Part shown: one piece after another, positions 1-50,380 of the stretch
Layout of the letters: each line of letters opens with the position of its first letter
Numbering within the stretch: the stretch's first letter is position 1
From: Saprospiraceae bacterium
GTDB taxonomy: Bacteria; Bacteroidota; Bacteroidia; Chitinophagales; Saprospiraceae
Assembly (NCBI GenBank): GCA_027488855.1
Contig: JAIYAV010000194.1
Span: forward strand, 1-50,380
Length of the DNA stretch: 50,380 nt
Direction of reading: 5' to 3'
Program-made: the position numbers and the translations under genes
Notes under the pieces: generated by a model
Database searches by the model: none
Told to the model about the DNA's origin: nothing
Seen by the model: only the letters and a program-made list of their open reading frames with translations

Positions 1-145
1 GCTATGAGCGATCAGCTATGAGCGATCAGCTATGAGCGATCAGCTATGAGCGATCAGCTATGAGCGATCAGCTATGAGCGATCAGCCAGCCAAAAATTTA
101 GCCGCGAATCTTGCTGATAGCTGACAGCTCATCGCTCACAGCTAT
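1..145. repeat. 14-bp tandem repeat and inverted-repeat element
   Basis: Six perfect copies of the 14-bp unit GCTATGAGCGATCA fill 1-84 and may continue to the left of the window. After a short spacer, 113-145 (AGCTGACAGCTCATCGCTCA region) is a degenerate reverse complement of the same unit, so the whole block can fold into a long imperfect hairpin. It abuts the stop codon of the minus-strand gene at 146-766 and could act as its terminator. It has the same design (repeat-built arms) as the other palindromes in the window. Confidence 0.85.
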
Positions 146-766
146 TCAACGTTTCACAAAGCGCTCCTTCAACAAACACAACGCAATCGTATCTCCTACG
201 CTCAACTTGCTTTGGGCCCGAATTTGGTCCAGGTGTTCCTTTTCACTCAGGTAATCTGTGTACAGATCTACGGAAGAAATGATGGATTTAGAAGTTTGGT
301 AAATGCGGTAAGGCAGGCCAATTTCCCGGTTTTTGTTGCCCTTGGGGCAGGCCACCTTTAGACCTACTGGTGCTTCACCAATGGAAAGGGTATCACCCTG
401 AATGGAATAAGAACCACTAACTACCTGGATTTCTTCCGCAGGCCCATAAAACAAGGCCAGTTCAACCCCATCAGAACTGAACTCAATGTAGGGTTTTTCC
501 AAATCCGGGTATTGCCCACAGTCGTAAAAAGTAGTCCCAAATTGGTCTTTATCACAAAAAGGTCGGTTTTGGATTTCACCAATGCCGGTTGTTTTGGCAT
601 CAACTTCGCGGTAGGTTCCGTCTTTTTCAACCCGAAAAAAATGAAATTTTTTATTGTCGATTCCAGCGTATTCGTAACGTCCTAACTCCAGTGTAGGTGT
701 TGTGCCTGGATAAACAGTCCAGAACAGAATGGAAAACAGTGTGAGAATTTTTGTGCCAAAAAACAT
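146..766 (-). CDS. secreted protein of unknown function, 206 aa
   Basis: The ATG at 766 is followed by a short basic, then hydrophobic stretch (residues 4-20), consistent with a Sec signal peptide; a lipobox is not clear. The mature part has four to five cysteines (for example RPFCDKDQ and FYDCGQYPD) and many beta-strand-like segments, which suggests a disulfide-stabilised beta-sandwich outside the cytoplasm. I do not recognise a family. It stands alone: the 14-bp repeat element lies directly after its stop, and the gene divergent to it encodes a DUF4442 protein. TAnnTTTG-like boxes occur on the minus strand at 875-882 and 893-900, but neither has a convincing -33 partner. Confidence 0.75.
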   Translation of the reverse strand: MFFGTKILTLFSILFWTVYPGTTPTLELGRYEYAGIDNKKFHFFRVEKDGTYREVDAKTTGIGEIQNRPFCDKDQFGTTFYDCGQYPDLEKPYIEFSSDGVELALFYGPAEEIQVVSGSYSIQGDTLSIGEAPVGLKVACPKGNKNREIGLPYRIYQTSKSIISSVDLYTDYLSEKEHLDQIRAQSKLSVGDTIALCLLKERFVKR

Positions 767-927
767 GCTAATCTATTTCCTGATTGAAGAATGCTGAAGT
801 CGAACAAAGTTCGGTCTGAACCCGAACCAACCAAACAGAAATGAATTTCCTTTGGATAATTCCGACAAACATCCCAAAAATAAAAAGTAAAACAAACTTA
901 TCGCGATGGTTTTTCAAAAAAATGATA

Positions 928-951
928 TTTTTAGCGAAAATTCGCTAAAAA
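928..951. promoter_or_regulatory. perfect 11-bp inverted repeat, possible operator
   Basis: TTTTTAGCGAA, 2 nt, TTCGCTAAAAA: both arms are exact reverse complements. It lies 10 bp upstream of the DUF4442 ATG (962), in the gap shared with the divergent secreted-protein gene. With a GC-poor stem and no downstream U-run beyond the arm itself, it could be a dimeric repressor site or a weak bidirectional terminator. No adjacent regulator gene supports either choice. Confidence 0.5.
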
Positions 952-961
952 CTACAAATGT

Positions 962-1444
962 ATGTCTGCTGCGCGCCACACTTTTTTACAAAACTTGAAT
1001 AACCCTTTCAAAATGAAATGGTACTTCTTGCAAAAGTTGCCCAGTCTATTTTTTTGGGGTGTACAAATCAAATCGGTAACGCCGGAACGTGGCCAAACCC
1101 GCATTCCTTTTCGATGGCGCACCCAAAACCCCTTCCGTTCCACTTATTTTGCGGCGCAGTGTGGAGCTGCGGAATTGTCTACGGGCGTGTTGGCGCTCAC
1201 GGCACTCAGCGATCAACTGCCTTGCTCCATGTTGATCGTGGGGATGGAAGCTACTTTTGTCAAAAAAGCGACTTCCTGGGTCACCTTCACGTGTGAGGAG
1301 GGCGCCGCCATTCAAGCCACCATCCAAAAAGCCATCGATACCAATGAAGCGCAAAGCATCACCGTGACTAGCACTGGCGTGCAAGAAGACAACGGTGTGG
1401 TGGTGGCCAAAATGACCTTTACCTGGTCTTTTAAACGGAAATAG
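962..1444 (+). CDS. DUF4442 hotdog-fold protein, 160 aa
   Basis: The segment PSLFFWGVQIKSV, followed by IPFRWRTQNPF and STYFAAQCGAAELSTG, matches the pattern I know for DUF4442 (PF14539), a hotdog-fold family related to PaaI-type acyl-CoA thioesterases. Length (about 160 aa) fits a single hotdog domain, which would act as a dimer or tetramer on an unknown acyl thioester in the cytoplasm. An internal ATG at 1013 is an alternative start; I keep 962 because many relatives have a short helical N-terminus. It is transcribed away from the secreted-protein gene and is separated from ald by a palindrome at 1452-1486, so it is probably its own transcription unit. The substrate cannot be told from sequence. 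Confidence 0.8.
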   Translation: MSAARHTFLQNLNNPFKMKWYFLQKLPSLFFWGVQIKSVTPERGQTRIPFRWRTQNPFRSTYFAAQCGAAELSTGVLALTALSDQLPCSMLIVGMEATFVKKATSWVTFTCEEGAAIQATIQKAIDTNEAQSITVTSTGVQEDNGVVVAKMTFTWSFKRK

Positions 1445-1451
1445 TATTGTT

Positions 1452-1486
1452 GGGGGCGATAAAAAAATGAACATTTATTTTTGCCC
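1452..1486. terminator. AT-rich palindrome after DUF4442 gene
   Basis: GGGGCGATAAAAAAATG is followed, after 2 nt, by CATTTATTTTTGCCC, an imperfect inverted repeat starting 7 nt after the stop codon. A closely similar palindrome stands at 44855-44895. Its position suggests termination of the DUF4442 transcript. Confidence 0.5.
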
Positions 1487-1492
1487 TACTAC

Positions 1493-1519
1493 TTGTTAGG
1501 TAGAGTTCTGCTATTTTTG
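1493..1519 (+). promoter_or_regulatory. possible Bacteroidota promoter of ald
   Basis: TTG at 1493-1495 and TATTTTTG at 1512-1519 resemble the -33/-7 elements of Bacteroidota sigma-A promoters. The spacing (16 nt) is a little short of the usual 19-21. It would leave an untranslated leader of roughly 55-60 nt before the ATG at 1584. Confidence 0.45.
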
Positions 1520-1583
1520 TTGCGTCATCGGGCTATTGCCTAAAGCCCACATTTTTTTCCATACCAAATAAAACTTATTCCAA

Positions 1584-2696
1584 ATGATCATTGGAGTACC
1601 TAAGGAAATCAAAACCAATGAAAACCGCGTAGCCCTCACACCAGCCGGAGCATTGGAGTTCAGCAAAAGAAAACACACCGTATATGTACAATCGACTGCT
1701 GGCGAAGGCAGTGGATTTGACGACGATGAGTACGAGGCAGCGGGTGCCAAAATCCTCCCCAGCATCGAGGAGGTGTACGCCATCGCGGATATGATCATTA
1801 AAGTGAAAGAGCCCATCGAGCAGGAATGGGCCTTGATCAAGCCGGATCAACTATTGTTCACTTATTTTCACTTCGCTTCCTACGAGCCGCTGACCGAGGC
1901 CATGATCAAAAGTAAGGCGGTGTGCCTGGCTTATGAAACGGTAGAATTAAATGATGGTTCTCTGCCCCTGCTAATCCCCATGTCTGAAGTAGCAGGCCGC
2001 ATGGCCATACAGGAAGGTGCCAAGTATCTGGAAAAACCGGTTAAAGGCCGGGGTGTATTGCTAGGCGGGGTACCCGGAGTAGCGCCAGGTAAAGTATTGG
2101 TACTGGGTGGCGGGATCGTCGGTACCCAAGCCGCTAGAATGGCCGCTGGATTGGGCGCAGAAGTGTCCATTCTCGACATCAACCTACCCCGCTTGCGTTA
2201 TCTTTCCGAGGTGATGCCCGCAAATGTCAACACAATCTTTTCCAACGAATACACCATTCGCCGCATGATCAGAGACCACGACTTGATCATCGGTGCCATC
2301 CTGATTCCTGGAGCTAAAGCACCTAAGCTGATTACGGCGGACATGCTCAAAACCATGCGCCCCGGTACTGTACTGGTGGATGTAGCCGTGGATCAAGGCG
2401 GTTGTTTTGAAACGACCCACCCGACTACCCACGACAATCCTACTTACATCATCGATCATGTGGTGCATTATTGCGTGGCCAACATGCCCGGTGCAGTACC
2501 TGCTACTTCTACCCTCGCCCTGACCAACGCTACCCTACCCTACGCCCTGCAATTGGCGAACAAGGGCTGGAAAAAGGCTTGCCAGGATAGTTTGCCGCTG
2601 CGCAAGGGTTTGAATATTGTGGGTGGGAAGGTAGTGTATCAGGGTGTCGCGGATGCCTTTGGGTTGGATTATACGGATGTGGAAAGTTTGATGTGA
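1584..2696 (+). CDS. ald: alanine dehydrogenase
   Basis: NAD-dependent L-alanine dehydrogenase (EC 1.4.1.1), interconverting alanine and pyruvate plus ammonia in the cytoplasm. The 370-aa length is exactly that of the family. The N-terminal signature MIIGVPKEIKTNENRVALTP is diagnostic, with the substrate-binding Arg in NRVALTP and Lys in IKVKEP. The segment EVAGRMAIQEGA precedes the Rossmann motif VLGGGIVGTQAA, and the C-terminal part has VDVAVDQGGCFETTHPTTHDNPTY. All the catalytic neighbourhood is intact. It is a single-gene unit with a possible promoter at 1493-1519 and a hairpin terminator just after the stop. It probably links alanine catabolism or nitrogen storage to central carbon metabolism. 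Confidence 0.97.
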   Translation: MIIGVPKEIKTNENRVALTPAGALEFSKRKHTVYVQSTAGEGSGFDDDEYEAAGAKILPSIEEVYAIADMIIKVKEPIEQEWALIKPDQLLFTYFHFASYEPLTEAMIKSKAVCLAYETVELNDGSLPLLIPMSEVAGRMAIQEGAKYLEKPVKGRGVLLGGVPGVAPGKVLVLGGGIVGTQAARMAAGLGAEVSILDINLPRLRYLSEVMPANVNTIFSNEYTIRRMIRDHDLIIGAILIPGAKAPKLITADMLKTMRPGTVLVDVAVDQGGCFETTHPTTHDNPTYIIDHVVHYCVANMPGAVPATSTLALTNATLPYALQLANKGWKKACQDSLPLRKGLNIVGGKVVYQGVADAFGLDYTDVESLM

Positions 2697-2706
2697 TGGG
2701 GAAAAG

Positions 2707-2747
2707 CCAGGGCTAGGTTTTATGAGTACAAAACGTAGCCCTGGTTT
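2707..2747 (+). terminator. rho-independent-type terminator of ald
   Basis: CCAGGGCTA pairs with TAGCCCTGG, and inside the loop GTTTT pairs with AAAAC, giving a near-continuous 15-bp stem 10 nt after the ald stop. The U tract is short (TTT), so efficiency is uncertain. Confidence 0.7.
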
Positions 2748-2820
2748 GATGCTGTGCGCGTTCAATACAACTTTGTACGAGATAAATTCGACTCAAGATT
2801 GAGCAATAACTATCAAAATC

Positions 2821-3117
2821 TCATTGGTATTTTTCTCCCAGGAAGGCTAGAAAAAATGTGGAAATAAATGCCAGCCAAAAAAATAGCGTAAATAAATTTC
2901 TCCGGCGGATTATTTTTACTATTTCTTCGGTATCATTATATTCTTTGAAGTAAGGAACGGGTGAATGATGGCTTGCCTCCAAAAGTAAGTCGTACTTCGC
3001 ATTCGGATCATCGCGCAACTGCATTATTTTTAGTGACAATTCTCTCAAATAGTAAAACAGTCGTATTACGGATAATATTCCAGCTAAAAATAAAAAAACA
3101 AAGATATATACAATCAT
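2821..3117 (-). CDS. small membrane protein of unknown function, 98 aa
   Basis: The ATG at 3117 opens a strongly hydrophobic segment (residues 1-22), then a charged, helical middle (RELSLKIMQLRDDPNAKYDLL) and a second membrane segment near the C-terminus (NLFTLFFWLAFISTFFLAFLG). It is probably a two-pass inner-membrane protein with a loop of about 50 residues. I do not recognise a family. The base composition is more AT-rich than in the neighbours. Together with the next gene it lies between two copies of a 44-bp sequence (3134-3177 and 3875-3919), so the pair may be a later arrival. Confidence 0.6.
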   Translation of the reverse strand: MIVYIFVFLFLAGILSVIRLFYYLRELSLKIMQLRDDPNAKYDLLLEASHHSPVPYFKEYNDTEEIVKIIRRRNLFTLFFWLAFISTFFLAFLGEKYQ

Positions 3118-3133
3118 AAAAAATCAATCTTTA

Positions 3134-3177
3134 CTGATGAAGTATAGCAGCACAACAATTATTGCCCAAATCCTGGC
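3134..3177. repeat. copy of a 3' segment of the PorE-like gene
   Basis: This intergenic stretch matches 3875-3919, which lies inside the C-terminal SPOR domain of the PorE-like gene. The shared parts include GATGAAGTATAGCAGCACAA and AAATCCTGGC, separated by a short diverged stretch. It is in the same orientation and about 740 bp away, so it looks like the remnant of a tandem duplication or insertion event. Confidence 0.8.
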
Positions 3178-3207
3178 ATGAAGAATACTGAACTATTATC
3201 AGCAAGT

Positions 3208-3645
3208 TCACGCCACCGCCTCCATCTCATACCACCCTTCCTTCTCAAAAATCTTCTCCACATCGCGTTTTAGCCATTCCACATCAAAACCACGCACCAA
3301 TGCAGTATAAGATTTCAACCGTTCAATTCCTTGTAAATAAGCCCCTTCCATCAACCTAAGCAGCTCTGGCGCAGCAGCATTTACCACAGCTTCATATGGA
3401 ATGCGAACAGAAATATCGGCCTCTTGTTTTTTGACGGAGTAATGCTGATAAGGTGCCAGTACTTGATCATCAGGTGGCATGACCAGAAATGTAAAGTATA
3501 ACTTTTTCAAACCCTCCCCATATTTTGTTAGGTCAATACCCTCGTGTAAAGCAAAGATAAAAGGGGCAATGTCCATTTTAGGGTAAATCTCATACCATAG
3601 TCTACCCGATATGTAAATTTGTCTTTCGTCAGGTATGCTTTTCAT
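3208..3645 (-). CDS. cytoplasmic protein of unknown function, 145 aa
   Basis: It has no signal peptide or membrane segment. Predicted mixed alpha/beta, with several aromatic residues and an acidic, helical C-terminal third (DVEWLKRDVEKIFEKEGWYEMEAVA). I do not recognise a family. Size and composition resemble small accessory proteins such as immunity proteins, but no toxin gene is adjacent, so that remains a guess. It is codirectional with the 98-aa membrane protein, 90 bp apart, and both lie between the duplicated 44-bp segments. Confidence 0.6.
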   Translation of the reverse strand: MKSIPDERQIYISGRLWYEIYPKMDIAPFIFALHEGIDLTKYGEGLKKLYFTFLVMPPDDQVLAPYQHYSVKKQEADISVRIPYEAVVNAAAPELLRLMEGAYLQGIERLKSYTALVRGFDVEWLKRDVEKIFEKEGWYEMEAVA

Positions 3646-3776
3646 CAGTTGTCATTTTTGTTACCTGGTGGTATAGCCAGGAGAAATTCCCGTACTCTGG
3701 CCTTTAGTACCAATGGGGCAAGGCACATCCCGTACCCTACCCCATCAGCATATCAACACATTGGCAAATCAGCAAA

Positions 3777-6260
3777 TCACTTCGCCCTCACCAACTGTCC
3801 ATTCAAATCTTCTACCACAAAGGCACCACTAAATCCAGCCTGCTGTACTCTACTAAGCGCATTAAACGCTTCTGCCGATGAAGTATAGCAGCACAACAAT
3901 TTAATGGTCAAATCCTGGCGCGGGCGATCCAAAACGGTGCCTAAACCCACCAGTTTGCTGCCATTAAAATTGCGTAAGTCGCGGTAAGCGCCCAGCTGGA
4001 TCATGAACCGACCGCCAGTATTGGTTGCCGGTGGATTGGTCACCGGAGGGTTCGTTATGGGAGGGTTCGTGGTTACCGGTGGATTACTGGGAGCAACTCC
4101 ACCACCCAATGACACGCCATCATCGGTTACGATAAAGGCACTGGGATAACCCATCCGCTTCACGTTTTCCAACTGGCGCAGCGCTTCTTCGCGGGTAGGG
4201 AAATTACCCACCTTGATTTTGTTTTTTCCAGCTTCATTTTTGGCATAAACGCTGGCGATGCTACGCAAATTGCTGAATTTCGACAAGTCAGGTTGGCCAG
4301 CAACTGCGGATACCTGGATCGCAAAACCGGCGCGTTCCAGTTGGCCGCCAGTGTTGCCTGGATTGCCCGTGTTACCCGTATTTCCGGTATTGCCAGTGTT
4401 TCCGGTATTGGGATTCCAGCCCCCGTTGCCCAGTGGCACCATGTTTAATACGCCCAACAAGGTCCGATCAGTACCATTGAGCACATTGATGTTGCGGGTT
4501 TCCTCATTGAAGTTCTGAACCGTATATGTAATGGTATAAGGAGTATTTCTCGATAGACTCAGTACATAGTTGCCCGAATAATCCGTGGAAGTCCGGGTGA
4601 TGTTGCCCGTATAGGTATTGCGGGCAGCGATTTGTACATTGGGGATGAACTCACGGGAATTGCTGTTCACCACCCGACCATAATATTCTTCGCCAGCTTT
4701 GGTGAGCGGAATTTCGATGTCGCGGTTGGGCGAAAAATACGCCGACAAGGCCCCGCGCAATTGCGTGTAGCCATCGGCACGGACGATCACTTCACACTCA
4801 GTTCCGGCACCTACTGGCAGATCAATGTAACCTTGCGCGTCGGTCAGCAGGATGTAGTTGTTGGCACCGCGCATACAATTGGTCAAGTCGACTGAAGCAC
4901 CGGGTAAGGCAATCCCATCCGAGCCACTGAATACCTTGATGCGGGTTCTGCCTGGATTGGTATTGCCTGGATTAGTACCAGGGTTGTTGCCAGGGTTCCC
5001 ACCTATGTTGGATCCACCTTTCAACACCCGGTAGATGTCTTCCATACCCACACCGCCACTGCGGTTTGACACGAGATAGCCAAAGTTCCGGTAGGAATCA
5101 AAAATCATCCCATAGTCGTCGGCAGAGGAGTTGATGGGTTGTCCAAGGTTGGTCGACTTCAACCAGCGGCTTTCTGCTTGTTCTGCCATAAACATATCGA
5201 AGCCACCAAAACCCAAGTGGTAATCCGAAGCGAAAAATAAATTCACCCCGTCAAAATAGGGGGTAATTTCATCGCCAGGAGTGTTCACCGCAGGGCCCAT
5301 ATTGATGGGTTTGCTCCAGTTGTTGCCCTCTTTGTAGGAAATGTACAAGTCCCAGCCTCCAAAGCCACCATCGCGGTCACTGGCAAAAAATAGCGCATTG
5401 CCATCAGGGGTAAGGCAAGGGAAACCCGTTTTGCCTTTGGTATCATTGTTCGGGAAAGTCCGTTCGTTGTACCAGGAACCATTGAAGTTGACATCGGCCA
5501 GGATGATGCTCAAATCCAGACCGGTGCCCGGAATTTGCCTTACGCCGGGCGTAAAGTTATTTTTGGTCGTTGCGGCAGTACGTCCATCGGAGGAGAAAGT
5601 AGCTGGGCCCATGCTGAAATCACTGATGCCCGGCCGCACCACGATGGCCGACTGCAAGGAACCGTTGGACCCCATTCCAGCTGAATACAATGAACTTTTG
5701 GTCGCACTGAAGGTTTGGCCTTCGGTGCGCAGAGAAGCAAAAATCAATTGGTCGTTCATAAATGCAGGACCAAAATCCGAACTCGTACTGTTGACCCGCT
5801 CGCTGCTTACCGTGTAGGCAGTGGGAATGTTCAGGTTGGTCTTAGCAAAATCGCAACTTTGTGCGTACTGGTTGCCTACGGTAGGATTGATTTTGGCGTA
5901 GCTTTGGTAGTATACCTTCGCTTCGTCATAACGCCCCAAACCTTTTAAAGAATGTGCGTAAAAGAGCAGTTGGCGATCTTGATACTTACGGCCCCGGATG
6001 AGTTTGAGGTAGGTAGCCTCCGCTTCATCCAGGCGGTTGAGCAAACGATAACATTCTGCCAATTTTCCCAAGGCATCGGGATCGGTGGCGTCTTTTTCTA
6101 AAGCCTGCCGATATACATCGACAGCTGGGGCGAATGCATTGGTTTCGTACAATTGGTCTGCCTTGCGCATCAAACCTCGGAAAGTGGTTTGGGCTTGCAG
6201 ATTGGCCATAGCCAGTAGAAAAAGGAAGAAAAAACAAGCTTTCAAATTGTGTGGTCTCAT
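3777..6260 (-). CDS. PorE-like TPR/PD40 protein with two C-terminal SPOR domains
   Basis: An 827-aa exported protein with a Sec signal peptide ending near LANMQAQ-like ANLQAQ (residue 24). TPR helices follow (about 27-140), then WD40-like PD40 propeller repeats with motifs such as FPCLTPDGNALFFASDRDGG and ITPYFDGVNLFFASD (about 150-415). Next come two carboxypeptidase-regulatory-like folds (about 440-615), an NTG-repeat linker, a SPOR domain (about 650-720), an NPP-rich linker and a second SPOR domain to the C-terminus. PorE of the type IX secretion system has TPR, PD40, CRD and an OmpA-like peptidoglycan-binding end. Here the OmpA part is replaced by SPOR domains, which bind denuded glycan strands at division septa. 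I infer a periplasmic scaffold tied to peptidoglycan; a link to type IX secretion or gliding is possible but unproven. Confidence 0.85.
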   Translation of the reverse strand: MRPHNLKACFFFLFLLAMANLQAQTTFRGLMRKADQLYETNAFAPAVDVYRQALEKDATDPDALGKLAECYRLLNRLDEAEATYLKLIRGRKYQDRQLLFYAHSLKGLGRYDEAKVYYQSYAKINPTVGNQYAQSCDFAKTNLNIPTAYTVSSERVNSTSSDFGPAFMNDQLIFASLRTEGQTFSATKSSLYSAGMGSNGSLQSAIVVRPGISDFSMGPATFSSDGRTAATTKNNFTPGVRQIPGTGLDLSIILADVNFNGSWYNERTFPNNDTKGKTGFPCLTPDGNALFFASDRDGGFGGWDLYISYKEGNNWSKPINMGPAVNTPGDEITPYFDGVNLFFASDYHLGFGGFDMFMAEQAESRWLKSTNLGQPINSSADDYGMIFDSYRNFGYLVSNRSGGVGMEDIYRVLKGGSNIGGNPGNNPGTNPGNTNPGRTRIKVFSGSDGIALPGASVDLTNCMRGANNYILLTDAQGYIDLPVGAGTECEVIVRADGYTQLRGALSAYFSPNRDIEIPLTKAGEEYYGRVVNSNSREFIPNVQIAARNTYTGNITRTSTDYSGNYVLSLSRNTPYTITYTVQNFNEETRNINVLNGTDRTLLGVLNMVPLGNGGWNPNTGNTGNTGNTGNTGNPGNTGGQLERAGFAIQVSAVAGQPDLSKFSNLRSIASVYAKNEAGKNKIKVGNFPTREEALRQLENVKRMGYPSAFIVTDDGVSLGGGVAPSNPPVTTNPPITNPPVTNPPATNTGGRFMIQLGAYRDLRNFNGSKLVGLGTVLDRPRQDLTIKLLCCYTSSAEAFNALSRVQQAGFSGAFVVEDLNGQLVRAK
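3875..3919. repeat. in-gene copy of the duplicated 44-bp segment
   Basis: Partner of 3134-3177, inside the last SPOR domain (the region encoding TIKLLCCYTSSAEAF). It is probably the original copy, because here it is part of an intact reading frame. Confidence 0.75.
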
Positions 6261-6363
6261 ACCAAAGGGATTTGCTGTGGAAAAGTGGGAGCTGATTTAC
6301 TTTTTTTGTCCTGGCTACAAACGACTCGTTTTCGCCTACGTTCTAAAAAAATTAAACAAGCTC

Positions 6364-6395
6364 TAAGGGCACGGGCTTTAGGTACCACGCCCTTA
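6364..6395. other. small stem-loop in the 253-bp gap between ubiA and the PorE-like gene
   Basis: TAAGGGC (6364-6370) pairs with GCCCTTA (6389-6395) around an 18-nt loop. It lies about 100 bp upstream of the PorE-like start and could terminate the ubiA transcript or sit in the PorE-like leader. I see nothing else convincing in 6261-6513; the part near ubiA is very AT-rich. Confidence 0.35.
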
Positions 6396-6513
6396 ACAGG
6401 TAAAAATATTACAAAAAGGAAAATACTGCTAGTTAAAACGTAAAAATTTGAAATAAATAGTATAAAAAAGAGGTGAGTAGATGGTGTTAGGATAAAAAAA
6501 GCATCAATTTTTT

Positions 6514-7377
6514 CTAAAATAGCACATCAAAAATAACCAAAGCACCGAAAATGAGGCTAGCAATGCCATTGGTTGTAAAAAAAGCCAGGTTCACTTTGCT
6601 CAAATCATTTGGTTTTACCAGGGTGTGCTGATAAACCAACATGCTCAAAAACACCCCCGCAGCCAACCAGTGCAACCAACGGAATGGCTCGTATTGCAAG
6701 CCTTGTTGCCAACAGGCCAAAAGAATCATCGATGCACTGAGCAGGTGTAATGCTTCCGATAGGCGTAAGGCACCCTTGCGGCCCAAAACGACAGGAATCG
6801 AGTTGAGTTGTTGGGTGCGGTCAAACTCCTCATCTTGCAAGGCATAAATGATGTCGAAACCCGAAACCCAAAACAAGACCGCAAAAGAATACAACAAAGG
6901 AATCAGGTCAAAACCACCACCTGTAGCTAAATACGCACCAATTGGGGCCAACGCCAAACCCAAACCCAGTACAAAGTGACAGAGGTACGTAAATCTCTTA
7001 GTATAACTGTAGCCCAAAACGACGATAAGCGCAACCGGTGAAAGGTAAAAACAGAGTGGATTGATCAACCAAGCACAGGCCATGAATAAGAGTGCAGTGG
7101 CAATCACGAAAAAGAGGGCTTCGCGGGGAGCAATCACCCCGGCGGGGATTTCCCGCACCTTGGTACGCGGATTCAACCCATCAATGTCCCGATCCAGATA
7201 CCGATTAAAAGCCATGGCTGAGCTGCGTGCAAAAATCATACACAACACCACCAATCCCAAGGTTCTCCAACTGAATCCCGCTCCCGATTGCAAGGTACCC
7301 AAGGTAAAACCCAGCAAGGCAAATGGCATTGCAAAAATGGTATGGCTGAACTTGATGAGAGAAAAGTAGGATCGCAT
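6514..7377 (-). CDS. ubiA: UbiA-family polyprenyltransferase
   Basis: A 287-aa integral membrane prenyltransferase with about eight to nine membrane segments. It carries both aspartate-rich prenyl-diphosphate/Mg sites: NRYLDRDIDGLNPRT (about residue 58) and DEEFDRTQQLNSIP (about residue 183). The sequence FSHTIFAMPFALLG is typical of the 4-hydroxybenzoate octaprenyltransferase branch. Bacteroidota normally make menaquinone, so the likely role is prenylating the aromatic ring in menaquinone synthesis (an MqnP-like step of the futalosine route) rather than ubiquinone; this is inferred from lineage, not from neighbours. The gene for a DUF1573 lipoprotein lies upstream on the same strand, but the gap is wholly occupied by a long palindrome that reaches within 7 bp of this ATG. 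Confidence 0.88.
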   Translation of the reverse strand: MRSYFSLIKFSHTIFAMPFALLGFTLGTLQSGAGFSWRTLGLVVLCMIFARSSAMAFNRYLDRDIDGLNPRTKVREIPAGVIAPREALFFVIATALLFMACAWLINPLCFYLSPVALIVVLGYSYTKRFTYLCHFVLGLGLALAPIGAYLATGGGFDLIPLLYSFAVLFWVSGFDIIYALQDEEFDRTQQLNSIPVVLGRKGALRLSEALHLLSASMILLACWQQGLQYEPFRWLHWLAAGVFLSMLVYQHTLVKPNDLSKVNLAFFTTNGIASLIFGALVIFDVLF

Positions 7378-7383
7378 AGGAAA

Positions 7384-7523
7384 GGTTGAGGAAAGTTGAG
7401 AAGTTGAGGGGTTGAGAAGTTGAGGCTACCGCGAGCGACATGCACACTTTCACACGCACACATCACACTCAAACCCATTCTCGCGGTAGCCTAAACTTCT
7501 CAACCCCTCAACCTTCTCAACTA
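7384..7523. repeat. GTTGAG-arm palindrome, family A (copy 1)
   Basis: The left arm is a run of degenerate GTTGAGAA/GTTGAGGG units leading into GGCTACCGCGAG. The right arm is CTCGCGGTAGCC followed by CTCAACCCCTCAACC-type units. The spacer of about 45 nt is CA-rich. It fills the gap between the DUF1573 gene and ubiA almost completely. Confidence 0.9.
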
Positions 7524-7526
7524 AAA

Positions 7527-8042
7527 TTATTGTTGTTTCGCCGCAGCAGGATCTTCTTCCACCTCTCCTTCCATGTAGCAGTAAGTTTCTGGTGGATTGG
7601 TATTGGCTACGATGGTTACACGTTTGCTTTGACCACCAAATTTGCCAGATGAGTCAAATACAACTACCATTTCGCCAACTTTACCAGGGGCGATTGGTTC
7701 TTTCGGCCAGCTAGGTGTAGTACAGCCACATGAAGCTTTGGCATCGGCAATGATCAATGGTTCTTTGCCAGTGTTTCTGAATTTGAACACGTGGCGGGCT
7801 TTGGCACCCGATTTGATTTTACCAAAATTGTGCTTGTCGCCTCCCAGGAATTCAATCGAAGTGACTGGACCGGACGGAACCTGAGTGCTCTGTGGTTGTT
7901 CTGCAGTAGCTTCGATCGGTTGTACACTCTCGGATACCGCGGCTTGAGCTTCTTCGCGAATTTTCTTATCATTGTTCTGGCACGCGAAAACGGTCGCTGA
8001 CAGCAACAAAATCATGCTTGCTTTTTGAATAGCCTGCAACAT
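7527..8042 (-). CDS. DUF1573 lipoprotein
   Basis: A 171-aa protein with a lipoprotein signal: hydrophobic ILLLSATVFA, then Cys21, followed by QNNDKK. After a low-complexity linker comes one DUF1573 domain (about residues 60-160), with the family hallmarks HNFGKIKSGAKARHVFKFRNTGKEPL and the cysteine motif KASCGCTTPSWP. DUF1573 is an immunoglobulin-like (HYDIN/ASPM-type) fold common in Bacteroidota envelopes; its function is unknown. A TACATTTG -7 box lies at 8111-8118, giving a leader of about 60 nt. ubiA follows on the same strand behind palindrome A1. Confidence 0.9.
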   Translation of the reverse strand: MLQAIQKASMILLLSATVFACQNNDKKIREEAQAAVSESVQPIEATAEQPQSTQVPSGPVTSIEFLGGDKHNFGKIKSGAKARHVFKFRNTGKEPLIIADAKASCGCTTPSWPKEPIAPGKVGEMVVVFDSSGKFGGQSKRVTIVANTNPPETYCYMEGEVEEDPAAAKQQ

Positions 8043-8110
8043 TTTTGTGAATTTTATGATGAAAAACTAAAGAACTGCTAAAAAGGTTCAATGCCTTCCC
8101 TTTTCGCGCA

Positions 8111-8118
8111 CAAATGTA
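8111..8118 (-). promoter_or_regulatory. -7 box of the DUF1573 gene
   Basis: The minus strand reads TACATTTG, a full match to TAnnTTTG, 69 nt upstream of the ATG at 8042. No clear TTG is seen at the -33 distance. Confidence 0.5.
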
Positions 8119-8129
8119 GCGAAAATTAG

Positions 8130-9782
8130 CTATTGAGTACGCGAATTGATCCACATTACAAAGTCGTTAACACCCTTTGCATTCAGGCATTGAGCTGCGC
8201 TCAGTGTACCTTTACGGGCCGACAATACACCGTAATGTATGTCGTGAATACCCTGTCGACTATGCGCGTCGGGATTGATGGAAATGAGCACTCCTTTATC
8301 CAATGCATAAGGAACCCAAGTCCAGTCCAAGTCTAGGCGATAAGGGCTGGCATTGAGTTCAATCGCTACACCATTCGCGGCACAGGCATCGATTACTTTT
8401 TGGTGATCCAGCGGATAACCTTGGCGGGAAAGCAACAAGCGACCGGTGGGGTGACCGAGGATACGCGTGTACGGATTTTCAACTGCTTTGATGATTCGTT
8501 GGGTGGCTTTGGTCTCATCCATGCGCAAGTTGGAGTGAACCGAGGCTATGATGACCTCAAATTTGGCTAAAATATCCTCGGGATAATCCAGCGAGCCGTC
8601 GTTCAGGATGTCACTTTCGATGCCTTTAAAAATGCGGAAAGGAGCCAGCTCCTGATTGAGTGCATCAATTTCGGCCATTTGACTAAGCACCCGTTCGGGT
8701 TGCAGGCCATTGGCATAAAAGGCAGATTTGGAGTGATCACTCATCACCAGGTATTCATAACCCTGCTGTTTGCTGTACTCCGCCATCTCACGCAAGGTAT
8801 TGATCCCGTCGCTGTAAGTGGAGTGGGTATGCACCACACCTTTAATGTCTGCAACTTCCACCAAGGTTGGAATCTCGCGGGTCAAACCCCAGGCCTCTTC
8901 CCGTAATTCGGCAGGAATAAAAGTTTGATTGACTTTGGCAAAAACAGCCGTTTCATCGGCTATATCCCGAAAATCCTGATCGGGGTATTTTTCCAAGAAG
9001 GCTTGTAAAAACGCCGGAGCAGCCGAATATTTGAATTGTTTGGAGCCAAACTCTGTAGCTGTACATTGAAAAATTCGTACCGGATATTCATTGGTCGACA
9101 ATGCGCCGGTATGGTCTGCGTGAGTCAGGATATTTTGTAAGCCTATTTTGCTTAAAATGGGTTCAATTTCAGATTTGACGCCCAGCAATACATCAATGGA
9201 TTCAAGCACATTGGCGCAACGCCGAAAAGCCCCGGTGAATTCCATTTTTACTTCTGGGAGTGCTTGTTGCAATGCTTCCAGAATTTGGAGCCCCTCCTTT
9301 TCCAGGGTCGCAAAATGAAACTGATGGCGTGTTTTAAGGAAATACTGCAACTGTTGCCGCAGTTCATTTTGGGTCTTTTCGCCAAATCCTTTCAGTTCCA
9401 GCAAGCGGTTTTCATTGACAGCATACAACAACTCTCCAATGGTTTCGATGCCCAACTCCGACCAAATAACCTTGATTTTTTTAGGCCCAAAACCTTTGAT
9501 CTGCAACATTTCTTGCACACCCTCCGGAGTTTTATCCAGGTATTGCTGAAGGGTGTTCATTTTGCCAGTATCCAGTAATTCACGGATTTTTTCTCCGATG
9601 GCAGCTCCAACACCTTTAATCGCGCCGATTTCAGCTGCTTCCATCTCGGTGAGTGGCCGTTCCAGTTTACGGAGGGTCAGGTAAGCATTTTGGTAGGAGC
9701 GAATTTTAAAGGGATTTTCGCCGTGCAATTCCATGATGTCGCCAAGGAATTGAAAAACTTTGGCAATTTCCTTGTTGGACAT
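8130..9782 (-). CDS. polX: PolX-like protein: HhH/pol-beta region plus PHP domain, polymerase site degenerate
   Basis: A 550-aa protein close to the usual PolX length (about 570). Order: an 8-kDa-like helical domain with two helix-hairpin-helix motifs (IKGVGAAIGEKI at about 55, IKGFGPKKIKVI at about 95), a third HhH at about 130, a pol-beta palm/fingers region (about 160-270) and a PHP domain (about 314-550). The PHP metal ligands look complete: HTH (318-320), SDHS, KGIESDIL, ASVHSN, GHPTGR and PDAH. In the palm, the family's GS-RR is GAFRR (184-188), and the D-x-D metal motif reads S-I-D (195-197). The third aspartate region, normally VDLR, is VRIFQ (235-239). So polymerase activity is probably lost while 3'-5' exonuclease/phosphoesterase activity should remain. 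It lies 11 bp after the amidase gene and is probably cotranscribed with it. Confidence 0.88.
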   Translation of the reverse strand: MSNKEIAKVFQFLGDIMELHGENPFKIRSYQNAYLTLRKLERPLTEMEAAEIGAIKGVGAAIGEKIRELLDTGKMNTLQQYLDKTPEGVQEMLQIKGFGPKKIKVIWSELGIETIGELLYAVNENRLLELKGFGEKTQNELRQQLQYFLKTRHQFHFATLEKEGLQILEALQQALPEVKMEFTGAFRRCANVLESIDVLLGVKSEIEPILSKIGLQNILTHADHTGALSTNEYPVRIFQCTATEFGSKQFKYSAAPAFLQAFLEKYPDQDFRDIADETAVFAKVNQTFIPAELREEAWGLTREIPTLVEVADIKGVVHTHSTYSDGINTLREMAEYSKQQGYEYLVMSDHSKSAFYANGLQPERVLSQMAEIDALNQELAPFRIFKGIESDILNDGSLDYPEDILAKFEVIIASVHSNLRMDETKATQRIIKAVENPYTRILGHPTGRLLLSRQGYPLDHQKVIDACAANGVAIELNASPYRLDLDWTWVPYALDKGVLISINPDAHSRQGIHDIHYGVLSARKGTLSAAQCLNAKGVNDFVMWINSRTQ

Positions 9783-9793
9783 AGCCGGGTGTT

Positions 9794-10444
9794 TTAAACA
9801 GTGAAATACTCGATGATGGTACGAACCTGGGCTTCAGCAAAAAGATCGATGATGTTGTCATCCATCAACAATAGGGCGTCCTCATAGTTGTCAAAAAAAA
9901 GGTGCTCAACCAAAATGGCAGGCATATTGGTTTTGCGCAGGATGAAAAAATTGGCCTCATTGTCGTGTTCGCTGCCACTGGGGGTGGTGCGCATGGTGAT
10001 CGAAGTACCTTTGGGATACAAGGGGCGCAGCGCATTGACATTTTTCCAATGAATGGAAGCGACTTTGTCGGATTCAGTGACCCCTGGTGAAGTATAAATC
10101 TCGAAGCCCCTTGCCGTATGAGAAGTGAAAGCATTGGCATGAGTAGAAATAACCAAGCTTCGCTCGTACTTCCGAGCATACCAGTTGGCCATGTCCACCC
10201 GGTGTTGCAGGGAATTGTCCAGATAGTCGTGGTGCAAAGGCATGTAGGTGATGCCCAAACGATCCAGTTTCCGCATCACCTGATTGGCCAGCACCCGGTT
10301 CCATACGCCCTCGTAGAAGGTGGCTCCTTGGTGAAAAGTCCCCCTGGCGTGGCGAAACATCTTGGAGGGTGCAGTGGTGTACTCTCCAGCGCGATTGAGG
10401 CCTCCGTGACCGGCGTCGATAAAGATGATGGTGTTGGGAAACAT
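9794..10444 (-). CDS. N-acetylmuramoyl-L-alanine amidase (Amidase_3)
   Basis: A 216-aa single-domain Amidase_3 enzyme. The zinc/catalytic elements are visible: DAGHGG (His12 region), the Glu in FYEGVWN, the His in VISTHANAF and the late Glu in ILVEHLFFDN. It would cut the lactyl-Ala bond of peptidoglycan. Unlike most cell-wall amidases it starts directly at the first strand (MFPNTIIFIDAGHGG) with no signal peptide, SPOR or SH3 domain. It therefore either acts in the cytoplasm on muropeptides or is released by another route such as lysis. Start codon ATG at 10444; no upstream in-frame signal-like extension is apparent. It is the first gene of a two-gene unit with the PolX-like gene. Confidence 0.85.
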   Translation of the reverse strand: MFPNTIIFIDAGHGGLNRAGEYTTAPSKMFRHARGTFHQGATFYEGVWNRVLANQVMRKLDRLGITYMPLHHDYLDNSLQHRVDMANWYARKYERSLVISTHANAFTSHTARGFEIYTSPGVTESDKVASIHWKNVNALRPLYPKGTSITMRTTPSGSEHDNEANFFILRKTNMPAILVEHLFFDNYEDALLLMDDNIIDLFAEAQVRTIIEYFTV

Positions 10445-10504
10445 GGGTGTAGGTTTTTAGGGTTTGAACAAGAGTCGTCCCAAATACAAACTGCGAAAGC
10501 GGTT

Positions 10505-10778
10505 GAATTTTGAATAGCCCCGGTCGTCCGCAGGGCCGATCAGTTCTAGTTTCAAACCATTTTGGATTGGGCTGCGCCCAATCATTTTTAATAACCGCGA
10601 CGACACGACGACGCGACGGTTTCACGACGCTAGCGTCGTGTGGTGCGGAGCAAAACGTCGTGTAATCGTCGTGTCGTCGTGTCGTCGCGGTTATCAAAAA
10701 ACAAGCAGCGAAGCTACTTTCAATCCGTTTTTGTTAGAACTGATCGGCCCTGCGGACGACCGGGGCTATTCAAAATTC
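10505..10778. repeat. triple-nested palindrome, family D (copy 1)
   Basis: The outer arms 10505-10548 and 10735-10778 are exact 44-bp reverse complements containing AGCCCCGGTCGTCCGCAGGG. Inside, 10593-10612 and 10673-10692 are exact 20-bp reverse complements (AACCGCGACGACACGACGAC), and in the centre CACGACGCTAGCGTCGTG (10623-10640) is a perfect palindrome. A further hairpin, GATTGGGC/GCCCAATC, lies at 10565-10583. This fills most of the 411-bp gap (10445-10855) between the amidase and DUF3467 genes. Confidence 0.95.
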
Positions 10779-10855
10779 AACCGCGTCTTGATTAGAATTT
10801 AGCCCGATTTTGACTTTTCAAAAATTCGGGATGAGTCATGTCTGAACTTTTTCTA

Positions 10856-11167
10856 TTACGCTTGCGCCTTGGGTGTACTGAAGTTCAGTGGGAACGCTGG
10901 TTGTTCCTGTTCATCAATCGCACCGAATTGAGCCTCATACCGTTTGACGTTGTCTGCGAGGGCACGCATCAGGCGTTTGGCATGGTCGGGAGTCAGGATG
11001 ATGCGTGCCTTTACTTTGGCCTTGGGCACATTGGGTACCAGCCGCACAAAGTCTACGACAAATTCCGAATGAGAATGCGAAATAATGGCCAGATTGGAGT
11101 AGGTTCCTTCGGCGATATCTTCAGGCAATTCGATGTTGATCTGGTTTTGATTGTTTTTATCGTCCAT
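10856..11167 (-). CDS. DUF3467 protein, 103 aa
   Basis: A small soluble protein matching DUF3467 (PF11950). It has INIELPEDIAEGTYSNLAII, the HSHSEFVVDFVRLVP segment, and ARIILTPDHAKRLMRALADNVKRYE, the typical C-terminal helix. The family is widespread in Bacteroidota and a few other phyla; its function is not established. It is codirectional with topA, which lies upstream behind palindrome A2, and it may be the last gene of that unit. Confidence 0.88.
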   Translation of the reverse strand: MDDKNNQNQINIELPEDIAEGTYSNLAIISHSHSEFVVDFVRLVPNVPKAKVKARIILTPDHAKRLMRALADNVKRYEAQFGAIDEQEQPAFPLNFSTPKAQA

Positions 11168-11183
11168 CGCGGATGTTTTTGAA

Positions 11184-11291
11184 AGTTGAGAAGCTGAGGA
11201 GTTGAGAGGTTTAGGCTACCGCAGCGATTTTGACATGTCCTTGTCTAAGTCACTGCGGTAGCCTCAACTCCTCAACCTCTCAACTTCTCAA
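11184..11291. repeat. GTTGAG-arm palindrome, family A (copy 2)
   Basis: AGTTGAGAAGCTGAGGAGTT-type left arm, core GGCTACCGCAG ... CTGCGGTAGCC, and right arm of CTCAACTCCTCAACCTCTCA type, running into the topA stop codon. The 23 nt at 11240-11262 are the exact reverse complement of 15158-15180 in copy 3. Confidence 0.92.
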
Positions 11292-13868
11292 CTATTTTTT
11301 AGCTTTCGCTCCCTTCGCCGGCGCTTTTTTGGCAGCAGCTTTTTTAACTGGTGCTTTTTTGGCAAAAGCGTCGGGAACTTGTTCTTCAATGATTTTTTTC
11401 ACTTCTTCCAGTGAAAGCAATGCTGCATCTTCGGCCTCCATTTTTTTACCATCGAGGCGTGGCAATTTCAGCATGTCTTTCTTAAAACGGATGAAGGGCC
11501 CCCAGCGACCATTTTCGATGCTCACTTTTTCATCGGGCCAATTTTGGATGAAGCGATTGGCTTCTTTTTCCATTTTGGCTTCGATGAGTTCGTGCATCTC
11601 TTCGGGCGTCAGGGTATCTAGGTTGTACTTCTTGGGTACGTTGATGAAGATGTCATTCCATTTGATGAAAGGACCAAAACGACCAGTGCCTTTCGTTACC
11701 GGAAAACCTTTATAAGTTGCAACGGGCGCATCGATTTTTTCTTTTTCCAAAATCAACTCCATCGCACGCTCCATGATCACACTCAGTGGGTCTTCACCTT
11801 TGGGAATGGAAATGAATTTTTCGCCAAAACGCACGTAAGGACCATAACGGCCAGTGCCTACTGCTACTTCCTGCCCTTTGTAATCACCCAAAATTTTGGG
11901 CAATTCAAACAACTTCATGGCCTCTTCCATTTCGATGGTATCGATGGATTGACCAGGTTTGAGGTTGGCGTAGCGAGGTTTTTCGCCGGGAATTAGCTCT
12001 TCGGGAGTCCCGATTTGCACTACAGGGCCCAGACGAGTCATGCGGGTGAGTACGGAATAGCCAGTGCCTTCCTCTTTGCCAAGGATCCTTTCGCGGGTAG
12101 GGCGATCGGCGTTGGCCATGGTTTCTTCCACCACTTCGTGGAAAGGCCAGTAGAAGGTTTCCAGCATTTTGGTCCACTCCCGGGTGCCTGCAGCTATGTC
12201 GTCAAACAACTTTTCGATTTCCGCCGTGAACTTGTAGTCCATGATTTTATCGAAATGTTGATCCAAAAAGTCACTCACCGTGGTGCCCATGTCGGTAGGA
12301 AACAAACGACCTTTGATCACACCCGTCATTTCCGACAATTCCTTTTTGCTGATTTGGGCATCCTTCAGCGTCAATTCGCGGTAAGGGCGTGGGGTGCCAT
12401 CGCGGTTTTCTTTCACCACGTAGCCCCGGCCTTCTTCCATGATTTTGCTGATGGTTGGAGCATAGGTAGAAGGGCGACCAATGCCCAGCTCTTCCAGTTT
12501 TTTCACCAAACCTGCTTCAGTATACCGGGCTGCTGAGCGGGTAAAACGCTCGGTCGCAGTCATAAAATTGAGCGGCAACAATTGGCCTACCTTCAATGGG
12601 GGCAAAACACCTTGCGCTTCGTCTTCCTCGTCATCGTCATTGGATTCGAGATAGACCTTTAAAAAACCGTCAAATTTCAACACCTCACCCTCTGCCTGCA
12701 ATTTCACGGCGGGCTGAGTAGAAATGCCGATGTCAACTACCGTTTTTTCCAATTCGGCCTCCGCCATTTGAGAGGCGATGGTGCGTTTCCAGATCAATTC
12801 ATAGAGGCGTTTTTCATCACGATCTCCGGGAATGACCTGGTTTTCAATATAAGTTGGACGAATTGCTTCGTGCGCCTCTTGGGCGTTGGCATTTTTGTTT
12901 TTGAACCTACGGATTTCGACGTACTGCTTGCCAAATTGCTTTTCGATCTCCTGGGCAATCGAAGCAATGGCTGATTCGCTCAAATTGATCGAATCTGTAC
13001 GCATATAGGTGATAAAACCAGCTTCGTATAACTTTTGCGCTGTCACCATGGTGCGGTTCACCGAAAAACCCAACTTGCGGCTGGCTTCCTGCTGCAAGGT
13101 AGAAGTGGTAAAGGGCGCGGTGGGGCGGCGCTTGAGCGGTTTCACCTCAATGCTGCGAATTTTGTATTCGGCACCGATGCAATTTTTGAGGAAAGTTTCG
13201 GCGTCTCCTTCCGTTTTGAGGCGATCCGGGCCTTCGGCTTTGAGGCTTACCGTACGACCCTGTTCATTTTTTACATTAAATAGGGCGTCGATTTTGAAGT
13301 AAGGTTCCGACTTGAAGTTGTTGATCTCCCGTTCTTTTTCAACCACCAACTTCACGGCTACAGATTGAACCCGGCCCGCCGAAAGTTTACCTTTTACTTT
13401 TTTCCACAAAATTTCGGACAATTCAAAGCCGACCAAACGGTCCAATACCCGCCGGGCTTGCTGAGCGTTGACCAGATTCAAATCAACGGTACGGGGCTGT
13501 TTGACCGCTTTTTCAATGGCCGGTTTGGTGATTTCACGAAAGACGATGCGCTTCGTTGACTTGGGATCTAGCCCCAATACTTCACACAAATGCCAGGAAA
13601 TTGCTTCTCCTTCGCGGTCTTCGTCCGTTGCGAGCCATACCTCGTCGACCTTCTTGACCCAATCTTTTAACTCTTTGACTACCTTGTGCTTCTCTGGAGA
13701 AATGGTGTATTTTGGCCGAAAACCATCCTTTACATCCACCGCCTGATTGCCCTTGTCAAGGTCTCGCACGTGGCCATAACTCGAACGTACCGCGAAGTCC
13801 TTTCCGAGGTACTTTTCGATGGTTTTGGCCTTTGCTGGCGACTCTACAATGAGCAAGTTCTTCGACAT
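11292..13868 (-). CDS. topA: DNA topoisomerase I
   Basis: Type IA topoisomerase of 858 aa, relaxing negative supercoils. The Toprim domain starts the protein (LLIVESPAKAKTIEKYLG, then the acidic triad in ATDEDREGEAISWHL). The catalytic tyrosine is Tyr288 in GFITYMRTDS. The DNA-gate region includes QEAHEAIRPT and LEELGIGRPSTYA. The C-terminal half lacks Cys4 zinc fingers and instead has GRxGPxxR-type repeats (GTGRYGPYVRFGEKF, GTGRFGPFIKWND, ENGRWGPFIRFKK). It ends in a Lys/Ala-rich tail (from about residue 835) that should bind DNA nonspecifically. The start is ATG at 13868, with a TACTTTTG -7 box at 13910-13917. DUF3467 follows on the same strand. Confidence 0.98.
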   Translation of the reverse strand: MSKNLLIVESPAKAKTIEKYLGKDFAVRSSYGHVRDLDKGNQAVDVKDGFRPKYTISPEKHKVVKELKDWVKKVDEVWLATDEDREGEAISWHLCEVLGLDPKSTKRIVFREITKPAIEKAVKQPRTVDLNLVNAQQARRVLDRLVGFELSEILWKKVKGKLSAGRVQSVAVKLVVEKEREINNFKSEPYFKIDALFNVKNEQGRTVSLKAEGPDRLKTEGDAETFLKNCIGAEYKIRSIEVKPLKRRPTAPFTTSTLQQEASRKLGFSVNRTMVTAQKLYEAGFITYMRTDSINLSESAIASIAQEIEKQFGKQYVEIRRFKNKNANAQEAHEAIRPTYIENQVIPGDRDEKRLYELIWKRTIASQMAEAELEKTVVDIGISTQPAVKLQAEGEVLKFDGFLKVYLESNDDDEEDEAQGVLPPLKVGQLLPLNFMTATERFTRSAARYTEAGLVKKLEELGIGRPSTYAPTISKIMEEGRGYVVKENRDGTPRPYRELTLKDAQISKKELSEMTGVIKGRLFPTDMGTTVSDFLDQHFDKIMDYKFTAEIEKLFDDIAAGTREWTKMLETFYWPFHEVVEETMANADRPTRERILGKEEGTGYSVLTRMTRLGPVVQIGTPEELIPGEKPRYANLKPGQSIDTIEMEEAMKLFELPKILGDYKGQEVAVGTGRYGPYVRFGEKFISIPKGEDPLSVIMERAMELILEKEKIDAPVATYKGFPVTKGTGRFGPFIKWNDIFINVPKKYNLDTLTPEEMHELIEAKMEKEANRFIQNWPDEKVSIENGRWGPFIRFKKDMLKLPRLDGKKMEAEDAALLSLEEVKKIIEEQVPDAFAKKAPVKKAAAKKAPAKGAKAKK

Positions 13869-13909
13869 ATTCTTTCGTTTTAAAAAGGATTCGTTTTAAC
13901 TCGACGGGA

Positions 13910-13917
13910 CAAAAGTA
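13910..13917 (-). promoter_or_regulatory. -7 box of topA
   Basis: The minus strand reads TACTTTTG (TAnnTTTG), 41 nt upstream of the topA ATG. No good -33 TTG was found at the standard distance. Confidence 0.5.
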
Positions 13918-13997
13918 TAAATTTTATGATAAAACCTACACCTTCACAATTCACACTTTATACTGAGCAAGCGCAAGGGATTGCTCCAACTGTTTTT

Positions 13998-14005
13998 TAT
14001 CTTTG
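13998..14005 (+). promoter_or_regulatory. -7 box of the BioD-like gene
   Basis: TATCTTTG, a full match to TAnnTTTG, 20 nt upstream of the ATG at 14026. Because it lies inside the longer open frame that begins at 13981, it argues for 14026 as the true start. A TTG at 13981-13983 is closer than the usual -33 distance. Confidence 0.6.
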
Positions 14006-14025
14006 CGCTTTTGAAACGAAAAAGA

Positions 14026-15138
14026 ATGAAAAACATATACGTAGCGGCGACCAGTCAACATGTGGGCAAAACCACGACTACGCTGGGTTTAGTGGCCAAT
14101 TTCATTGAAAAAGGCTACAAAACTGGGTATTGTAAACCAGTGGGTCAGCAGCACGTAACCATTAACGGAATTACTGCCGATAAAGATGCAGTATTGTTCT
14201 CAGAAGTGACCGGATTCGAAATTATTCCTGATTTGCACAGCCCAGTAATCATTGGTAGAGGGGTAACCAAAGATTTTTTGGATCGCCCGGATCAGTACCA
14301 CTTTGAAGAAAAACTCCTGGCGGCCAAAAAAGTTTTAAGCGAGCAATACGATATTGTGGTGTACGAAGGCACCGGGCATCCCGGAGTAGGCAGCATTGTC
14401 AACTTGAGCAATGCCCGCGTAGCCAAAATCCTCGATGCCGGGGTCATCATGGTGGTGGAAGGCGGAATTGGTAGCACCATCGATATGTTGAACATGTGTA
14501 CCGCATTGTTTCGAGAAGAAAATGTACCTATTGTGGGCGTGATTGTCAACAAAGTCAGGCCGGAAAAGATGGAAGAAACGAGGTTTTACCTCCAACGCAA
14601 GCTCGATCAAATGGGTTATCCACTTCTAGGGCTCTTGCCTTATGAACAGTCTTTGTCCCTCCCGATCATGGAAATGATCCGCAAAGCGGTAGATGGAAAA
14701 ATCCTGATGAACGAAGACTGCATGAACAATAAGGTGGAAGACATCATTGCTGGTTCGTTGGTGGATGTGGATGAGTTCCACAAATTCGAAAACCTCCTCT
14801 TGGTCACCAGTACCATCCGGCTCAATCAGGTCATTGAAAAAGTGGAATCGGTGGCCCGGATGAAAAACTTAAAAACTTCTCCCTTATCGGGTGTCATTGT
14901 AACCAGTGATGGCCGGCACCACCGTTGGTTGGATTTAGCGGATTTGAACCATCCGTATTTTTCCAAACACAAAATCCCAGTCATCACTACAACGTTGGAC
15001 ACTTATGGCTCGGTGGTGAAAATCACCCGCATCGAAGTCAAAATCAACAACCGTACTCCCTGGAAAACCAAACGTGCCGTTGAATTATTTCACGAACACG
15101 TTGATATTGATAAACTACTTAAAAATGATGAGAGATGA
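14026..15138 (+). CDS. BioD-like/DRTGG-domain ATPase (phosphotransacetylase N-terminal-like)
   Basis: A 370-aa protein. Residues 1-200 form a dethiobiotin-synthetase-like P-loop domain (YVAATSQHVGKTTTTLGLV, then YEGTGHPGVGSIVNLSNA and VVEGGIGSTIDM). Residues about 210-320 form a DRTGG domain (IAGSLVDVDEFHKF through SGVIVTSDGRHHRWL). This pair is the N-terminal module of long phosphate acetyltransferases, but here the catalytic acetyltransferase domain is missing, as in many stand-alone Bacteroidota proteins. It probably binds nucleotide and has a regulatory or sensing role rather than biotin synthesis. The start at 14026 is chosen over 13981 because of the -7 box just upstream. Its last codons (NDER, stop) lie inside the left arm of palindrome A3. 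purB follows. Confidence 0.82.
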   Translation: MKNIYVAATSQHVGKTTTTLGLVANFIEKGYKTGYCKPVGQQHVTINGITADKDAVLFSEVTGFEIIPDLHSPVIIGRGVTKDFLDRPDQYHFEEKLLAAKKVLSEQYDIVVYEGTGHPGVGSIVNLSNARVAKILDAGVIMVVEGGIGSTIDMLNMCTALFREENVPIVGVIVNKVRPEKMEETRFYLQRKLDQMGYPLLGLLPYEQSLSLPIMEMIRKAVDGKILMNEDCMNNKVEDIIAGSLVDVDEFHKFENLLLVTSTIRLNQVIEKVESVARMKNLKTSPLSGVIVTSDGRHHRWLDLADLNHPYFSKHKIPVITTTLDTYGSVVKITRIEVKINNRTPWKTKRAVELFHEHVDIDKLLKNDER

Positions 15139-15245
15139 ATGATGAGAGATGAGAGATGCTACCGCAGTGACTTAGACAAGACTCTAGTCAAGAAACCTGC
15201 GGTAGCATCTCTCATCATTCATCTTTCATCTTTCATCTCTCATAA
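15125..15245. repeat. GATGAGA-arm palindrome, family A core (copy 3)
   Basis: The left arm is built from GATGAGAGAT/GAATGATGAGAG units, the right arm from CATCTCTCATCATTCATCTT-type units. The core GCTACCGCAGTGACTTAGAC (15158-) with GCGGTAGC is the same core as in the GTTGAG-arm elements, including a 23-nt exact match (opposite orientation) to 11240-11262. The left arm overlaps the last codons of the upstream gene; the right arm ends 10 bp before the purB start. Confidence 0.92.
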
Positions 15246-15254
15246 CTCACAATC

Positions 15255-16586
15255 GTGCTAACCGCAATCTCTCCCATCGACGGCCGCTACGCCGATAAAA
15301 CTGCAGCCCTGAGCAATTATTTCTCCGAATACGCGCTGATTCGTTACCGTGTATTGGTGGAAGTGGAATATTTTATTGCACTGGTGCGCTATCCATTGCC
15401 TCAATTGGCCAGTTTTCCCGAGGAAAAATTGGCAGATTTGATCCGCATCAGCAATCAAATGACGCTCGAAGACGCCCAACGCATCAAAGACATCGAACGG
15501 GTGACCAACCACGATGTGAAAGCGGTGGAGTATTTTTTGAAAGAAAAATTCGACCAGTTCGGTTTGCAGCGCTACAAGGAATTCATCCACTTTGGATTGA
15601 CTTCCCAGGACGTCAACAACACGGCGATTCCCCTATCCACCCGGCACGCACTGGAGCAGGAATATTACCCTGGTTTGGAAAAAGTACGCAATGAATTGGC
15701 AACCATGGCCAAAACCTGGGCTGACATTGCCATGCTCGCGCGCACGCATGGGCAACCCGCCTCACCTACCCGCTTGGGCAAAGAAATCCAGGTTTTTGTG
15801 GCCCGTTTGGATCAGCAATTGGAATTGTTGAAAGCCGTTCCGCACAGTGCCAAATTTGGTGGGGCAACTGGCAATTTCAATGCCCATTATGTAGCTTATC
15901 CCGACATCGACTGGCAACAATTTGCCTGGGCTTTTTTGCACGATGATCTGGGCCTGGAGCGCTCCGAACCTACCACCCAAATTGAGCACTACGACAACCT
16001 CGCTGCCCAGTGCCAGGCAATCATGCGCATCAACACCATCCTGATCGACCTATGCCGGGACATTTGGACTTACATCTCGATGGAGTATTTCAAACAAAGG
16101 GTAATTGCTGGTGAGGTGGGCTCGTCCGCGATGCCGCATAAGGTGAACCCGATTGATTTTGAAAATGCGGAGGGAAATCTAGGCCTGGCCAATGCCATTT
16201 TTGCCCATTTGGCTGAGAAATTGCCCATTTCCCGCCTGCAACGTGATTTGACAGACAGCACCGTACTCCGCAACCTCGGGGTGCCTTTTGCCCATACGCT
16301 GATTGCGTTCCAATCCCTCCGCAAGGGTTTGAGCAAATTGCTGCTCAATGAAGCTCAACTGCGCCAAGACCTGGAAGACAACTGGATGGTGGTGGCCGAA
16401 GCCATTCAAACCATCTTGCGCCGTGAAGCGTATCCTGAGCCTTATGAAGCGCTGAAGGCGCTCACGAGGGGCAAGGCCAAGATTAGCGCTGAGGACATTC
16501 ATGCGTTTATTGAGACCTTGGAGGTCAGCCAGGCGATCAAATCTGAGTTGCGGAACATTACTCCCTGGAACTATACGGGAAAGTAG
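15255..16586 (+). CDS. purB: adenylosuccinate lyase
   Basis: A 443-aa fumarase/aspartase-superfamily lyase acting twice in purine synthesis (SAICAR to AICAR, adenylosuccinate to AMP). It opens with the family's TAISPIDGRYADKT. The superfamily signature GEVGSSAMPHKVNPIDFENAEGN is intact, with the flexible catalytic-serine loop. Active-site histidines appear in ARTHGQPASPT and in the earlier NHDVKAVEY. It belongs to the E. coli-type, longer-N-terminus group. The start is GTG at 15255: an in-frame stop at 15243-15245 leaves no upstream choice. The gene starts 10 bp after palindrome A3, so either the promoter lies in or before the palindrome or the gene is read through from the BioD-like gene. 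Confidence 0.96.
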   Translation: MLTAISPIDGRYADKTAALSNYFSEYALIRYRVLVEVEYFIALVRYPLPQLASFPEEKLADLIRISNQMTLEDAQRIKDIERVTNHDVKAVEYFLKEKFDQFGLQRYKEFIHFGLTSQDVNNTAIPLSTRHALEQEYYPGLEKVRNELATMAKTWADIAMLARTHGQPASPTRLGKEIQVFVARLDQQLELLKAVPHSAKFGGATGNFNAHYVAYPDIDWQQFAWAFLHDDLGLERSEPTTQIEHYDNLAAQCQAIMRINTILIDLCRDIWTYISMEYFKQRVIAGEVGSSAMPHKVNPIDFENAEGNLGLANAIFAHLAEKLPISRLQRDLTDSTVLRNLGVPFAHTLIAFQSLRKGLSKLLLNEAQLRQDLEDNWMVVAEAIQTILRREAYPEPYEALKALTRGKAKISAEDIHAFIETLEVSQAIKSELRNITPWNYTGK

Positions 16587-16639
16587 TAGTACAGGCGCTT
16601 GTTTTCATGGTCAGTGACATACAAAATGCCTGAATTTCC

Positions 16640-16752
16640 TCCCTAAGGTGCCCTAAGGTGTCTAAGGTGGTTCAAATAAAAACTCTTGCGCGCAAGCGCG
16701 AAGAGCACATTTTTTTTTCACCACCTTAGACACCTTAGTACACCTTAGGGAG
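16640..16752. repeat. CTAAGGTG-arm palindrome, family B (copy 1)
   Basis: The left arm has CCTAAGGTG units ending GGTGGTTCAA; the right arm is TTCACCACCTTAGACACCTT and so on. The centre carries CTCTTGCGC/GCGCGAAGAG as an inner hairpin. It fills most of the gap between purB and the fucosidase gene. Confidence 0.92.
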
Positions 16753-16791
16753 TTTGGCATCAATTATTTATTGATTAAAATCCAATAGAAA

Positions 16792-18174
16792 ATGAAAACA
16801 CATCTTTTTATAGCTTTTTTGTTTTTAAGTCTTATCTCCCTTCAAGCTCAAACTTACACCCCCAATTGGGCCAGCCTCGACCAACGCCAAACACCCGCCT
16901 GGTTCCAGGACGCCAAGTTTGGCATCTTTATCCACTGGGGCGTATTTTCCGTTCCCGCTTGGGCCACAACTTCCAATGCTGACGGTTTTGGCAGCGGTTA
17001 CTCCGAATGGTACTGGCAACGTTTGTTTGCCACCAATCTAAAAATCCACCCGGAATTTCTGGAATTCCACCGCAAAAACTACGGCGATGCCACTTATCAG
17101 GACTTTGTACAACAATTCAAAGCGGAGCTGTACAAACCTGAAGACTGGGCCAAAATATTTGAAGAAGCTGGAGCAAAATATGTGGTACTGACCTCCAAAC
17201 ACCACGAGGGATTCACCCTCTGGCCCAGTGCTCAATCCTGGAACTGGAATGCTGTAGACGTAGGCCCACACCGCGATCTCGCTGGAGATTTATCCAAAGC
17301 GGTAAAAGCCCGAAATTTGCGCATGGGGTTTTATTATTCCCTCTACGAATGGTTCAATCCGGTGTACAAGGCCGATGTCAATAAATATGTAGCCGAGCGG
17401 ATGTTGCCACAAATGAAAGACCTGGTCACCCGCTACGAACCTGACGTACTCTGGACTGATGGAGAATGGGATCATCCCGCCAAAACCTGGCAAAGCGAAA
17501 CCTTCCTGGCCTGGTTGTTCAACGAATCAAAAGTGAAAGACCGCGTGGTGGTAAATGATCGCTGGGGCAATGATACCAAAGGTGCTCACGGCAGTTTTGC
17601 CACCTCCGAATACGGGCATGGTGGTGCAGACAATAAGGAAACGACCAATGGATTTGTACGCCCTTGGGAAGAATGCCGGGGCATGGGTGAATCCTTTGGT
17701 TACAACCGCAATGAGAACTTGCACCTATACCAAAGTGGAAAACAACTGGTGCACCAACTAATCGACATTGTCGCGCGTGGTGGGAATCTACTGCTCAATA
17801 TCGGGCCAAGCGCCGATGGCCAGATTCCGGTAATTATGCAAGAGCGTTTGGCAGAAATGGGTGCTTGGTTGAAGGTCAATGGTGAGGCGATTTATGGCAC
17901 GCGCAAGTGGGCCAAAGCGGCGGTTTACAACAAAGAGTCGCAGGTGTATTATACCCAAAAGGGTCAAAATCTGTACGTCATTCAGCGGAAATGGGCGGAA
18001 CTGCTGCAATTAGATAATGTGGCCAAACCTAAATCAGTCCGTTTGTTGGGTTACGATGGGCCGGTGAAGTTTACTTACAAGAATAACGTTTTGCAAATCA
18101 TCGCGCCGCAGTTGAATCCGAATACAATTCCTTGTGAGTATGCGTGGACTTATGTTTTGGAAGGGGTGAACTAG
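16792..18174 (+). CDS. secreted alpha-L-fucosidase, GH29
   Basis: A 460-aa glycoside hydrolase with a Sec signal peptide (residues 1-20, ending LISLQAQ). The GH29 hallmarks are clear: WFQDAKFGIFIHWGVFSVPAW at the start of the barrel, TSKHHEGFTLWPS, and the nucleophile aspartate in DVLWTDGEWDHP. The conserved GGNLLLNIGPSADGQIP closes the barrel, followed by a small C-terminal beta-domain. It should release terminal L-fucose from glycans in the periplasm or outside the cell. No SusC/SusD pair is adjacent, so it is not in a typical polysaccharide-utilisation locus. Its neighbours are palindromes of family B on both sides. Confidence 0.95.
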   Translation: MKTHLFIAFLFLSLISLQAQTYTPNWASLDQRQTPAWFQDAKFGIFIHWGVFSVPAWATTSNADGFGSGYSEWYWQRLFATNLKIHPEFLEFHRKNYGDATYQDFVQQFKAELYKPEDWAKIFEEAGAKYVVLTSKHHEGFTLWPSAQSWNWNAVDVGPHRDLAGDLSKAVKARNLRMGFYYSLYEWFNPVYKADVNKYVAERMLPQMKDLVTRYEPDVLWTDGEWDHPAKTWQSETFLAWLFNESKVKDRVVVNDRWGNDTKGAHGSFATSEYGHGGADNKETTNGFVRPWEECRGMGESFGYNRNENLHLYQSGKQLVHQLIDIVARGGNLLLNIGPSADGQIPVIMQERLAEMGAWLKVNGEAIYGTRKWAKAAVYNKESQVYYTQKGQNLYVIQRKWAELLQLDNVAKPKSVRLLGYDGPVKFTYKNNVLQIIAPQLNPNTIPCEYAWTYVLEGVN

Positions 18175-18181
18175 TCGTCTG

Positions 18182-18292
18182 TGGTGATTCTTAAGTTCCT
18201 TTGGTTCCTTAGGTGGTGAAAAAACAAAAGTCCTGCGCAGCAGGACCCTATTTCACCACCTAAGAAACTGAAGGCACCTAAGAATCACCTTA
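18182..18292. repeat. CTTAGG-arm palindrome, family B (copy 2)
   Basis: GGTGATTCTTAAG ... CCTTAGGTGGTGAAA on the left mirrors TTTCACCACCTAAG ... CTAAGAATCACC on the right. The central loop is GTCCTGCGCAGCAGGAC. It lies between the convergent fucosidase and outer-membrane barrel genes and could terminate both. Confidence 0.9.
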
Positions 18293-18294
18293 GT

Positions 18295-20991
18295 TTATTT
18301 CTTCTTTCCCCCATTCCGTACCAAATACGAAAAACTCAACATCACATACCTCGACAGCGCATTCACCTGCTCATCTACCAAGGTATTCAATTGAGCATTT
18401 CGACTGACGCCCTGATTGCGGCCCAACAAGTCGTAAGCAGAAAGGCGCAACTGCCCTTTTTTACCCTCCAATACATAAGCGCTAAAGGAGGCATTCCAAA
18501 TCGGCAAACTGCGTTGAAAACCATCACCCAAGCCACTGTATACAATGTAATTGAACTGCGATTCGACGCTGTATTTTTCCTTAGCAAAGGGTTTTCGAAA
18601 ATAAGAACCGAAGGTGCTTTGTAAAAAATTGCGGTTCAACTCGGCATTGGTAGAATACGTATTGGCCGTAAAGTTCATTCTGCTGCTGATCGACCATTCC
18701 CATTTCTTTTGCTTTTGGTTGGTAATGGACAAATTACCGCCGTGCCGCCGGGAGTAAGTGGTGTTTTGCAAACGGTTGATGAAGGTCAAATTGCGTTCGA
18801 AGCCGTGATCCGTTCCCATGCTGAAGCGAATGCCCCAAGCTTTCACCGGAAAAACGTAATAGATGTTGCTACTGGTGGAATAGTCGTTGCTGACGTTTTG
18901 AGGCGTGGATTTGGTCACCAATTGTTCATCTATTTCCTGTACGGTCTGGATTTTATCGGTGGTCAAAGTGCCATTGATACTAAAGAGGAAAGTAGTCCCC
19001 TTTTTGGAATCGAATAAGTTGTAGCGCAAAGAACCATTGTAGCGCAACTCCGGAGTCAGTGTAGGGTTCCCGATGTAGTAACGTAGCGCATCGGTGACTT
19101 CCTGGACGGGTTGCAATTGCCGGATGCTGGGCAAATTCAGGCTTTGATCCAGGTTGATGCTCAGGGTTTTGGATTGTTTGGGGCGGTAAGTCAAGTTAAA
19201 AGAGGGCAACAAATAATCATATTGCTGATTGACCGCTGCTTCCTGCAAAAATAAACCACCTCGTAGGAAAGTATTCTCCCAACGTACGCGGCCACCAAAG
19301 TCCAGTTTTTTGTAATCGGCTTGAATGCCTAAAGTGGTATGATTGCGAAATACATCACTCAATAGGTGGTTGCTTTGTTGTTCATTGATCAGCAACTGCC
19401 CGGAATCTTGTACATCCGACACGAGGCGTTTGTCGTTGTTGACCGAGGAGAGGTAATTGTAGGTGGCGTGCAGTGAAAAACGTTTGCTCAAGGGTTCCGA
19501 AAAAGAAATTTGTGCGCTCCAGTTTTCGGTATCACTGCCCGTATTGCGTTCCTGATGAATCAGCACTTCTCGTTCAGCAGCCGTAGCGGTGGCAAAAAAG
19601 AAATTGCGCGATTGATTGATGGAAAAATTTTGGTTGTCATTGGTATCCCAATCGAGATCGAGGTTCAGGTTGCGGCCTTTTTTGCCCAATCGTTTGCGAA
19701 ACGTGAATTCAAGATTGCCGCCCAAGGTTTCGTTTTTGCCCCGATTGTTCCGTAGGCTGGTATTGCGTGGCCCGGTGAGTAGATCACTGGCGAGGGATTG
19801 AAAATCGTAAACGTTGTTGCCATTGCGCATGGACATGCCGCCGACCAGTCGAAAACCCCACATGGTATCCCGGCGATCGGATTCAAAGGTCAGGTTCAGA
19901 TTTTGATTGAGGCTGTAATTGTCGTTTTTACTAGTATCTTGATTGATGATGGTTTGGGTGGCGAGATAGCGCTCCACTCTAGCAATCCGATCTACATTCC
20001 GATCCGACAAATTCAAGCGGTAATTGCCATAAATCTGCCACTTGCGGGGCAATTCCTGGAAAAAATTCAAACCAGAGTTCACATTGGTATTTATCCCACC
20101 TGAAGGCAGTGCGTTAGATTCCGTAAGCCCCCGTTCCGATACATCGTTGTTGCCATTGCGATTGACATTGTTGGCCGATAAGGTGCTGGTCAGGCGGCGT
20201 TTGGGAGAAAATTTATTTAAAGTGCCCACAGCATCGAATTGCTGCGGCGGACCCACGCCGAGGGTTGATTTGCCAAAATTGGCCTTTTGGCGATCGGGTT
20301 TGATTTTGATGTTGAGGATTTTTTCCCTTTGACCGTCGTCAATACCCGAAAACTCAGCCTTATCGGATTTTTTATCGATGATTTGGATTTTGTCCACGGC
20401 ATCGGCTGGTAGCATCTTAAGCGCCATTTTGATGTCGGTGCCAAAAAACTCCTTGCCATCCACCATGATCTTTTTGATGTTCTCACCCTGGGCTTTAAGC
20501 GTGCCGTCGGGATCGAGTTCCATTCCTGGCATTTTTTTGAGCATGTCTTCCACCGCGTCGTGGGCTTGAACCTTGACCAGATTGGCGCTTAGTTCGAGGG
20601 TATCACCGCGCACAGTGATGGGAATCCGATTGGCGGTGATTTCGGTGGTTTGCAGGAGGTTTTGTCTGGTTTTGAGTTGTACATCGCCCAGGTTGATTTC
20701 GCGGGTTCCCTTTTCAATCGTCAGGATTTGTTCCCAGGTTTCAAAGCCCAAGTAGCTGATTTGCAGGCGATACATTCCCGGTTTCACCCCCAATAATTCA
20801 ATCAATCCTGCATCGTCGCTCAAATCGTACCCAAACAAAGAAGAATCCTGAACAACATACAAGGCGGTGGTGGCGCGAGGCAGGATTTGGCTCGTGGAAT
20901 CGATGATTTTGCCAAAAATGCGGGTTTGGGCTTGGATCCCACACACAGTGGTAACGAACAAAAAGAGCAACAAACAGTAGGTATGCTTCAT
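18295..20991 (-). CDS. outer-membrane beta-barrel protein with CarboxypepD-like domain (TonB-receptor-like)
   Basis: 898 aa from the ATG at 20991, which begins a clear signal peptide (MKHTYCLLLFLFVTTVCGIQAQ). A longer open frame to 21105 is possible but would bury the signal, so I reject it. Residues about 23-110 form a carboxypeptidase-regulatory-like fold, then a plug-like region (about 130-230: ITVRGDTLELSANLVKVQAHDAVEDMLKKMPGMELDPDG). The rest is a long outer-membrane barrel of the type called OMP_b-brl_3, ending in an aromatic-rich strand (RYVMLSFSYLVRN). A TonB box is not obvious. These proteins are common in Bacteroidota and their substrates are usually unknown; no SusD partner is present. 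It converges on the fucosidase gene. Confidence 0.88.
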   Translation of the reverse strand: MKHTYCLLLFLFVTTVCGIQAQTRIFGKIIDSTSQILPRATTALYVVQDSSLFGYDLSDDAGLIELLGVKPGMYRLQISYLGFETWEQILTIEKGTREINLGDVQLKTRQNLLQTTEITANRIPITVRGDTLELSANLVKVQAHDAVEDMLKKMPGMELDPDGTLKAQGENIKKIMVDGKEFFGTDIKMALKMLPADAVDKIQIIDKKSDKAEFSGIDDGQREKILNIKIKPDRQKANFGKSTLGVGPPQQFDAVGTLNKFSPKRRLTSTLSANNVNRNGNNDVSERGLTESNALPSGGINTNVNSGLNFFQELPRKWQIYGNYRLNLSDRNVDRIARVERYLATQTIINQDTSKNDNYSLNQNLNLTFESDRRDTMWGFRLVGGMSMRNGNNVYDFQSLASDLLTGPRNTSLRNNRGKNETLGGNLEFTFRKRLGKKGRNLNLDLDWDTNDNQNFSINQSRNFFFATATAAEREVLIHQERNTGSDTENWSAQISFSEPLSKRFSLHATYNYLSSVNNDKRLVSDVQDSGQLLINEQQSNHLLSDVFRNHTTLGIQADYKKLDFGGRVRWENTFLRGGLFLQEAAVNQQYDYLLPSFNLTYRPKQSKTLSINLDQSLNLPSIRQLQPVQEVTDALRYYIGNPTLTPELRYNGSLRYNLFDSKKGTTFLFSINGTLTTDKIQTVQEIDEQLVTKSTPQNVSNDYSTSSNIYYVFPVKAWGIRFSMGTDHGFERNLTFINRLQNTTYSRRHGGNLSITNQKQKKWEWSISSRMNFTANTYSTNAELNRNFLQSTFGSYFRKPFAKEKYSVESQFNYIVYSGLGDGFQRSLPIWNASFSAYVLEGKKGQLRLSAYDLLGRNQGVSRNAQLNTLVDEQVNALSRYVMLSFSYLVRNGGKKK

Positions 20992-21116
20992 GTACAGGTC
21001 AATTCTAACAGCTTCAAAGACAAAGATTGGAATTAAAGTGTTGCAGTGAAGCGAAAGGGCTGCTTGATTTTTGTTGTAAAATATACATTTATTCAAAAAC
21101 TTCAATTAAACTCACT

Positions 21117-21160
21117 AAAAAAAAGATGCGCCTCCCCCACTCCTAGCATTGGGGAGGCGC
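21117..21160 (-). terminator. strong orphan terminator hairpin upstream of the outer-membrane barrel gene
   Basis: GCGCCTCCCC (21128-21137) pairs with GGGGAGGCGC (21151-21160) around a 13-nt loop. Read on the minus strand it is followed by ATC and a run of eight U. It lies 126 nt upstream of the barrel gene's start (20991) with no minus-strand gene before it. It could be an attenuator in that gene's leader or the end of a small RNA. Confidence 0.7.
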
Positions 21161-21207
21161 CTTCACATAAAGCCAGTAATTAAACCCATTAATCAGTTAT
21201 CTTTAAG

Positions 21208-21424
21208 AGTGAAAAGCGAAAAGTGAAAAGCGAAAAGCAAATCAACATCACTCTACTTTCAGAGATAACTAGGCTGTTCTGGCGTCAAAAAACATTTTCT
21301 TGACTTTTTTTATCTTTGAACGGTTGTGTGCGAATAACCAAAAGGCAAATTGTAAAATAGATGAAGCATTTTTTGCTTATTGTTTCACGTTTGCTTTTCG
21401 CTATTCGCTTTACGCTTTTCACTG
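21208..21424. repeat. GTGAAAAGC inverted repeat enclosing the ggt promoter
   Basis: The left arm AGTGAAAAGCGAAAAGTGAA and following units (21208-21243) is mirrored by TTTGCTTTTCGCTATTCGCT and on (21390-21424), with about 146 bp between them. The spacer contains a TATCTTTG -7 box at 21311-21318. Together with the orphan terminator this accounts for the notable content of the 452-bp divergent gap 20992-21443. Confidence 0.85.
21311..21318 (+). promoter_or_regulatory. -7 box of ggt
   Basis: TATCTTTG, a full TAnnTTTG match, about 126 nt upstream of the ATG at 21444. The resulting leader would contain the right arm of the GTGAAAAGC repeat directly before the start codon. A -33 TTG is not clear. 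Confidence 0.55.
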
Positions 21425-21443
21425 TTTAAATAATCGTGCCAAA

Positions 21444-23183
21444 ATGAAACCAAACTTTACTTTTTTTTCATTTTTTCTTTTTTTGCTGCTTTTTCAGGCC
21501 ATTTTACCCTCAATAGGGTATGCTCAAAATGCCAACCAGCCCGGCATTTATCCCATCAGTAAAAGCACCATCGCCGATCGAGCCATGGTGGTAGCGCCAC
21601 ATCCCATTGCGTCGCAAGTTGGATTGGACATCTTGAAACAAGGGGGCAATGCCGTGGATGCAGCCATCGCCATCCAGTTTGCCATTGCGGTAGTGTATCC
21701 ACGCGCGGGAAACATTGGTGGCGGTGGTTTGATGGTTTTGCGCAGCAAGGATGGCAAATTCAATGCCCTCGACTACCGCGAAAAAGCCCCCGGCAATGCT
21801 GGCCGCGACATGTACCTCGATAGCCTGGGCAACGTGGTGCCCCGCCTTAGCACTGAAGGGCATATGGCAGCTGGCGTACCTGGCACGGTTGCAGGGATGA
21901 TTGCTGCGCATAAAAAATATGGAAAACTTCCCTTCAAAACCTTGATTCAACCCGCCATTGATCTGGCTAAAAAAGGTTACGCCATCACCCAAGGGGAAGT
22001 GGATCGCCTCAATGGGAATCAGGCCAATTTTAAAAAATACAATACCGAAGACAATGCCCTGGTCAAGGCCGAGCCTTGGAAACTAGGTGATGCCTTGATC
22101 CAACCCAATCTGGCGGCTACACTGGAACGCATTCAGAAAAAAGGGAAAGCTGGTTTTTACAAAGGTCAAACTGCCGATTACATCGTCGCGGAAATGGCCC
22201 GGGGCAATGGCCTGATTTCGCTGGATGACCTCAAAAATTATCAAGCCCGTTGGCGAGAACCCGTAGCGGCGAACTATAAAAACTACCGCATTGTATCCAT
22301 GCCTCCACCTTCCAGCGGTGGCATCATCATTTTGCAGTTGATGAAAATAATGGAACGTTTCCCTTTGGCCGAATGGGGTTTCCAATCCCTCAATGCAGTC
22401 CACTTGATGGCGGAGGCCGAACGCAGAGTGTACGCTGACCGAGCCCAATACATGGGTGACCCCGATTTTTTCAAGGTCCCTCAAGATTCATTGCTGAACG
22501 AAAAATACCTGCGCCAACGCATGACCAATTTCAATCCCACCCAGGCTACCCCCAGCAAGGATATTTTGGCGGGAGATTTTCGCAGCATTGGTAAGGAAAG
22601 TTTTGAAACCGAACACACTTCTGTGGTAGACGCGGAGGGCAATGCGGTAGCCGTTACGACTACGCTAAATTCCAATTTTGGCAACAAAGTGATGGTCCAC
22701 GGTGCTGGTTTTTTACTCAACAACGAAATGGACGATTTTAGCGCCAAAGCTGGTGTGCCCAACCAATTTGGACTGGTAGGCAGTGAAGCCAACTCAATTC
22801 AGCCCAACAAACGCATGTTGAGTGCCATGTCGCCTACCATTGTAGAAAAGGATGGGCAATTGTTTTTGGTGATTGGTGCGCCAGGCGGCTCGACGATCAT
22901 TACCGCCGTTTTTCAGGTGATGATGAACGTGATGGAGTTTGGCATGCCGATCGATGAGGCGATCAAAGCGGGTCGTTTCCACAACCAGTGGCTACCTGAC
23001 GAAATTTGGGTGGAAAAAGCGGCCTTGACGCCGGAGCGACGCAAGGAATTGGAACAAATGGGCCACAAATTGCGGGAAGTGAATTATATGGCAGTGGTAA
23101 AAGCGATTTTGCGCTTGCCGAATGGAAAATTGCAAGGGGCGGCGGATCCGCGGAACCCCGACGATGACGCCAAGGGGTATTGA
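21444..23183 (+). CDS. ggt: gamma-glutamyltransferase
   Basis: 579 aa from the ATG at 21444 (the open frame extends upstream to 21300, but that part covers the promoter and repeat arm). The signal peptide (residues 1-30) ends near IGYAQN. This Ntn-hydrolase is made as a proenzyme and cleaves itself before the nucleophile threonine in ETEHTSVVDAEGNAVAVTTT. Large-subunit signatures include GGNAVDAAIAIQFAIAVVYP, NIGGGGLMVLR, DYREKAP and PPSSGGIIILQ. The small subunit has GSTIITAVFQVMMNV. Activity: hydrolysis or transfer of gamma-glutamyl from glutathione in the periplasm. Single-gene unit; it converges on rlmF across palindrome C. Confidence 0.96.
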   Translation: MKPNFTFFSFFLFLLLFQAILPSIGYAQNANQPGIYPISKSTIADRAMVVAPHPIASQVGLDILKQGGNAVDAAIAIQFAIAVVYPRAGNIGGGGLMVLRSKDGKFNALDYREKAPGNAGRDMYLDSLGNVVPRLSTEGHMAAGVPGTVAGMIAAHKKYGKLPFKTLIQPAIDLAKKGYAITQGEVDRLNGNQANFKKYNTEDNALVKAEPWKLGDALIQPNLAATLERIQKKGKAGFYKGQTADYIVAEMARGNGLISLDDLKNYQARWREPVAANYKNYRIVSMPPPSSGGIIILQLMKIMERFPLAEWGFQSLNAVHLMAEAERRVYADRAQYMGDPDFFKVPQDSLLNEKYLRQRMTNFNPTQATPSKDILAGDFRSIGKESFETEHTSVVDAEGNAVAVTTTLNSNFGNKVMVHGAGFLLNNEMDDFSAKAGVPNQFGLVGSEANSIQPNKRMLSAMSPTIVEKDGQLFLVIGAPGGSTIITAVFQVMMNVMEFGMPIDEAIKAGRFHNQWLPDEIWVEKAALTPERRKELEQMGHKLREVNYMAVVKAILRLPNGKLQGAADPRNPDDDAKGY

Positions 23184-23210
23184 AAGATGGGCTATCATCG
23201 TTCCTAAGAC

Positions 23211-23344
23211 CTAAAGCGGCTTTTAATTATCACAAAGAAAAAAAAATAGGACACAGAGAACACAAAGCGAAGCGCTGTCAACGTCTAACTTTGTGTCCTC
23301 TGTGTCCTCTTTTTTAACTTTGTGATAATTAAAAGCCGCTTTAG
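23211..23344. repeat. CACAAAG-arm palindrome, family C
   Basis: CTAAAGCGGCTTTTAATTAT, then CACAAAG, is mirrored exactly by CTTTGTG and ATAATTAAAAGCCGCTTTAG. Inside, GGACACAGAGAACACAAAG faces CTTTGTGTCCTCTGTGTCC. It fills the gap between the convergent ggt and rlmF genes, so it can form a terminator hairpin for either strand. Confidence 0.95.
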
Positions 23345-23353
23345 TGGTACTGT

Positions 23354-24874
23354 CTAAATCGTTTTCCAACGCTCAGCACGCCACTCTTCCTGCTGCGCCT
23401 TATTCATAAACGTCCAAGCCAAAATGCGGCTGGATTTATTACCCTGGCCCATCTGAATGACTTTGATGTCGCTGACTCCGATTTTTTGTAAAGTTTTGTA
23501 CGCGCTTTTGAGGTGAGACTGCTTCAGCACCAAACTCGAAAACCAATACATTGATGTGCGGAATTGTTGACTTTGTCTGACCATCAATTGCAAAAACGCT
23601 TCCTCGCCACCTTCATAACTCAATTCATTGCTGAGTATCCCGGTGAGCGGGCTGAGTTGTGCGTTCTTTTTAGGCTTGGGTACATCTGCTTTCGCAGGAG
23701 CGGTTTCCACCGCTGCGCCCATGTGGTAAGGTGGATTACAAATGCACAGGTCGAATTTTTCATCTGCCTGAACAATGCCTTCGAATAAATTCTTCACATT
23801 GTTTTGCACCCGCAACTCAACAAACTCCTGCAAAAAAGCATTGGCTTCAAGAATTTTCTTGCCGGACTCAATCGCTACCGGATCAACTTCCGAACCTACG
23901 AAAGACCAACCGTAAGCCTCAGCTGCAATGATGGGAAATACCAAACTTGCACCAACACCGATATCCAGGCAACGGATGTTTTTGCCCAATGGAATGGAAT
24001 CGTGGTTGGTAGCCAACATGCTGGCAATGTGGTGGATGTAATCCGCCCGGAGTGGCACAGCAGGGCATTGATAACCAGCGGGGATATCCCAGGTTTCGAT
24101 GCCGTAATACTGCTTGAGCAGGGCTTTATTCAACAATTTGACTGCCTCCAGATTGTTAAAATCGATGGATTGGTCATTGTGCATGTTCATTTTGATGAAA
24201 GGCTCCAGTTCGGGGCAAGCCTCCGCCAATAGTTTCAGGTCGTAACGATCCTTATGGGGGTTACGCGGGTGAAACTTGGGCATGTCCTTGGCTTGATCCT
24301 TATCTTTAGGCTTGTCCTTGGGCCGGCCTTGATGTGGTAAGCTGGATTGTACCTTCGCATTGGGTTTGGGCTTGGGTTTGCCACGATCGTCCCATTTGCG
24401 CTCAGGACGGTCACTGTATTTGCGCTCTGGACGGTCGTTGAATTTACGCTCAGGCCGATCTTCTGATCTACCTTTTGGGTAGTCGCCAGATTTGCGCTCA
24501 GGGCGGTCGCCAGACTTGCCTTTGGGATACTCACTTGATCTCCGCTCTGGACCATCACCCGTTCTCTTTTTGGGGTATTCACCAGATTTGCGCTCGGGGC
24601 GATCGCCGGATTTCCCTTTCGGGTACTCACTGGATCTCCGTTCTGGGCCATCGCCAGACTTCTTTTTGGGGTATTCACTCGATTTGCGTTCGGAGCGTTC
24701 TCCACTTGGGCCATTCGAAAACTTCTTGCCCTTACTGTCTGACCCACCGGCAGATCTTCCACCTGAAGATTCCCCAGGTTTGCGTTTTGGAGGGCCACTG
24801 CTTTTCTTTTTAGGCTTTCCCTCAGACTTACCTCTAGATTTCCCTTTGAAATCCTCTTCGTTTATCTTTGACAT
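23354..24874 (-). CDS. rlmF: 23S rRNA (adenine-N6)-methyltransferase RlmF with repeat-rich basic N-terminus
   Basis: The C-terminal 300 residues match RlmF (YbiN), which N6-methylates A1618 of 23S rRNA. Key parts: NPHKDRYDLKLLAEACPEL, DFNNLEAVKLLNKALLKQYYG, the SAM-binding RCLDIGVGASLVFPI and the catalytic FDLCICNPPYHMG. E. coli RlmF is about 308 aa; here about 190 extra residues precede it. They are rich in K, R, S, G, E, P and include five 16-residue repeats of the ERKSGEYPKGKSGDRP kind, then three 8-residue repeats. Such a tail is probably disordered and RNA-binding. I prefer the ATG at 24874 (MSKINEEDF); in-frame ATGs at 24889 and 24901 are alternatives. It converges on ggt. Confidence 0.9.
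   Translation of the reverse strand: MSKINEEDFKGKSRGKSEGKPKKKSSGPPKRKPGESSGGRSAGGSDSKGKKFSNGPSGERSERKSSEYPKKKSGDGPERRSSEYPKGKSGDRPERKSGEYPKKRTGDGPERRSSEYPKGKSGDRPERKSGDYPKGRSEDRPERKFNDRPERKYSDRPERKWDDRGKPKPKPNAKVQSSLPHQGRPKDKPKDKDQAKDMPKFHPRNPHKDRYDLKLLAEACPELEPFIKMNMHNDQSIDFNNLEAVKLLNKALLKQYYGIETWDIPAGYQCPAVPLRADYIHHIASMLATNHDSIPLGKNIRCLDIGVGASLVFPIIAAEAYGWSFVGSEVDPVAIESGKKILEANAFLQEFVELRVQNNVKNLFEGIVQADEKFDLCICNPPYHMGAAVETAPAKADVPKPKKNAQLSPLTGILSNELSYEGGEEAFLQLMVRQSQQFRTSMYWFSSLVLKQSHLKSAYKTLQKIGVSDIKVIQMGQGNKSSRILAWTFMNKAQQEEWRAERWKTI
24380..24691 (-). repeat. in-gene tandem repeats (48 bp x5, then 24 bp x3) in rlmF
   Basis: This stretch encodes the 16-residue units beginning ERKSS, ERRSS, ERKSG, ERRSS, ERKSG and then the 8-residue units ERKFNDRP, ERKYSDRP, ERKWDDRG. 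The first and third units, and the second and fourth, resemble each other most, so a 32-residue block was probably duplicated. Confidence 0.85.
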
Positions 24875-24983
24875 AAAAACTTTTTCCATTTGTAGGGGCA
24901 CAAGTTAAGCATAAAAGCCAACACTATTGGTTTTTTATTCAGAATCAATATTTTCTGCGCATCAACTGGTCATGATGCAGCCA

Positions 24984-25967
24984 TTATTGAAAGCCCAAAA
25001 ACTTGGTAAACTTGCCCAAACGCAAGGAATCACTGGAAGGTCCACTCAATTGTAAGCCCGTACGCAGCAAACTCGCGCGAGAAGAAAAGACCCCTACCCC
25101 ATCCGTCACATTGCTGTATTTGGGGCTTACCTGAGAACTGGTGATCCCCAGGTTGGCGCGGCTAATGCGTACAAAGTCGGCCATTTCTTTGCCTCCAGCA
25201 GTAATGGTCACATCGAAACCATCAAAAATACGGCGGCGGCTCACAGTGCCATCGATGTTGCTGGCGAGGAATTTATAAAACTGTTCTCCGGTGATGGTGT
25301 AAGCTACGCGCAACTCCTCGTCGGCGCGTTCGAGGTCTTTCACTACGGGCCACTCCAAGGTTTTGTTGACAAAAGTATTGCTGGAGGTCGACTCGCGGTA
25401 GTGAATCCGCAGGCGCAAATCGAACAAACGGGCCGTTACGGGAGCATTCCAGGCAAAAGTGATGCTGCGGTTGTAATCCACCATCGTGACCGGGCTGGCC
25501 GGGCGATCCAGGGATTGTAAATCGCTCAAAACCGTCGTTTGTGCACTGGCTGGAGCAAGTCCTTCTCCTGGGGTCACCGTCACTTTTAAGGTTTCGCCAC
25601 CTTTTAAATTGAGTTGGCTGGCTTTGATTTTGTACAAGTAATTGGGCGCTTTGGCAAAAGGGCCTTCCTCGCGGGCGTAACCTTCCCGGTTGCCATCTAC
25701 GCGGGTGAGTGCAAACTTTTGGGTAGTGCCTATTTTTTCCAATTCAACTTTGGCGTTGGGGAAATATAGATTATTGGGGTCAAGCGCCAGTTGAGTGGCG
25801 TCGCCTCCTCCAGTTAAAAACGAACGTTCTACCCGCACGTAATGGGCGGTATCCTGTTTGTTGATAAAAGCATACACAACTGGTAAGGACTCAAAATCTC
25901 CTTCCAGGTCAAAATCGGTGGTACAAGCCACACAAGTGAAAAGCGCCAAAGCAAGCACAAAACGCAT
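24984..25967 (-). CDS. DUF4249-like lipoprotein
   Basis: 327 aa from the ATG at 25967 (MRFVLALALFTCVAC). The reading frame opens at a TTG at 25991, but that codon sits just downstream of a TACTTTTG -7 box, so the ATG is preferred. The signal ends in a lipobox, FTCVAC, with Cys15 as the lipidated residue. The body is beta-rich: VVYAFINKQDTAHYVRVERSFL, then PNAKVELEKIGT and YLYKIKASQLNLKGGETLKVTVTP. This resembles DUF4249 proteins, which are lipoproteins often coded next to TonB-dependent barrels in Bacteroidota. No such barrel is adjacent here. Likely location is the outer membrane or periplasm; function unknown. Confidence 0.75.
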   Translation of the reverse strand: MRFVLALALFTCVACTTDFDLEGDFESLPVVYAFINKQDTAHYVRVERSFLTGGGDATQLALDPNNLYFPNAKVELEKIGTTQKFALTRVDGNREGYAREEGPFAKAPNYLYKIKASQLNLKGGETLKVTVTPGEGLAPASAQTTVLSDLQSLDRPASPVTMVDYNRSITFAWNAPVTARLFDLRLRIHYRESTSSNTFVNKTLEWPVVKDLERADEELRVAYTITGEQFYKFLASNIDGTVSRRRIFDGFDVTITAGGKEMADFVRISRANLGITSSQVSPKYSNVTDGVGVFSSRASLLRTGLQLSGPSSDSLRLGKFTKFLGFQ

Positions 25968-26001
25968 AAAAACAGTGGTTTTTTCGTTCAATTAAGCGCA
26001 A

Positions 26002-26009
26002 CAAAAGTA
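26002..26009 (-). promoter_or_regulatory. -7 box of the DUF4249-like gene
   Basis: The minus strand reads TACTTTTG, 34 nt upstream of the ATG at 25967; the TTG at 25991 would be almost at the transcription start. Confidence 0.55.
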
Positions 26010-26077
26010 ACAAAACTATTCATGCCGGGTCCAAGAAAAGCCAGGATGGCTTTTTGTCAGACAAACTTGGTTGTTTG

Positions 26078-26237
26078 TAACTATTTAGGCCGCTCCCATT
26101 TCGACCAAAAAAGGTCAAATTTCAGCCATCCTTCGCCTCTTTTTTCAGCCGATGCCCTGCATCGCCTTCAAAAAGAAGGCTCGACTGGCTAAAATTTGCC
26201 TTCTTTTTTGGTTCGAAACCGCTGGCCTAAATAGTTA
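26078..26237. repeat. 160-bp imperfect palindrome upstream of panB
   Basis: TAACTATTTAGGCC (26078-26091) is the exact reverse complement of GGCCTAAATAGTTA (26224-26237). The similarity continues inward with mismatches (TTCGACCAAAAAAGG against TTCTTTTTTGGTTCGAA) to the central GATGCCCTGCATC hairpin. It fills much of the 312-bp divergent gap 25968-26279 and ends 9 bp before the panB -7 box. Confidence 0.9.
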
Positions 26238-26246
26238 CTAATTTTT

Positions 26247-26254
26247 TATCTTTG
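26247..26254 (+). promoter_or_regulatory. -7 box of panB
   Basis: TATCTTTG, a full TAnnTTTG match, 25 nt upstream of the ATG at 26280. The -33 position would fall inside the right arm of the palindrome (26224-26237), so folding or protein binding there could affect panB expression. Confidence 0.6.
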
Positions 26255-26279
26255 CGCCTCAAATTTTCAACGATTGATC

Positions 26280-27095
26280 ATGTCCGTCAACAAAGAGGTT
26301 AAACGCATCACGACCCACGTTTTGCAGGCGATGAAAGCCAAGGGTGAAAAAATCGCCATGCTCACTGCATACGATTTTTCTCTGGCGGGGATCATTGATG
26401 CCGGAGGGATCGACATTATACTGGTTGGCGACTCTGCCTCCAATGTCATTCACGGGCATGAAACCACCTTGCCAATTACCCTGGATCAAATGATCGACCA
26501 CGCTTCGGCGGTAGTTCGGGCGGTAAGTCGGGCTTTGGTCGTGGTGGATTTGCCATTCGGTACCTACCAGGGCAACTCCAAATTGGCATTGGAATCATCC
26601 ATTCGCATCATGAAGGAATCGGGCGCCCACGCCGTCAAAATGGAAGGTGGCGCTGAAGTGGCTGAGTCCATAAAAAGAATTCTAAGCGCAGGTATCCCGG
26701 TGATGGGGCACCTGGGGCTGATCCCGCAGTCCATTTACAAATTTGGCACTTACGCGGTGCGCGCTAAGGAAGATGCCGAGGCCATCCGATTGCAGGAAGA
26801 TGCCAAATTGCTGGAGGAGTTGGGCTGTTTTGGCATCGTATTGGAAAAAATCCCGGCGCATTTGGCCAAAAAAGTCAGTGAAAGCCTGTATATCCCGACA
26901 ATTGGGATTGGTGCGGGCCAACATTGTGATGGTCAAGTACTGGTCACCCACGATATGTTGGGCATCAACAAGGAGTTTTCACCGCGTTTTTTGCGCCGCT
27001 ATGCCGATTTGTTCGATGTGATCAAGGGCGCAGTGGAGCATTACGTCAAAGACGTGAAGGCCCGCGAATTTCCAAATGATCAGGAACAATATTAA
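26280..27095 (+). CDS. panB: 3-methyl-2-oxobutanoate hydroxymethyltransferase
   Basis: 271 aa. PanB transfers a hydroxymethyl group from 5,10-methylene-THF to alpha-ketoisovalerate, giving ketopantoate for pantothenate and CoA. Family signatures: [30 protein letters not shown] (Mg-binding Asp), [19 protein letters not shown] and HLGLIPQS. The catalytic [17 protein letters not shown] and [15 protein letters not shown] are also present, and the length is typical (about 265-275). The start is the ATG at 26280; a TTG two codons earlier is less likely. mltG follows after 60 bp and may be cotranscribed. Confidence 0.97.
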
Positions 27096-27155
27096 TGCCC
27101 CACTACTTATTGAGATTCACCCACTTTTTGAAACCCAAAAGTTCATTTGTATCCT

Positions 27156-28190
27156 ATGAAAATCCAGGCCCGCACACTGTTGATCGTGCTGTTGTTGTTG
27201 GTAGTTGGCCTTTACGCTGGCTATCGCATCATTTTGGGAGGCGCTGAAGTGCCCTCTAACATTGGTAACGACTTTCACGTAAAAATCCCCCGCAATGCTA
27301 CTTTTGAGGAAGTAGTCGCCTTGCTCAAAAAGGAAGGCATCGTCAAAAAAGAAGGCGTTTTTCGCCGGGTAGCCGAACAAATGGGCTACAAACAAGACCC
27401 CATGCGCAGTGGTCGCTACAAAATTGAGCCCGGCTGGACGGTGATTCACCTAATCCAACATTTGCGCAGCGGTGAACAAGCCCCGGTGAAAGTGATCCTC
27501 ACCACCGAACGGACGCTGGAAGAAGTGGCAGAAAAAGTATCTCGTTTCATCGAACCCGATGCCAAAACCCTCGAAGCGCTTTTTTTTAACGAAGCTTACC
27601 TGAATAAAATCGGCTACACCAAAGATAACCTCATGTCGGTCTTTATCCCCAATACCTACGAGGTGTACTGGAACCTGACGCCCGAAGAGTTCATGGAACG
27701 GATGTTATTGGAACACAAACGATTTTGGGATCAAAAAGACCGTCTTGCCAAAGCCAAGGCGATGAACATGACACCCGAAGAAGTGTACACGCTCGCTTCA
27801 ATTGTGGAAAAAGAGACCCTCAAAGAAGAAGAAAAACCCACCATTGCAGGCACCTACCTCAATCGACTCAAAATTGGCATGCGTTTGCAGGCGGATCCGA
27901 CGGTGGTTTTTGCCACCCGCGATTTTACGACCAAACGGGTTACCAATTACCACACCAGTTTTGAATCTCCTTTCAATACTTATATGAATGCGGGTTTGCC
28001 GCCAGGGCCCATCACGATGACTTCCATTTCAAGCATCGACGCGGTGTTGAACCACGATAAACACAACTACACTTATTTTTGTGCGATTGGGGATGGATCG
28101 GGGTTGCACGCTTTTGCGGAGGACTATGATCAGCACTTGGGCAATGTGCGGACTTATGTAAGGAACTTGGAGGCGAGGGGCTTACGCTAA
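27156..28190 (+). CDS. mltG: endolytic peptidoglycan transglycosylase MltG
   Basis: 344 aa. The N-terminal membrane anchor (residues 8-26, LLIVLLLLVVGLYAGYRIIL) is followed by a LysM-like part and the YceG/MltG catalytic domain. The catalytic glutamate is in LASIVEKETLKEEEKP, followed by TYLNRLKIGMRLQADPTVVFA and AGLPPGPI. MltG cuts nascent glycan strands at the inner membrane and sets their length. The ATG at 27156 is chosen over a TTG at 27147. Codirectional with panB, 60 bp apart; palindrome B3 lies downstream. Confidence 0.95.
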   Translation: MKIQARTLLIVLLLLVVGLYAGYRIILGGAEVPSNIGNDFHVKIPRNATFEEVVALLKKEGIVKKEGVFRRVAEQMGYKQDPMRSGRYKIEPGWTVIHLIQHLRSGEQAPVKVILTTERTLEEVAEKVSRFIEPDAKTLEALFFNEAYLNKIGYTKDNLMSVFIPNTYEVYWNLTPEEFMERMLLEHKRFWDQKDRLAKAKAMNMTPEEVYTLASIVEKETLKEEEKPTIAGTYLNRLKIGMRLQADPTVVFATRDFTTKRVTNYHTSFESPFNTYMNAGLPPGPITMTSISSIDAVLNHDKHNYTYFCAIGDGSGLHAFAEDYDQHLGNVRTYVRNLEARGLR

Positions 28191-28250
28191 GGTTTTCACT
28201 TTTTCAGTTTATGGATTGGTTGTTATTTATTGAGCGCCTTTGGCGCATCC

Positions 28251-28362
28251 TTTCTAAGGTGCCCTAAGGTGTCTAAGGTGGTTCAATTAAAATGTCGCTT
28301 TGGTTTTTTGAACAAACCTAGTTTTTTTGAACCACCTTAGACACCTTAGGGCACCTTAGAAA
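28251..28362. repeat. CTAAGGTG-arm palindrome, family B (copy 3)
   Basis: TTTCTAAGGTGCCCTAAGGT and TCTAAGGTGGTTCAA on the left are mirrored by TTGAACCACCTTAGA and the matching units to 28362, almost without mismatch, around a spacer of about 40 nt. It is the main content of the 325-bp gap 28191-28515, the rest being the xrtK promoter region. Confidence 0.95.
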
Positions 28363-28468
28363 TGTTATTTCTTAAGATTTCCTGCTCTGCTCCCATTCTA
28401 GCCAGTCTTTTATTCTCAACTTCAATAATTTGGGTTTGACCTTTTTTGCAGCGTTTTGAAAAAAACAC

Positions 28469-28499
28469 TTGCGGGATAAAAAATTTAAGCTTAACTTTG
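28469..28499 (+). promoter_or_regulatory. promoter of the exosortase K operon
   Basis: TTG (28469-28471), 20 nt, TAACTTTG (28492-28499): the best match to the Bacteroidota -33/-7 promoter in this window. It ends 16 nt before the ATG at 28516, so the leader is very short. Confidence 0.75.
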
Positions 28500-28515
28500 A
28501 ATTACAAAGTACTTT

Positions 28516-29028
28516 ATGAAATTCAAATCGAACTTACTTTTCACCCTGCTAGCCATCAGCCCAGCCATGCTCTTCAAATGGGCACAACGCGATTGGAGCA
28601 GCGATGAATTGCGCTTTTTGCTCTACCCGGTGCAATGGTTGGTTGCCGTTTTTACTGGCCAGTCAAGTGTGTACATCGCAGGTGAAGGTTACCAATTCAC
28701 TGGATTCATCATTGAAAGATCCTGCGCCGGAGTCAATTTCCTGGTCATTTGTTGGTGTACTTTGGCCTATTTGAGCATACAAAACCAGCATAAGCAGTCG
28801 ATAAAAATCAAAGCCTTGTTGTGGAGCATTCCGCTCAGCTACGGTTTGTGCATCCTGGCCAATACCTTTCGCATCCTCAGTGCACTGGTTTTACAACGTG
28901 TGTCTGGTCTACATGGCCCCAATGTACACGAGGCATTGGGCGTGGTGGTTTACCTTTCCGTTTTATTGTTGGCCACTGCTCTTTTTCATCACTATTTAAA
29001 CCTTCCCAAACATGCAAAATTGGCGTAG
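28516..29028 (+). CDS. xrtK: exosortase K
   Basis: A 170-aa integral membrane cysteine protease/transpeptidase of the exosortase family. The catalytic triad can be placed: Cys70 in ERSCAGVNFL, Arg119 in ANTFRIL and His138 in VHEALGVVVYL, each at a membrane segment as expected. The short length and the partner gene identify it as XrtK, the exosortase associated with MSEP-CTERM proteins, rather than XrtA or XrtN. It should cut its substrate at the C-terminal MSEP motif on the outer face of the inner membrane. Its end overlaps the substrate gene by 17 nt, so the two are translationally coupled. A good promoter lies at 28469-28499. Confidence 0.9.
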   Translation: MKFKSNLLFTLLAISPAMLFKWAQRDWSSDELRFLLYPVQWLVAVFTGQSSVYIAGEGYQFTGFIIERSCAGVNFLVICWCTLAYLSIQNQHKQSIKIKALLWSIPLSYGLCILANTFRILSALVLQRVSGLHGPNVHEALGVVVYLSVLLLATALFHHYLNLPKHAKLA

Positions 29029-31777
29029 CCCCTGGTGGATTTTAATCAGTAGCGTATTCCCAGTGGGGGCTTTGCTTGCATTGGCTACTCAAATTTTTTA
29101 CATCATTGAACCCCAGTTAAACGGAGAAAATAAAACTGCCTGGTTTACCTTGGGCTTAAGTTTGAGCCTGATGGGGTTGGCGCAGTTAGGGTATTACCTG
29201 TATTTGCATTTCAGTCGAAAAAGAACCAGTTTGGCTTACCACATCGCTGTTTATGTACTCTATTTCTGCTGGTTAGTGGGTTTCCTGATCAATGGCGAAA
29301 CACTTATTCCCAATGACATCCCCAGTTGGATGGTCAGCGACGAAGCGCGATTGTACCCGGTGGGGTTTTTGATGCCCAGTTTGGCTTTTTCTATGTATGG
29401 TGTCATTGGTTTTTTGACCGATTTTGAGAAAAACCCTCAACCTTTGTTCAATCTTTTAGGCGCATTGGTCGTAGCGCTAGGTGCTTATATGGGAATCAAT
29501 ATCCTGATGGTCAGTGGTATCCCGGACCGGTATGTGGCACACATTGCCATCGTTGGTTTGTTTTCAACGTCTACCCTGTTTTTTTTCTTTTTGGGACGCA
29601 GCATGTACATATTTGGAAACCGCCCCTGGTCGGCCTGGTCAAAATGGGATATTTTGATAAAAGGGGTTCTAGGAATCGCCTTTCCCATCTGGGGTTTGAT
29701 GCTCAACAACAGCAAGATTGGATACATGCCCGAGTATATTTTTGGCAATTTTTCCAGCCCATGGTTCTATTCATTAGCAGTAGTCAATGGTGTACTTTTC
29801 AGCCTTCCCAATTATCCCCAGCCACTTTATCGCGCAATTCTTTTCTTGTTGCGCAGTTTGTTTTTCCCTTATATCTTGTATTTCGCTTTGGTTTTTCTGC
29901 CCTTTTTGCCTTTGGCAATTCCGGCTATTCTTGTTGTTGGAACGGGTTTTTTAATGCTGACTCCGGTTATTTTGCTCGTTTTGCAATCCGCAACCTGGTT
30001 TAAAGACTTGCAATACTTACAAAATCATTATCCAAAGTCCGGCATAATCACGGGTGCGGTGCTGTGCGCCTTATTGCTGGCGACCTTTTTGTACTTCTCA
30101 GCCGTCCAGGATCGGAAAGCCCTGCATCAGGCGCTTGACTACGTCTATGCTCCAGACTTTGAGCATCCGCATACTTTCAAAATAGCTGATGCCAGATTGG
30201 CCAGGGTTTTTAGCACCATTCAACAAAACAAGCGTCGCCAGTCTATGGACTTTGGTGGCAACAGCACCCCTTACCTCTCCCATTTTTACAACAGCATCGT
30301 GCTCGACAACCTGACCCTTTCCGACCGCAAATTGAACAAACTTGAAGCGATCTTTTTGGGCAAAGACTTGCAATTTTTCCCCGAAACCATCCAACGCAAT
30401 TCCGTTCCCCAAATCAAAACCGCCCAGGTAGACTCCAAATGGGACGAGATCGACCAATCCTGGACCAGCACGCTGCACCTCGAACTCGAAAATCCCGGTG
30501 AAAACCTGGAAGAATACCACACCCTATTTTCCTTGCCCGACGGCGCACTTATCCAGGATTATTACCTCTACATCGGAAAAGAAAAAGTAAAAGGTGAACT
30601 GGCGGAGAAAAAAACGGCTACCTGGATTTATGAACAAATCCGCAACAATTCCCGGCGTGATCCCGGGCTTTTGAGTTATTTGGATGCCAAAACTTTGTCG
30701 TTCAGGGTCTATCCTTTCCAAGCCAAGGAAGTACGCAAAACCGGGTTTACCATCGTCCACAAAGAGGCATTTCAACTGACTTTAGATGAAAAACATGAGT
30801 TGACTTTTGGTGAGCTCAGCCGCAATCAAAACCTTACTGCGCCGATCATCCTAGGCAATGGCCAGTTGGCCTACATTCCCACTGCCCTAAGTAAAACCTT
30901 GCCCAAAGTCAAATTAGCACCTCATTATCACTTCATTGTGGATTGCTCGTCCAGAAGCAAAAAGCAGATCAATGCACAGATTGCGGATCTGGAAAATTTA
31001 ATTCGGGAACGAAAATTGCCGAAAGAAAGTCTCCATTTCCATTTGACCAATCGTGAGGTAAAGACCCTTTCTCCAAACGAAAACTGGCAGGAGGCCATTC
31101 GAAATCAGGCCAAAGTAGGCGGCTTTTTTGCCGAAAGAGCTTTTGAAAAAATCCTGTACACCTATTCCGCTCAAGCTTTGAAACATTATCCAGTGATGGT
31201 GCTGGTGACTGAAAACTTACCCATTCTACCCGAATTTACGCCACGAATGGCTCACTCGGTGTACAATGGAATGCGGTACTACCACTTGGAAGATAAGGCT
31301 GTAGAGGAGATTAATTTTGGAGGAAAATCGGTGCCAAATGGAGTCGAACCACAAGCAATTGAAGCGGTAGCCTATCCCAATGCTCAAAAACCTTTGGCTT
31401 ATTTGTCCACCGAACAATTGATCCGCTTGCCCAAATACCAAGCTACTTCAAGCCTCAAAAAAGGAAGCTGGGAATCCGCCGCCCTGCTCCAAGCCGAATG
31501 GTGGCACCAGGAGGCGCATCCTGAGTTGGGGGAAACTGCCTGGCAAAACTTGATCAAAAAGAGCTTCAGCACTGGCCTCCTCACGCCTGAAACTGCTTAT
31601 TTGGTACTGGAAAATGAATCTCAGCGTCGCTTGTTGAGGGTCAAACAAAAACAGGTCTTACAAGGAAAAAAAGCCTTGGATGTCGGTGAAGACCCAGTGC
31701 AGATGTCGGAACCGGGGTTTTGGGTATTGTTGTGCTCGATATTTTTATTGTTGTGGTTGAAATTGCCTAGATCATGA
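29012..31777 (+). CDS. MSEP-CTERM sorting-signal protein with VIT-like domain (XrtK substrate)
   Basis: A 921-aa protein. Residues 1-365 contain about ten to eleven membrane segments. Residues about 470-590 resemble a VIT (vault/inter-alpha-trypsin) domain: STLHLELENPGENLEEYHTL, PDGALIQDYYLYIG, TATWIYEQIRNNSRRDPGLL and LSFRVYPFQAKEVRKT. Next comes a von Willebrand A-like part starting HYHFIVDCSSRSK, whose metal motif departs from D-x-S-x-S. The C-terminus is a sorting signal: MSEP at 898-901, a hydrophobic helix (FWVLLCSIFLLLWL) and a basic end (KLPRS). This tripartite tail is what exosortases recognise, and XrtK is encoded just upstream with a 17-nt overlap. I infer a one-to-one enzyme/substrate pair; the biological role is unknown. 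Confidence 0.88.
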   Translation: MQNWRSPWWILISSVFPVGALLALATQIFYIIEPQLNGENKTAWFTLGLSLSLMGLAQLGYYLYLHFSRKRTSLAYHIAVYVLYFCWLVGFLINGETLIPNDIPSWMVSDEARLYPVGFLMPSLAFSMYGVIGFLTDFEKNPQPLFNLLGALVVALGAYMGINILMVSGIPDRYVAHIAIVGLFSTSTLFFFFLGRSMYIFGNRPWSAWSKWDILIKGVLGIAFPIWGLMLNNSKIGYMPEYIFGNFSSPWFYSLAVVNGVLFSLPNYPQPLYRAILFLLRSLFFPYILYFALVFLPFLPLAIPAILVVGTGFLMLTPVILLVLQSATWFKDLQYLQNHYPKSGIITGAVLCALLLATFLYFSAVQDRKALHQALDYVYAPDFEHPHTFKIADARLARVFSTIQQNKRRQSMDFGGNSTPYLSHFYNSIVLDNLTLSDRKLNKLEAIFLGKDLQFFPETIQRNSVPQIKTAQVDSKWDEIDQSWTSTLHLELENPGENLEEYHTLFSLPDGALIQDYYLYIGKEKVKGELAEKKTATWIYEQIRNNSRRDPGLLSYLDAKTLSFRVYPFQAKEVRKTGFTIVHKEAFQLTLDEKHELTFGELSRNQNLTAPIILGNGQLAYIPTALSKTLPKVKLAPHYHFIVDCSSRSKKQINAQIADLENLIRERKLPKESLHFHLTNREVKTLSPNENWQEAIRNQAKVGGFFAERAFEKILYTYSAQALKHYPVMVLVTENLPILPEFTPRMAHSVYNGMRYYHLEDKAVEEINFGGKSVPNGVEPQAIEAVAYPNAQKPLAYLSTEQLIRLPKYQATSSLKKGSWESAALLQAEWWHQEAHPELGETAWQNLIKKSFSTGLLTPETAYLVLENESQRRLLRVKQKQVLQGKKALDVGEDPVQMSEPGFWVLLCSIFLLLWLKLPRS

Positions 31778-32088
31778 AGTACATCTTTATTGGCGTTAAT
31801 TGGAGTATAAATTTGTTTTTACTCTATCAAATTGTGTCCAATTATCGATTGGGTGATTTCCAAAACACTGATTGGAAACAGATTTTACTGTTGGTGGCTT
31901 TTGTCATTGCAGCTAACCTAATTAATTTGGGACTTTACAGGCAACTAAAACCAGCTTTCACTTTTTTTGAACTCCTCATTTCAGTAATCACCATTTTGCT
32001 CGTATGGATTGCGTCGTTTTTTGTGTACATAGTGCTCGCTTTCTTTATCGTTATTTCATCAATTGAAGGTCCACTTTTTCAAAACTAA
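31774..32088 (+). CDS. small three-pass membrane protein in the xrtK operon, 104 aa
   Basis: It starts with an ATGA overlap on the stop of the MSEP-CTERM gene. Three hydrophobic segments are seen (about residues 1-22, 37-56 and 63-97, the last long enough for one bent or two short helices). I do not recognise a family. The overlap makes it part of the exosortase operon; it might help the enzyme or substrate in the membrane, but nothing in the sequence shows this directly. Confidence 0.65.
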   Translation: MKYIFIGVNWSINLFLLYQIVSNYRLGDFQNTDWKQILLLVAFVIAANLINLGLYRQLKPAFTFFELLISVITILLVWIASFFVYIVLAFFIVISSIEGPLFQN

Positions 32089-32159
32089 GCAGAACCTGAC
32101 ACCAATTAATTGAAATTGCCCAAAATACCCATTACAACCCCTGCAAAAAAAACACCTTC

Positions 32160-32199
32160 GGATTGATTTTGCACAGAAATAACCCATATTTGCCTACCC
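32160..32199 (+). promoter_or_regulatory. candidate AraC-type operator, dioxygenase promoter
   Basis: GGATTGATTTTGC, 15 nt, ATTTGCCTACCC. The same two-part sequence with the same spacing occurs before the TonB receptor (40091-40130) and the MFS gene (43505-43544). Within it, TTTTGCACA and ATTTGCCTA are 21 bp apart, two helical turns, as is usual for AraC-family sites. The right half starts 31 bp upstream of the TACTTTTG -7 box. Confidence 0.75.
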
Positions 32200-32218
32200 A
32201 ATATCCTATCACCAAGCC

Positions 32219-32226
32219 TACTTTTG
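32219..32226 (+). promoter_or_regulatory. -7 box of the catabolic operon
   Basis: TACTTTTG, a full TAnnTTTG match, 39 nt before the ATG at 32266. The open frame upstream of that ATG (to a TTG at 32224) overlaps this box and is therefore unlikely to be translated. Confidence 0.65.
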
Positions 32227-32265
32227 TCGAAATTTAATTCCCTAAATTTCAACTCTGGCAACAAG

Positions 32266-33234
32266 ATGGCTCGAAATCCACATTACTTTTCTCAATTGGC
32301 CCATATAGAAGTACTCAGCACCGATTTGGAGGCTTCCGTACGTTTTTTCACAGAAGTAGCCGGTATGGACGAAACCGGCCGCGAAGACAACTCAGTTTAC
32401 CTCCGCGCCTGGGGTGATTATTTCCACCACTCCCTCAAACTGACCCAAAGTGATCGCCCGGGGATGGGCCACCTGGGCTGGCGGGCCGACAGCCCCGAAG
32501 CACTAGAAGATGTAGTGCAATACCTGGAAAGTATCGGAGCTGGCTTAGGCTGGCACGACGGTGACCTGGGTCATGGCAAGTCTTACCGCTTCAAGTCCCC
32601 TGATGGGCACCTCCACGAAGTGTTTTGGGATGTAGTGTGGCTGCGGGAAGTAGGCAAAAGAGGCAGTGTATTTGCGGATCGCTACGCCAGCAACCGCCGG
32701 ATTGGCGTCAATCCTAGGCGTTTTGACCACATCACTTACAATACCAGCAACTACGCCGCAGAAAAGGCATTCTGGAAAGGTTTGGGCTTGCGCAATCCTG
32801 ATGAAGTACGCATTACGGATGAAATTCCTCCCGTTGGTGGGCTATGGACAACCGGGAACCTTTCTCACGATATTGCCATTTTTACCGATCCTAGTTTGAA
32901 ACCGGGGGAAGGAGCACTGAATCACGTGGCCTATAATTTTGACAGCCGCGAAGAGGTTTTGCTTGCCTGCGACTGGATCATTGAAAACGGCTACAAACTC
33001 GCCATGGGTGCACCCACCCGCCACAAAGCCGACGAAGGCTTTTTCATCTACGTCGACGAGCCGGGTGGCAATCGTTTCGAATTCTACGCAGGCGCCCGCC
33101 TGATTTTTGCCCCCGACCACGGGCCAGATATCCACTACCTGAAAGACAATCCGAACGACGCTTGGGGCAATACCAATCCCTGGGCGGGCGGCGATGGATC
33201 TTTCAAAAAGGAGCACGCTTCAAACAAACATTAA
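32266..33234 (+). CDS. extradiol (VOC-fold) dioxygenase, catechol 2,3-dioxygenase-like
   Basis: 322 aa, two VOC (glyoxalase-fold) modules. The N-terminal module begins LAHIEVLSTDLEASVRFFTEVAGM. The C-terminal module carries the probable Fe(II) ligands of the XylE-type family: His in RRFDHITYN, His in GALNHVAYNFD and Glu in NRFEFYAG. Such enzymes open catechol rings next to the two hydroxyls. The ATG at 32266 is used because the longer frame starts at a TTG inside the -7 box. It is the first gene of a run that continues with a C-C hydrolase, a dehydrogenase, an SDR, a monooxygenase and an FAH-family enzyme. The next gene is 310 bp away, across palindrome D2. Confidence 0.88.
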   Translation: MARNPHYFSQLAHIEVLSTDLEASVRFFTEVAGMDETGREDNSVYLRAWGDYFHHSLKLTQSDRPGMGHLGWRADSPEALEDVVQYLESIGAGLGWHDGDLGHGKSYRFKSPDGHLHEVFWDVVWLREVGKRGSVFADRYASNRRIGVNPRRFDHITYNTSNYAAEKAFWKGLGLRNPDEVRITDEIPPVGGLWTTGNLSHDIAIFTDPSLKPGEGALNHVAYNFDSREEVLLACDWIIENGYKLAMGAPTRHKADEGFFIYVDEPGGNRFEFYAGARLIFAPDHGPDIHYLKDNPNDAWGNTNPWAGGDGSFKKEHASNKH

Positions 33235-33239
33235 TTTGG

Positions 33240-33526
33240 GTTGAGAACATGAGTCATCCCGAATTTTTGAAAAGCCAAAATCGGGCATGAACCTAATCGC
33301 GGAGCGATTGAATTTAGAATAGCCCCGGTCGTCCGGGGTAAATAGTTGGGTCAAATGGGCGGCAACCACGGCAGTGGTTGAACTCAATTGAGCTAAAAGT
33401 TCAACCGCATCCGCGGTTGCGAAACCTTTTGCGACCATAATGACCCCGGACGACCGGGGCTATTCTAAATTCAACCGCATCCGCGGTTTGTTATCCCAAA
33501 AATTCGGGGTGGCTCATGTTCTCAAC
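33240..33526. repeat. nested palindrome, family D (copy 2)
   Basis: Outer arms 33240-33269 and 33497-33526 (GTTGAGAACATGAG ... CCCGAATTTTTG) match at 28 of 30 positions. Middle arms 33310-33339 and 33443-33472 (AATAGCCCCGGTCGTCCGGG type) are exact over 30 bp. Small inner hairpins include AACCAC/GTGGTT and AACCGC/GCGGTT. The middle arms share AATAGCCCCGGTCGTCCG with copy 1 at 10505-10778. The 310-bp gap 33235-33544 is filled by it. Confidence 0.95.
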
Positions 33527-33544
33527 TCCACAACCCTATCAACC

Positions 33545-34657
33545 ATGTGGCACTATTTTCCTGACCAATACATGCCCTCCTATCAGCTGAACCGTGCGCT
33601 GAGTCAAGCCCATTACGGCGGCGGGGAATTTGCGGAATGCCTGGAGGCAGCCGCTGAAATCACCCCTGGCGACAACGAGAGTTTTCACCAGGCTTGGGCT
33701 AAAATTGGCAATAAAGTATACGCTGAAGGCGAAACTGCGCTGGAAAAAGGCAATCGGGTAACTGCTCGTCGGCATTTTTTACGCGCATTCAATTACCTGC
33801 GCACCTCCGAATTTTTCCTCAAACCTTCGGATGAACGCAAGCTGCCGACCTATAAAAAATGTATCCAAGCCTTCCGTACCGCTGTACCCTTGATGGACAA
33901 TGTGCCATTGCAATTCCAGGTTCCATTTGAAAGTTCATACCTACCAGGGTACCTGTTCAAACCAGATCGGGTAGCCAATCCGCCCATGATGATCATGTTT
34001 GGCGGTTTGGACAGTCTGGCTGAGGAGCTATATTTCGGGCCAGCCAACTGGCTCAATGAACGGGGTGTCGCCCTCATGGTGCTCGATGGCCCCGGCCAGG
34101 GTGAAAGCCTGCGCATCAACCACGTTCACTCGCGTTACGACTACAATGTGCCTGCCACCGCTGCTTACGAATGGGCCGTAGAGAATTTGCAAGCTGAAAT
34201 CGACACCACCAGCATTGGGGTAATGGCGGTGAGCATGGGGGGCTATATGGCTGCTCGTTCAGCAGCTTTTGAGCCACGTTTCAAAATATGCGCCATCTGG
34301 GGGGCGGTTTGGTCTTATTACGACATCTGGAAGAACCGGCCTGATAATCACCCTTTAGCCGAAATTGTGATGCACATTGTCGGCGCAGAGAACATGAACG
34401 ATGCCCGGGAACGCCTCAAAAATTTCACATTGGAAGGGGTAGCCGAAAAAATCTCCATGCCGACTTACATTTTGCATGGGGAAGACGATCGGCAGAATTT
34501 TGTCGAAAACGCCTACAAAACCTACGAGGCACTGACCTGCGAAAAATACCTAGAAATAGTACCCAAAGAAAGCAGTGGTTCCGCCCATTGTCAGGTCGAC
34601 AACTTCACCAAAGTATTCAACCTCTACGATTGGATTGCCAAAAAGCTGCACGAATGA
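33545..34657 (+). CDS. alpha/beta hydrolase, probable C-C bond hydrolase (FrsA/DHPON-hydrolase-like)
   Basis: 370 aa from the ATG at 33545. Earlier in-frame starts at 33440 lie inside palindrome D2 and encode repeat-derived residues, so they are rejected. The helical N-terminal cap (1-130) is followed by an alpha/beta hydrolase core. [16 protein letters not shown] forms the oxyanion region, DGPGQGES follows, and the nucleophile elbow is [16 protein letters not shown]. The acid is in LHGEDDRQN, the histidine in GSAHCQVDN. Cap plus core resembles FrsA-like hydrolases and 2,6-dihydroxypseudooxynicotine hydrolase, which breaks a C-C bond in an aromatic ketone. In this operon it probably hydrolyses a ring-cleavage product or a side-chain ketone. 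Its stop overlaps the next start (ATGA). Confidence 0.82.
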
Positions 34658-35928
34658 TCCGCCAACTCAAAAAAGGCATCACCTATGCAGAGAGCCAGGA
34701 TGCTGATGCAAAGGTACGCGCTACTGTGGAAAGCATGTTGAAAGCGGTGTCCGAACGTGGGGACTCGGCTGTGCGGGAATACTCGGCCAATCTGGACAAA
34801 TGGTCGCCAGCAAGTTTCCGCTTGTCCCTCCCTGAAATTGAAAGCATCATCGCTGGTTTGCCACAACAAGTGATCGACGACATCACTTTTGCGCAAACTC
34901 AAATCCGCAATTTTGCCCAACATCAATTGGCTGCCCTCAAAGACATTGAAGTCGAAACCTTGCCTGGGGTATTCCTGGGCCACAAAAATATCCCTGTAAA
35001 CAGTGTAGGTTGTTACATTCCCGGAGGGCGCTACCCCATGGTAGCCTCGGCGCACATGAGTGTGTTGACCGCTAAGGTGGCAGGGGTAAAGCGGGTGATT
35101 GCCTGCACTCCGCCGATCAATGGAGCCATTCCCGCAGCAACCGTTGCCGCCATGCACATGGCTGGCGCGGATGAAATTTACCTGCTTGGTGGTGTACAAG
35201 CGGTGGCCATGATGGCACTGGGAACCGAAACGGTACAAAGTGTAGATATGCTCGTCGGCCCGGGCAATGCCTATGTGGCTGAGGCCAAACGGCAGCTCTA
35301 CGGCAAGGTTGGCATCGATCTTTTTGCTGGCCCAACCGAAACCCTCATCATCGCCGACGATACCTGCGATGTGGAAACCTGCGCGACCGACTTGCTGGGA
35401 CAAGCAGAACATGGGCCTACATCTCCCGCTATTTTGCTCACCACCAGTAAAAGTATTGCCGAAGGCATCGAAGCTGAAATCGAGCGTCAATTGGCAGTAT
35501 TGCCTACTGCCGATGTGGCCGGGGTAGCCTGGCGTGATTATGGGCAAGTTATACTGGTGGATACAGTGGATGAACTGGTGCAGGAAGCCGATCGTATTGC
35601 CAGCGAACACGTGCAGGTCATGACCGAAAACCCAAGGTACTTTTTGGAAAAAATGACCAATTACGGTGGTTTGTTCCTGGGTGAAAAGACAAACGTGGCT
35701 TACGGGGATAAGGTAATCGGCACCAACCACACCCTTCCAACCCGTGAAGCAGCGAAGTATACCGGAGGACTTTGGGTAGGCAAGTTTTTAAAAACCTGCA
35801 CTTATCAGGAGATTCGTACACCAGAGGCGAGTGCTTTGATTGGGGAATATTGTTCGAGGTTGTGCGCCATTGAGAACTTTGCCGGGCATCAGGCGCAGGC
35901 GGATTTGCGGGTGCGGAAGTACAAATAA
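34654..35928 (+). CDS. histidinol-dehydrogenase-family enzyme, probably catabolic
   Basis: 424 aa from the ATG at 34654 (ATGA overlap with the hydrolase gene). HisD-fold residues are kept: [30 protein letters not shown], Zn ligands Gln and His in [11 protein letters not shown], the acid/base pair in [11 protein letters not shown] and [13 protein letters not shown]. The last Zn-ligand His is in [14 protein letters not shown]. HisD performs a four-electron oxidation of an amino alcohol to a carboxylate with NAD. The surrounding genes are not for histidine, and relatives such as HpsN oxidise other alcohols, so the likely substrate is a primary alcohol from the pathway of this cluster. A true biosynthetic hisD cannot be excluded without a phylogeny. 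Confidence 0.82.
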
Positions 35929-35935
35929 ACGACGA

Positions 35936-36060
35936 GGTGTGAAAAAGTGGATTTTTTTGGCGGCTTCGCCGCTTGTTTTTTCACCATCTAAGACATCTAA
36001 GAGACACCTCAGGGGCATTGCTTTCTAAGATGTCCCTTAGATGTCTTAGATGGTTCAATT
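35936..36060. repeat. CTAAGATGT-arm palindrome, family B (copy 4, rearranged)
   Basis: ACCATCTAAGACATCTAAG (about 35982-36000) and CTTAGATGTCTTAGATGGT (about 36036-36054) are exact reverse complements, but in inside-out order relative to the other family B copies. Just upstream, GGCGGCTTCGCCGC between poly-T/A stretches looks like the loop of a second, truncated element. Two elements may have fused here. Confidence 0.85.
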
Positions 36061-36092
36061 ATAAATGCCTAATTGGACAAGTATTTTTGCAA

Positions 36093-36851
36093 ATGGATTT
36101 AACAGGAAAAACAGCATTGGTAAGCGGAGGTGCAGGCGGCATCGGTTCAGCCATTTGCCGTAAATTGGCAATGTGTGGGGCCCAGGTCATTGTCACCTAC
36201 AACAGCAATGCTGCCAAAGCCGAAGCCTTGTTGCAAAGCCTTCCCGGCCAGGGACATTCCTGTTTCCATGCGCCAAATACCGACGCTTCCAAACTGGCTG
36301 AACTGGCTCATTCGATCCAGGAAAAATACGGCAAACTGGACATTTTGGTCAACAACGCGGGCATCACCACTCCCGTAACCCATGCCGATTTGGATGGGCT
36401 CAGTGACGAGTGGATTGACCGCATTTTTCAAACCAATGTGCGGGGTTCCTTTGCCATGATTCGAGTGTGTAAAGACCTTTTATTGGAGGCAGCAAAAGAA
36501 AGCAACTCGTCCAGTTTGGTGGTAAACATCTCCTCGGTCGCTGCGGTAACGGGCATCGGCAGCAATGTGGCCTACTGTGCTTCCAAAGCAGCCATCGACA
36601 GCATGACCCGCTCTTTGGGGCGGGCGTTAGCACCCCAGATTCGGGTGGTTTCGGTATCTCCCGGCTGGGTACTTGGCGAATACAGCCAAAACATTGACCC
36701 AACTTACCTGAAAAAACAAGAAGAACTTACTCCACTAAACCGATTAGCCAATCCTGACGACGTTGCCAACGCGGTACTTGCCTTGGCGACCACCCTAAGC
36801 TTTACTACTGGTTCAATTATTCCGGTAGATGGAGGCAGGGTACTTGGATGA
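36093..36851 (+). CDS. short-chain dehydrogenase/reductase
   Basis: 252 aa from the ATG at 36093; the frame continues upstream through palindrome B4 to a TTG and is rejected. Classical SDR motifs: cofactor loop SGGAGGIGSAICR, LVNNAGITTP, catalytic serine in NISSVAAVTG, and Tyr-x-x-x-Lys in AYCASKAAIDS. The end SFTTGSIIPVDGGRVLG is the usual C-terminus. It is annotated in many genomes as 3-oxoacyl-ACP reductase, but the surroundings point to oxidation or reduction of an alcohol/ketone in the catabolic pathway. Next gene (monooxygenase) begins 28 bp later, probably in the same transcript. Confidence 0.88.
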   Translation: MDLTGKTALVSGGAGGIGSAICRKLAMCGAQVIVTYNSNAAKAEALLQSLPGQGHSCFHAPNTDASKLAELAHSIQEKYGKLDILVNNAGITTPVTHADLDGLSDEWIDRIFQTNVRGSFAMIRVCKDLLLEAAKESNSSSLVVNISSVAAVTGIGSNVAYCASKAAIDSMTRSLGRALAPQIRVVSVSPGWVLGEYSQNIDPTYLKKQEELTPLNRLANPDDVANAVLALATTLSFTTGSIIPVDGGRVLG

Positions 36852-36879
36852 TCAGTTAAAGTGTTCAAAATTCATACCT

Positions 36880-38019
36880 ATGTCAGCAGCAAAAAAAGTA
36901 CTCATCGTAGGCGGCGGAATTGGTGGACTTTCCGCAGGCATTGCCTTGCGCCGGGCCGGCATCGAGGCAGAAATTGTTGAATTACAGACGGAATTCAATG
37001 TATACGGCGTGGGCATCATCCAGCAAGCCAACGCCTTGCGCGCACTTGATGCGCTGGGTGTGGCCGATGAAGCCATGCGTAGAGGATCACCTTATGGCAA
37101 AGTCAAATTGTGTGCCCCGCATGGTTTTCAATTTGGCGAAACGGGCACTCCCCCCATTGGTCGTTTCCCCAGCCACAATGGCATTTCCCGGAAAATTTTG
37201 CACGATGTGCTCTATGAAGCTGCGCTGGAAAACGGCGTGGCATTCCGCATGGGCATCACCGTTGAACACATCGACAACCAACCTGATCAAGTTGTGGTTC
37301 AATTCACCGACGGCAGTTCTGGTACTTACGACTTATTGATCGGTGCCGACGGGGTCAACTCCAAAGTGCGGAGTTTGATTTTCGGACAATTTGCGCCCAA
37401 GTACATCAATGCCTCGGTGTGGCGCTACGCCTTCCCACGTCCGGCAGGCCTGGAAACGGGCTACATGTATTTTGGTAAAAAAACCAAATTGGGTTTGATC
37501 CCGATGACTGCGGATACCATCTACATGTTTGTGGTTTCTTCGGAAGGGGAAGACAATCCCTTCATTCCCGAAGAAGAATTGGTGCCTCGTTTAAAAGGCT
37601 ATTTGGAAGAATACAGTGCTCCGTTTGTACAAGAAGTTTTGCCCCAAATCACCGATCCCAAAGGGGTCATTTACCGCCCCCTGGAAACCTTGATGACGCC
37701 CGCCCCTTGGTACAAAGATCGGGTGGTTTTGATTGGGGATTCCGCCCACGCGACCATTCCACAGCTGGGTTCTGGCGCGGCATTGGCCATTGAGGATGCC
37801 GTGGTACTGGCAGAATTGTTGCAAAAAGAGAGTGCCATGGCCAGCGTATTGGAGCAATACATGGAGCGGCGGTACGAACGTTGCAAATTGGTGGTGGATG
37901 TGTCCAATACCCTCTCCGAATGGGAACAAATGGAATGGAAGGGGTTACCGCTGCCCGAGGGCGCCAACATGGGGGCTTTGATGGGCAAAACATTGATGGC
38001 CTTGACGCAACCGATTTGA
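36880..38019 (+). CDS. FAD-dependent aromatic monooxygenase
   Basis: 379 aa. A group A flavin monooxygenase (PHBH/salicylate-hydroxylase/HpxO type). The FAD dinucleotide fold is KVLIVGGGIGGLSAGIALRRAG at the N-terminus, with the conserved DG motif YDLLIGADGVNSKVR. The second FAD-binding GD motif is VVLIGDSAHATIPQLGSGAALAIEDA. There is no membrane or signal segment. It should hydroxylate an aromatic acid or phenol with NAD(P)H and O2, giving the dihydroxylated ring that the dioxygenase can open. The ATG at 36880 is chosen over upstream in-frame codons because it directly precedes the FAD fold. Confidence 0.9.
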   Translation: MSAAKKVLIVGGGIGGLSAGIALRRAGIEAEIVELQTEFNVYGVGIIQQANALRALDALGVADEAMRRGSPYGKVKLCAPHGFQFGETGTPPIGRFPSHNGISRKILHDVLYEAALENGVAFRMGITVEHIDNQPDQVVVQFTDGSSGTYDLLIGADGVNSKVRSLIFGQFAPKYINASVWRYAFPRPAGLETGYMYFGKKTKLGLIPMTADTIYMFVVSSEGEDNPFIPEEELVPRLKGYLEEYSAPFVQEVLPQITDPKGVIYRPLETLMTPAPWYKDRVVLIGDSAHATIPQLGSGAALAIEDAVVLAELLQKESAMASVLEQYMERRYERCKLVVDVSNTLSEWEQMEWKGLPLPEGANMGALMGKTLMALTQPI

Positions 38020-38080
38020 TTGATTTGAACCTACAAAAAATAATTAATTCTTGATACTTGCTAACGCCTTAAATGCTTAG

Positions 38081-38192
38081 TTTCTAAGGTGTTCTAAGGT
38101 GCCTAAGGTGGTTCAATTTAAAACGCTTTGGTGTTTCAAAATCATGTTAGATTTTTATTGAACCACCTTAGGCACCTTAGAACACCTTAGTT
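38081..38192. repeat. CTAAGGTG-arm palindrome, family B (copy 5)
   Basis: TTTCTAAGGTGTTCTAAGGT with GCCTAAGGTGGTTCAA on the left, TTGAACCACCTTAGGC and matching units on the right, nearly perfect over about 35 bp per arm. It separates the monooxygenase and FAH-family genes. Confidence 0.95.
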
Positions 38193-38246
38193 ATAACGCA
38201 TCTTCGATGCTCAGGAGTAAAAGGATTAATACATCCCTACAATCAC

Positions 38247-39158
38247 ATGAAACTTGTAACATTCAAAAATAAAAGCGGGCAAATCCGCAGTGGTTGGCTC
38301 AATGGCGACGGCGTAGTTGACATGCAGTTGGCCGATGCTCAGTTGCCCAGCGACATGCTCAGCTTCATTGACGAACACGAGCGTTTTTTTGCCCTGATTG
38401 AGGAAAAAGGCCTGAAAAACCTGGCCGCCCACTACCCTTTATCCGAAGTTCAACTCCTCGCTCCCCTACCCAACCCCCGCAGTTTTCGGGATTACATCGG
38501 GTTTGAGCAACACATGTTGAATGCTTCCAAGACTTTTGGCCACACGGTAGGCCAAGCCTGGTACGAAATGCCCATTTTTTACTTCACCAATCACCACGCC
38601 ATTTACGGCCCCAATGACGACATCAAACGCCCGGCCAAGGAAACCCGCCTTGACATTGAGTTGGAAATGGCGGTGATCATGGGCAAAAAAGGCAAAAACA
38701 TCAGCGCCGCCGAAGCAAATGACTACATCTTCGGGTACACTGTTTTTAACGACTGGACTGCCCGTGCCATCCAACGCCGCGAAATGGAAGTACCCCTTGG
38801 CCCGCACAAAGGCAAGGATTTTGCCAACGCCATTGGCCCATGCATTGTGACCAAAGACGAAATGGAGCAATACCGGGTGGACAATGATCGCTTCGATTTG
38901 GCCATGACTGCCCGCATCAATGGTGCAAGCATTTGTGAAGGCAACTACCAAACCGTGTACTGGACCTTCCCACAAATGATCGAACGCGCTTCCGAAAATG
39001 ATGTAACTTTATTACCGGGTGAAATCCTGGGCTCTGGCACCGTGGGTTGGGGCAGCTTGATTGAGAACAACTTTTCGGTGCATCGCCCGCTGGAACCCGG
39101 CGATGTGGTGGAATTGGAAATCCAGGGAATTGGAATTTTGCGTAACCAAGTGGTCTAA
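38247..39158 (+). CDS. fumarylacetoacetate hydrolase family protein
   Basis: 303 aa. The N-terminal part (1-70) is the small FAH cap; the C-terminal part is the catalytic beta-roll. Metal ligands are in DIELEMAVIMGKKG (E-x-E) and FNDWTARAIQRREM (Asp). Also present are GPHKGKDFANAIGPCIV and the closing LLPGEILGSGTVGWGS. Members act as FAA hydrolases, acylpyruvate hydrolases or 2-hydroxyhepta-2,4-dienedioate isomerases. In this cluster it probably handles the product of ring cleavage. Start ATG at 38247; the AraC-family regulator starts 3 bp after its stop, so the two are surely cotranscribed. Confidence 0.9.
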   Translation: MKLVTFKNKSGQIRSGWLNGDGVVDMQLADAQLPSDMLSFIDEHERFFALIEEKGLKNLAAHYPLSEVQLLAPLPNPRSFRDYIGFEQHMLNASKTFGHTVGQAWYEMPIFYFTNHHAIYGPNDDIKRPAKETRLDIELEMAVIMGKKGKNISAAEANDYIFGYTVFNDWTARAIQRREMEVPLGPHKGKDFANAIGPCIVTKDEMEQYRVDNDRFDLAMTARINGASICEGNYQTVYWTFPQMIERASENDVTLLPGEILGSGTVGWGSLIENNFSVHRPLEPGDVVELEIQGIGILRNQVV

Positions 39159-39161
39159 ACC

Positions 39162-40076
39162 ATGGTCAACAAAAACAAAGAATGGCAAGCGACTTTATTG
39201 GATCCAACGGCCTTGGGTAAATTCCTGAGTCCCGAGCAGGGTTGGGAGCAACAAATCCTGACCCCCTTGCACCCTTGGTTCCAAATCAACCGCATAGAGG
39301 TGTTTCGACCTTACCTCAAGTTCCCCTTGGCACCCCATCGCAAAACGGTATACGATTTTTTGTTCCTGACCGCTGGAAGTACTACCCGCAACAAAGGCAT
39401 TGACAACTACACCCTTGGTCCCAACACTTTTTTCTTTTTGCCCGCTTATCAAATTCTGACCAGCGAGGCCATGAGTGAAGATGTACAGGGGTATTATTGC
39501 CATTTTGATCCTGAGATTTTTAACAAAAAATTCATCCAAAGTGACTTATTCAACGAGTTCAACTTCTTGAAATACAATGGACATCCAATAGTAACGATCA
39601 GTGATGAAGCATTGCCCAAAGTTAAATACCTGCTGAATCGCCTGGGTGAGGAATACGGCACCGGGCGCAAAGAGTCCCTGGATTTGATTCGCTCCTACCT
39701 GCTCACCCTGTTTTATGAGTTGCGGCGTTTTAGTCAACATGAAGACATCAGCTCCAACGACTCAGCCGCACAACTGACCCAACGTTACAAAGAGGCGCTA
39801 CCCCAACAGGTCTACACTTTTCAAAAAGTATCCGATTTTGCCAAGTTTTTGAACGTATCCCCCAATTACCTCAACCGCTGCGTACAGCGCACCATGGGTA
39901 AATCCGCCCACGATTTATTGAATGAAACCATGCTGTTGGAGTCTAAGGCCTTGCTCAAACAATCGGCGCTCAGTATCAGTGAAATAGCCTATAAGGTGGG
40001 TAAAAAAGACCCCAGCGATTTCAGCCGGTTTTTTAAAGCACAAACGGGGATGACGCCCAAGGAGTACCGGGAGTAA
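39162..40076 (+). CDS. AraC-family transcriptional regulator
   Basis: 304 aa. The N-terminal half is a cupin-like sensing domain (for example KTVYDFLFLTAGSTTRNKG and YTLGPNTFFFLPAYQI). The C-terminal 100 residues are the double helix-turn-helix, with VSDFAKFLNVSPNYLNRCVQRTMGKSAHDLLNE and ALSISEIAYKVGKKDPSDFSRFFKAQTGMTPKEYRE. It is cotranscribed with the FAH-family gene and lies directly upstream of the TonB receptor gene. The three repeated bipartite sites at 32160, 40091 and 43505 are its probable operators, so it likely activates uptake, transport and catabolic genes, including its own operon, when it binds a pathway compound. Confidence 0.92.
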   Translation: MVNKNKEWQATLLDPTALGKFLSPEQGWEQQILTPLHPWFQINRIEVFRPYLKFPLAPHRKTVYDFLFLTAGSTTRNKGIDNYTLGPNTFFFLPAYQILTSEAMSEDVQGYYCHFDPEIFNKKFIQSDLFNEFNFLKYNGHPIVTISDEALPKVKYLLNRLGEEYGTGRKESLDLIRSYLLTLFYELRRFSQHEDISSNDSAAQLTQRYKEALPQQVYTFQKVSDFAKFLNVSPNYLNRCVQRTMGKSAHDLLNETMLLESKALLKQSALSISEIAYKVGKKDPSDFSRFFKAQTGMTPKEYRE

Positions 40077-40090
40077 GCCCATAGCCTTTA

Positions 40091-40130
40091 GGATTGATTT
40101 TGCCTATTCTTGACCTTTTTTTGCCTAACT
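40091..40130 (+). promoter_or_regulatory. candidate AraC-type operator, TonB receptor promoter
   Basis: GGATTGATTTTGC, 15 nt, TTTTGCCTAACT; the left half is identical to that at 32160. TTTTGCCTA occurs exactly twice here, at 40098 and 40119, 21 bp apart. A -7-like TAATTTTA lies at 40149-40156, 30 bp after the start of the right half. Confidence 0.75.
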
Positions 40131-40210
40131 CACCTTTTTACCATCAATTAATTTTACCTCAACGCATTTTGTAAAATTTTATATCGCAATTCTCTAACAG
40201 CACCCTTTTT

Positions 40211-43036
40211 ATGAACCTACATCAGACGAAAGCCTGGGCAGTAGCCACGCTTATTGCCCTTGGTATGTGCTTTGCCAACTTTAGCCTAAGTGGCCAAAGC
40301 ATCAGCGGAAAAGTAACCGATTCGAATAATGAGCCACTCATCGGCGCTTCGGTGCTCGTCAAAGGGACTACCCTAGGAACGGTTACCGACATCTCCGGCC
40401 AATTTACCCTCGACAATGTTCCTACTTCCAGCACCCTGGTCATCTCTTTTGTGGGTTTTGCCAGCAAAGAAATTGCTGCAGCCAACAATCTGGTCATTGT
40501 ACTGAATGAGGGGGGAGCCCTCGATGAGGTGGTGGTAACCGGGGTATTCGATGCCCGAACTAAAATGAATGCCTCTGTAGCGATTAGTTCGCTCAGCTCG
40601 AAACAACTGGAAAAAATGGTACCCAATAGTGCCATTGACGTCTTGAAAAACATGCCCGGAGTATACGTGAATACAGCTAGAGGTGAAGTGGGCAACTCAA
40701 TTTATACCCGTGGGCTCAACTATAGCGGTGGCTTTTTCTACGTTTCCATGCAGGAAGATGGTCTGCCCGTGATGGGTATTTCAGGTTTGGTCAACCCGGA
40801 TGGTTACCTTCGGGCGGATGCGACTATCCATCGAGTGGAAGCAGTACGGGGCGGCACCGCCTCTATTTTAGGCCCGAATGCTCCTGGAGGAATTTTTAAC
40901 TACGTTTCCAAAACGGGTGGCCAAACGTTTGAAGGCGAAATCCGTGCCCGCTTTGGTCTGGAAGGCGATGGCCAAAATCCTTACTACCGTGCCGACCTGA
41001 ACGTAGGTGGGCCCCTCAACAAAGCCAAAGATTTGACCTTCAACATTGGTGGCTTTTACCGCAATGCCGATGGCCCGAAATACCCCGGCTACACCCTGAG
41101 CTACGGCGGGCAGCTCAAAGCCAATTTGCTCAAAAAATACAAAACAGGTTCGCTAAAATTGTATGCCAAACTGCTGGATGACAATACCGCCCCCTTTGAA
41201 TTCACCCCAACGGTTGATTTTGAAAAGCCAAAACCCGCCGGTAGTTTCACCAATACCAGTTCCACCCTGGTGCAGTCCCAACAGTTCACCGTGCCTGGCT
41301 CGATCACCGCAGGAAAAACCCTGGAGTACGATACCCGTAAAGTGGGTGCTTACAATGAAGTGGCCGGAGGCCTACAATGGGAACAACGATTGGGATCAGG
41401 CTGGACCTTCAACAACAACCTCCGGGTTTCCAGCAAAGAGCACATCGCCCAAACGACCGCGGTAGTCTTTCCTTTCCGGGTGGATCAAATCGTTTTTTAC
41501 GGTGTGAGTGGCAACGTGGCTCGCTTCGGTACCTATGAATTTTACGATCCTAGTTCCAATAAAAGTTACGGCACGGTACAACAACTTCCTCCTACTGGTG
41601 CGGGGCAACCAATCCGTTTTATCCCCAACAATTTGAGCTTACCGGGTGGCAATGTGTTGCCCAATGCGCTGTTTTACAACCCAAATCCTTACAACGAAGT
41701 CAACTTTACCGACATCATCGACCAGGCTACTTTGAGCAAGAAGTTCAAAAACATGAGTTTCACTGCTGGGATGTATTACGCTTCAACCAAGGCAACTCGT
41801 GAAAACCTCATTCCAACTGCCCAGGGTTTTGCTACCGTGGAGGATCGCCCCAAAACGGTAGGCATTCGATACACCAACCTCGGCGGTCAAAAATTCGACC
41901 TAACCAACCCAACAGGTTTGGCCAATATCGGTGCCAGTGGTTTTTACACCAACGATGCCCGCATCAATCAGACCGCTTTTTTCCTGGGACACAACTGGGA
42001 AATCAGCAACAAATTGAACCTGGACTGGGGCTTGCGCTACGAGAACTTTGCCATCAACTCCACTTTCACCACGCCACGCCGCATCCTGCCGGATAGCCCA
42101 ACCGGGGCCGACGGCAATGCTGCTACTTTATACGACAACCGCCAGTGGACCATCAACCCGGAGCAAAGTTTTGAAAAAGACTTGCCGTCGGTTTCCTACT
42201 CCGTTGGGATGAATTACTTGGCCAACGAAAACTTCGCCGTCTATGGCCGTTACTCCCAGGGCCGCAAGTCGCCCGACCTGAGCTACTTCATGGACATTGC
42301 CAACCAGCAGCTGACTTCCAGCATTTCGGTAGAGGCGCAAAGTGTTCAAATGGCAGAATTGGGTTTCAAATTCAAGCAGGAGCGGTTTAATCTTTTCGTG
42401 ACACCGTTTTACACCTTGTTGAGCAATGTGCCCAACTTCCAGATTTTCCAAAATCCAGACGTGACCTACTATGCGCCGCCACGGGTTTATCAGAAAATTC
42501 GGACCATGGGCCTGGAACTGGAAGGCAATCTCGCCTTAAGCGACAACTTCAACATTAGGGGTGTAGCCACCTTCCAAAATTCAAATGCGCTGGAATTTTC
42601 GGTCTTCCTGGCCAACGCCAATGGCCCGCAGGATGACGTAAAAGTTTCCTACGATGGCAACAAAAACGACAACATTGGCACCATGCTGATGATCACACCA
42701 AGCTACAACAGTAAAAAATTCAGCGCTGCGCTCAACTACCAGTACATGGGCAAACGTTGGGCAAACGTGGGGAATGCTTTTCAATTGCCTGCTTTCAGTG
42801 CCCTTGATCTTAATTTGGGGTACAACTTTTCGGCCAAATTCCAACTGAGTGCCTCCGTCAACAACTTGGCAAACACCTATGGAATTATGAGTTGGGCAGC
42901 ACCAGGAGGTTTCCCTGCGGCATTGGATACTCAGGGCTTTACCACAAGCATGTTGGAAGGCAATCCAAACGCGGTGTATGCCACCCTGTCCATCATGCCC
43001 CGGGCTTATTTCTTGACGGCAACGTACAAGTTCTAA
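40211..43036 (+). CDS. TonB-dependent receptor
   Basis: 941 aa with a signal peptide (residues 1-29, ending SLSGQ). Residues about 30-110 are a CarboxypepD-like domain (ISGKVTDSNNEPLIGASVLVKGTTLGTVTD). Next are a short segment EVVVTG, the plug (about 120-240, with RGGTASILGPNAPGGIFNYVSKTGG) and a long barrel ending in the aromatic strand ATYKF. The plug resembles those of siderophore-type receptors more than SusC proteins, and there is no SusD. It should import the cluster's substrate, possibly a phenolic or catecholic compound, using TonB energy. A candidate AraC operator lies upstream; a hairpin terminator follows. Confidence 0.93.
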   Translation: MNLHQTKAWAVATLIALGMCFANFSLSGQSISGKVTDSNNEPLIGASVLVKGTTLGTVTDISGQFTLDNVPTSSTLVISFVGFASKEIAAANNLVIVLNEGGALDEVVVTGVFDARTKMNASVAISSLSSKQLEKMVPNSAIDVLKNMPGVYVNTARGEVGNSIYTRGLNYSGGFFYVSMQEDGLPVMGISGLVNPDGYLRADATIHRVEAVRGGTASILGPNAPGGIFNYVSKTGGQTFEGEIRARFGLEGDGQNPYYRADLNVGGPLNKAKDLTFNIGGFYRNADGPKYPGYTLSYGGQLKANLLKKYKTGSLKLYAKLLDDNTAPFEFTPTVDFEKPKPAGSFTNTSSTLVQSQQFTVPGSITAGKTLEYDTRKVGAYNEVAGGLQWEQRLGSGWTFNNNLRVSSKEHIAQTTAVVFPFRVDQIVFYGVSGNVARFGTYEFYDPSSNKSYGTVQQLPPTGAGQPIRFIPNNLSLPGGNVLPNALFYNPNPYNEVNFTDIIDQATLSKKFKNMSFTAGMYYASTKATRENLIPTAQGFATVEDRPKTVGIRYTNLGGQKFDLTNPTGLANIGASGFYTNDARINQTAFFLGHNWEISNKLNLDWGLRYENFAINSTFTTPRRILPDSPTGADGNAATLYDNRQWTINPEQSFEKDLPSVSYSVGMNYLANENFAVYGRYSQGRKSPDLSYFMDIANQQLTSSISVEAQSVQMAELGFKFKQERFNLFVTPFYTLLSNVPNFQIFQNPDVTYYAPPRVYQKIRTMGLELEGNLALSDNFNIRGVATFQNSNALEFSVFLANANGPQDDVKVSYDGNKNDNIGTMLMITPSYNSKKFSAALNYQYMGKRWANVGNAFQLPAFSALDLNLGYNFSAKFQLSASVNNLANTYGIMSWAAPGGFPAALDTQGFTTSMLEGNPNAVYATLSIMPRAYFLTATYKF

Positions 43037-43066
43037 ATTTCATACAATTCAATTTTTCTGCTAGAG

Positions 43067-43098
43067 AGAGAGGGGCGAATGTTCCTCTCTTTTTTTAT
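43067..43098 (+). terminator. rho-independent terminator after the TonB receptor gene
   Basis: AGAGAGG (43067-43073), loop, CCTCTCT (43084-43090), then a T-rich run. It separates the receptor gene from the Dabb gene. Confidence 0.8.
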
Positions 43099-43155
43099 TT
43101 TTGGGAAAAAGCTAAACTGTATAAAACCAAATCTGCTGCACATTAAACCAAAACA

Positions 43156-43458
43156 ATGCAAAAAAACATTCGACATTCGGTGATTTTCAAATTTAAGGAT
43201 GGGGTCAGTCCAAGTGATGAAACGGCGTTTTTTAATGCTGCCAAAGAACTGGCCAAAATTCAAGGTGTACAACATTTTGAACTATTGAAACAAACCAGTA
43301 AAAAGAACCCCTATGCCTATGGCATTTCCATGGAGTTCGCTACTCAAGTCTTATATGAGCAATACAATAATCATCCAGCCCATACCCAGTTTATCCAAAA
43401 CCACTGGTTGAAACAGGTTGCTGATTTTTTGGAAATAGATTATGAGGGAATGGAATAG
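43156..43458 (+). CDS. Dabb (stress-responsive A/B barrel) domain protein
   Basis: A 100-aa single-domain Dabb protein: IRHSVIFKFKDGVSPSDETAFFNAAKELAKI, then GVQHFELLKQTSKKNPYAYGISMEF and YNNHPAHTQFIQNHW. Members are dimeric ferredoxin-like alpha+beta barrels and often appear in catabolic clusters, sometimes as cyclases or decarboxylases; most are uncharacterised. It has its own possible -7 (TATTTTTG at 43096-43103, overlapping the terminator tail) and precedes the MFS gene. Confidence 0.87.
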   Translation: MQKNIRHSVIFKFKDGVSPSDETAFFNAAKELAKIQGVQHFELLKQTSKKNPYAYGISMEFATQVLYEQYNNHPAHTQFIQNHWLKQVADFLEIDYEGME

Positions 43459-43504
43459 CCACGAATCCTGAAGCAATGCAAAACCAGTAAGCAAATTAGG
43501 GCCA

Positions 43505-43544
43505 GGATTGAAATTGCATAGGTTTGGTAGCAAAATGGCTACCC
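43505..43544 (+). promoter_or_regulatory. candidate AraC-type operator, MFS promoter
   Basis: GGATTGAAATTGC, 15 nt, AAATGGCTACCC. The left half matches the other two sites at 11 of 13 positions, the right half matches 32188 at 9 to 10 of 12, and the spacing is the same. A -7-like TATTTTGA lies at 43563, 30 bp after the start of the right half. Confidence 0.65.
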
Positions 43545-43600
43545 TAACGGCATGAAAATGAGTATTTTGAGACCCTATCGGTTCCTTAAACATCACCTAC

Positions 43601-44806
43601 ATGCAGATTAACAAACACTCGGATTATCGATCCATCCTTACCTTGTCCTTCGGCTTCATGCTGCTCAACCTGGACAGGTGGATCATTGCGCCCCTTTTCC
43701 CCGTCATCCAAAAAGATTTGGGCTTCAATTACCAGGATTTAGGCGCAGTGGTGGGCGTAACGGCCCTGGCCTGGGGTCTGGTTTCCCTCATTTTTGGCGG
43801 CTTGTCGGACAAATTGGGCCGCCGGAAAATATTGATTCCGACCTTGGCGGCCTTGTCCATTTTTTCGGGCATCACGGGATTGGCTTCGGGTTTGGGCACC
43901 ATGCTGCTGCTCCGAGGAGTATTGGGCATTTTTGAGGGCGCGTACGTTCCAACGGCATTTGCAGCCGTAAAAGACGCTTCGGTTCCCCATCGGGTGGGTT
44001 TCAACATGGGTTTGTTGGGTGCAGGCAGTGGGTTGGCAACGGCGATTGCCCCCATTCTGGCGACCCAGCTCTTGTCTGCCGTTCCTTCCTGGCATTGGGT
44101 TTTTGTATGGGTATCTATTCCTGGATTGATTGTGACCTTTTTGTTGTATCGTTTCATCAAGGATCAGCCCCAGCTTGAAAATCTCCCGGCAAAAAACATC
44201 AACATCAAAGCCGTTTTTAAATACCGCAACATCAAAGTAGGAACCCTAGTCATGTGTGGGGTGATGGCAGCTATTTTTGTACTGACCGCCATGATGCCCA
44301 ATTATTTGACCGATTACCTCCATTTAAGCCTGCAACAAATGGGCTTTGTGGCTTCGGCCATCGGGATCGGTGGCTTTTTAGGCATTCCCTTGGTCAATGG
44401 TTTGTCGGATCGTTTGGGACGAAAGCCTGTGATTATTGGGGCGCTGGTAGCTGCGGCGCTGGCGATTGTCCTATTATCCAATATCGGAGCCAATCCCCCC
44501 GCGCTGTTTGTCATCCTGTTTTTCACCAGCGCTTTTATTTTGGGCAGCCTGGTCATGTTGGACGGCCCGATTGCTACCGAAACGGTTCCTCCTTCGATGA
44601 TCAGTGCGGCATCCGGGTTGATCATTGGGATTGGAGAAATTTTTGGGGGCGGCGTAGCGCCGGTGATTTCGGGGATCGTAGCAGAAAAATATGGGATTGA
44701 GCAGGTACTGATGGTCGCGCTGGTTGGGGTGATTTTTGCGATTGGGTGTGCCTTCTTTTTGGTAGAAACGGCTCCTGGGAAAGCAAAAGTAAAGGAGTCT
44801 ACTTGA
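43601..44806 (+). CDS. MFS transporter
   Basis: 401 aa, about 12 membrane segments. Motif A-like loops occur in both halves: GGLSDKLGRRKIL (about residue 66) and NGLSDRLGRKPVI (about 266). The N-terminal LNLDRWIIAPLFPVIQKDLG is like that of anion:cation symporter and aromatic-acid transporters. It probably carries the cluster's substrate or an intermediate across the inner membrane. It has a likely AraC operator in its 142-bp upstream gap and is followed by a palindrome (44855-44895). Confidence 0.92.
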   Translation: MQINKHSDYRSILTLSFGFMLLNLDRWIIAPLFPVIQKDLGFNYQDLGAVVGVTALAWGLVSLIFGGLSDKLGRRKILIPTLAALSIFSGITGLASGLGTMLLLRGVLGIFEGAYVPTAFAAVKDASVPHRVGFNMGLLGAGSGLATAIAPILATQLLSAVPSWHWVFVWVSIPGLIVTFLLYRFIKDQPQLENLPAKNINIKAVFKYRNIKVGTLVMCGVMAAIFVLTAMMPNYLTDYLHLSLQQMGFVASAIGIGGFLGIPLVNGLSDRLGRKPVIIGALVAAALAIVLLSNIGANPPALFVILFFTSAFILGSLVMLDGPIATETVPPSMISAASGLIIGIGEIFGGGVAPVISGIVAEKYGIEQVLMVALVGVIFAIGCAFFLVETAPGKAKVKEST

Positions 44807-44854
44807 ATGCCAAAGCGACCTTATTTCACCACCTAAAAAAAATGACACCATCCA

Positions 44855-44895
44855 TAGTGGGCAATAAAAAAATAAGTATTCATTTTGCCCCACTA
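44855..44895. terminator. palindrome after the MFS gene
   Basis: TAGTGGGCAA at the left pairs with TTGCCCCACTA at the right (one bulge), with an AT-rich centre. Sequence and layout match the palindrome at 1452-1486. Before it, TTTCACCACCTAA (44824-44836) looks like a leftover arm of a family B element. Confidence 0.55.
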
Positions 44896-44923
44896 CTATT
44901 ACAATAAAAACCTAGTCAACTCC

Positions 44924-45427
44924 ATGCTCATCTGCCTCGATACCGATTACCGCGACCCCCGAGCTCAGTGCGCCTACGTCCTCTTTGACTCTTGGACAGC
45001 CGCTGAACCTGTGCAAGTCAATTGTGTGCAAGTCGAGCAGGTTGCGCCTTACGAACCGGGAGCCTTTTACAAGCGGGAATTGCCGGGTTTGTTGCAGGCC
45101 CTGGCCAGCATTGAGTTCCCTTTGGAAGCCATCCTCATTGACGCCTACGTATGGCTGGATGAAGGGCGTGGGGGGTTAGGCTGGCATTTGTATGAAGCTT
45201 TGGAGGGAAAGATTCCGGTGGTGGGAGTGGCCAAAACGCGGTTTCAACCAGCAGAAAAAGTGGCCATTCCAGTGCTGCGGGGCGACAGTCAAAATCCACT
45301 GTGGGTAACGGCGATCGGTATGGAGGTAGCTTTTGCGGCGGAGAAGGTGAAGGAAATGGCGGGGGAATTTCGGGTACCGAAGTTGTTGAAAATGGTCGAT
45401 GGAAAGTGTCGGGAGTGGTTGGAATGA
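44924..45427 (+). CDS. short endonuclease V-family protein
   Basis: 167 aa from the ATG at 44924; a TTG at 44885 lies within the palindrome and is rejected. The three catalytic acidic positions of endonuclease V can be aligned: Asp in CLDTDYRD, Glu in YEPGAFYKRELP, and Asp in ILIDAYVWLDEGRGGLGWHL. The conserved VVGVAKTRF follows. Typical bacterial Nfi proteins are 210-230 aa and read VDGxGxxHPR here, so this is a divergent short branch. The family nicks DNA (or RNA) near deoxyinosine. It may retain that activity, but the altered third motif leaves the specificity open. Confidence 0.78.
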   Translation: MLICLDTDYRDPRAQCAYVLFDSWTAAEPVQVNCVQVEQVAPYEPGAFYKRELPGLLQALASIEFPLEAILIDAYVWLDEGRGGLGWHLYEALEGKIPVVGVAKTRFQPAEKVAIPVLRGDSQNPLWVTAIGMEVAFAAEKVKEMAGEFRVPKLLKMVDGKCREWLE

Positions 45428-45483
45428 CGAATGATTCGAGTGACGAATCGGGTGGTAGAACTCTGTTCGTTGCTTGATCTAAG

Positions 45484-45567
45484 TAGCAAGTCAATCAAAA
45501 AGTGATAAGTTCAAAAGGCCACAATGAGTCTCATGATATAACTTATCAGAAATTGGTTGACTTGCTA
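45484..45567. repeat. palindrome between convergent endonuclease V and DUF2807 genes
   Basis: TAGCAAGTCAATCAAAAAGT followed by GATAAGTT is mirrored by AACTTATC and GGTTGACTTGCTA, 28-bp arms with few mismatches. The loop contains ATGAGTCTCAT. It lies in the 199-bp convergent gap and may end both transcripts. A small GATTCG/CGAATC hairpin stands at 45433-45449. Confidence 0.85.
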
Positions 45568-45626
45568 GTAAGCGTCACTCAAGTAATAATTTTTACCATC
45601 CAGCTGCTAAATAATTTCCTTATCCT

Positions 45627-46358
45627 TTACTCCCTACTCACCACATCCCCCGAACCCGAAACCTTCGAGTTCATCCGTGGCCGCCCCTTGTAATACACAT
45701 CACCAGAGCCGCTGATGCGCACATCCAGGTTTTCGGTACTGTGAATGGAGGTATTGCCGGAGCCTGAAATCTGGATCGTAGCGGCTTCCACCTGCAAACC
45801 AATCGCAGAAATATCCCCAGAACCAGAGACGCTGGAATTCCAGGACTTGGCATTTCCTTTCAAGTTCATGTCTCCAGAACCACTGATGCGTACTTCTACA
45901 TCCGTTGCGTCAAAATCGAGGTTCATGTTGCCGGAGCCAGAAATACCCAATGCCAATGCGCCGAGGTTTTTGAATGCGGTTTCTCCTTTTACATCACCTG
46001 AGCCGCTGATTTTTACGGCATTCAGTGTAGGCACGGTGATGTAGACGTTGAATTTGTCGTAACGACCTACGTTTTCGGTGAAGCGGATTTTCCAATGTTT
46101 GTCTACCACTTCTTTGGAGAGCAAACTGATCAGGTTTTCGTGTGATTCCACCTCTATTTTCTGTTCATTGCCCTGGCGTACGTAAACGTTGCCAGAGAAG
46201 GTCAAACTGAAACCCTCGAAGGAGGAAACGTCGAGTGTTTTGCGTACAATGGCACCTTTGCCTTGTACACCATTGCCCCAACCCCAGGAGTTTTGGGCAG
46301 ATACGGATAGGCAAGTCAATAATAAAGTCAGGGTGAACAATGAGCTTAATGATTTCAT
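45627..46358 (-). CDS. DUF2807 (GIN domain) secreted protein
   Basis: 243 aa. Signal peptide 1-21 (ending LSVSAQ). The rest is a beta-helix-like DUF2807 domain: residues 50-120 form the head (FEGFSLTFSGNVYVRQGNEQKIEVES). Then the motif ISGSGD or ISGSGN recurs about every 20 residues (VKISGSGDV, LGISGSGNM, VRISGSGDM, SVSGSGDI, IQISGSGNT, VRISGSGDV, KVSGSGDV). Such proteins are common in Bacteroidota envelopes as putative auto-transported or surface adhesins; the function is unknown. The gene is divergent from 46604-47002. I see no clear promoter in the 245-bp gap 46359-46603. Confidence 0.9.
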   Translation of the reverse strand: MKSLSSLFTLTLLLTCLSVSAQNSWGWGNGVQGKGAIVRKTLDVSSFEGFSLTFSGNVYVRQGNEQKIEVESHENLISLLSKEVVDKHWKIRFTENVGRYDKFNVYITVPTLNAVKISGSGDVKGETAFKNLGALALGISGSGNMNLDFDATDVEVRISGSGDMNLKGNAKSWNSSVSGSGDISAIGLQVEAATIQISGSGNTSIHSTENLDVRISGSGDVYYKGRPRMNSKVSGSGDVVSRE

Positions 46359-46603
46359 CGAAGTGTTTTTTAGTATTCTCTTTCTGAGATGCTAAAAAGG
46401 ACGGGTGCCCCCCAGCATAGGTTGCTTTTTTTGGCAAAAATCTTTTTAAATCATTTTTTTTGGTTAAAACAATCCTAATTTCCCTTCAAAAAGAGCGAAT
46501 TTTTGGCAGTTATGTTAAAGTAAAGTTACACCCATCGCTGTGCTTTAAACTGAGGCTTTTCGAGCCAGTCTAATGGACAAATAACCAAAAAATCCTGTTT
46601 ACT

Positions 46604-47002
46604 ATGAAAAAGATGATTGCTCTGCTGGCGCTGATTGTGCCGATGTTCTTGCTCGGAATGGTTGATGCACAAGCGCAAGGCCGCTGGGAATTTTTAGGCA
46701 AACGTGCCGTCAATTATGGTTTGGATCGCGATGTGATCCCGGTGACCTGGCGCGATGGTGCTTTTGATGGGCTCAAAATTGAAGTCAAAGGAGGCGCGCT
46801 GAACATGCGCAAATGTGTGGTTCACTTCGAAAATGGCGGCAAACAAGAAATTGACCTGCGTCACAACTTTGACCGTGGCAGTGATTCAAGAGTAGTGGAT
46901 CTGCGCGGCAACAACCGTTTGGTTGAAAAAATCGAATTTTGGTACGATACCAAGAATGCTGCTCGCAATAAGGCGGTGGTGTTTGTCTACGGAAGGCATT
47001 AA
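46604..47002 (+). CDS. small secreted protein of unknown function, 132 aa
   Basis: A signal peptide (residues 1-25, ending VDAQAQG) precedes a compact beta-rich domain: RWEFLGKRAVNYGLDRDVIPVTWRDG, LKIEVKGGALNMRKCVVHFENG, and VEKIEFWYDTKNAARNKAVVFVYGRH. The pattern suggests a beta-sandwich (possibly related to the small DUF2541-like proteins), but I do not recognise it with certainty. It has a good terminator at 47044-47078. It stands alone, convergent with the FNR gene. Confidence 0.72.
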   Translation: MKKMIALLALIVPMFLLGMVDAQAQGRWEFLGKRAVNYGLDRDVIPVTWRDGAFDGLKIEVKGGALNMRKCVVHFENGGKQEIDLRHNFDRGSDSRVVDLRGNNRLVEKIEFWYDTKNAARNKAVVFVYGRH

Positions 47003-47043
47003 TTCCAAAAGAATAGACTGCTTTTAAGTCGGGTTTAAATGGC

Positions 47044-47078
47044 GAAGGCAAGTTCAGTTCAACTGACTTGCCTTCTTT
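47044..47078 (+). terminator. terminator hairpin between convergent genes
   Basis: GAAGGCAAGT pairs with ACTTGCCTTC, with an inner CAGTT/AACTG, followed by TTTCG. The stem is long enough to work for the small secreted protein gene and perhaps for the opposite strand. Confidence 0.8.
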
Positions 47079-47135
47079 CGTATCACCTCAAATGGTGTGT
47101 AAATAAGCGAAAATAATTATAAGCAGTTGATGCGT

Positions 47136-48140
47136 TTAAAATGCGTTCACCCCGTTAACGGTGGTGTATTTAAAGCTCAATTTTTTATCTGGATTCACCC
47201 GTTTAAAGGCCGACTGGCACATCAAGGTAGCTTCGTGGAAACCGCACAAGATCAGTTTCAACTTGCCTTGGTAAGTATTGATGTCACCGATGGCGTACAC
47301 TCCCGGGATGTTGGTGCTGTAATCCAGGGTATTTACTTCGATGGCGTTTTTATCTACATTCAAACCCCAGCTGCCCAAAGGCCCGAGTTCGGGTGACAAG
47401 CCAAAAAGTGGGATGAAATAATCCGTAGGGCGTACCACTTCTCCCTTTTCTTTGGTATCAATCACCACATCGGTCAGGACTCCATTGCCCCGCAGACCAG
47501 TCGTTTGTGAGTCGGTCAACAAGTCAATGCGGCCACTGTGAGCCAATTCATGTACTTTCTCCACCGAATCGGGTGCACCACGGAAGTCCTTGCGGCGGTG
47601 AATCAGCGTCACTTCACTGGCTACTTCGGCCAGGAAAATAGTCCAATCCAATGCCGAGTCACCTCCACCTGCGATCACTACCCGTTTGTTGCGGTATTTT
47701 TCTGGGTCGCGGATGATGTAATCGATGCCTTTGTCCTCAAAACGTTCCAGGTTCTCCAATGGTGGTTTGCGGGGTTCAAAACAACCCAATCCACCAGCAA
47801 TGGCAATTACGGGTGCCTGAATTTGGGTGCCTTTGCTGGTAGTCAGCACAAAGTGCCCATTTTCAAGTTGTTCAAATTTTTCAGCCCGCTCGCCCAGGGT
47901 AAAGCCGGGTTTGAAAGGCTCAATTTGCTCCATCAGGCGATCAACCAAATCACCAGCCAAAATAGAAGGATACCCAGGGATATCGTAGATCGGCTTTTTT
48001 GGATAAATTTCAGCCAATTGACCACCAGGTACGGGTAGTGAATCCACCAGATGGCAGCGCATTTTCAACAATCCGGCCTCGAATACTGTGAAGAGCCCTA
48101 CTGGCCCTGCTCCTACAATGAGAATGTCTGTCTGGATCAT
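47136..48140 (-). CDS. ferredoxin-NADP reductase (thioredoxin-reductase-like, YumC/FNR2 type)
   Basis: 334 aa. FAD site ILIVGAGPVGLFTVFEAG; NAD(P) site RVVIAGGGDSALDWTIFLAE followed by IHRRKDFRGAPDSV; C-terminal FAD motif IPGVYAIGDINTYQGKLKLILCGFHEA. There is no CxxC redox pair, which separates it from thioredoxin reductase and fits the FNR2 family that reduces ferredoxin with NADPH. In this group it may feed reducing power to sulfite reductase (not in the window). The TAnnTTTG-like boxes at 48163-48170 and 48173-48180 on the minus strand suggest its own promoter as well as possible readthrough from cysH. Confidence 0.92.
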   Translation of the reverse strand: MIQTDILIVGAGPVGLFTVFEAGLLKMRCHLVDSLPVPGGQLAEIYPKKPIYDIPGYPSILAGDLVDRLMEQIEPFKPGFTLGERAEKFEQLENGHFVLTTSKGTQIQAPVIAIAGGLGCFEPRKPPLENLERFEDKGIDYIIRDPEKYRNKRVVIAGGGDSALDWTIFLAEVASEVTLIHRRKDFRGAPDSVEKVHELAHSGRIDLLTDSQTTGLRGNGVLTDVVIDTKEKGEVVRPTDYFIPLFGLSPELGPLGSWGLNVDKNAIEVNTLDYSTNIPGVYAIGDINTYQGKLKLILCGFHEATLMCQSAFKRVNPDKKLSFKYTTVNGVNAF

Positions 48141-48162
48141 TTGTTTGGATCAATTTAAACAG

Positions 48163-48180
48163 CAAAAGTACACAAATTTA
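48163..48180 (-). promoter_or_regulatory. -7 boxes of the FNR gene
   Basis: The minus strand reads TAAATTTG (48173-48180) and TACTTTTG (48163-48170), both full TAnnTTTG matches, 22-40 nt from the ATG at 48140. Which one is used is not clear. Confidence 0.45.
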
Positions 48181-48189
48181 CAATTTTAT

Positions 48190-48241
48190 GGGCATCCCTT
48201 CGTGGGCGCCCTTACGGTTGGGCACTCACGAAGGGGTGCCC
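48190..48241. repeat. GC-rich palindrome between cysH and the FNR gene
   Basis: GGGCATCCCTTCGTG and CACGAAGGGGTGCCC are reverse complements with one mismatch, and the loop contains a second GGGC/GCCC pairing. It abuts the cysH stop and is likely its terminator or a processing site. Confidence 0.85.
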
Positions 48242-48967
48242 TTACTTGTGTTTGTTGACGAAAAAACCCGGATGCAATCCACATTCTGTTTTTCCAGTTC
48301 CTGCCCAGCGACCTTCACGGCCTTTGCCTTTTTGGGTACAATGGGTACATCCAATTGAACCATAACCCTGACTTTCCAGGGGGTGCTGAGGCAACTTGAA
48401 CCAGGAAGACCAGTACAAGTAATCCCCTTCACTCAGGTCGATCAATGGATGGAATTTTATGATGTCGCCCTGCTGCTCAAAAATGCGCAGGTGCGAACGA
48501 AAATCAGTTTGATACGCCATCAGGCCCGAAATCCACACTTTGTGTCCTTCTTTTAGCGGCTCCAATGGAACCACTTTATTGATGGAGCAACACATTTTGG
48601 GATGATCCTTCCACCATTCCTCCTCACGAGTCAGGGCATTTTGGGTCGGGTCGGGAAGAACATTGATTACATTGAGTCGATACAACTCGGTGAGTTCTTC
48701 TTTGTAGGCAAGGGTTTCGGGAAAATGGTAGGTGGTGTCGATGAAATATACCTTTTGGCTAGGCCGATGCTCCGAAATCAGGCGCAGCAAAAATGCAGCA
48801 CTGGCACCAAAAGAAGAAGTCATTAAGACCTCATCTTCACCGAAAATTTCATACAACTTCTGAATACGCTCCTCAAAATTCAGTGGCTCAAAAATCTCAT
48901 TCAGGTACGCTACACTATACTCCTCTACGTCGAGTTCAGGAGTAGGTAAGGCTTGTGATGTCGACAT
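48242..48967 (-). CDS. cysH: phosphoadenylyl/adenylyl-sulfate reductase
   Basis: 241 aa, PAPS/APS reductase family. VLMTSSFGASAAFLLRLI is the nucleotide-binding (PP-loop-like) part; DTTYHFPETLAY and RSHLRIFEQQGDIIKFHPLID follow. The end TECGLHPGFF holds the catalytic cysteine. It has a CC pair (KMCCSINKV) and CTHC (GCTHCTQKG), the four cysteines that bind a [4Fe-4S] cluster, so it probably reduces APS (or both substrates), as in plant-type and many bacterial assimilatory enzymes. It yields sulfite for the siroheme-dependent sulfite reductase. Siroheme genes lie just upstream on the same strand, across palindrome A4. Confidence 0.94.
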   Translation of the reverse strand: MSTSQALPTPELDVEEYSVAYLNEIFEPLNFEERIQKLYEIFGEDEVLMTSSFGASAAFLLRLISEHRPSQKVYFIDTTYHFPETLAYKEELTELYRLNVINVLPDPTQNALTREEEWWKDHPKMCCSINKVVPLEPLKEGHKVWISGLMAYQTDFRSHLRIFEQQGDIIKFHPLIDLSEGDYLYWSSWFKLPQHPLESQGYGSIGCTHCTQKGKGREGRWAGTGKTECGLHPGFFVNKHK

Positions 48968-48980
48968 GCTATTGGTTGTG

Positions 48981-49112
48981 TTGAGGAGGTTGAGGAGTTG
49001 AAAAGTTGAGGAGTTGAGAAGTTGAGGCTACCGCGAGGGACTTGGACAAGGACCTTGTCAAAATTTCTCGCAGCAGCCTCAACTTCTCAACTCCTCAACT
49101 CCTCAACTCCTT
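48981..49112. repeat. GTTGAG-arm palindrome, family A (copy 4)
   Basis: Left arm of TTGAGGAGGTTGAGGAG-type units, core GGCTACCGCGAGGGACTTGG ... CTCGCAGCAGCC, right arm of CTCAACTTCTCAACTCCTC-type units. The core resembles those of copies 2 and 3. It fills the gap between cysH and the siroheme synthase gene. Confidence 0.92.
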
Positions 49113-49119
49113 AACTATC

Positions 49120-49764
49120 CTATTTTTTCAAAAATTCAATACAATCTCCCGTGCAATTGCCCTTACATTCACATCCCACCATGCCCGTTAGCAAGGTTGA
49201 GGTAATTTGATTGAGCATCCGCACTTTATGCGCGAAATCGCCACCGAGTCGGTCGCGGATTTCGTTGAGTTTGGGCAGCAGGTCTTCCACTTCTTCCGGC
49301 AACGCGGCCTCCAATACCTGGCGGAAACGTTTGGCAAAAGTGGGCGACTGCCCATTCGTTGAAATACCAATTTTCAAAGGTCCGCGGGTCACGATTGATC
49401 CGAGGTAAAAATCACAGAGATCAGGGGTATCGGCCACGTTGATCAACTTGCCTGCTGCTTTGGCGGCTTGTTGCACCTCTCGATTCAGTTCCGGGATGTT
49501 CGTCGCGGCAATGATCAGGTCATGCCCCTGAAGGTCCTCGATCTGAAACGCCTTGTGCTGAATTTGCACGAAGTGGGTTCCGATCTGAGTCAGCAATTTT
49601 TCAATCTCCGGGTTTACCCAAGTGGCTACCATTGTAACCTGGGCTTTGGGGCTGCTTTTGAGGATGAACGAGAGTTTTTCGTACCCCACTTCCCCGGCAC
49701 CTACAATGAGGGTACGCAGGCTGTGTAGTTTCAAAAAAACCGGATACAACTCGTTTTGCTCCAT
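49120..49764 (-). CDS. siroheme synthase N-terminal type: precorrin-2 dehydrogenase/ferrochelatase, with Cys-rich tail
   Basis: 214 aa from the ATG at 49764, 1 nt after the cobA stop (in-frame ATGs at 49785 and 49818 overlap cobA and are alternatives). It has the Met8p/CysG N-terminal fold: LYPVFLKLHSLRTLIVGAGEVGYEKL (NAD site), the conserved NVADTPDLCDFYLGSIV and ISTNGQSPTFAKRFRQVLE. It oxidises precorrin-2 with NAD and inserts Fe(II), giving siroheme. Unusual: the C-terminus is VGCECKGNCTGDCIEFLKK, with four cysteines in eleven residues, a possible metal-binding or redox tail. It lies in an operon with cobA, and the tail could help iron delivery, but this is inference. Confidence 0.88.
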   Translation of the reverse strand: MEQNELYPVFLKLHSLRTLIVGAGEVGYEKLSFILKSSPKAQVTMVATWVNPEIEKLLTQIGTHFVQIQHKAFQIEDLQGHDLIIAATNIPELNREVQQAAKAAGKLINVADTPDLCDFYLGSIVTRGPLKIGISTNGQSPTFAKRFRQVLEAALPEEVEDLLPKLNEIRDRLGGDFAHKVRMLNQITSTLLTGMVGCECKGNCTGDCIEFLKK

Positions 49765-49765
49765 C

Positions 49766-50380
49766 TTAGACGCTGATGTGTTCATTGGTAACTTTCCCCT
49801 TTTTTGGCAAAGCCACATAAGTTGGCTCGGCTTGTTTGTATTGAGGGTGCAAAGCTACTACATCTCCAATAACTATAATGCCTGGTGAGCTGGCATCAGC
49901 CATTGCTACCCGTTCAGCCAGGTTGTGTACACGCCCCAGGACAATTTTTTCTTCGGGGGTTGATCCATTTTGAACCACCATTGCCGGGGTATCTCTTTTA
50001 CCTAGAGCCGCATAGATGTTCATGATGTCTCCCAATTTGCGCATACCCATCAGGATGACCGCAGTGGCACTCGACTGAGCCGCCAGTTCCACATCTTTGG
50101 AGATGCTGCCTGAGCGGGTTGTACCCGTTACCACCCAAAAACTTTCATTGATGCCCCGACAAGTTACCGGAACGCCTTGTAGACCTGGAACGGCGATGCA
50201 GGAAGAAAGCCCGGGAACGATGTCCACTTTGATGCCAAACATGGCCGCATGCGCCATTTCTTCGTAGCCACGGCCAAAAACGAAGGGGTCGCCCCCTTTC
50301 AGCCGTACCACGTGGCCATGGTTCATGGCGTATTCTACCAGCATCCAGTTGATGTCTTCCTGGGGGTGGGTGTGTTTGGA
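49766..50380 (-). CDS. cobA: uroporphyrinogen-III C-methyltransferase (5' part beyond the window)
   Basis: Only the C-terminal 204 residues are seen; the frame stays open to 50380 (the codons before 50344 read KHTHPQEDINW), so the start lies to the right of the window. SUMT motifs: VVRLKGGDPFVFGRGYEE, VDIVPGLSSCIAVPGLQGVPVTCRG, SFWVVTGTT, TAVILMGMRKLGDI and TPAMVVQNGSTPEEK. It adds two SAM methyl groups to uroporphyrinogen III to give precorrin-2, the substrate of the next gene's product. It ends 1 nt before that gene's start. Confidence 0.95.
   Translation of the reverse strand, partial: SKHTHPQEDINWMLVEYAMNHGHVVRLKGGDPFVFGRGYEEMAHAAMFGIKVDIVPGLSSCIAVPGLQGVPVTCRGINESFWVVTGTTRSGSISKDVELAAQSSATAVILMGMRKLGDIMNIYAALGKRDTPAMVVQNGSTPEEKIVLGRVHNLAERVAMADASSPGIIVIGDVVALHPQYKQAEPTYVALPKKGKVTNEHISV

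What the first reader, a model, noticed from the sequence alone, without database searches (positions are those of the whole stretch)
32160..43544. Three promoters share one bipartite site with fixed spacing: a likely AraC regulon
Seen directly: GGATTGATTTTGC-N15-ATTTGCCTACCC at 32160, GGATTGATTTTGC-N15-TTTTGCCTAACT at 40091, GGATTGAAATTGC-N15-AAATGGCTACCC at 43505. They lie before the dioxygenase, the TonB receptor and the MFS gene. In each case a TAnnTTTG-like box starts 30-31 bp after the right half (32219, 40149, 43563). At the first two sites TTTGC-type half-sites are 21 bp apart, the usual spacing for AraC-family proteins. Inference: the AraC protein at 39162-40076 binds these sites and activates all three units, including its own operon. 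A further lone half-site-like ATTGAAATTGC stands at 32109.
Basis: partly seen in the sequence, partly recalled or inferred. Interest (0 to 1): 0.85.

Follow-up and report, generated by a model that had tools for sequence, protein, structure and literature searches.

The report
AraC-type switch for plant-phenolic breakdown
Three genes in this bacterium are preceded by the same two-part DNA switch, and the same switch sits before matching genes in related bacteria, so one regulator probably turns on a whole pathway that may break down plant phenolic compounds.

Summary
GGATTGAWWTTGC-N15-WWWTGSCTAMCY occurs three times in the window; without its last three columns it matches nowhere else in the 8.37-Mb genome. 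It is a direct repeat with a 21-bp pitch, ending 18-19 bp before a TAnnTTTG-like -7 box.

The AraC-regulon reading is well supported by comparison, untested by experiment. A matrix made only from the three window sites finds the site before the dioxygenase in 23 of 39 Bacteroidota loci (p<=0.01) and 0 of 14 Bacilli loci. Of 58 distinct hits, 48 carry the box, which the matrix did not use, at the predicted offset. Of 11 distinct araC-to-TonB-receptor gaps outside the genus 10 hold the site. An AraC homologue of 40% identity or more is present in 20 of 23 non-Bacilli genomes looked up and 0 of 3 Bacilli.

So: an AraC/RhaR-type regulon spread through Bacteroidota, a new member of a known kind. 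In relatives the site also precedes GH106 and GH1 genes, which suggests flavonoid-glycoside catabolism (inferred). Exceptions: one close relative lost the right half; similar sites lie beside distant AraC paralogues; the lone half-site is kept only within the genus.

The parts
32160..32199 (+). Site 1: bipartite direct-repeat operator before the dioxygenase operon (left half about 32161-32175, right half about 32182-32198)
   Evidence: Exact match; aligned in G001 and G004; found before the dioxygenase in 23 of 39 Bacteroidota loci
32219..32226 (+). TAnnTTTG -7 box of promoter 1 (TACTTTTG)
   Evidence: Read; a box at offset 58 or 59 in 48 of 58 distinct hits in relatives
40091..40130 (+). Site 2: operator between araC and the TonB-dependent receptor
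   Evidence: Exact match; same place in 10 of 11 distinct araC-receptor gaps outside the genus; right half lost in G001
40149..40156 (+). -7 box-like TAATTTTA of promoter 2 (5 of 6)
   Evidence: Read
43505..43544 (+). Site 3: operator before the MFS transporter
   Evidence: Exact match; equivalent sites before MFS in G004 and G001
43563..43570 (+). Weak -7 box-like TATTTTGA of promoter 3 (4 of 6)
   Evidence: Read
32266..33234 (+). VOC-type extradiol ring-cleavage dioxygenase (below the curated catechol 2,3-dioxygenase cut-off)
   Evidence: Pfam PF00903; NCBIfam TIGR03211 233.9 of 320.2 bits
33440..34657 (+). alpha/beta hydrolase; nearest solved relative 2,6-dihydroxy-pseudo-oxynicotine hydrolase
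   Evidence: 2jbw, E 1.3e-25
34654..35928 (+). histidinol-dehydrogenase-family enzyme (start chosen by eye)
   Evidence: Pfam PF00815
36093..36851 (+). SDR oxidoreductase (start chosen by eye)
   Evidence: Pfam PF13561
36880..38019 (+). FAD-dependent aromatic-type monooxygenase (start chosen by eye)
   Evidence: Pfam PF01494; NCBIfam NF005313 above its cut-off
38247..39158 (+). FAA-hydrolase-family enzyme
   Evidence: Pfam PF01557
39162..40076 (+). AraC-family regulator: cupin-type regulatory domain plus double HTH; proposed binder of the three sites
   Evidence: Pfam PF12833 and PF00165; model pLDDT 88.7; regulatory-domain fold matches RhaR and AraC
40211..43036 (+). TonB-dependent receptor with CarboxypepD_reg-like N-terminus
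43156..43458 (+). Dabb-domain protein
43601..44806 (+). MFS transporter

Best explanation
The three sites are operators of the cupin-type, AraC/RhaR-like protein encoded at 39162-40076. Shown by sequence: each site is a direct repeat with a pitch of 21 bp (two helical turns), placed so that its downstream half lies at about -42 to -32 if the TAnnTTTG box is at -12 to -5; the same arrangement recurs before orthologous genes across Bacteroidota. Inferred: an effector, probably a plant phenolic or an intermediate of its breakdown, makes the AraC dimer fill both half-sites; the promoter-proximal subunit stands where the -33 element would be and recruits sigma-A RNA polymerase. This turns on (1) the ring-cleavage operon, probably including araC itself (positive feedback), (2) the TonB receptor with the Dabb gene, and (3) the MFS transporter. 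In relatives the same kind of site also precedes a GH106 rhamnosidase, GH1 glycosidases and, on a Hymenobacter plasmid, a receptor-GH43-hydrolase run, so the likely substrate class is glycosylated flavonoids or similar phenolics.
For: Exact sites, 0 in shuffles, only here in the genome. Window-only matrix: 23 of 39 Bacteroidota dioxygenase regions at p<=0.01, all 99-153 bp before the start; 0 of 14 Bacilli (lowest p 0.154). At score 13 or more: 44 and 17 hits in 47 cluster loci and 30 araC loci against 8 and 0 in the reversed sequences; 48 of 58 distinct hits have a TAnnTTTG-like box at offset 58 (35) or 59 (13), with 0-3 at every other offset from 40 to 99. Column self-similarity is highest at a shift of 21, no comparable inverted symmetry. 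20 genomes: 41 hits with 21-bp pitch and 1 in the reversed control, 5 with 22-bp pitch. AraC homologue of 40% or more in 16 of 16 cluster genomes, in 4 of 7 further non-Bacilli genomes and 0 of 3 Bacilli. Cupin plus AraC HTH model.
Against: No binding or expression data. In G001 site 2 keeps only its left half. L135 lacks a site between araC and receptor. In 16 of 39 Bacteroidota loci the matrix did not reach p<=0.01 before the dioxygenase; in some another gene stands directly upstream. Six of 20 cluster genomes had no hit to the phylum pattern. The window matrix also gave 4 hits of 13 or more in the 15 Bacilli loci. Site-like elements lie beside AraC paralogues of 25-34% identity (L059 in G002, L177, L028, L008), so the site alone does not name the protein. 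G681 (2.2-Mb MAG, L107) has a dioxygenase site but no AraC match.
Confidence: 0.85

Rival explanations
1. A different AraC-family paralogue (or several) binds the sites; the locus AraC is one of a group sharing the same recognition sequence.
For: Sites of similar form next to AraC genes only 25-34% identical; several 42-51% homologues in single genomes such as G668, G665 and G683.
Against: In the window's genome the next match to the locus protein is 29% identical, and its 3.75-kb neighbourhood (L023) gave no hit. In relatives the sites go with the cluster and with araC-receptor gaps.
Confidence: 0.1
2. The repeated block is an extended core-promoter variant (for example an unusual -33 region), not a regulator site.
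For: Fixed distance to the -7 box.
Against: It reaches to about -70, is a direct repeat of 21 bp and is absent from the rest of the genome.
Confidence: 0.03
3. The sites are copies spread by recent duplication or recombination within the cluster and say little about function.
For: Sites 2 and 3 flank the receptor-Dabb block; in G004 that block is absent and araC runs straight into a site-3-like site.
Against: The bases between halves differ between sites while the half-sites are kept, and distant genera keep the same positions.
Confidence: 0.02

Closest known systems
AraC-type hybrid two-component regulons of Bacteroides thetaiotaomicron (PMC3878776; passages and section 8 read)
   Same: Direct repeats averaging 21 bp, read there as dimers with monomers on one face of the DNA two helix turns apart; AraC-type HTH; operons for uptake and breakdown
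   Different: Those are hybrid proteins with periplasmic sensor, kinase and receiver domains for glycans; this one is a 304-aa protein without them, on a ring-cleavage pathway
E. coli AraC and RhaR (fold hits; their DNA mechanism is recalled)
   Same: Cupin-type regulatory domain and double HTH; tandem half-sites next to the promoter (recalled)
   Different: 11-14% identity over the aligned regulatory domain; TAnnTTTG promoter; effector unknown
fde (Herbaspirillum) and ifc (Variovorax) flavonoid A-ring pathways (PMC11069340 and PMC8552027; passages read)
   Same: FAD monooxygenase, glyoxalase-type ring dioxygenase, and in ifc an alpha/beta hydrolase resembling 2,6-dihydroxypseudooxynicotine hydrolase
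   Different: fde is controlled by FdeR (LysR-type, recalled), not AraC; no sequence comparison with FdeC or FdeE was made here; the window cluster also has HDH-like, SDR, FAA-hydrolase-family and TonB-receptor genes
HpaA, 4-hydroxyphenylacetate regulator
   Same: Best NCBIfam hit of the AraC protein
   Different: 73.5 bits against a cut-off of 274.65: not a member

Membership tests
AraC/XylS family | C-terminal double HTH (HTH_18, HTH_AraC) above curated cut-off | tested here: met
   74.4 and 61.6 bits against 33.6 and 26.6
AraC/XylS family | Cupin-like N-terminal regulatory domain (AraC/RhaR subgroup) | tested here: met
   Model pLDDT 88.7 with N-terminal beta-strands; Foldseek TMt 0.75 to the RhaR and 0.67 to the AraC regulatory domain; no Pfam N-terminal family was hit
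AraC/XylS family | Tandem half-sites about two helical turns apart at the promoter | tested here: met
   21-bp peak, fixed offset to the -7 box
AraC/XylS family | Effector-dependent dimer binding and activation | not testable with these tools
   Needs gel shift, footprint or reporter
Hybrid two-component AraC-type regulators | Periplasmic sensor, kinase and receiver domains | tested here: not met
   304 aa, only HTH families found
HpaA equivalog | NCBIfam TIGR02297 cut-off | tested here: not met
   73.5 of 274.65 bits
Catechol 2,3-dioxygenase equivalog | NCBIfam TIGR03211 cut-off | tested here: not met
   233.9 of 320.2 bits
Flavonoid A-ring (fde/ifc) pathway | FAD monooxygenase, glyoxalase-type dioxygenase and DHPON-hydrolase-like hydrolase in one cluster | tested here: met
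   at family level only, against the description
Flavonoid A-ring (fde/ifc) pathway | Close homology to FdeC and FdeE, and activity on flavonoids | not tested
   No FdeC or FdeE sequence was compared; activity needs assays

The most novel reading that the evidence does not exclude
Bacteroidota carry a widespread flavonoid-glycoside utilisation system, a counterpart of polysaccharide utilisation loci for plant phenolics: one cupin AraC protein and one 40-bp operator co-ordinate deglycosylation (GH106, GH1, GH43), uptake (TonB receptor, MFS) and A-ring meta-cleavage, sometimes on plasmids.
Probability: 0.4. Interest if true: 0.65.

Novelty: new member of a known kind. Interest (0 to 1): 0.45.

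Why it matters
A recognisable operator gives a way to find all genes of this pathway across Bacteroidota, predicts transcription starts, and points to a testable substrate class. It also gives a set of presumably activator-dependent promoters with the phylum's own -7 box, useful for asking how activators stand in for a weak -33 element. That aromatic catabolism and its control are little described in this phylum is my recollection; the few paper searches made here showed no description of this regulon in their listings.

Tried and rejected
Lone half-site at 32109: TTGAAATTGCCC is invariant in G000, G001 and G004, but the left half-site matrix scores it 3.9 against 20.5 for site 1, and only 2 of 48 relatives have an upstream half-site above 9, at different distances (17 and 78). 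Not counted as part of the operator.

Pattern slips of mine: the patterns had one extra T, so they asked for a 22-bp pitch. One search is kept only as a spacing control (5 hits in 20 genomes; the five were not annotated). One search gave one hit, in G001 (L184), overlapping the end of an ORF on the other strand. One search repeats correctly: 2 hits in 5 genomes, both in the window.

First spectrum of TTTGCMTA repeats over spacings: clear in the window (21 bp), weak over the relatives with two mismatches in total (10 at 21 bp, but 14 at 24 and 12 at 30), since the half-site used was too specific to the window. Replaced by matrices.

HpaA, catechol 2,3-dioxygenase and hybrid two-component membership rejected on tested features. 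The Rhizobium plasmid dioxygenase neighbourhood looks like another meta-cleavage pathway (4-oxalomesaconate type) and was dropped.

Left out before counts: one search left out the window's genus, L057 and loci without a dioxygenase match; one search left out L074, L085 and the window's genus. Loci are not all independent (L078 and L109 share a genome, L095 and L124 a MAG, several genera occur more than once). One search counted only receptors whose match begins before residue 60 and lies within 1.5 kb of araC: this left out G001 (match from residue 87), whose site is broken, and G467 (receptor about 4 kb away), whose receptor does have a site. L154 and L170 repeat L078 and were removed from the 13 gaps to give 11. 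Of the 41 hits, 11 were not held as loci and not annotated. For one search I gave 16 loci, for 20, of the cluster loci held. In one search the script took the longest ORF starting within 600 bp of the site, not strictly the first gene, and misjudged the strand of L193.

A claim that this is not in print would rest only (listings of the held open-access library) and is weak.

Full report
WHAT WAS CHECKED. The three sites are exactly as described, at 32160, 40091 and 43505, each with 15 bases between halves. Shuffled windows gave no match in 100 tries. The window is contig G000:C218 of an 8,365,988-base genome; the record of its near relative L074 is titled Saprospiraceae bacterium. The pattern without its last three columns, gap 13-17, hits only these three places. 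With up to 3 mismatches in the full pattern this genome has two further hits, both inside ORFs; reversed-pattern control 0. In the four other genomes of the genus the same search gives G001 2, G002 3, G003 1 and G004 2 hits.

ANATOMY. Thirty-one sites picked from the window and relatives give TGATTGATTTTGmATAgT...nGCC...TTTTGmYTmAC followed by TAnnTTTG. In the 48 relatives' hits chosen by the window-only matrix and having a box, column 11 is G in 48, column 5 in 46, column 32 in 46, column 22 in 35 and column 1 in 28 (these columns are part of the matrix, so their conservation is partly by selection). G1/G22 and TTG 9-11/30-32 are 21 bp apart; column self-similarity is highest at a shift of 21 (0.176; next 0.143 at 27 and 0.101 at 10), and inverted symmetry is low (at most 0.074). 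If the TAnnTTTG box covers -12 to -5 (PMC9723704, passages), the downstream half covers about -42 to -32.

COMPARATIVE TEST. Only the three window sites were used to build the matrix. Upstream of the dioxygenase it reaches p<=0.01 in 23 of 39 Bacteroidota loci (22 at the floor of 0.005 set by 200 shuffles), all 99-153 bp before the start, and in 0 of 14 Bacilli loci carrying homologous enzymes, where the lowest p is 0.154. Five further Bacteroidota loci (L079, L082, L083, L086, L136) have a site-like stretch 100-101 bp before the start with p 0.070-0.114. Over 47 cluster loci and 30 araC loci, a score of 13 or more gives 44 and 17 hits against 8 and 0 in the reversed sequences, and 4 in the 15 Bacilli loci. 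Of 58 distinct hits, 48 have at least 5 of 6 TAnnTTTG positions at offset 58 or 59; every other offset from 40 to 99 has 0-3. The box was not part of the matrix, so this is an independent check. Some loci come from closely related species and are not fully independent.

POSITION RELATIVE TO araC. Where a TonB receptor follows araC on the same strand within 1.5 kb, the gap holds the site in 12 of 13 cases, 10 of 11 after removing duplicates; L135 is the exception. G001, where the site is broken, fell outside the filter; with it the count is 10 of 12. In several Flavobacteriia the site starts within a few bases of the end of araC, and in G004 the end of araC runs into the site.

LINK TO THE AraC PROTEIN. 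A match at E<=3e-69 (40-52% identity) exists in 16 of the 16 cluster genomes that I gave. Of ten more genomes, G467, G598 (partial, 43%), G682 and G683 have it; G457 (29% only; only the FAA-hydrolase gene of the cluster was seen there), G680 (a 1.9-Mb MAG titled Alphaproteobacteria) and G681 (a 2.2-Mb MAG) do not; three Bacilli have none. In 396 genomes drawn from the order, with five candidates scored per genome, only G000, G004 and G397 have a match better than 1e-60, and all three carry the cluster. Thirty-nine homologues of 38% identity or more align with invariant residues in both domains. The AlphaFold2 model (pLDDT 88.7, pTM 0.86) has N-terminal beta-strands and a C-terminal helical HTH region. 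Foldseek ranks full-length ToxT, CsvR and Rns first by E-value (TM about 0.4), and among regulatory domains alone RhaR (TMt 0.75) and AraC (0.67). AraC binding is still inference.

GENOME-WIDE USE IN RELATIVES. In 20 cluster genomes the phylum consensus with the correct pitch gives 41 hits in 14 genomes with up to 3 mismatches, and 1 reversed-control hit; a pattern with 22-bp pitch gives 5. Of the 30 hits held as loci, the longest ORF starting within 600 bp downstream is a homologue of the dioxygenase in 8, the TonB receptor in 9, the HDH-like enzyme in 2 and the MFS protein in 1. Three more precede a GH106 rhamnosidase (L201, directly behind araC), a GH1 glycosidase (L215) and a CoA-transferase (L206); one each precede PEPCK, a protein with sigma-70 region 4, and a zinc alcohol dehydrogenase; four have no clear gene.

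SUBSTRATE. Window enzymes: VOC dioxygenase, alpha/beta hydrolase nearest to 2,6-dihydroxy-pseudo-oxynicotine hydrolase, HDH-like, SDR, FAD monooxygenase, FAA-hydrolase family. The Variovorax isoflavone cluster is described with the same three core kinds (PMC11069340, passages). On the Hymenobacter monticola plasmid one site precedes a run hypothetical-GH1-dioxygenase-hydrolase-hisD-SDR-FAA-ABM-cyclase-monooxygenase, with pca genes next to it, and another precedes receptor-GH43-alpha/beta hydrolase-glycosyl hydrolase. On the Emticicia plasmid a site (30-odd bits with the 31-site matrix, 11.4 with the window-only matrix) lies about 560 bp before the dioxygenase. A glycosylated flavonoid or similar phenolic is therefore the best guess; it is inference, the window itself has no glycosidase in the regulon, and no direct comparison with FdeC was made.

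RESULTS AGAINST. G001: the left half behind araC is intact, the right half is replaced, and its receptor is only 69% identical. Site-like elements lie beside AraC paralogues of 25-34% identity (L059, L028, L008, L177); G002 has no close orthologue, so its site is either a relic or read by another AraC protein. Window site 3 has the weakest -7 box and does not reach the phylum pattern within 3 mismatches. Sixteen of 39 dioxygenase regions and 6 of 20 genomes gave no clear hit. The lone half-site has support only inside the genus.

VERDICT. Observation confirmed, interpretation supported. It is a new member of the AraC-type regulon kind already known in Bacteroides for hybrid two-component systems with 21-bp direct repeats (PMC3878776, section 8). 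What is added is the operator, its conservation across genera with a fixed promoter offset, and a regulon that joins uptake, ring cleavage and, in relatives, glycosidases.

Noticed in passing
L074:11842-11900 (G004): The receptor-Dabb block is absent; the end of araC runs directly into a site-3-like operator before the MFS gene.
   Followed up: partly
L137:1290-4110 and 4200-5180 (G001): The receptor is only 69% identical, site 2 keeps only its left half, and a different gene (by eye) stands where the Dabb gene is in the window.
   Followed up: partly
L059:5827-5866 (G002): A strong site with a -7 box follows an AraC gene 25% identical to the window's and precedes a small ORF that looks like an ABM/Dabb-type protein and a cyclase-like gene (both by eye), in a genome without a close AraC orthologue.
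   Followed up: partly
L222 (NZ_CP094535.1) and L223 (NC_018749.1): The cluster lies on plasmids of Hymenobacter monticola and Emticicia oligotrophica, with glycosidases and, in the first, protocatechuate genes.
   Followed up: yes
L116-L134 (15 Bacilli loci): Neobacillus and relatives carry homologous dioxygenase, hydrolase, FAA-hydrolase, monooxygenase and MFS genes; no site before the dioxygenase in the 14 regions tested, and no AraC match in the three genomes searched.
   Followed up: partly
L192: A site directly behind araC in Emticicia aquatica precedes a gene for a protein with sigma-70 region 4 (ECF-like by eye), suggesting a second regulatory layer.
   Followed up: no
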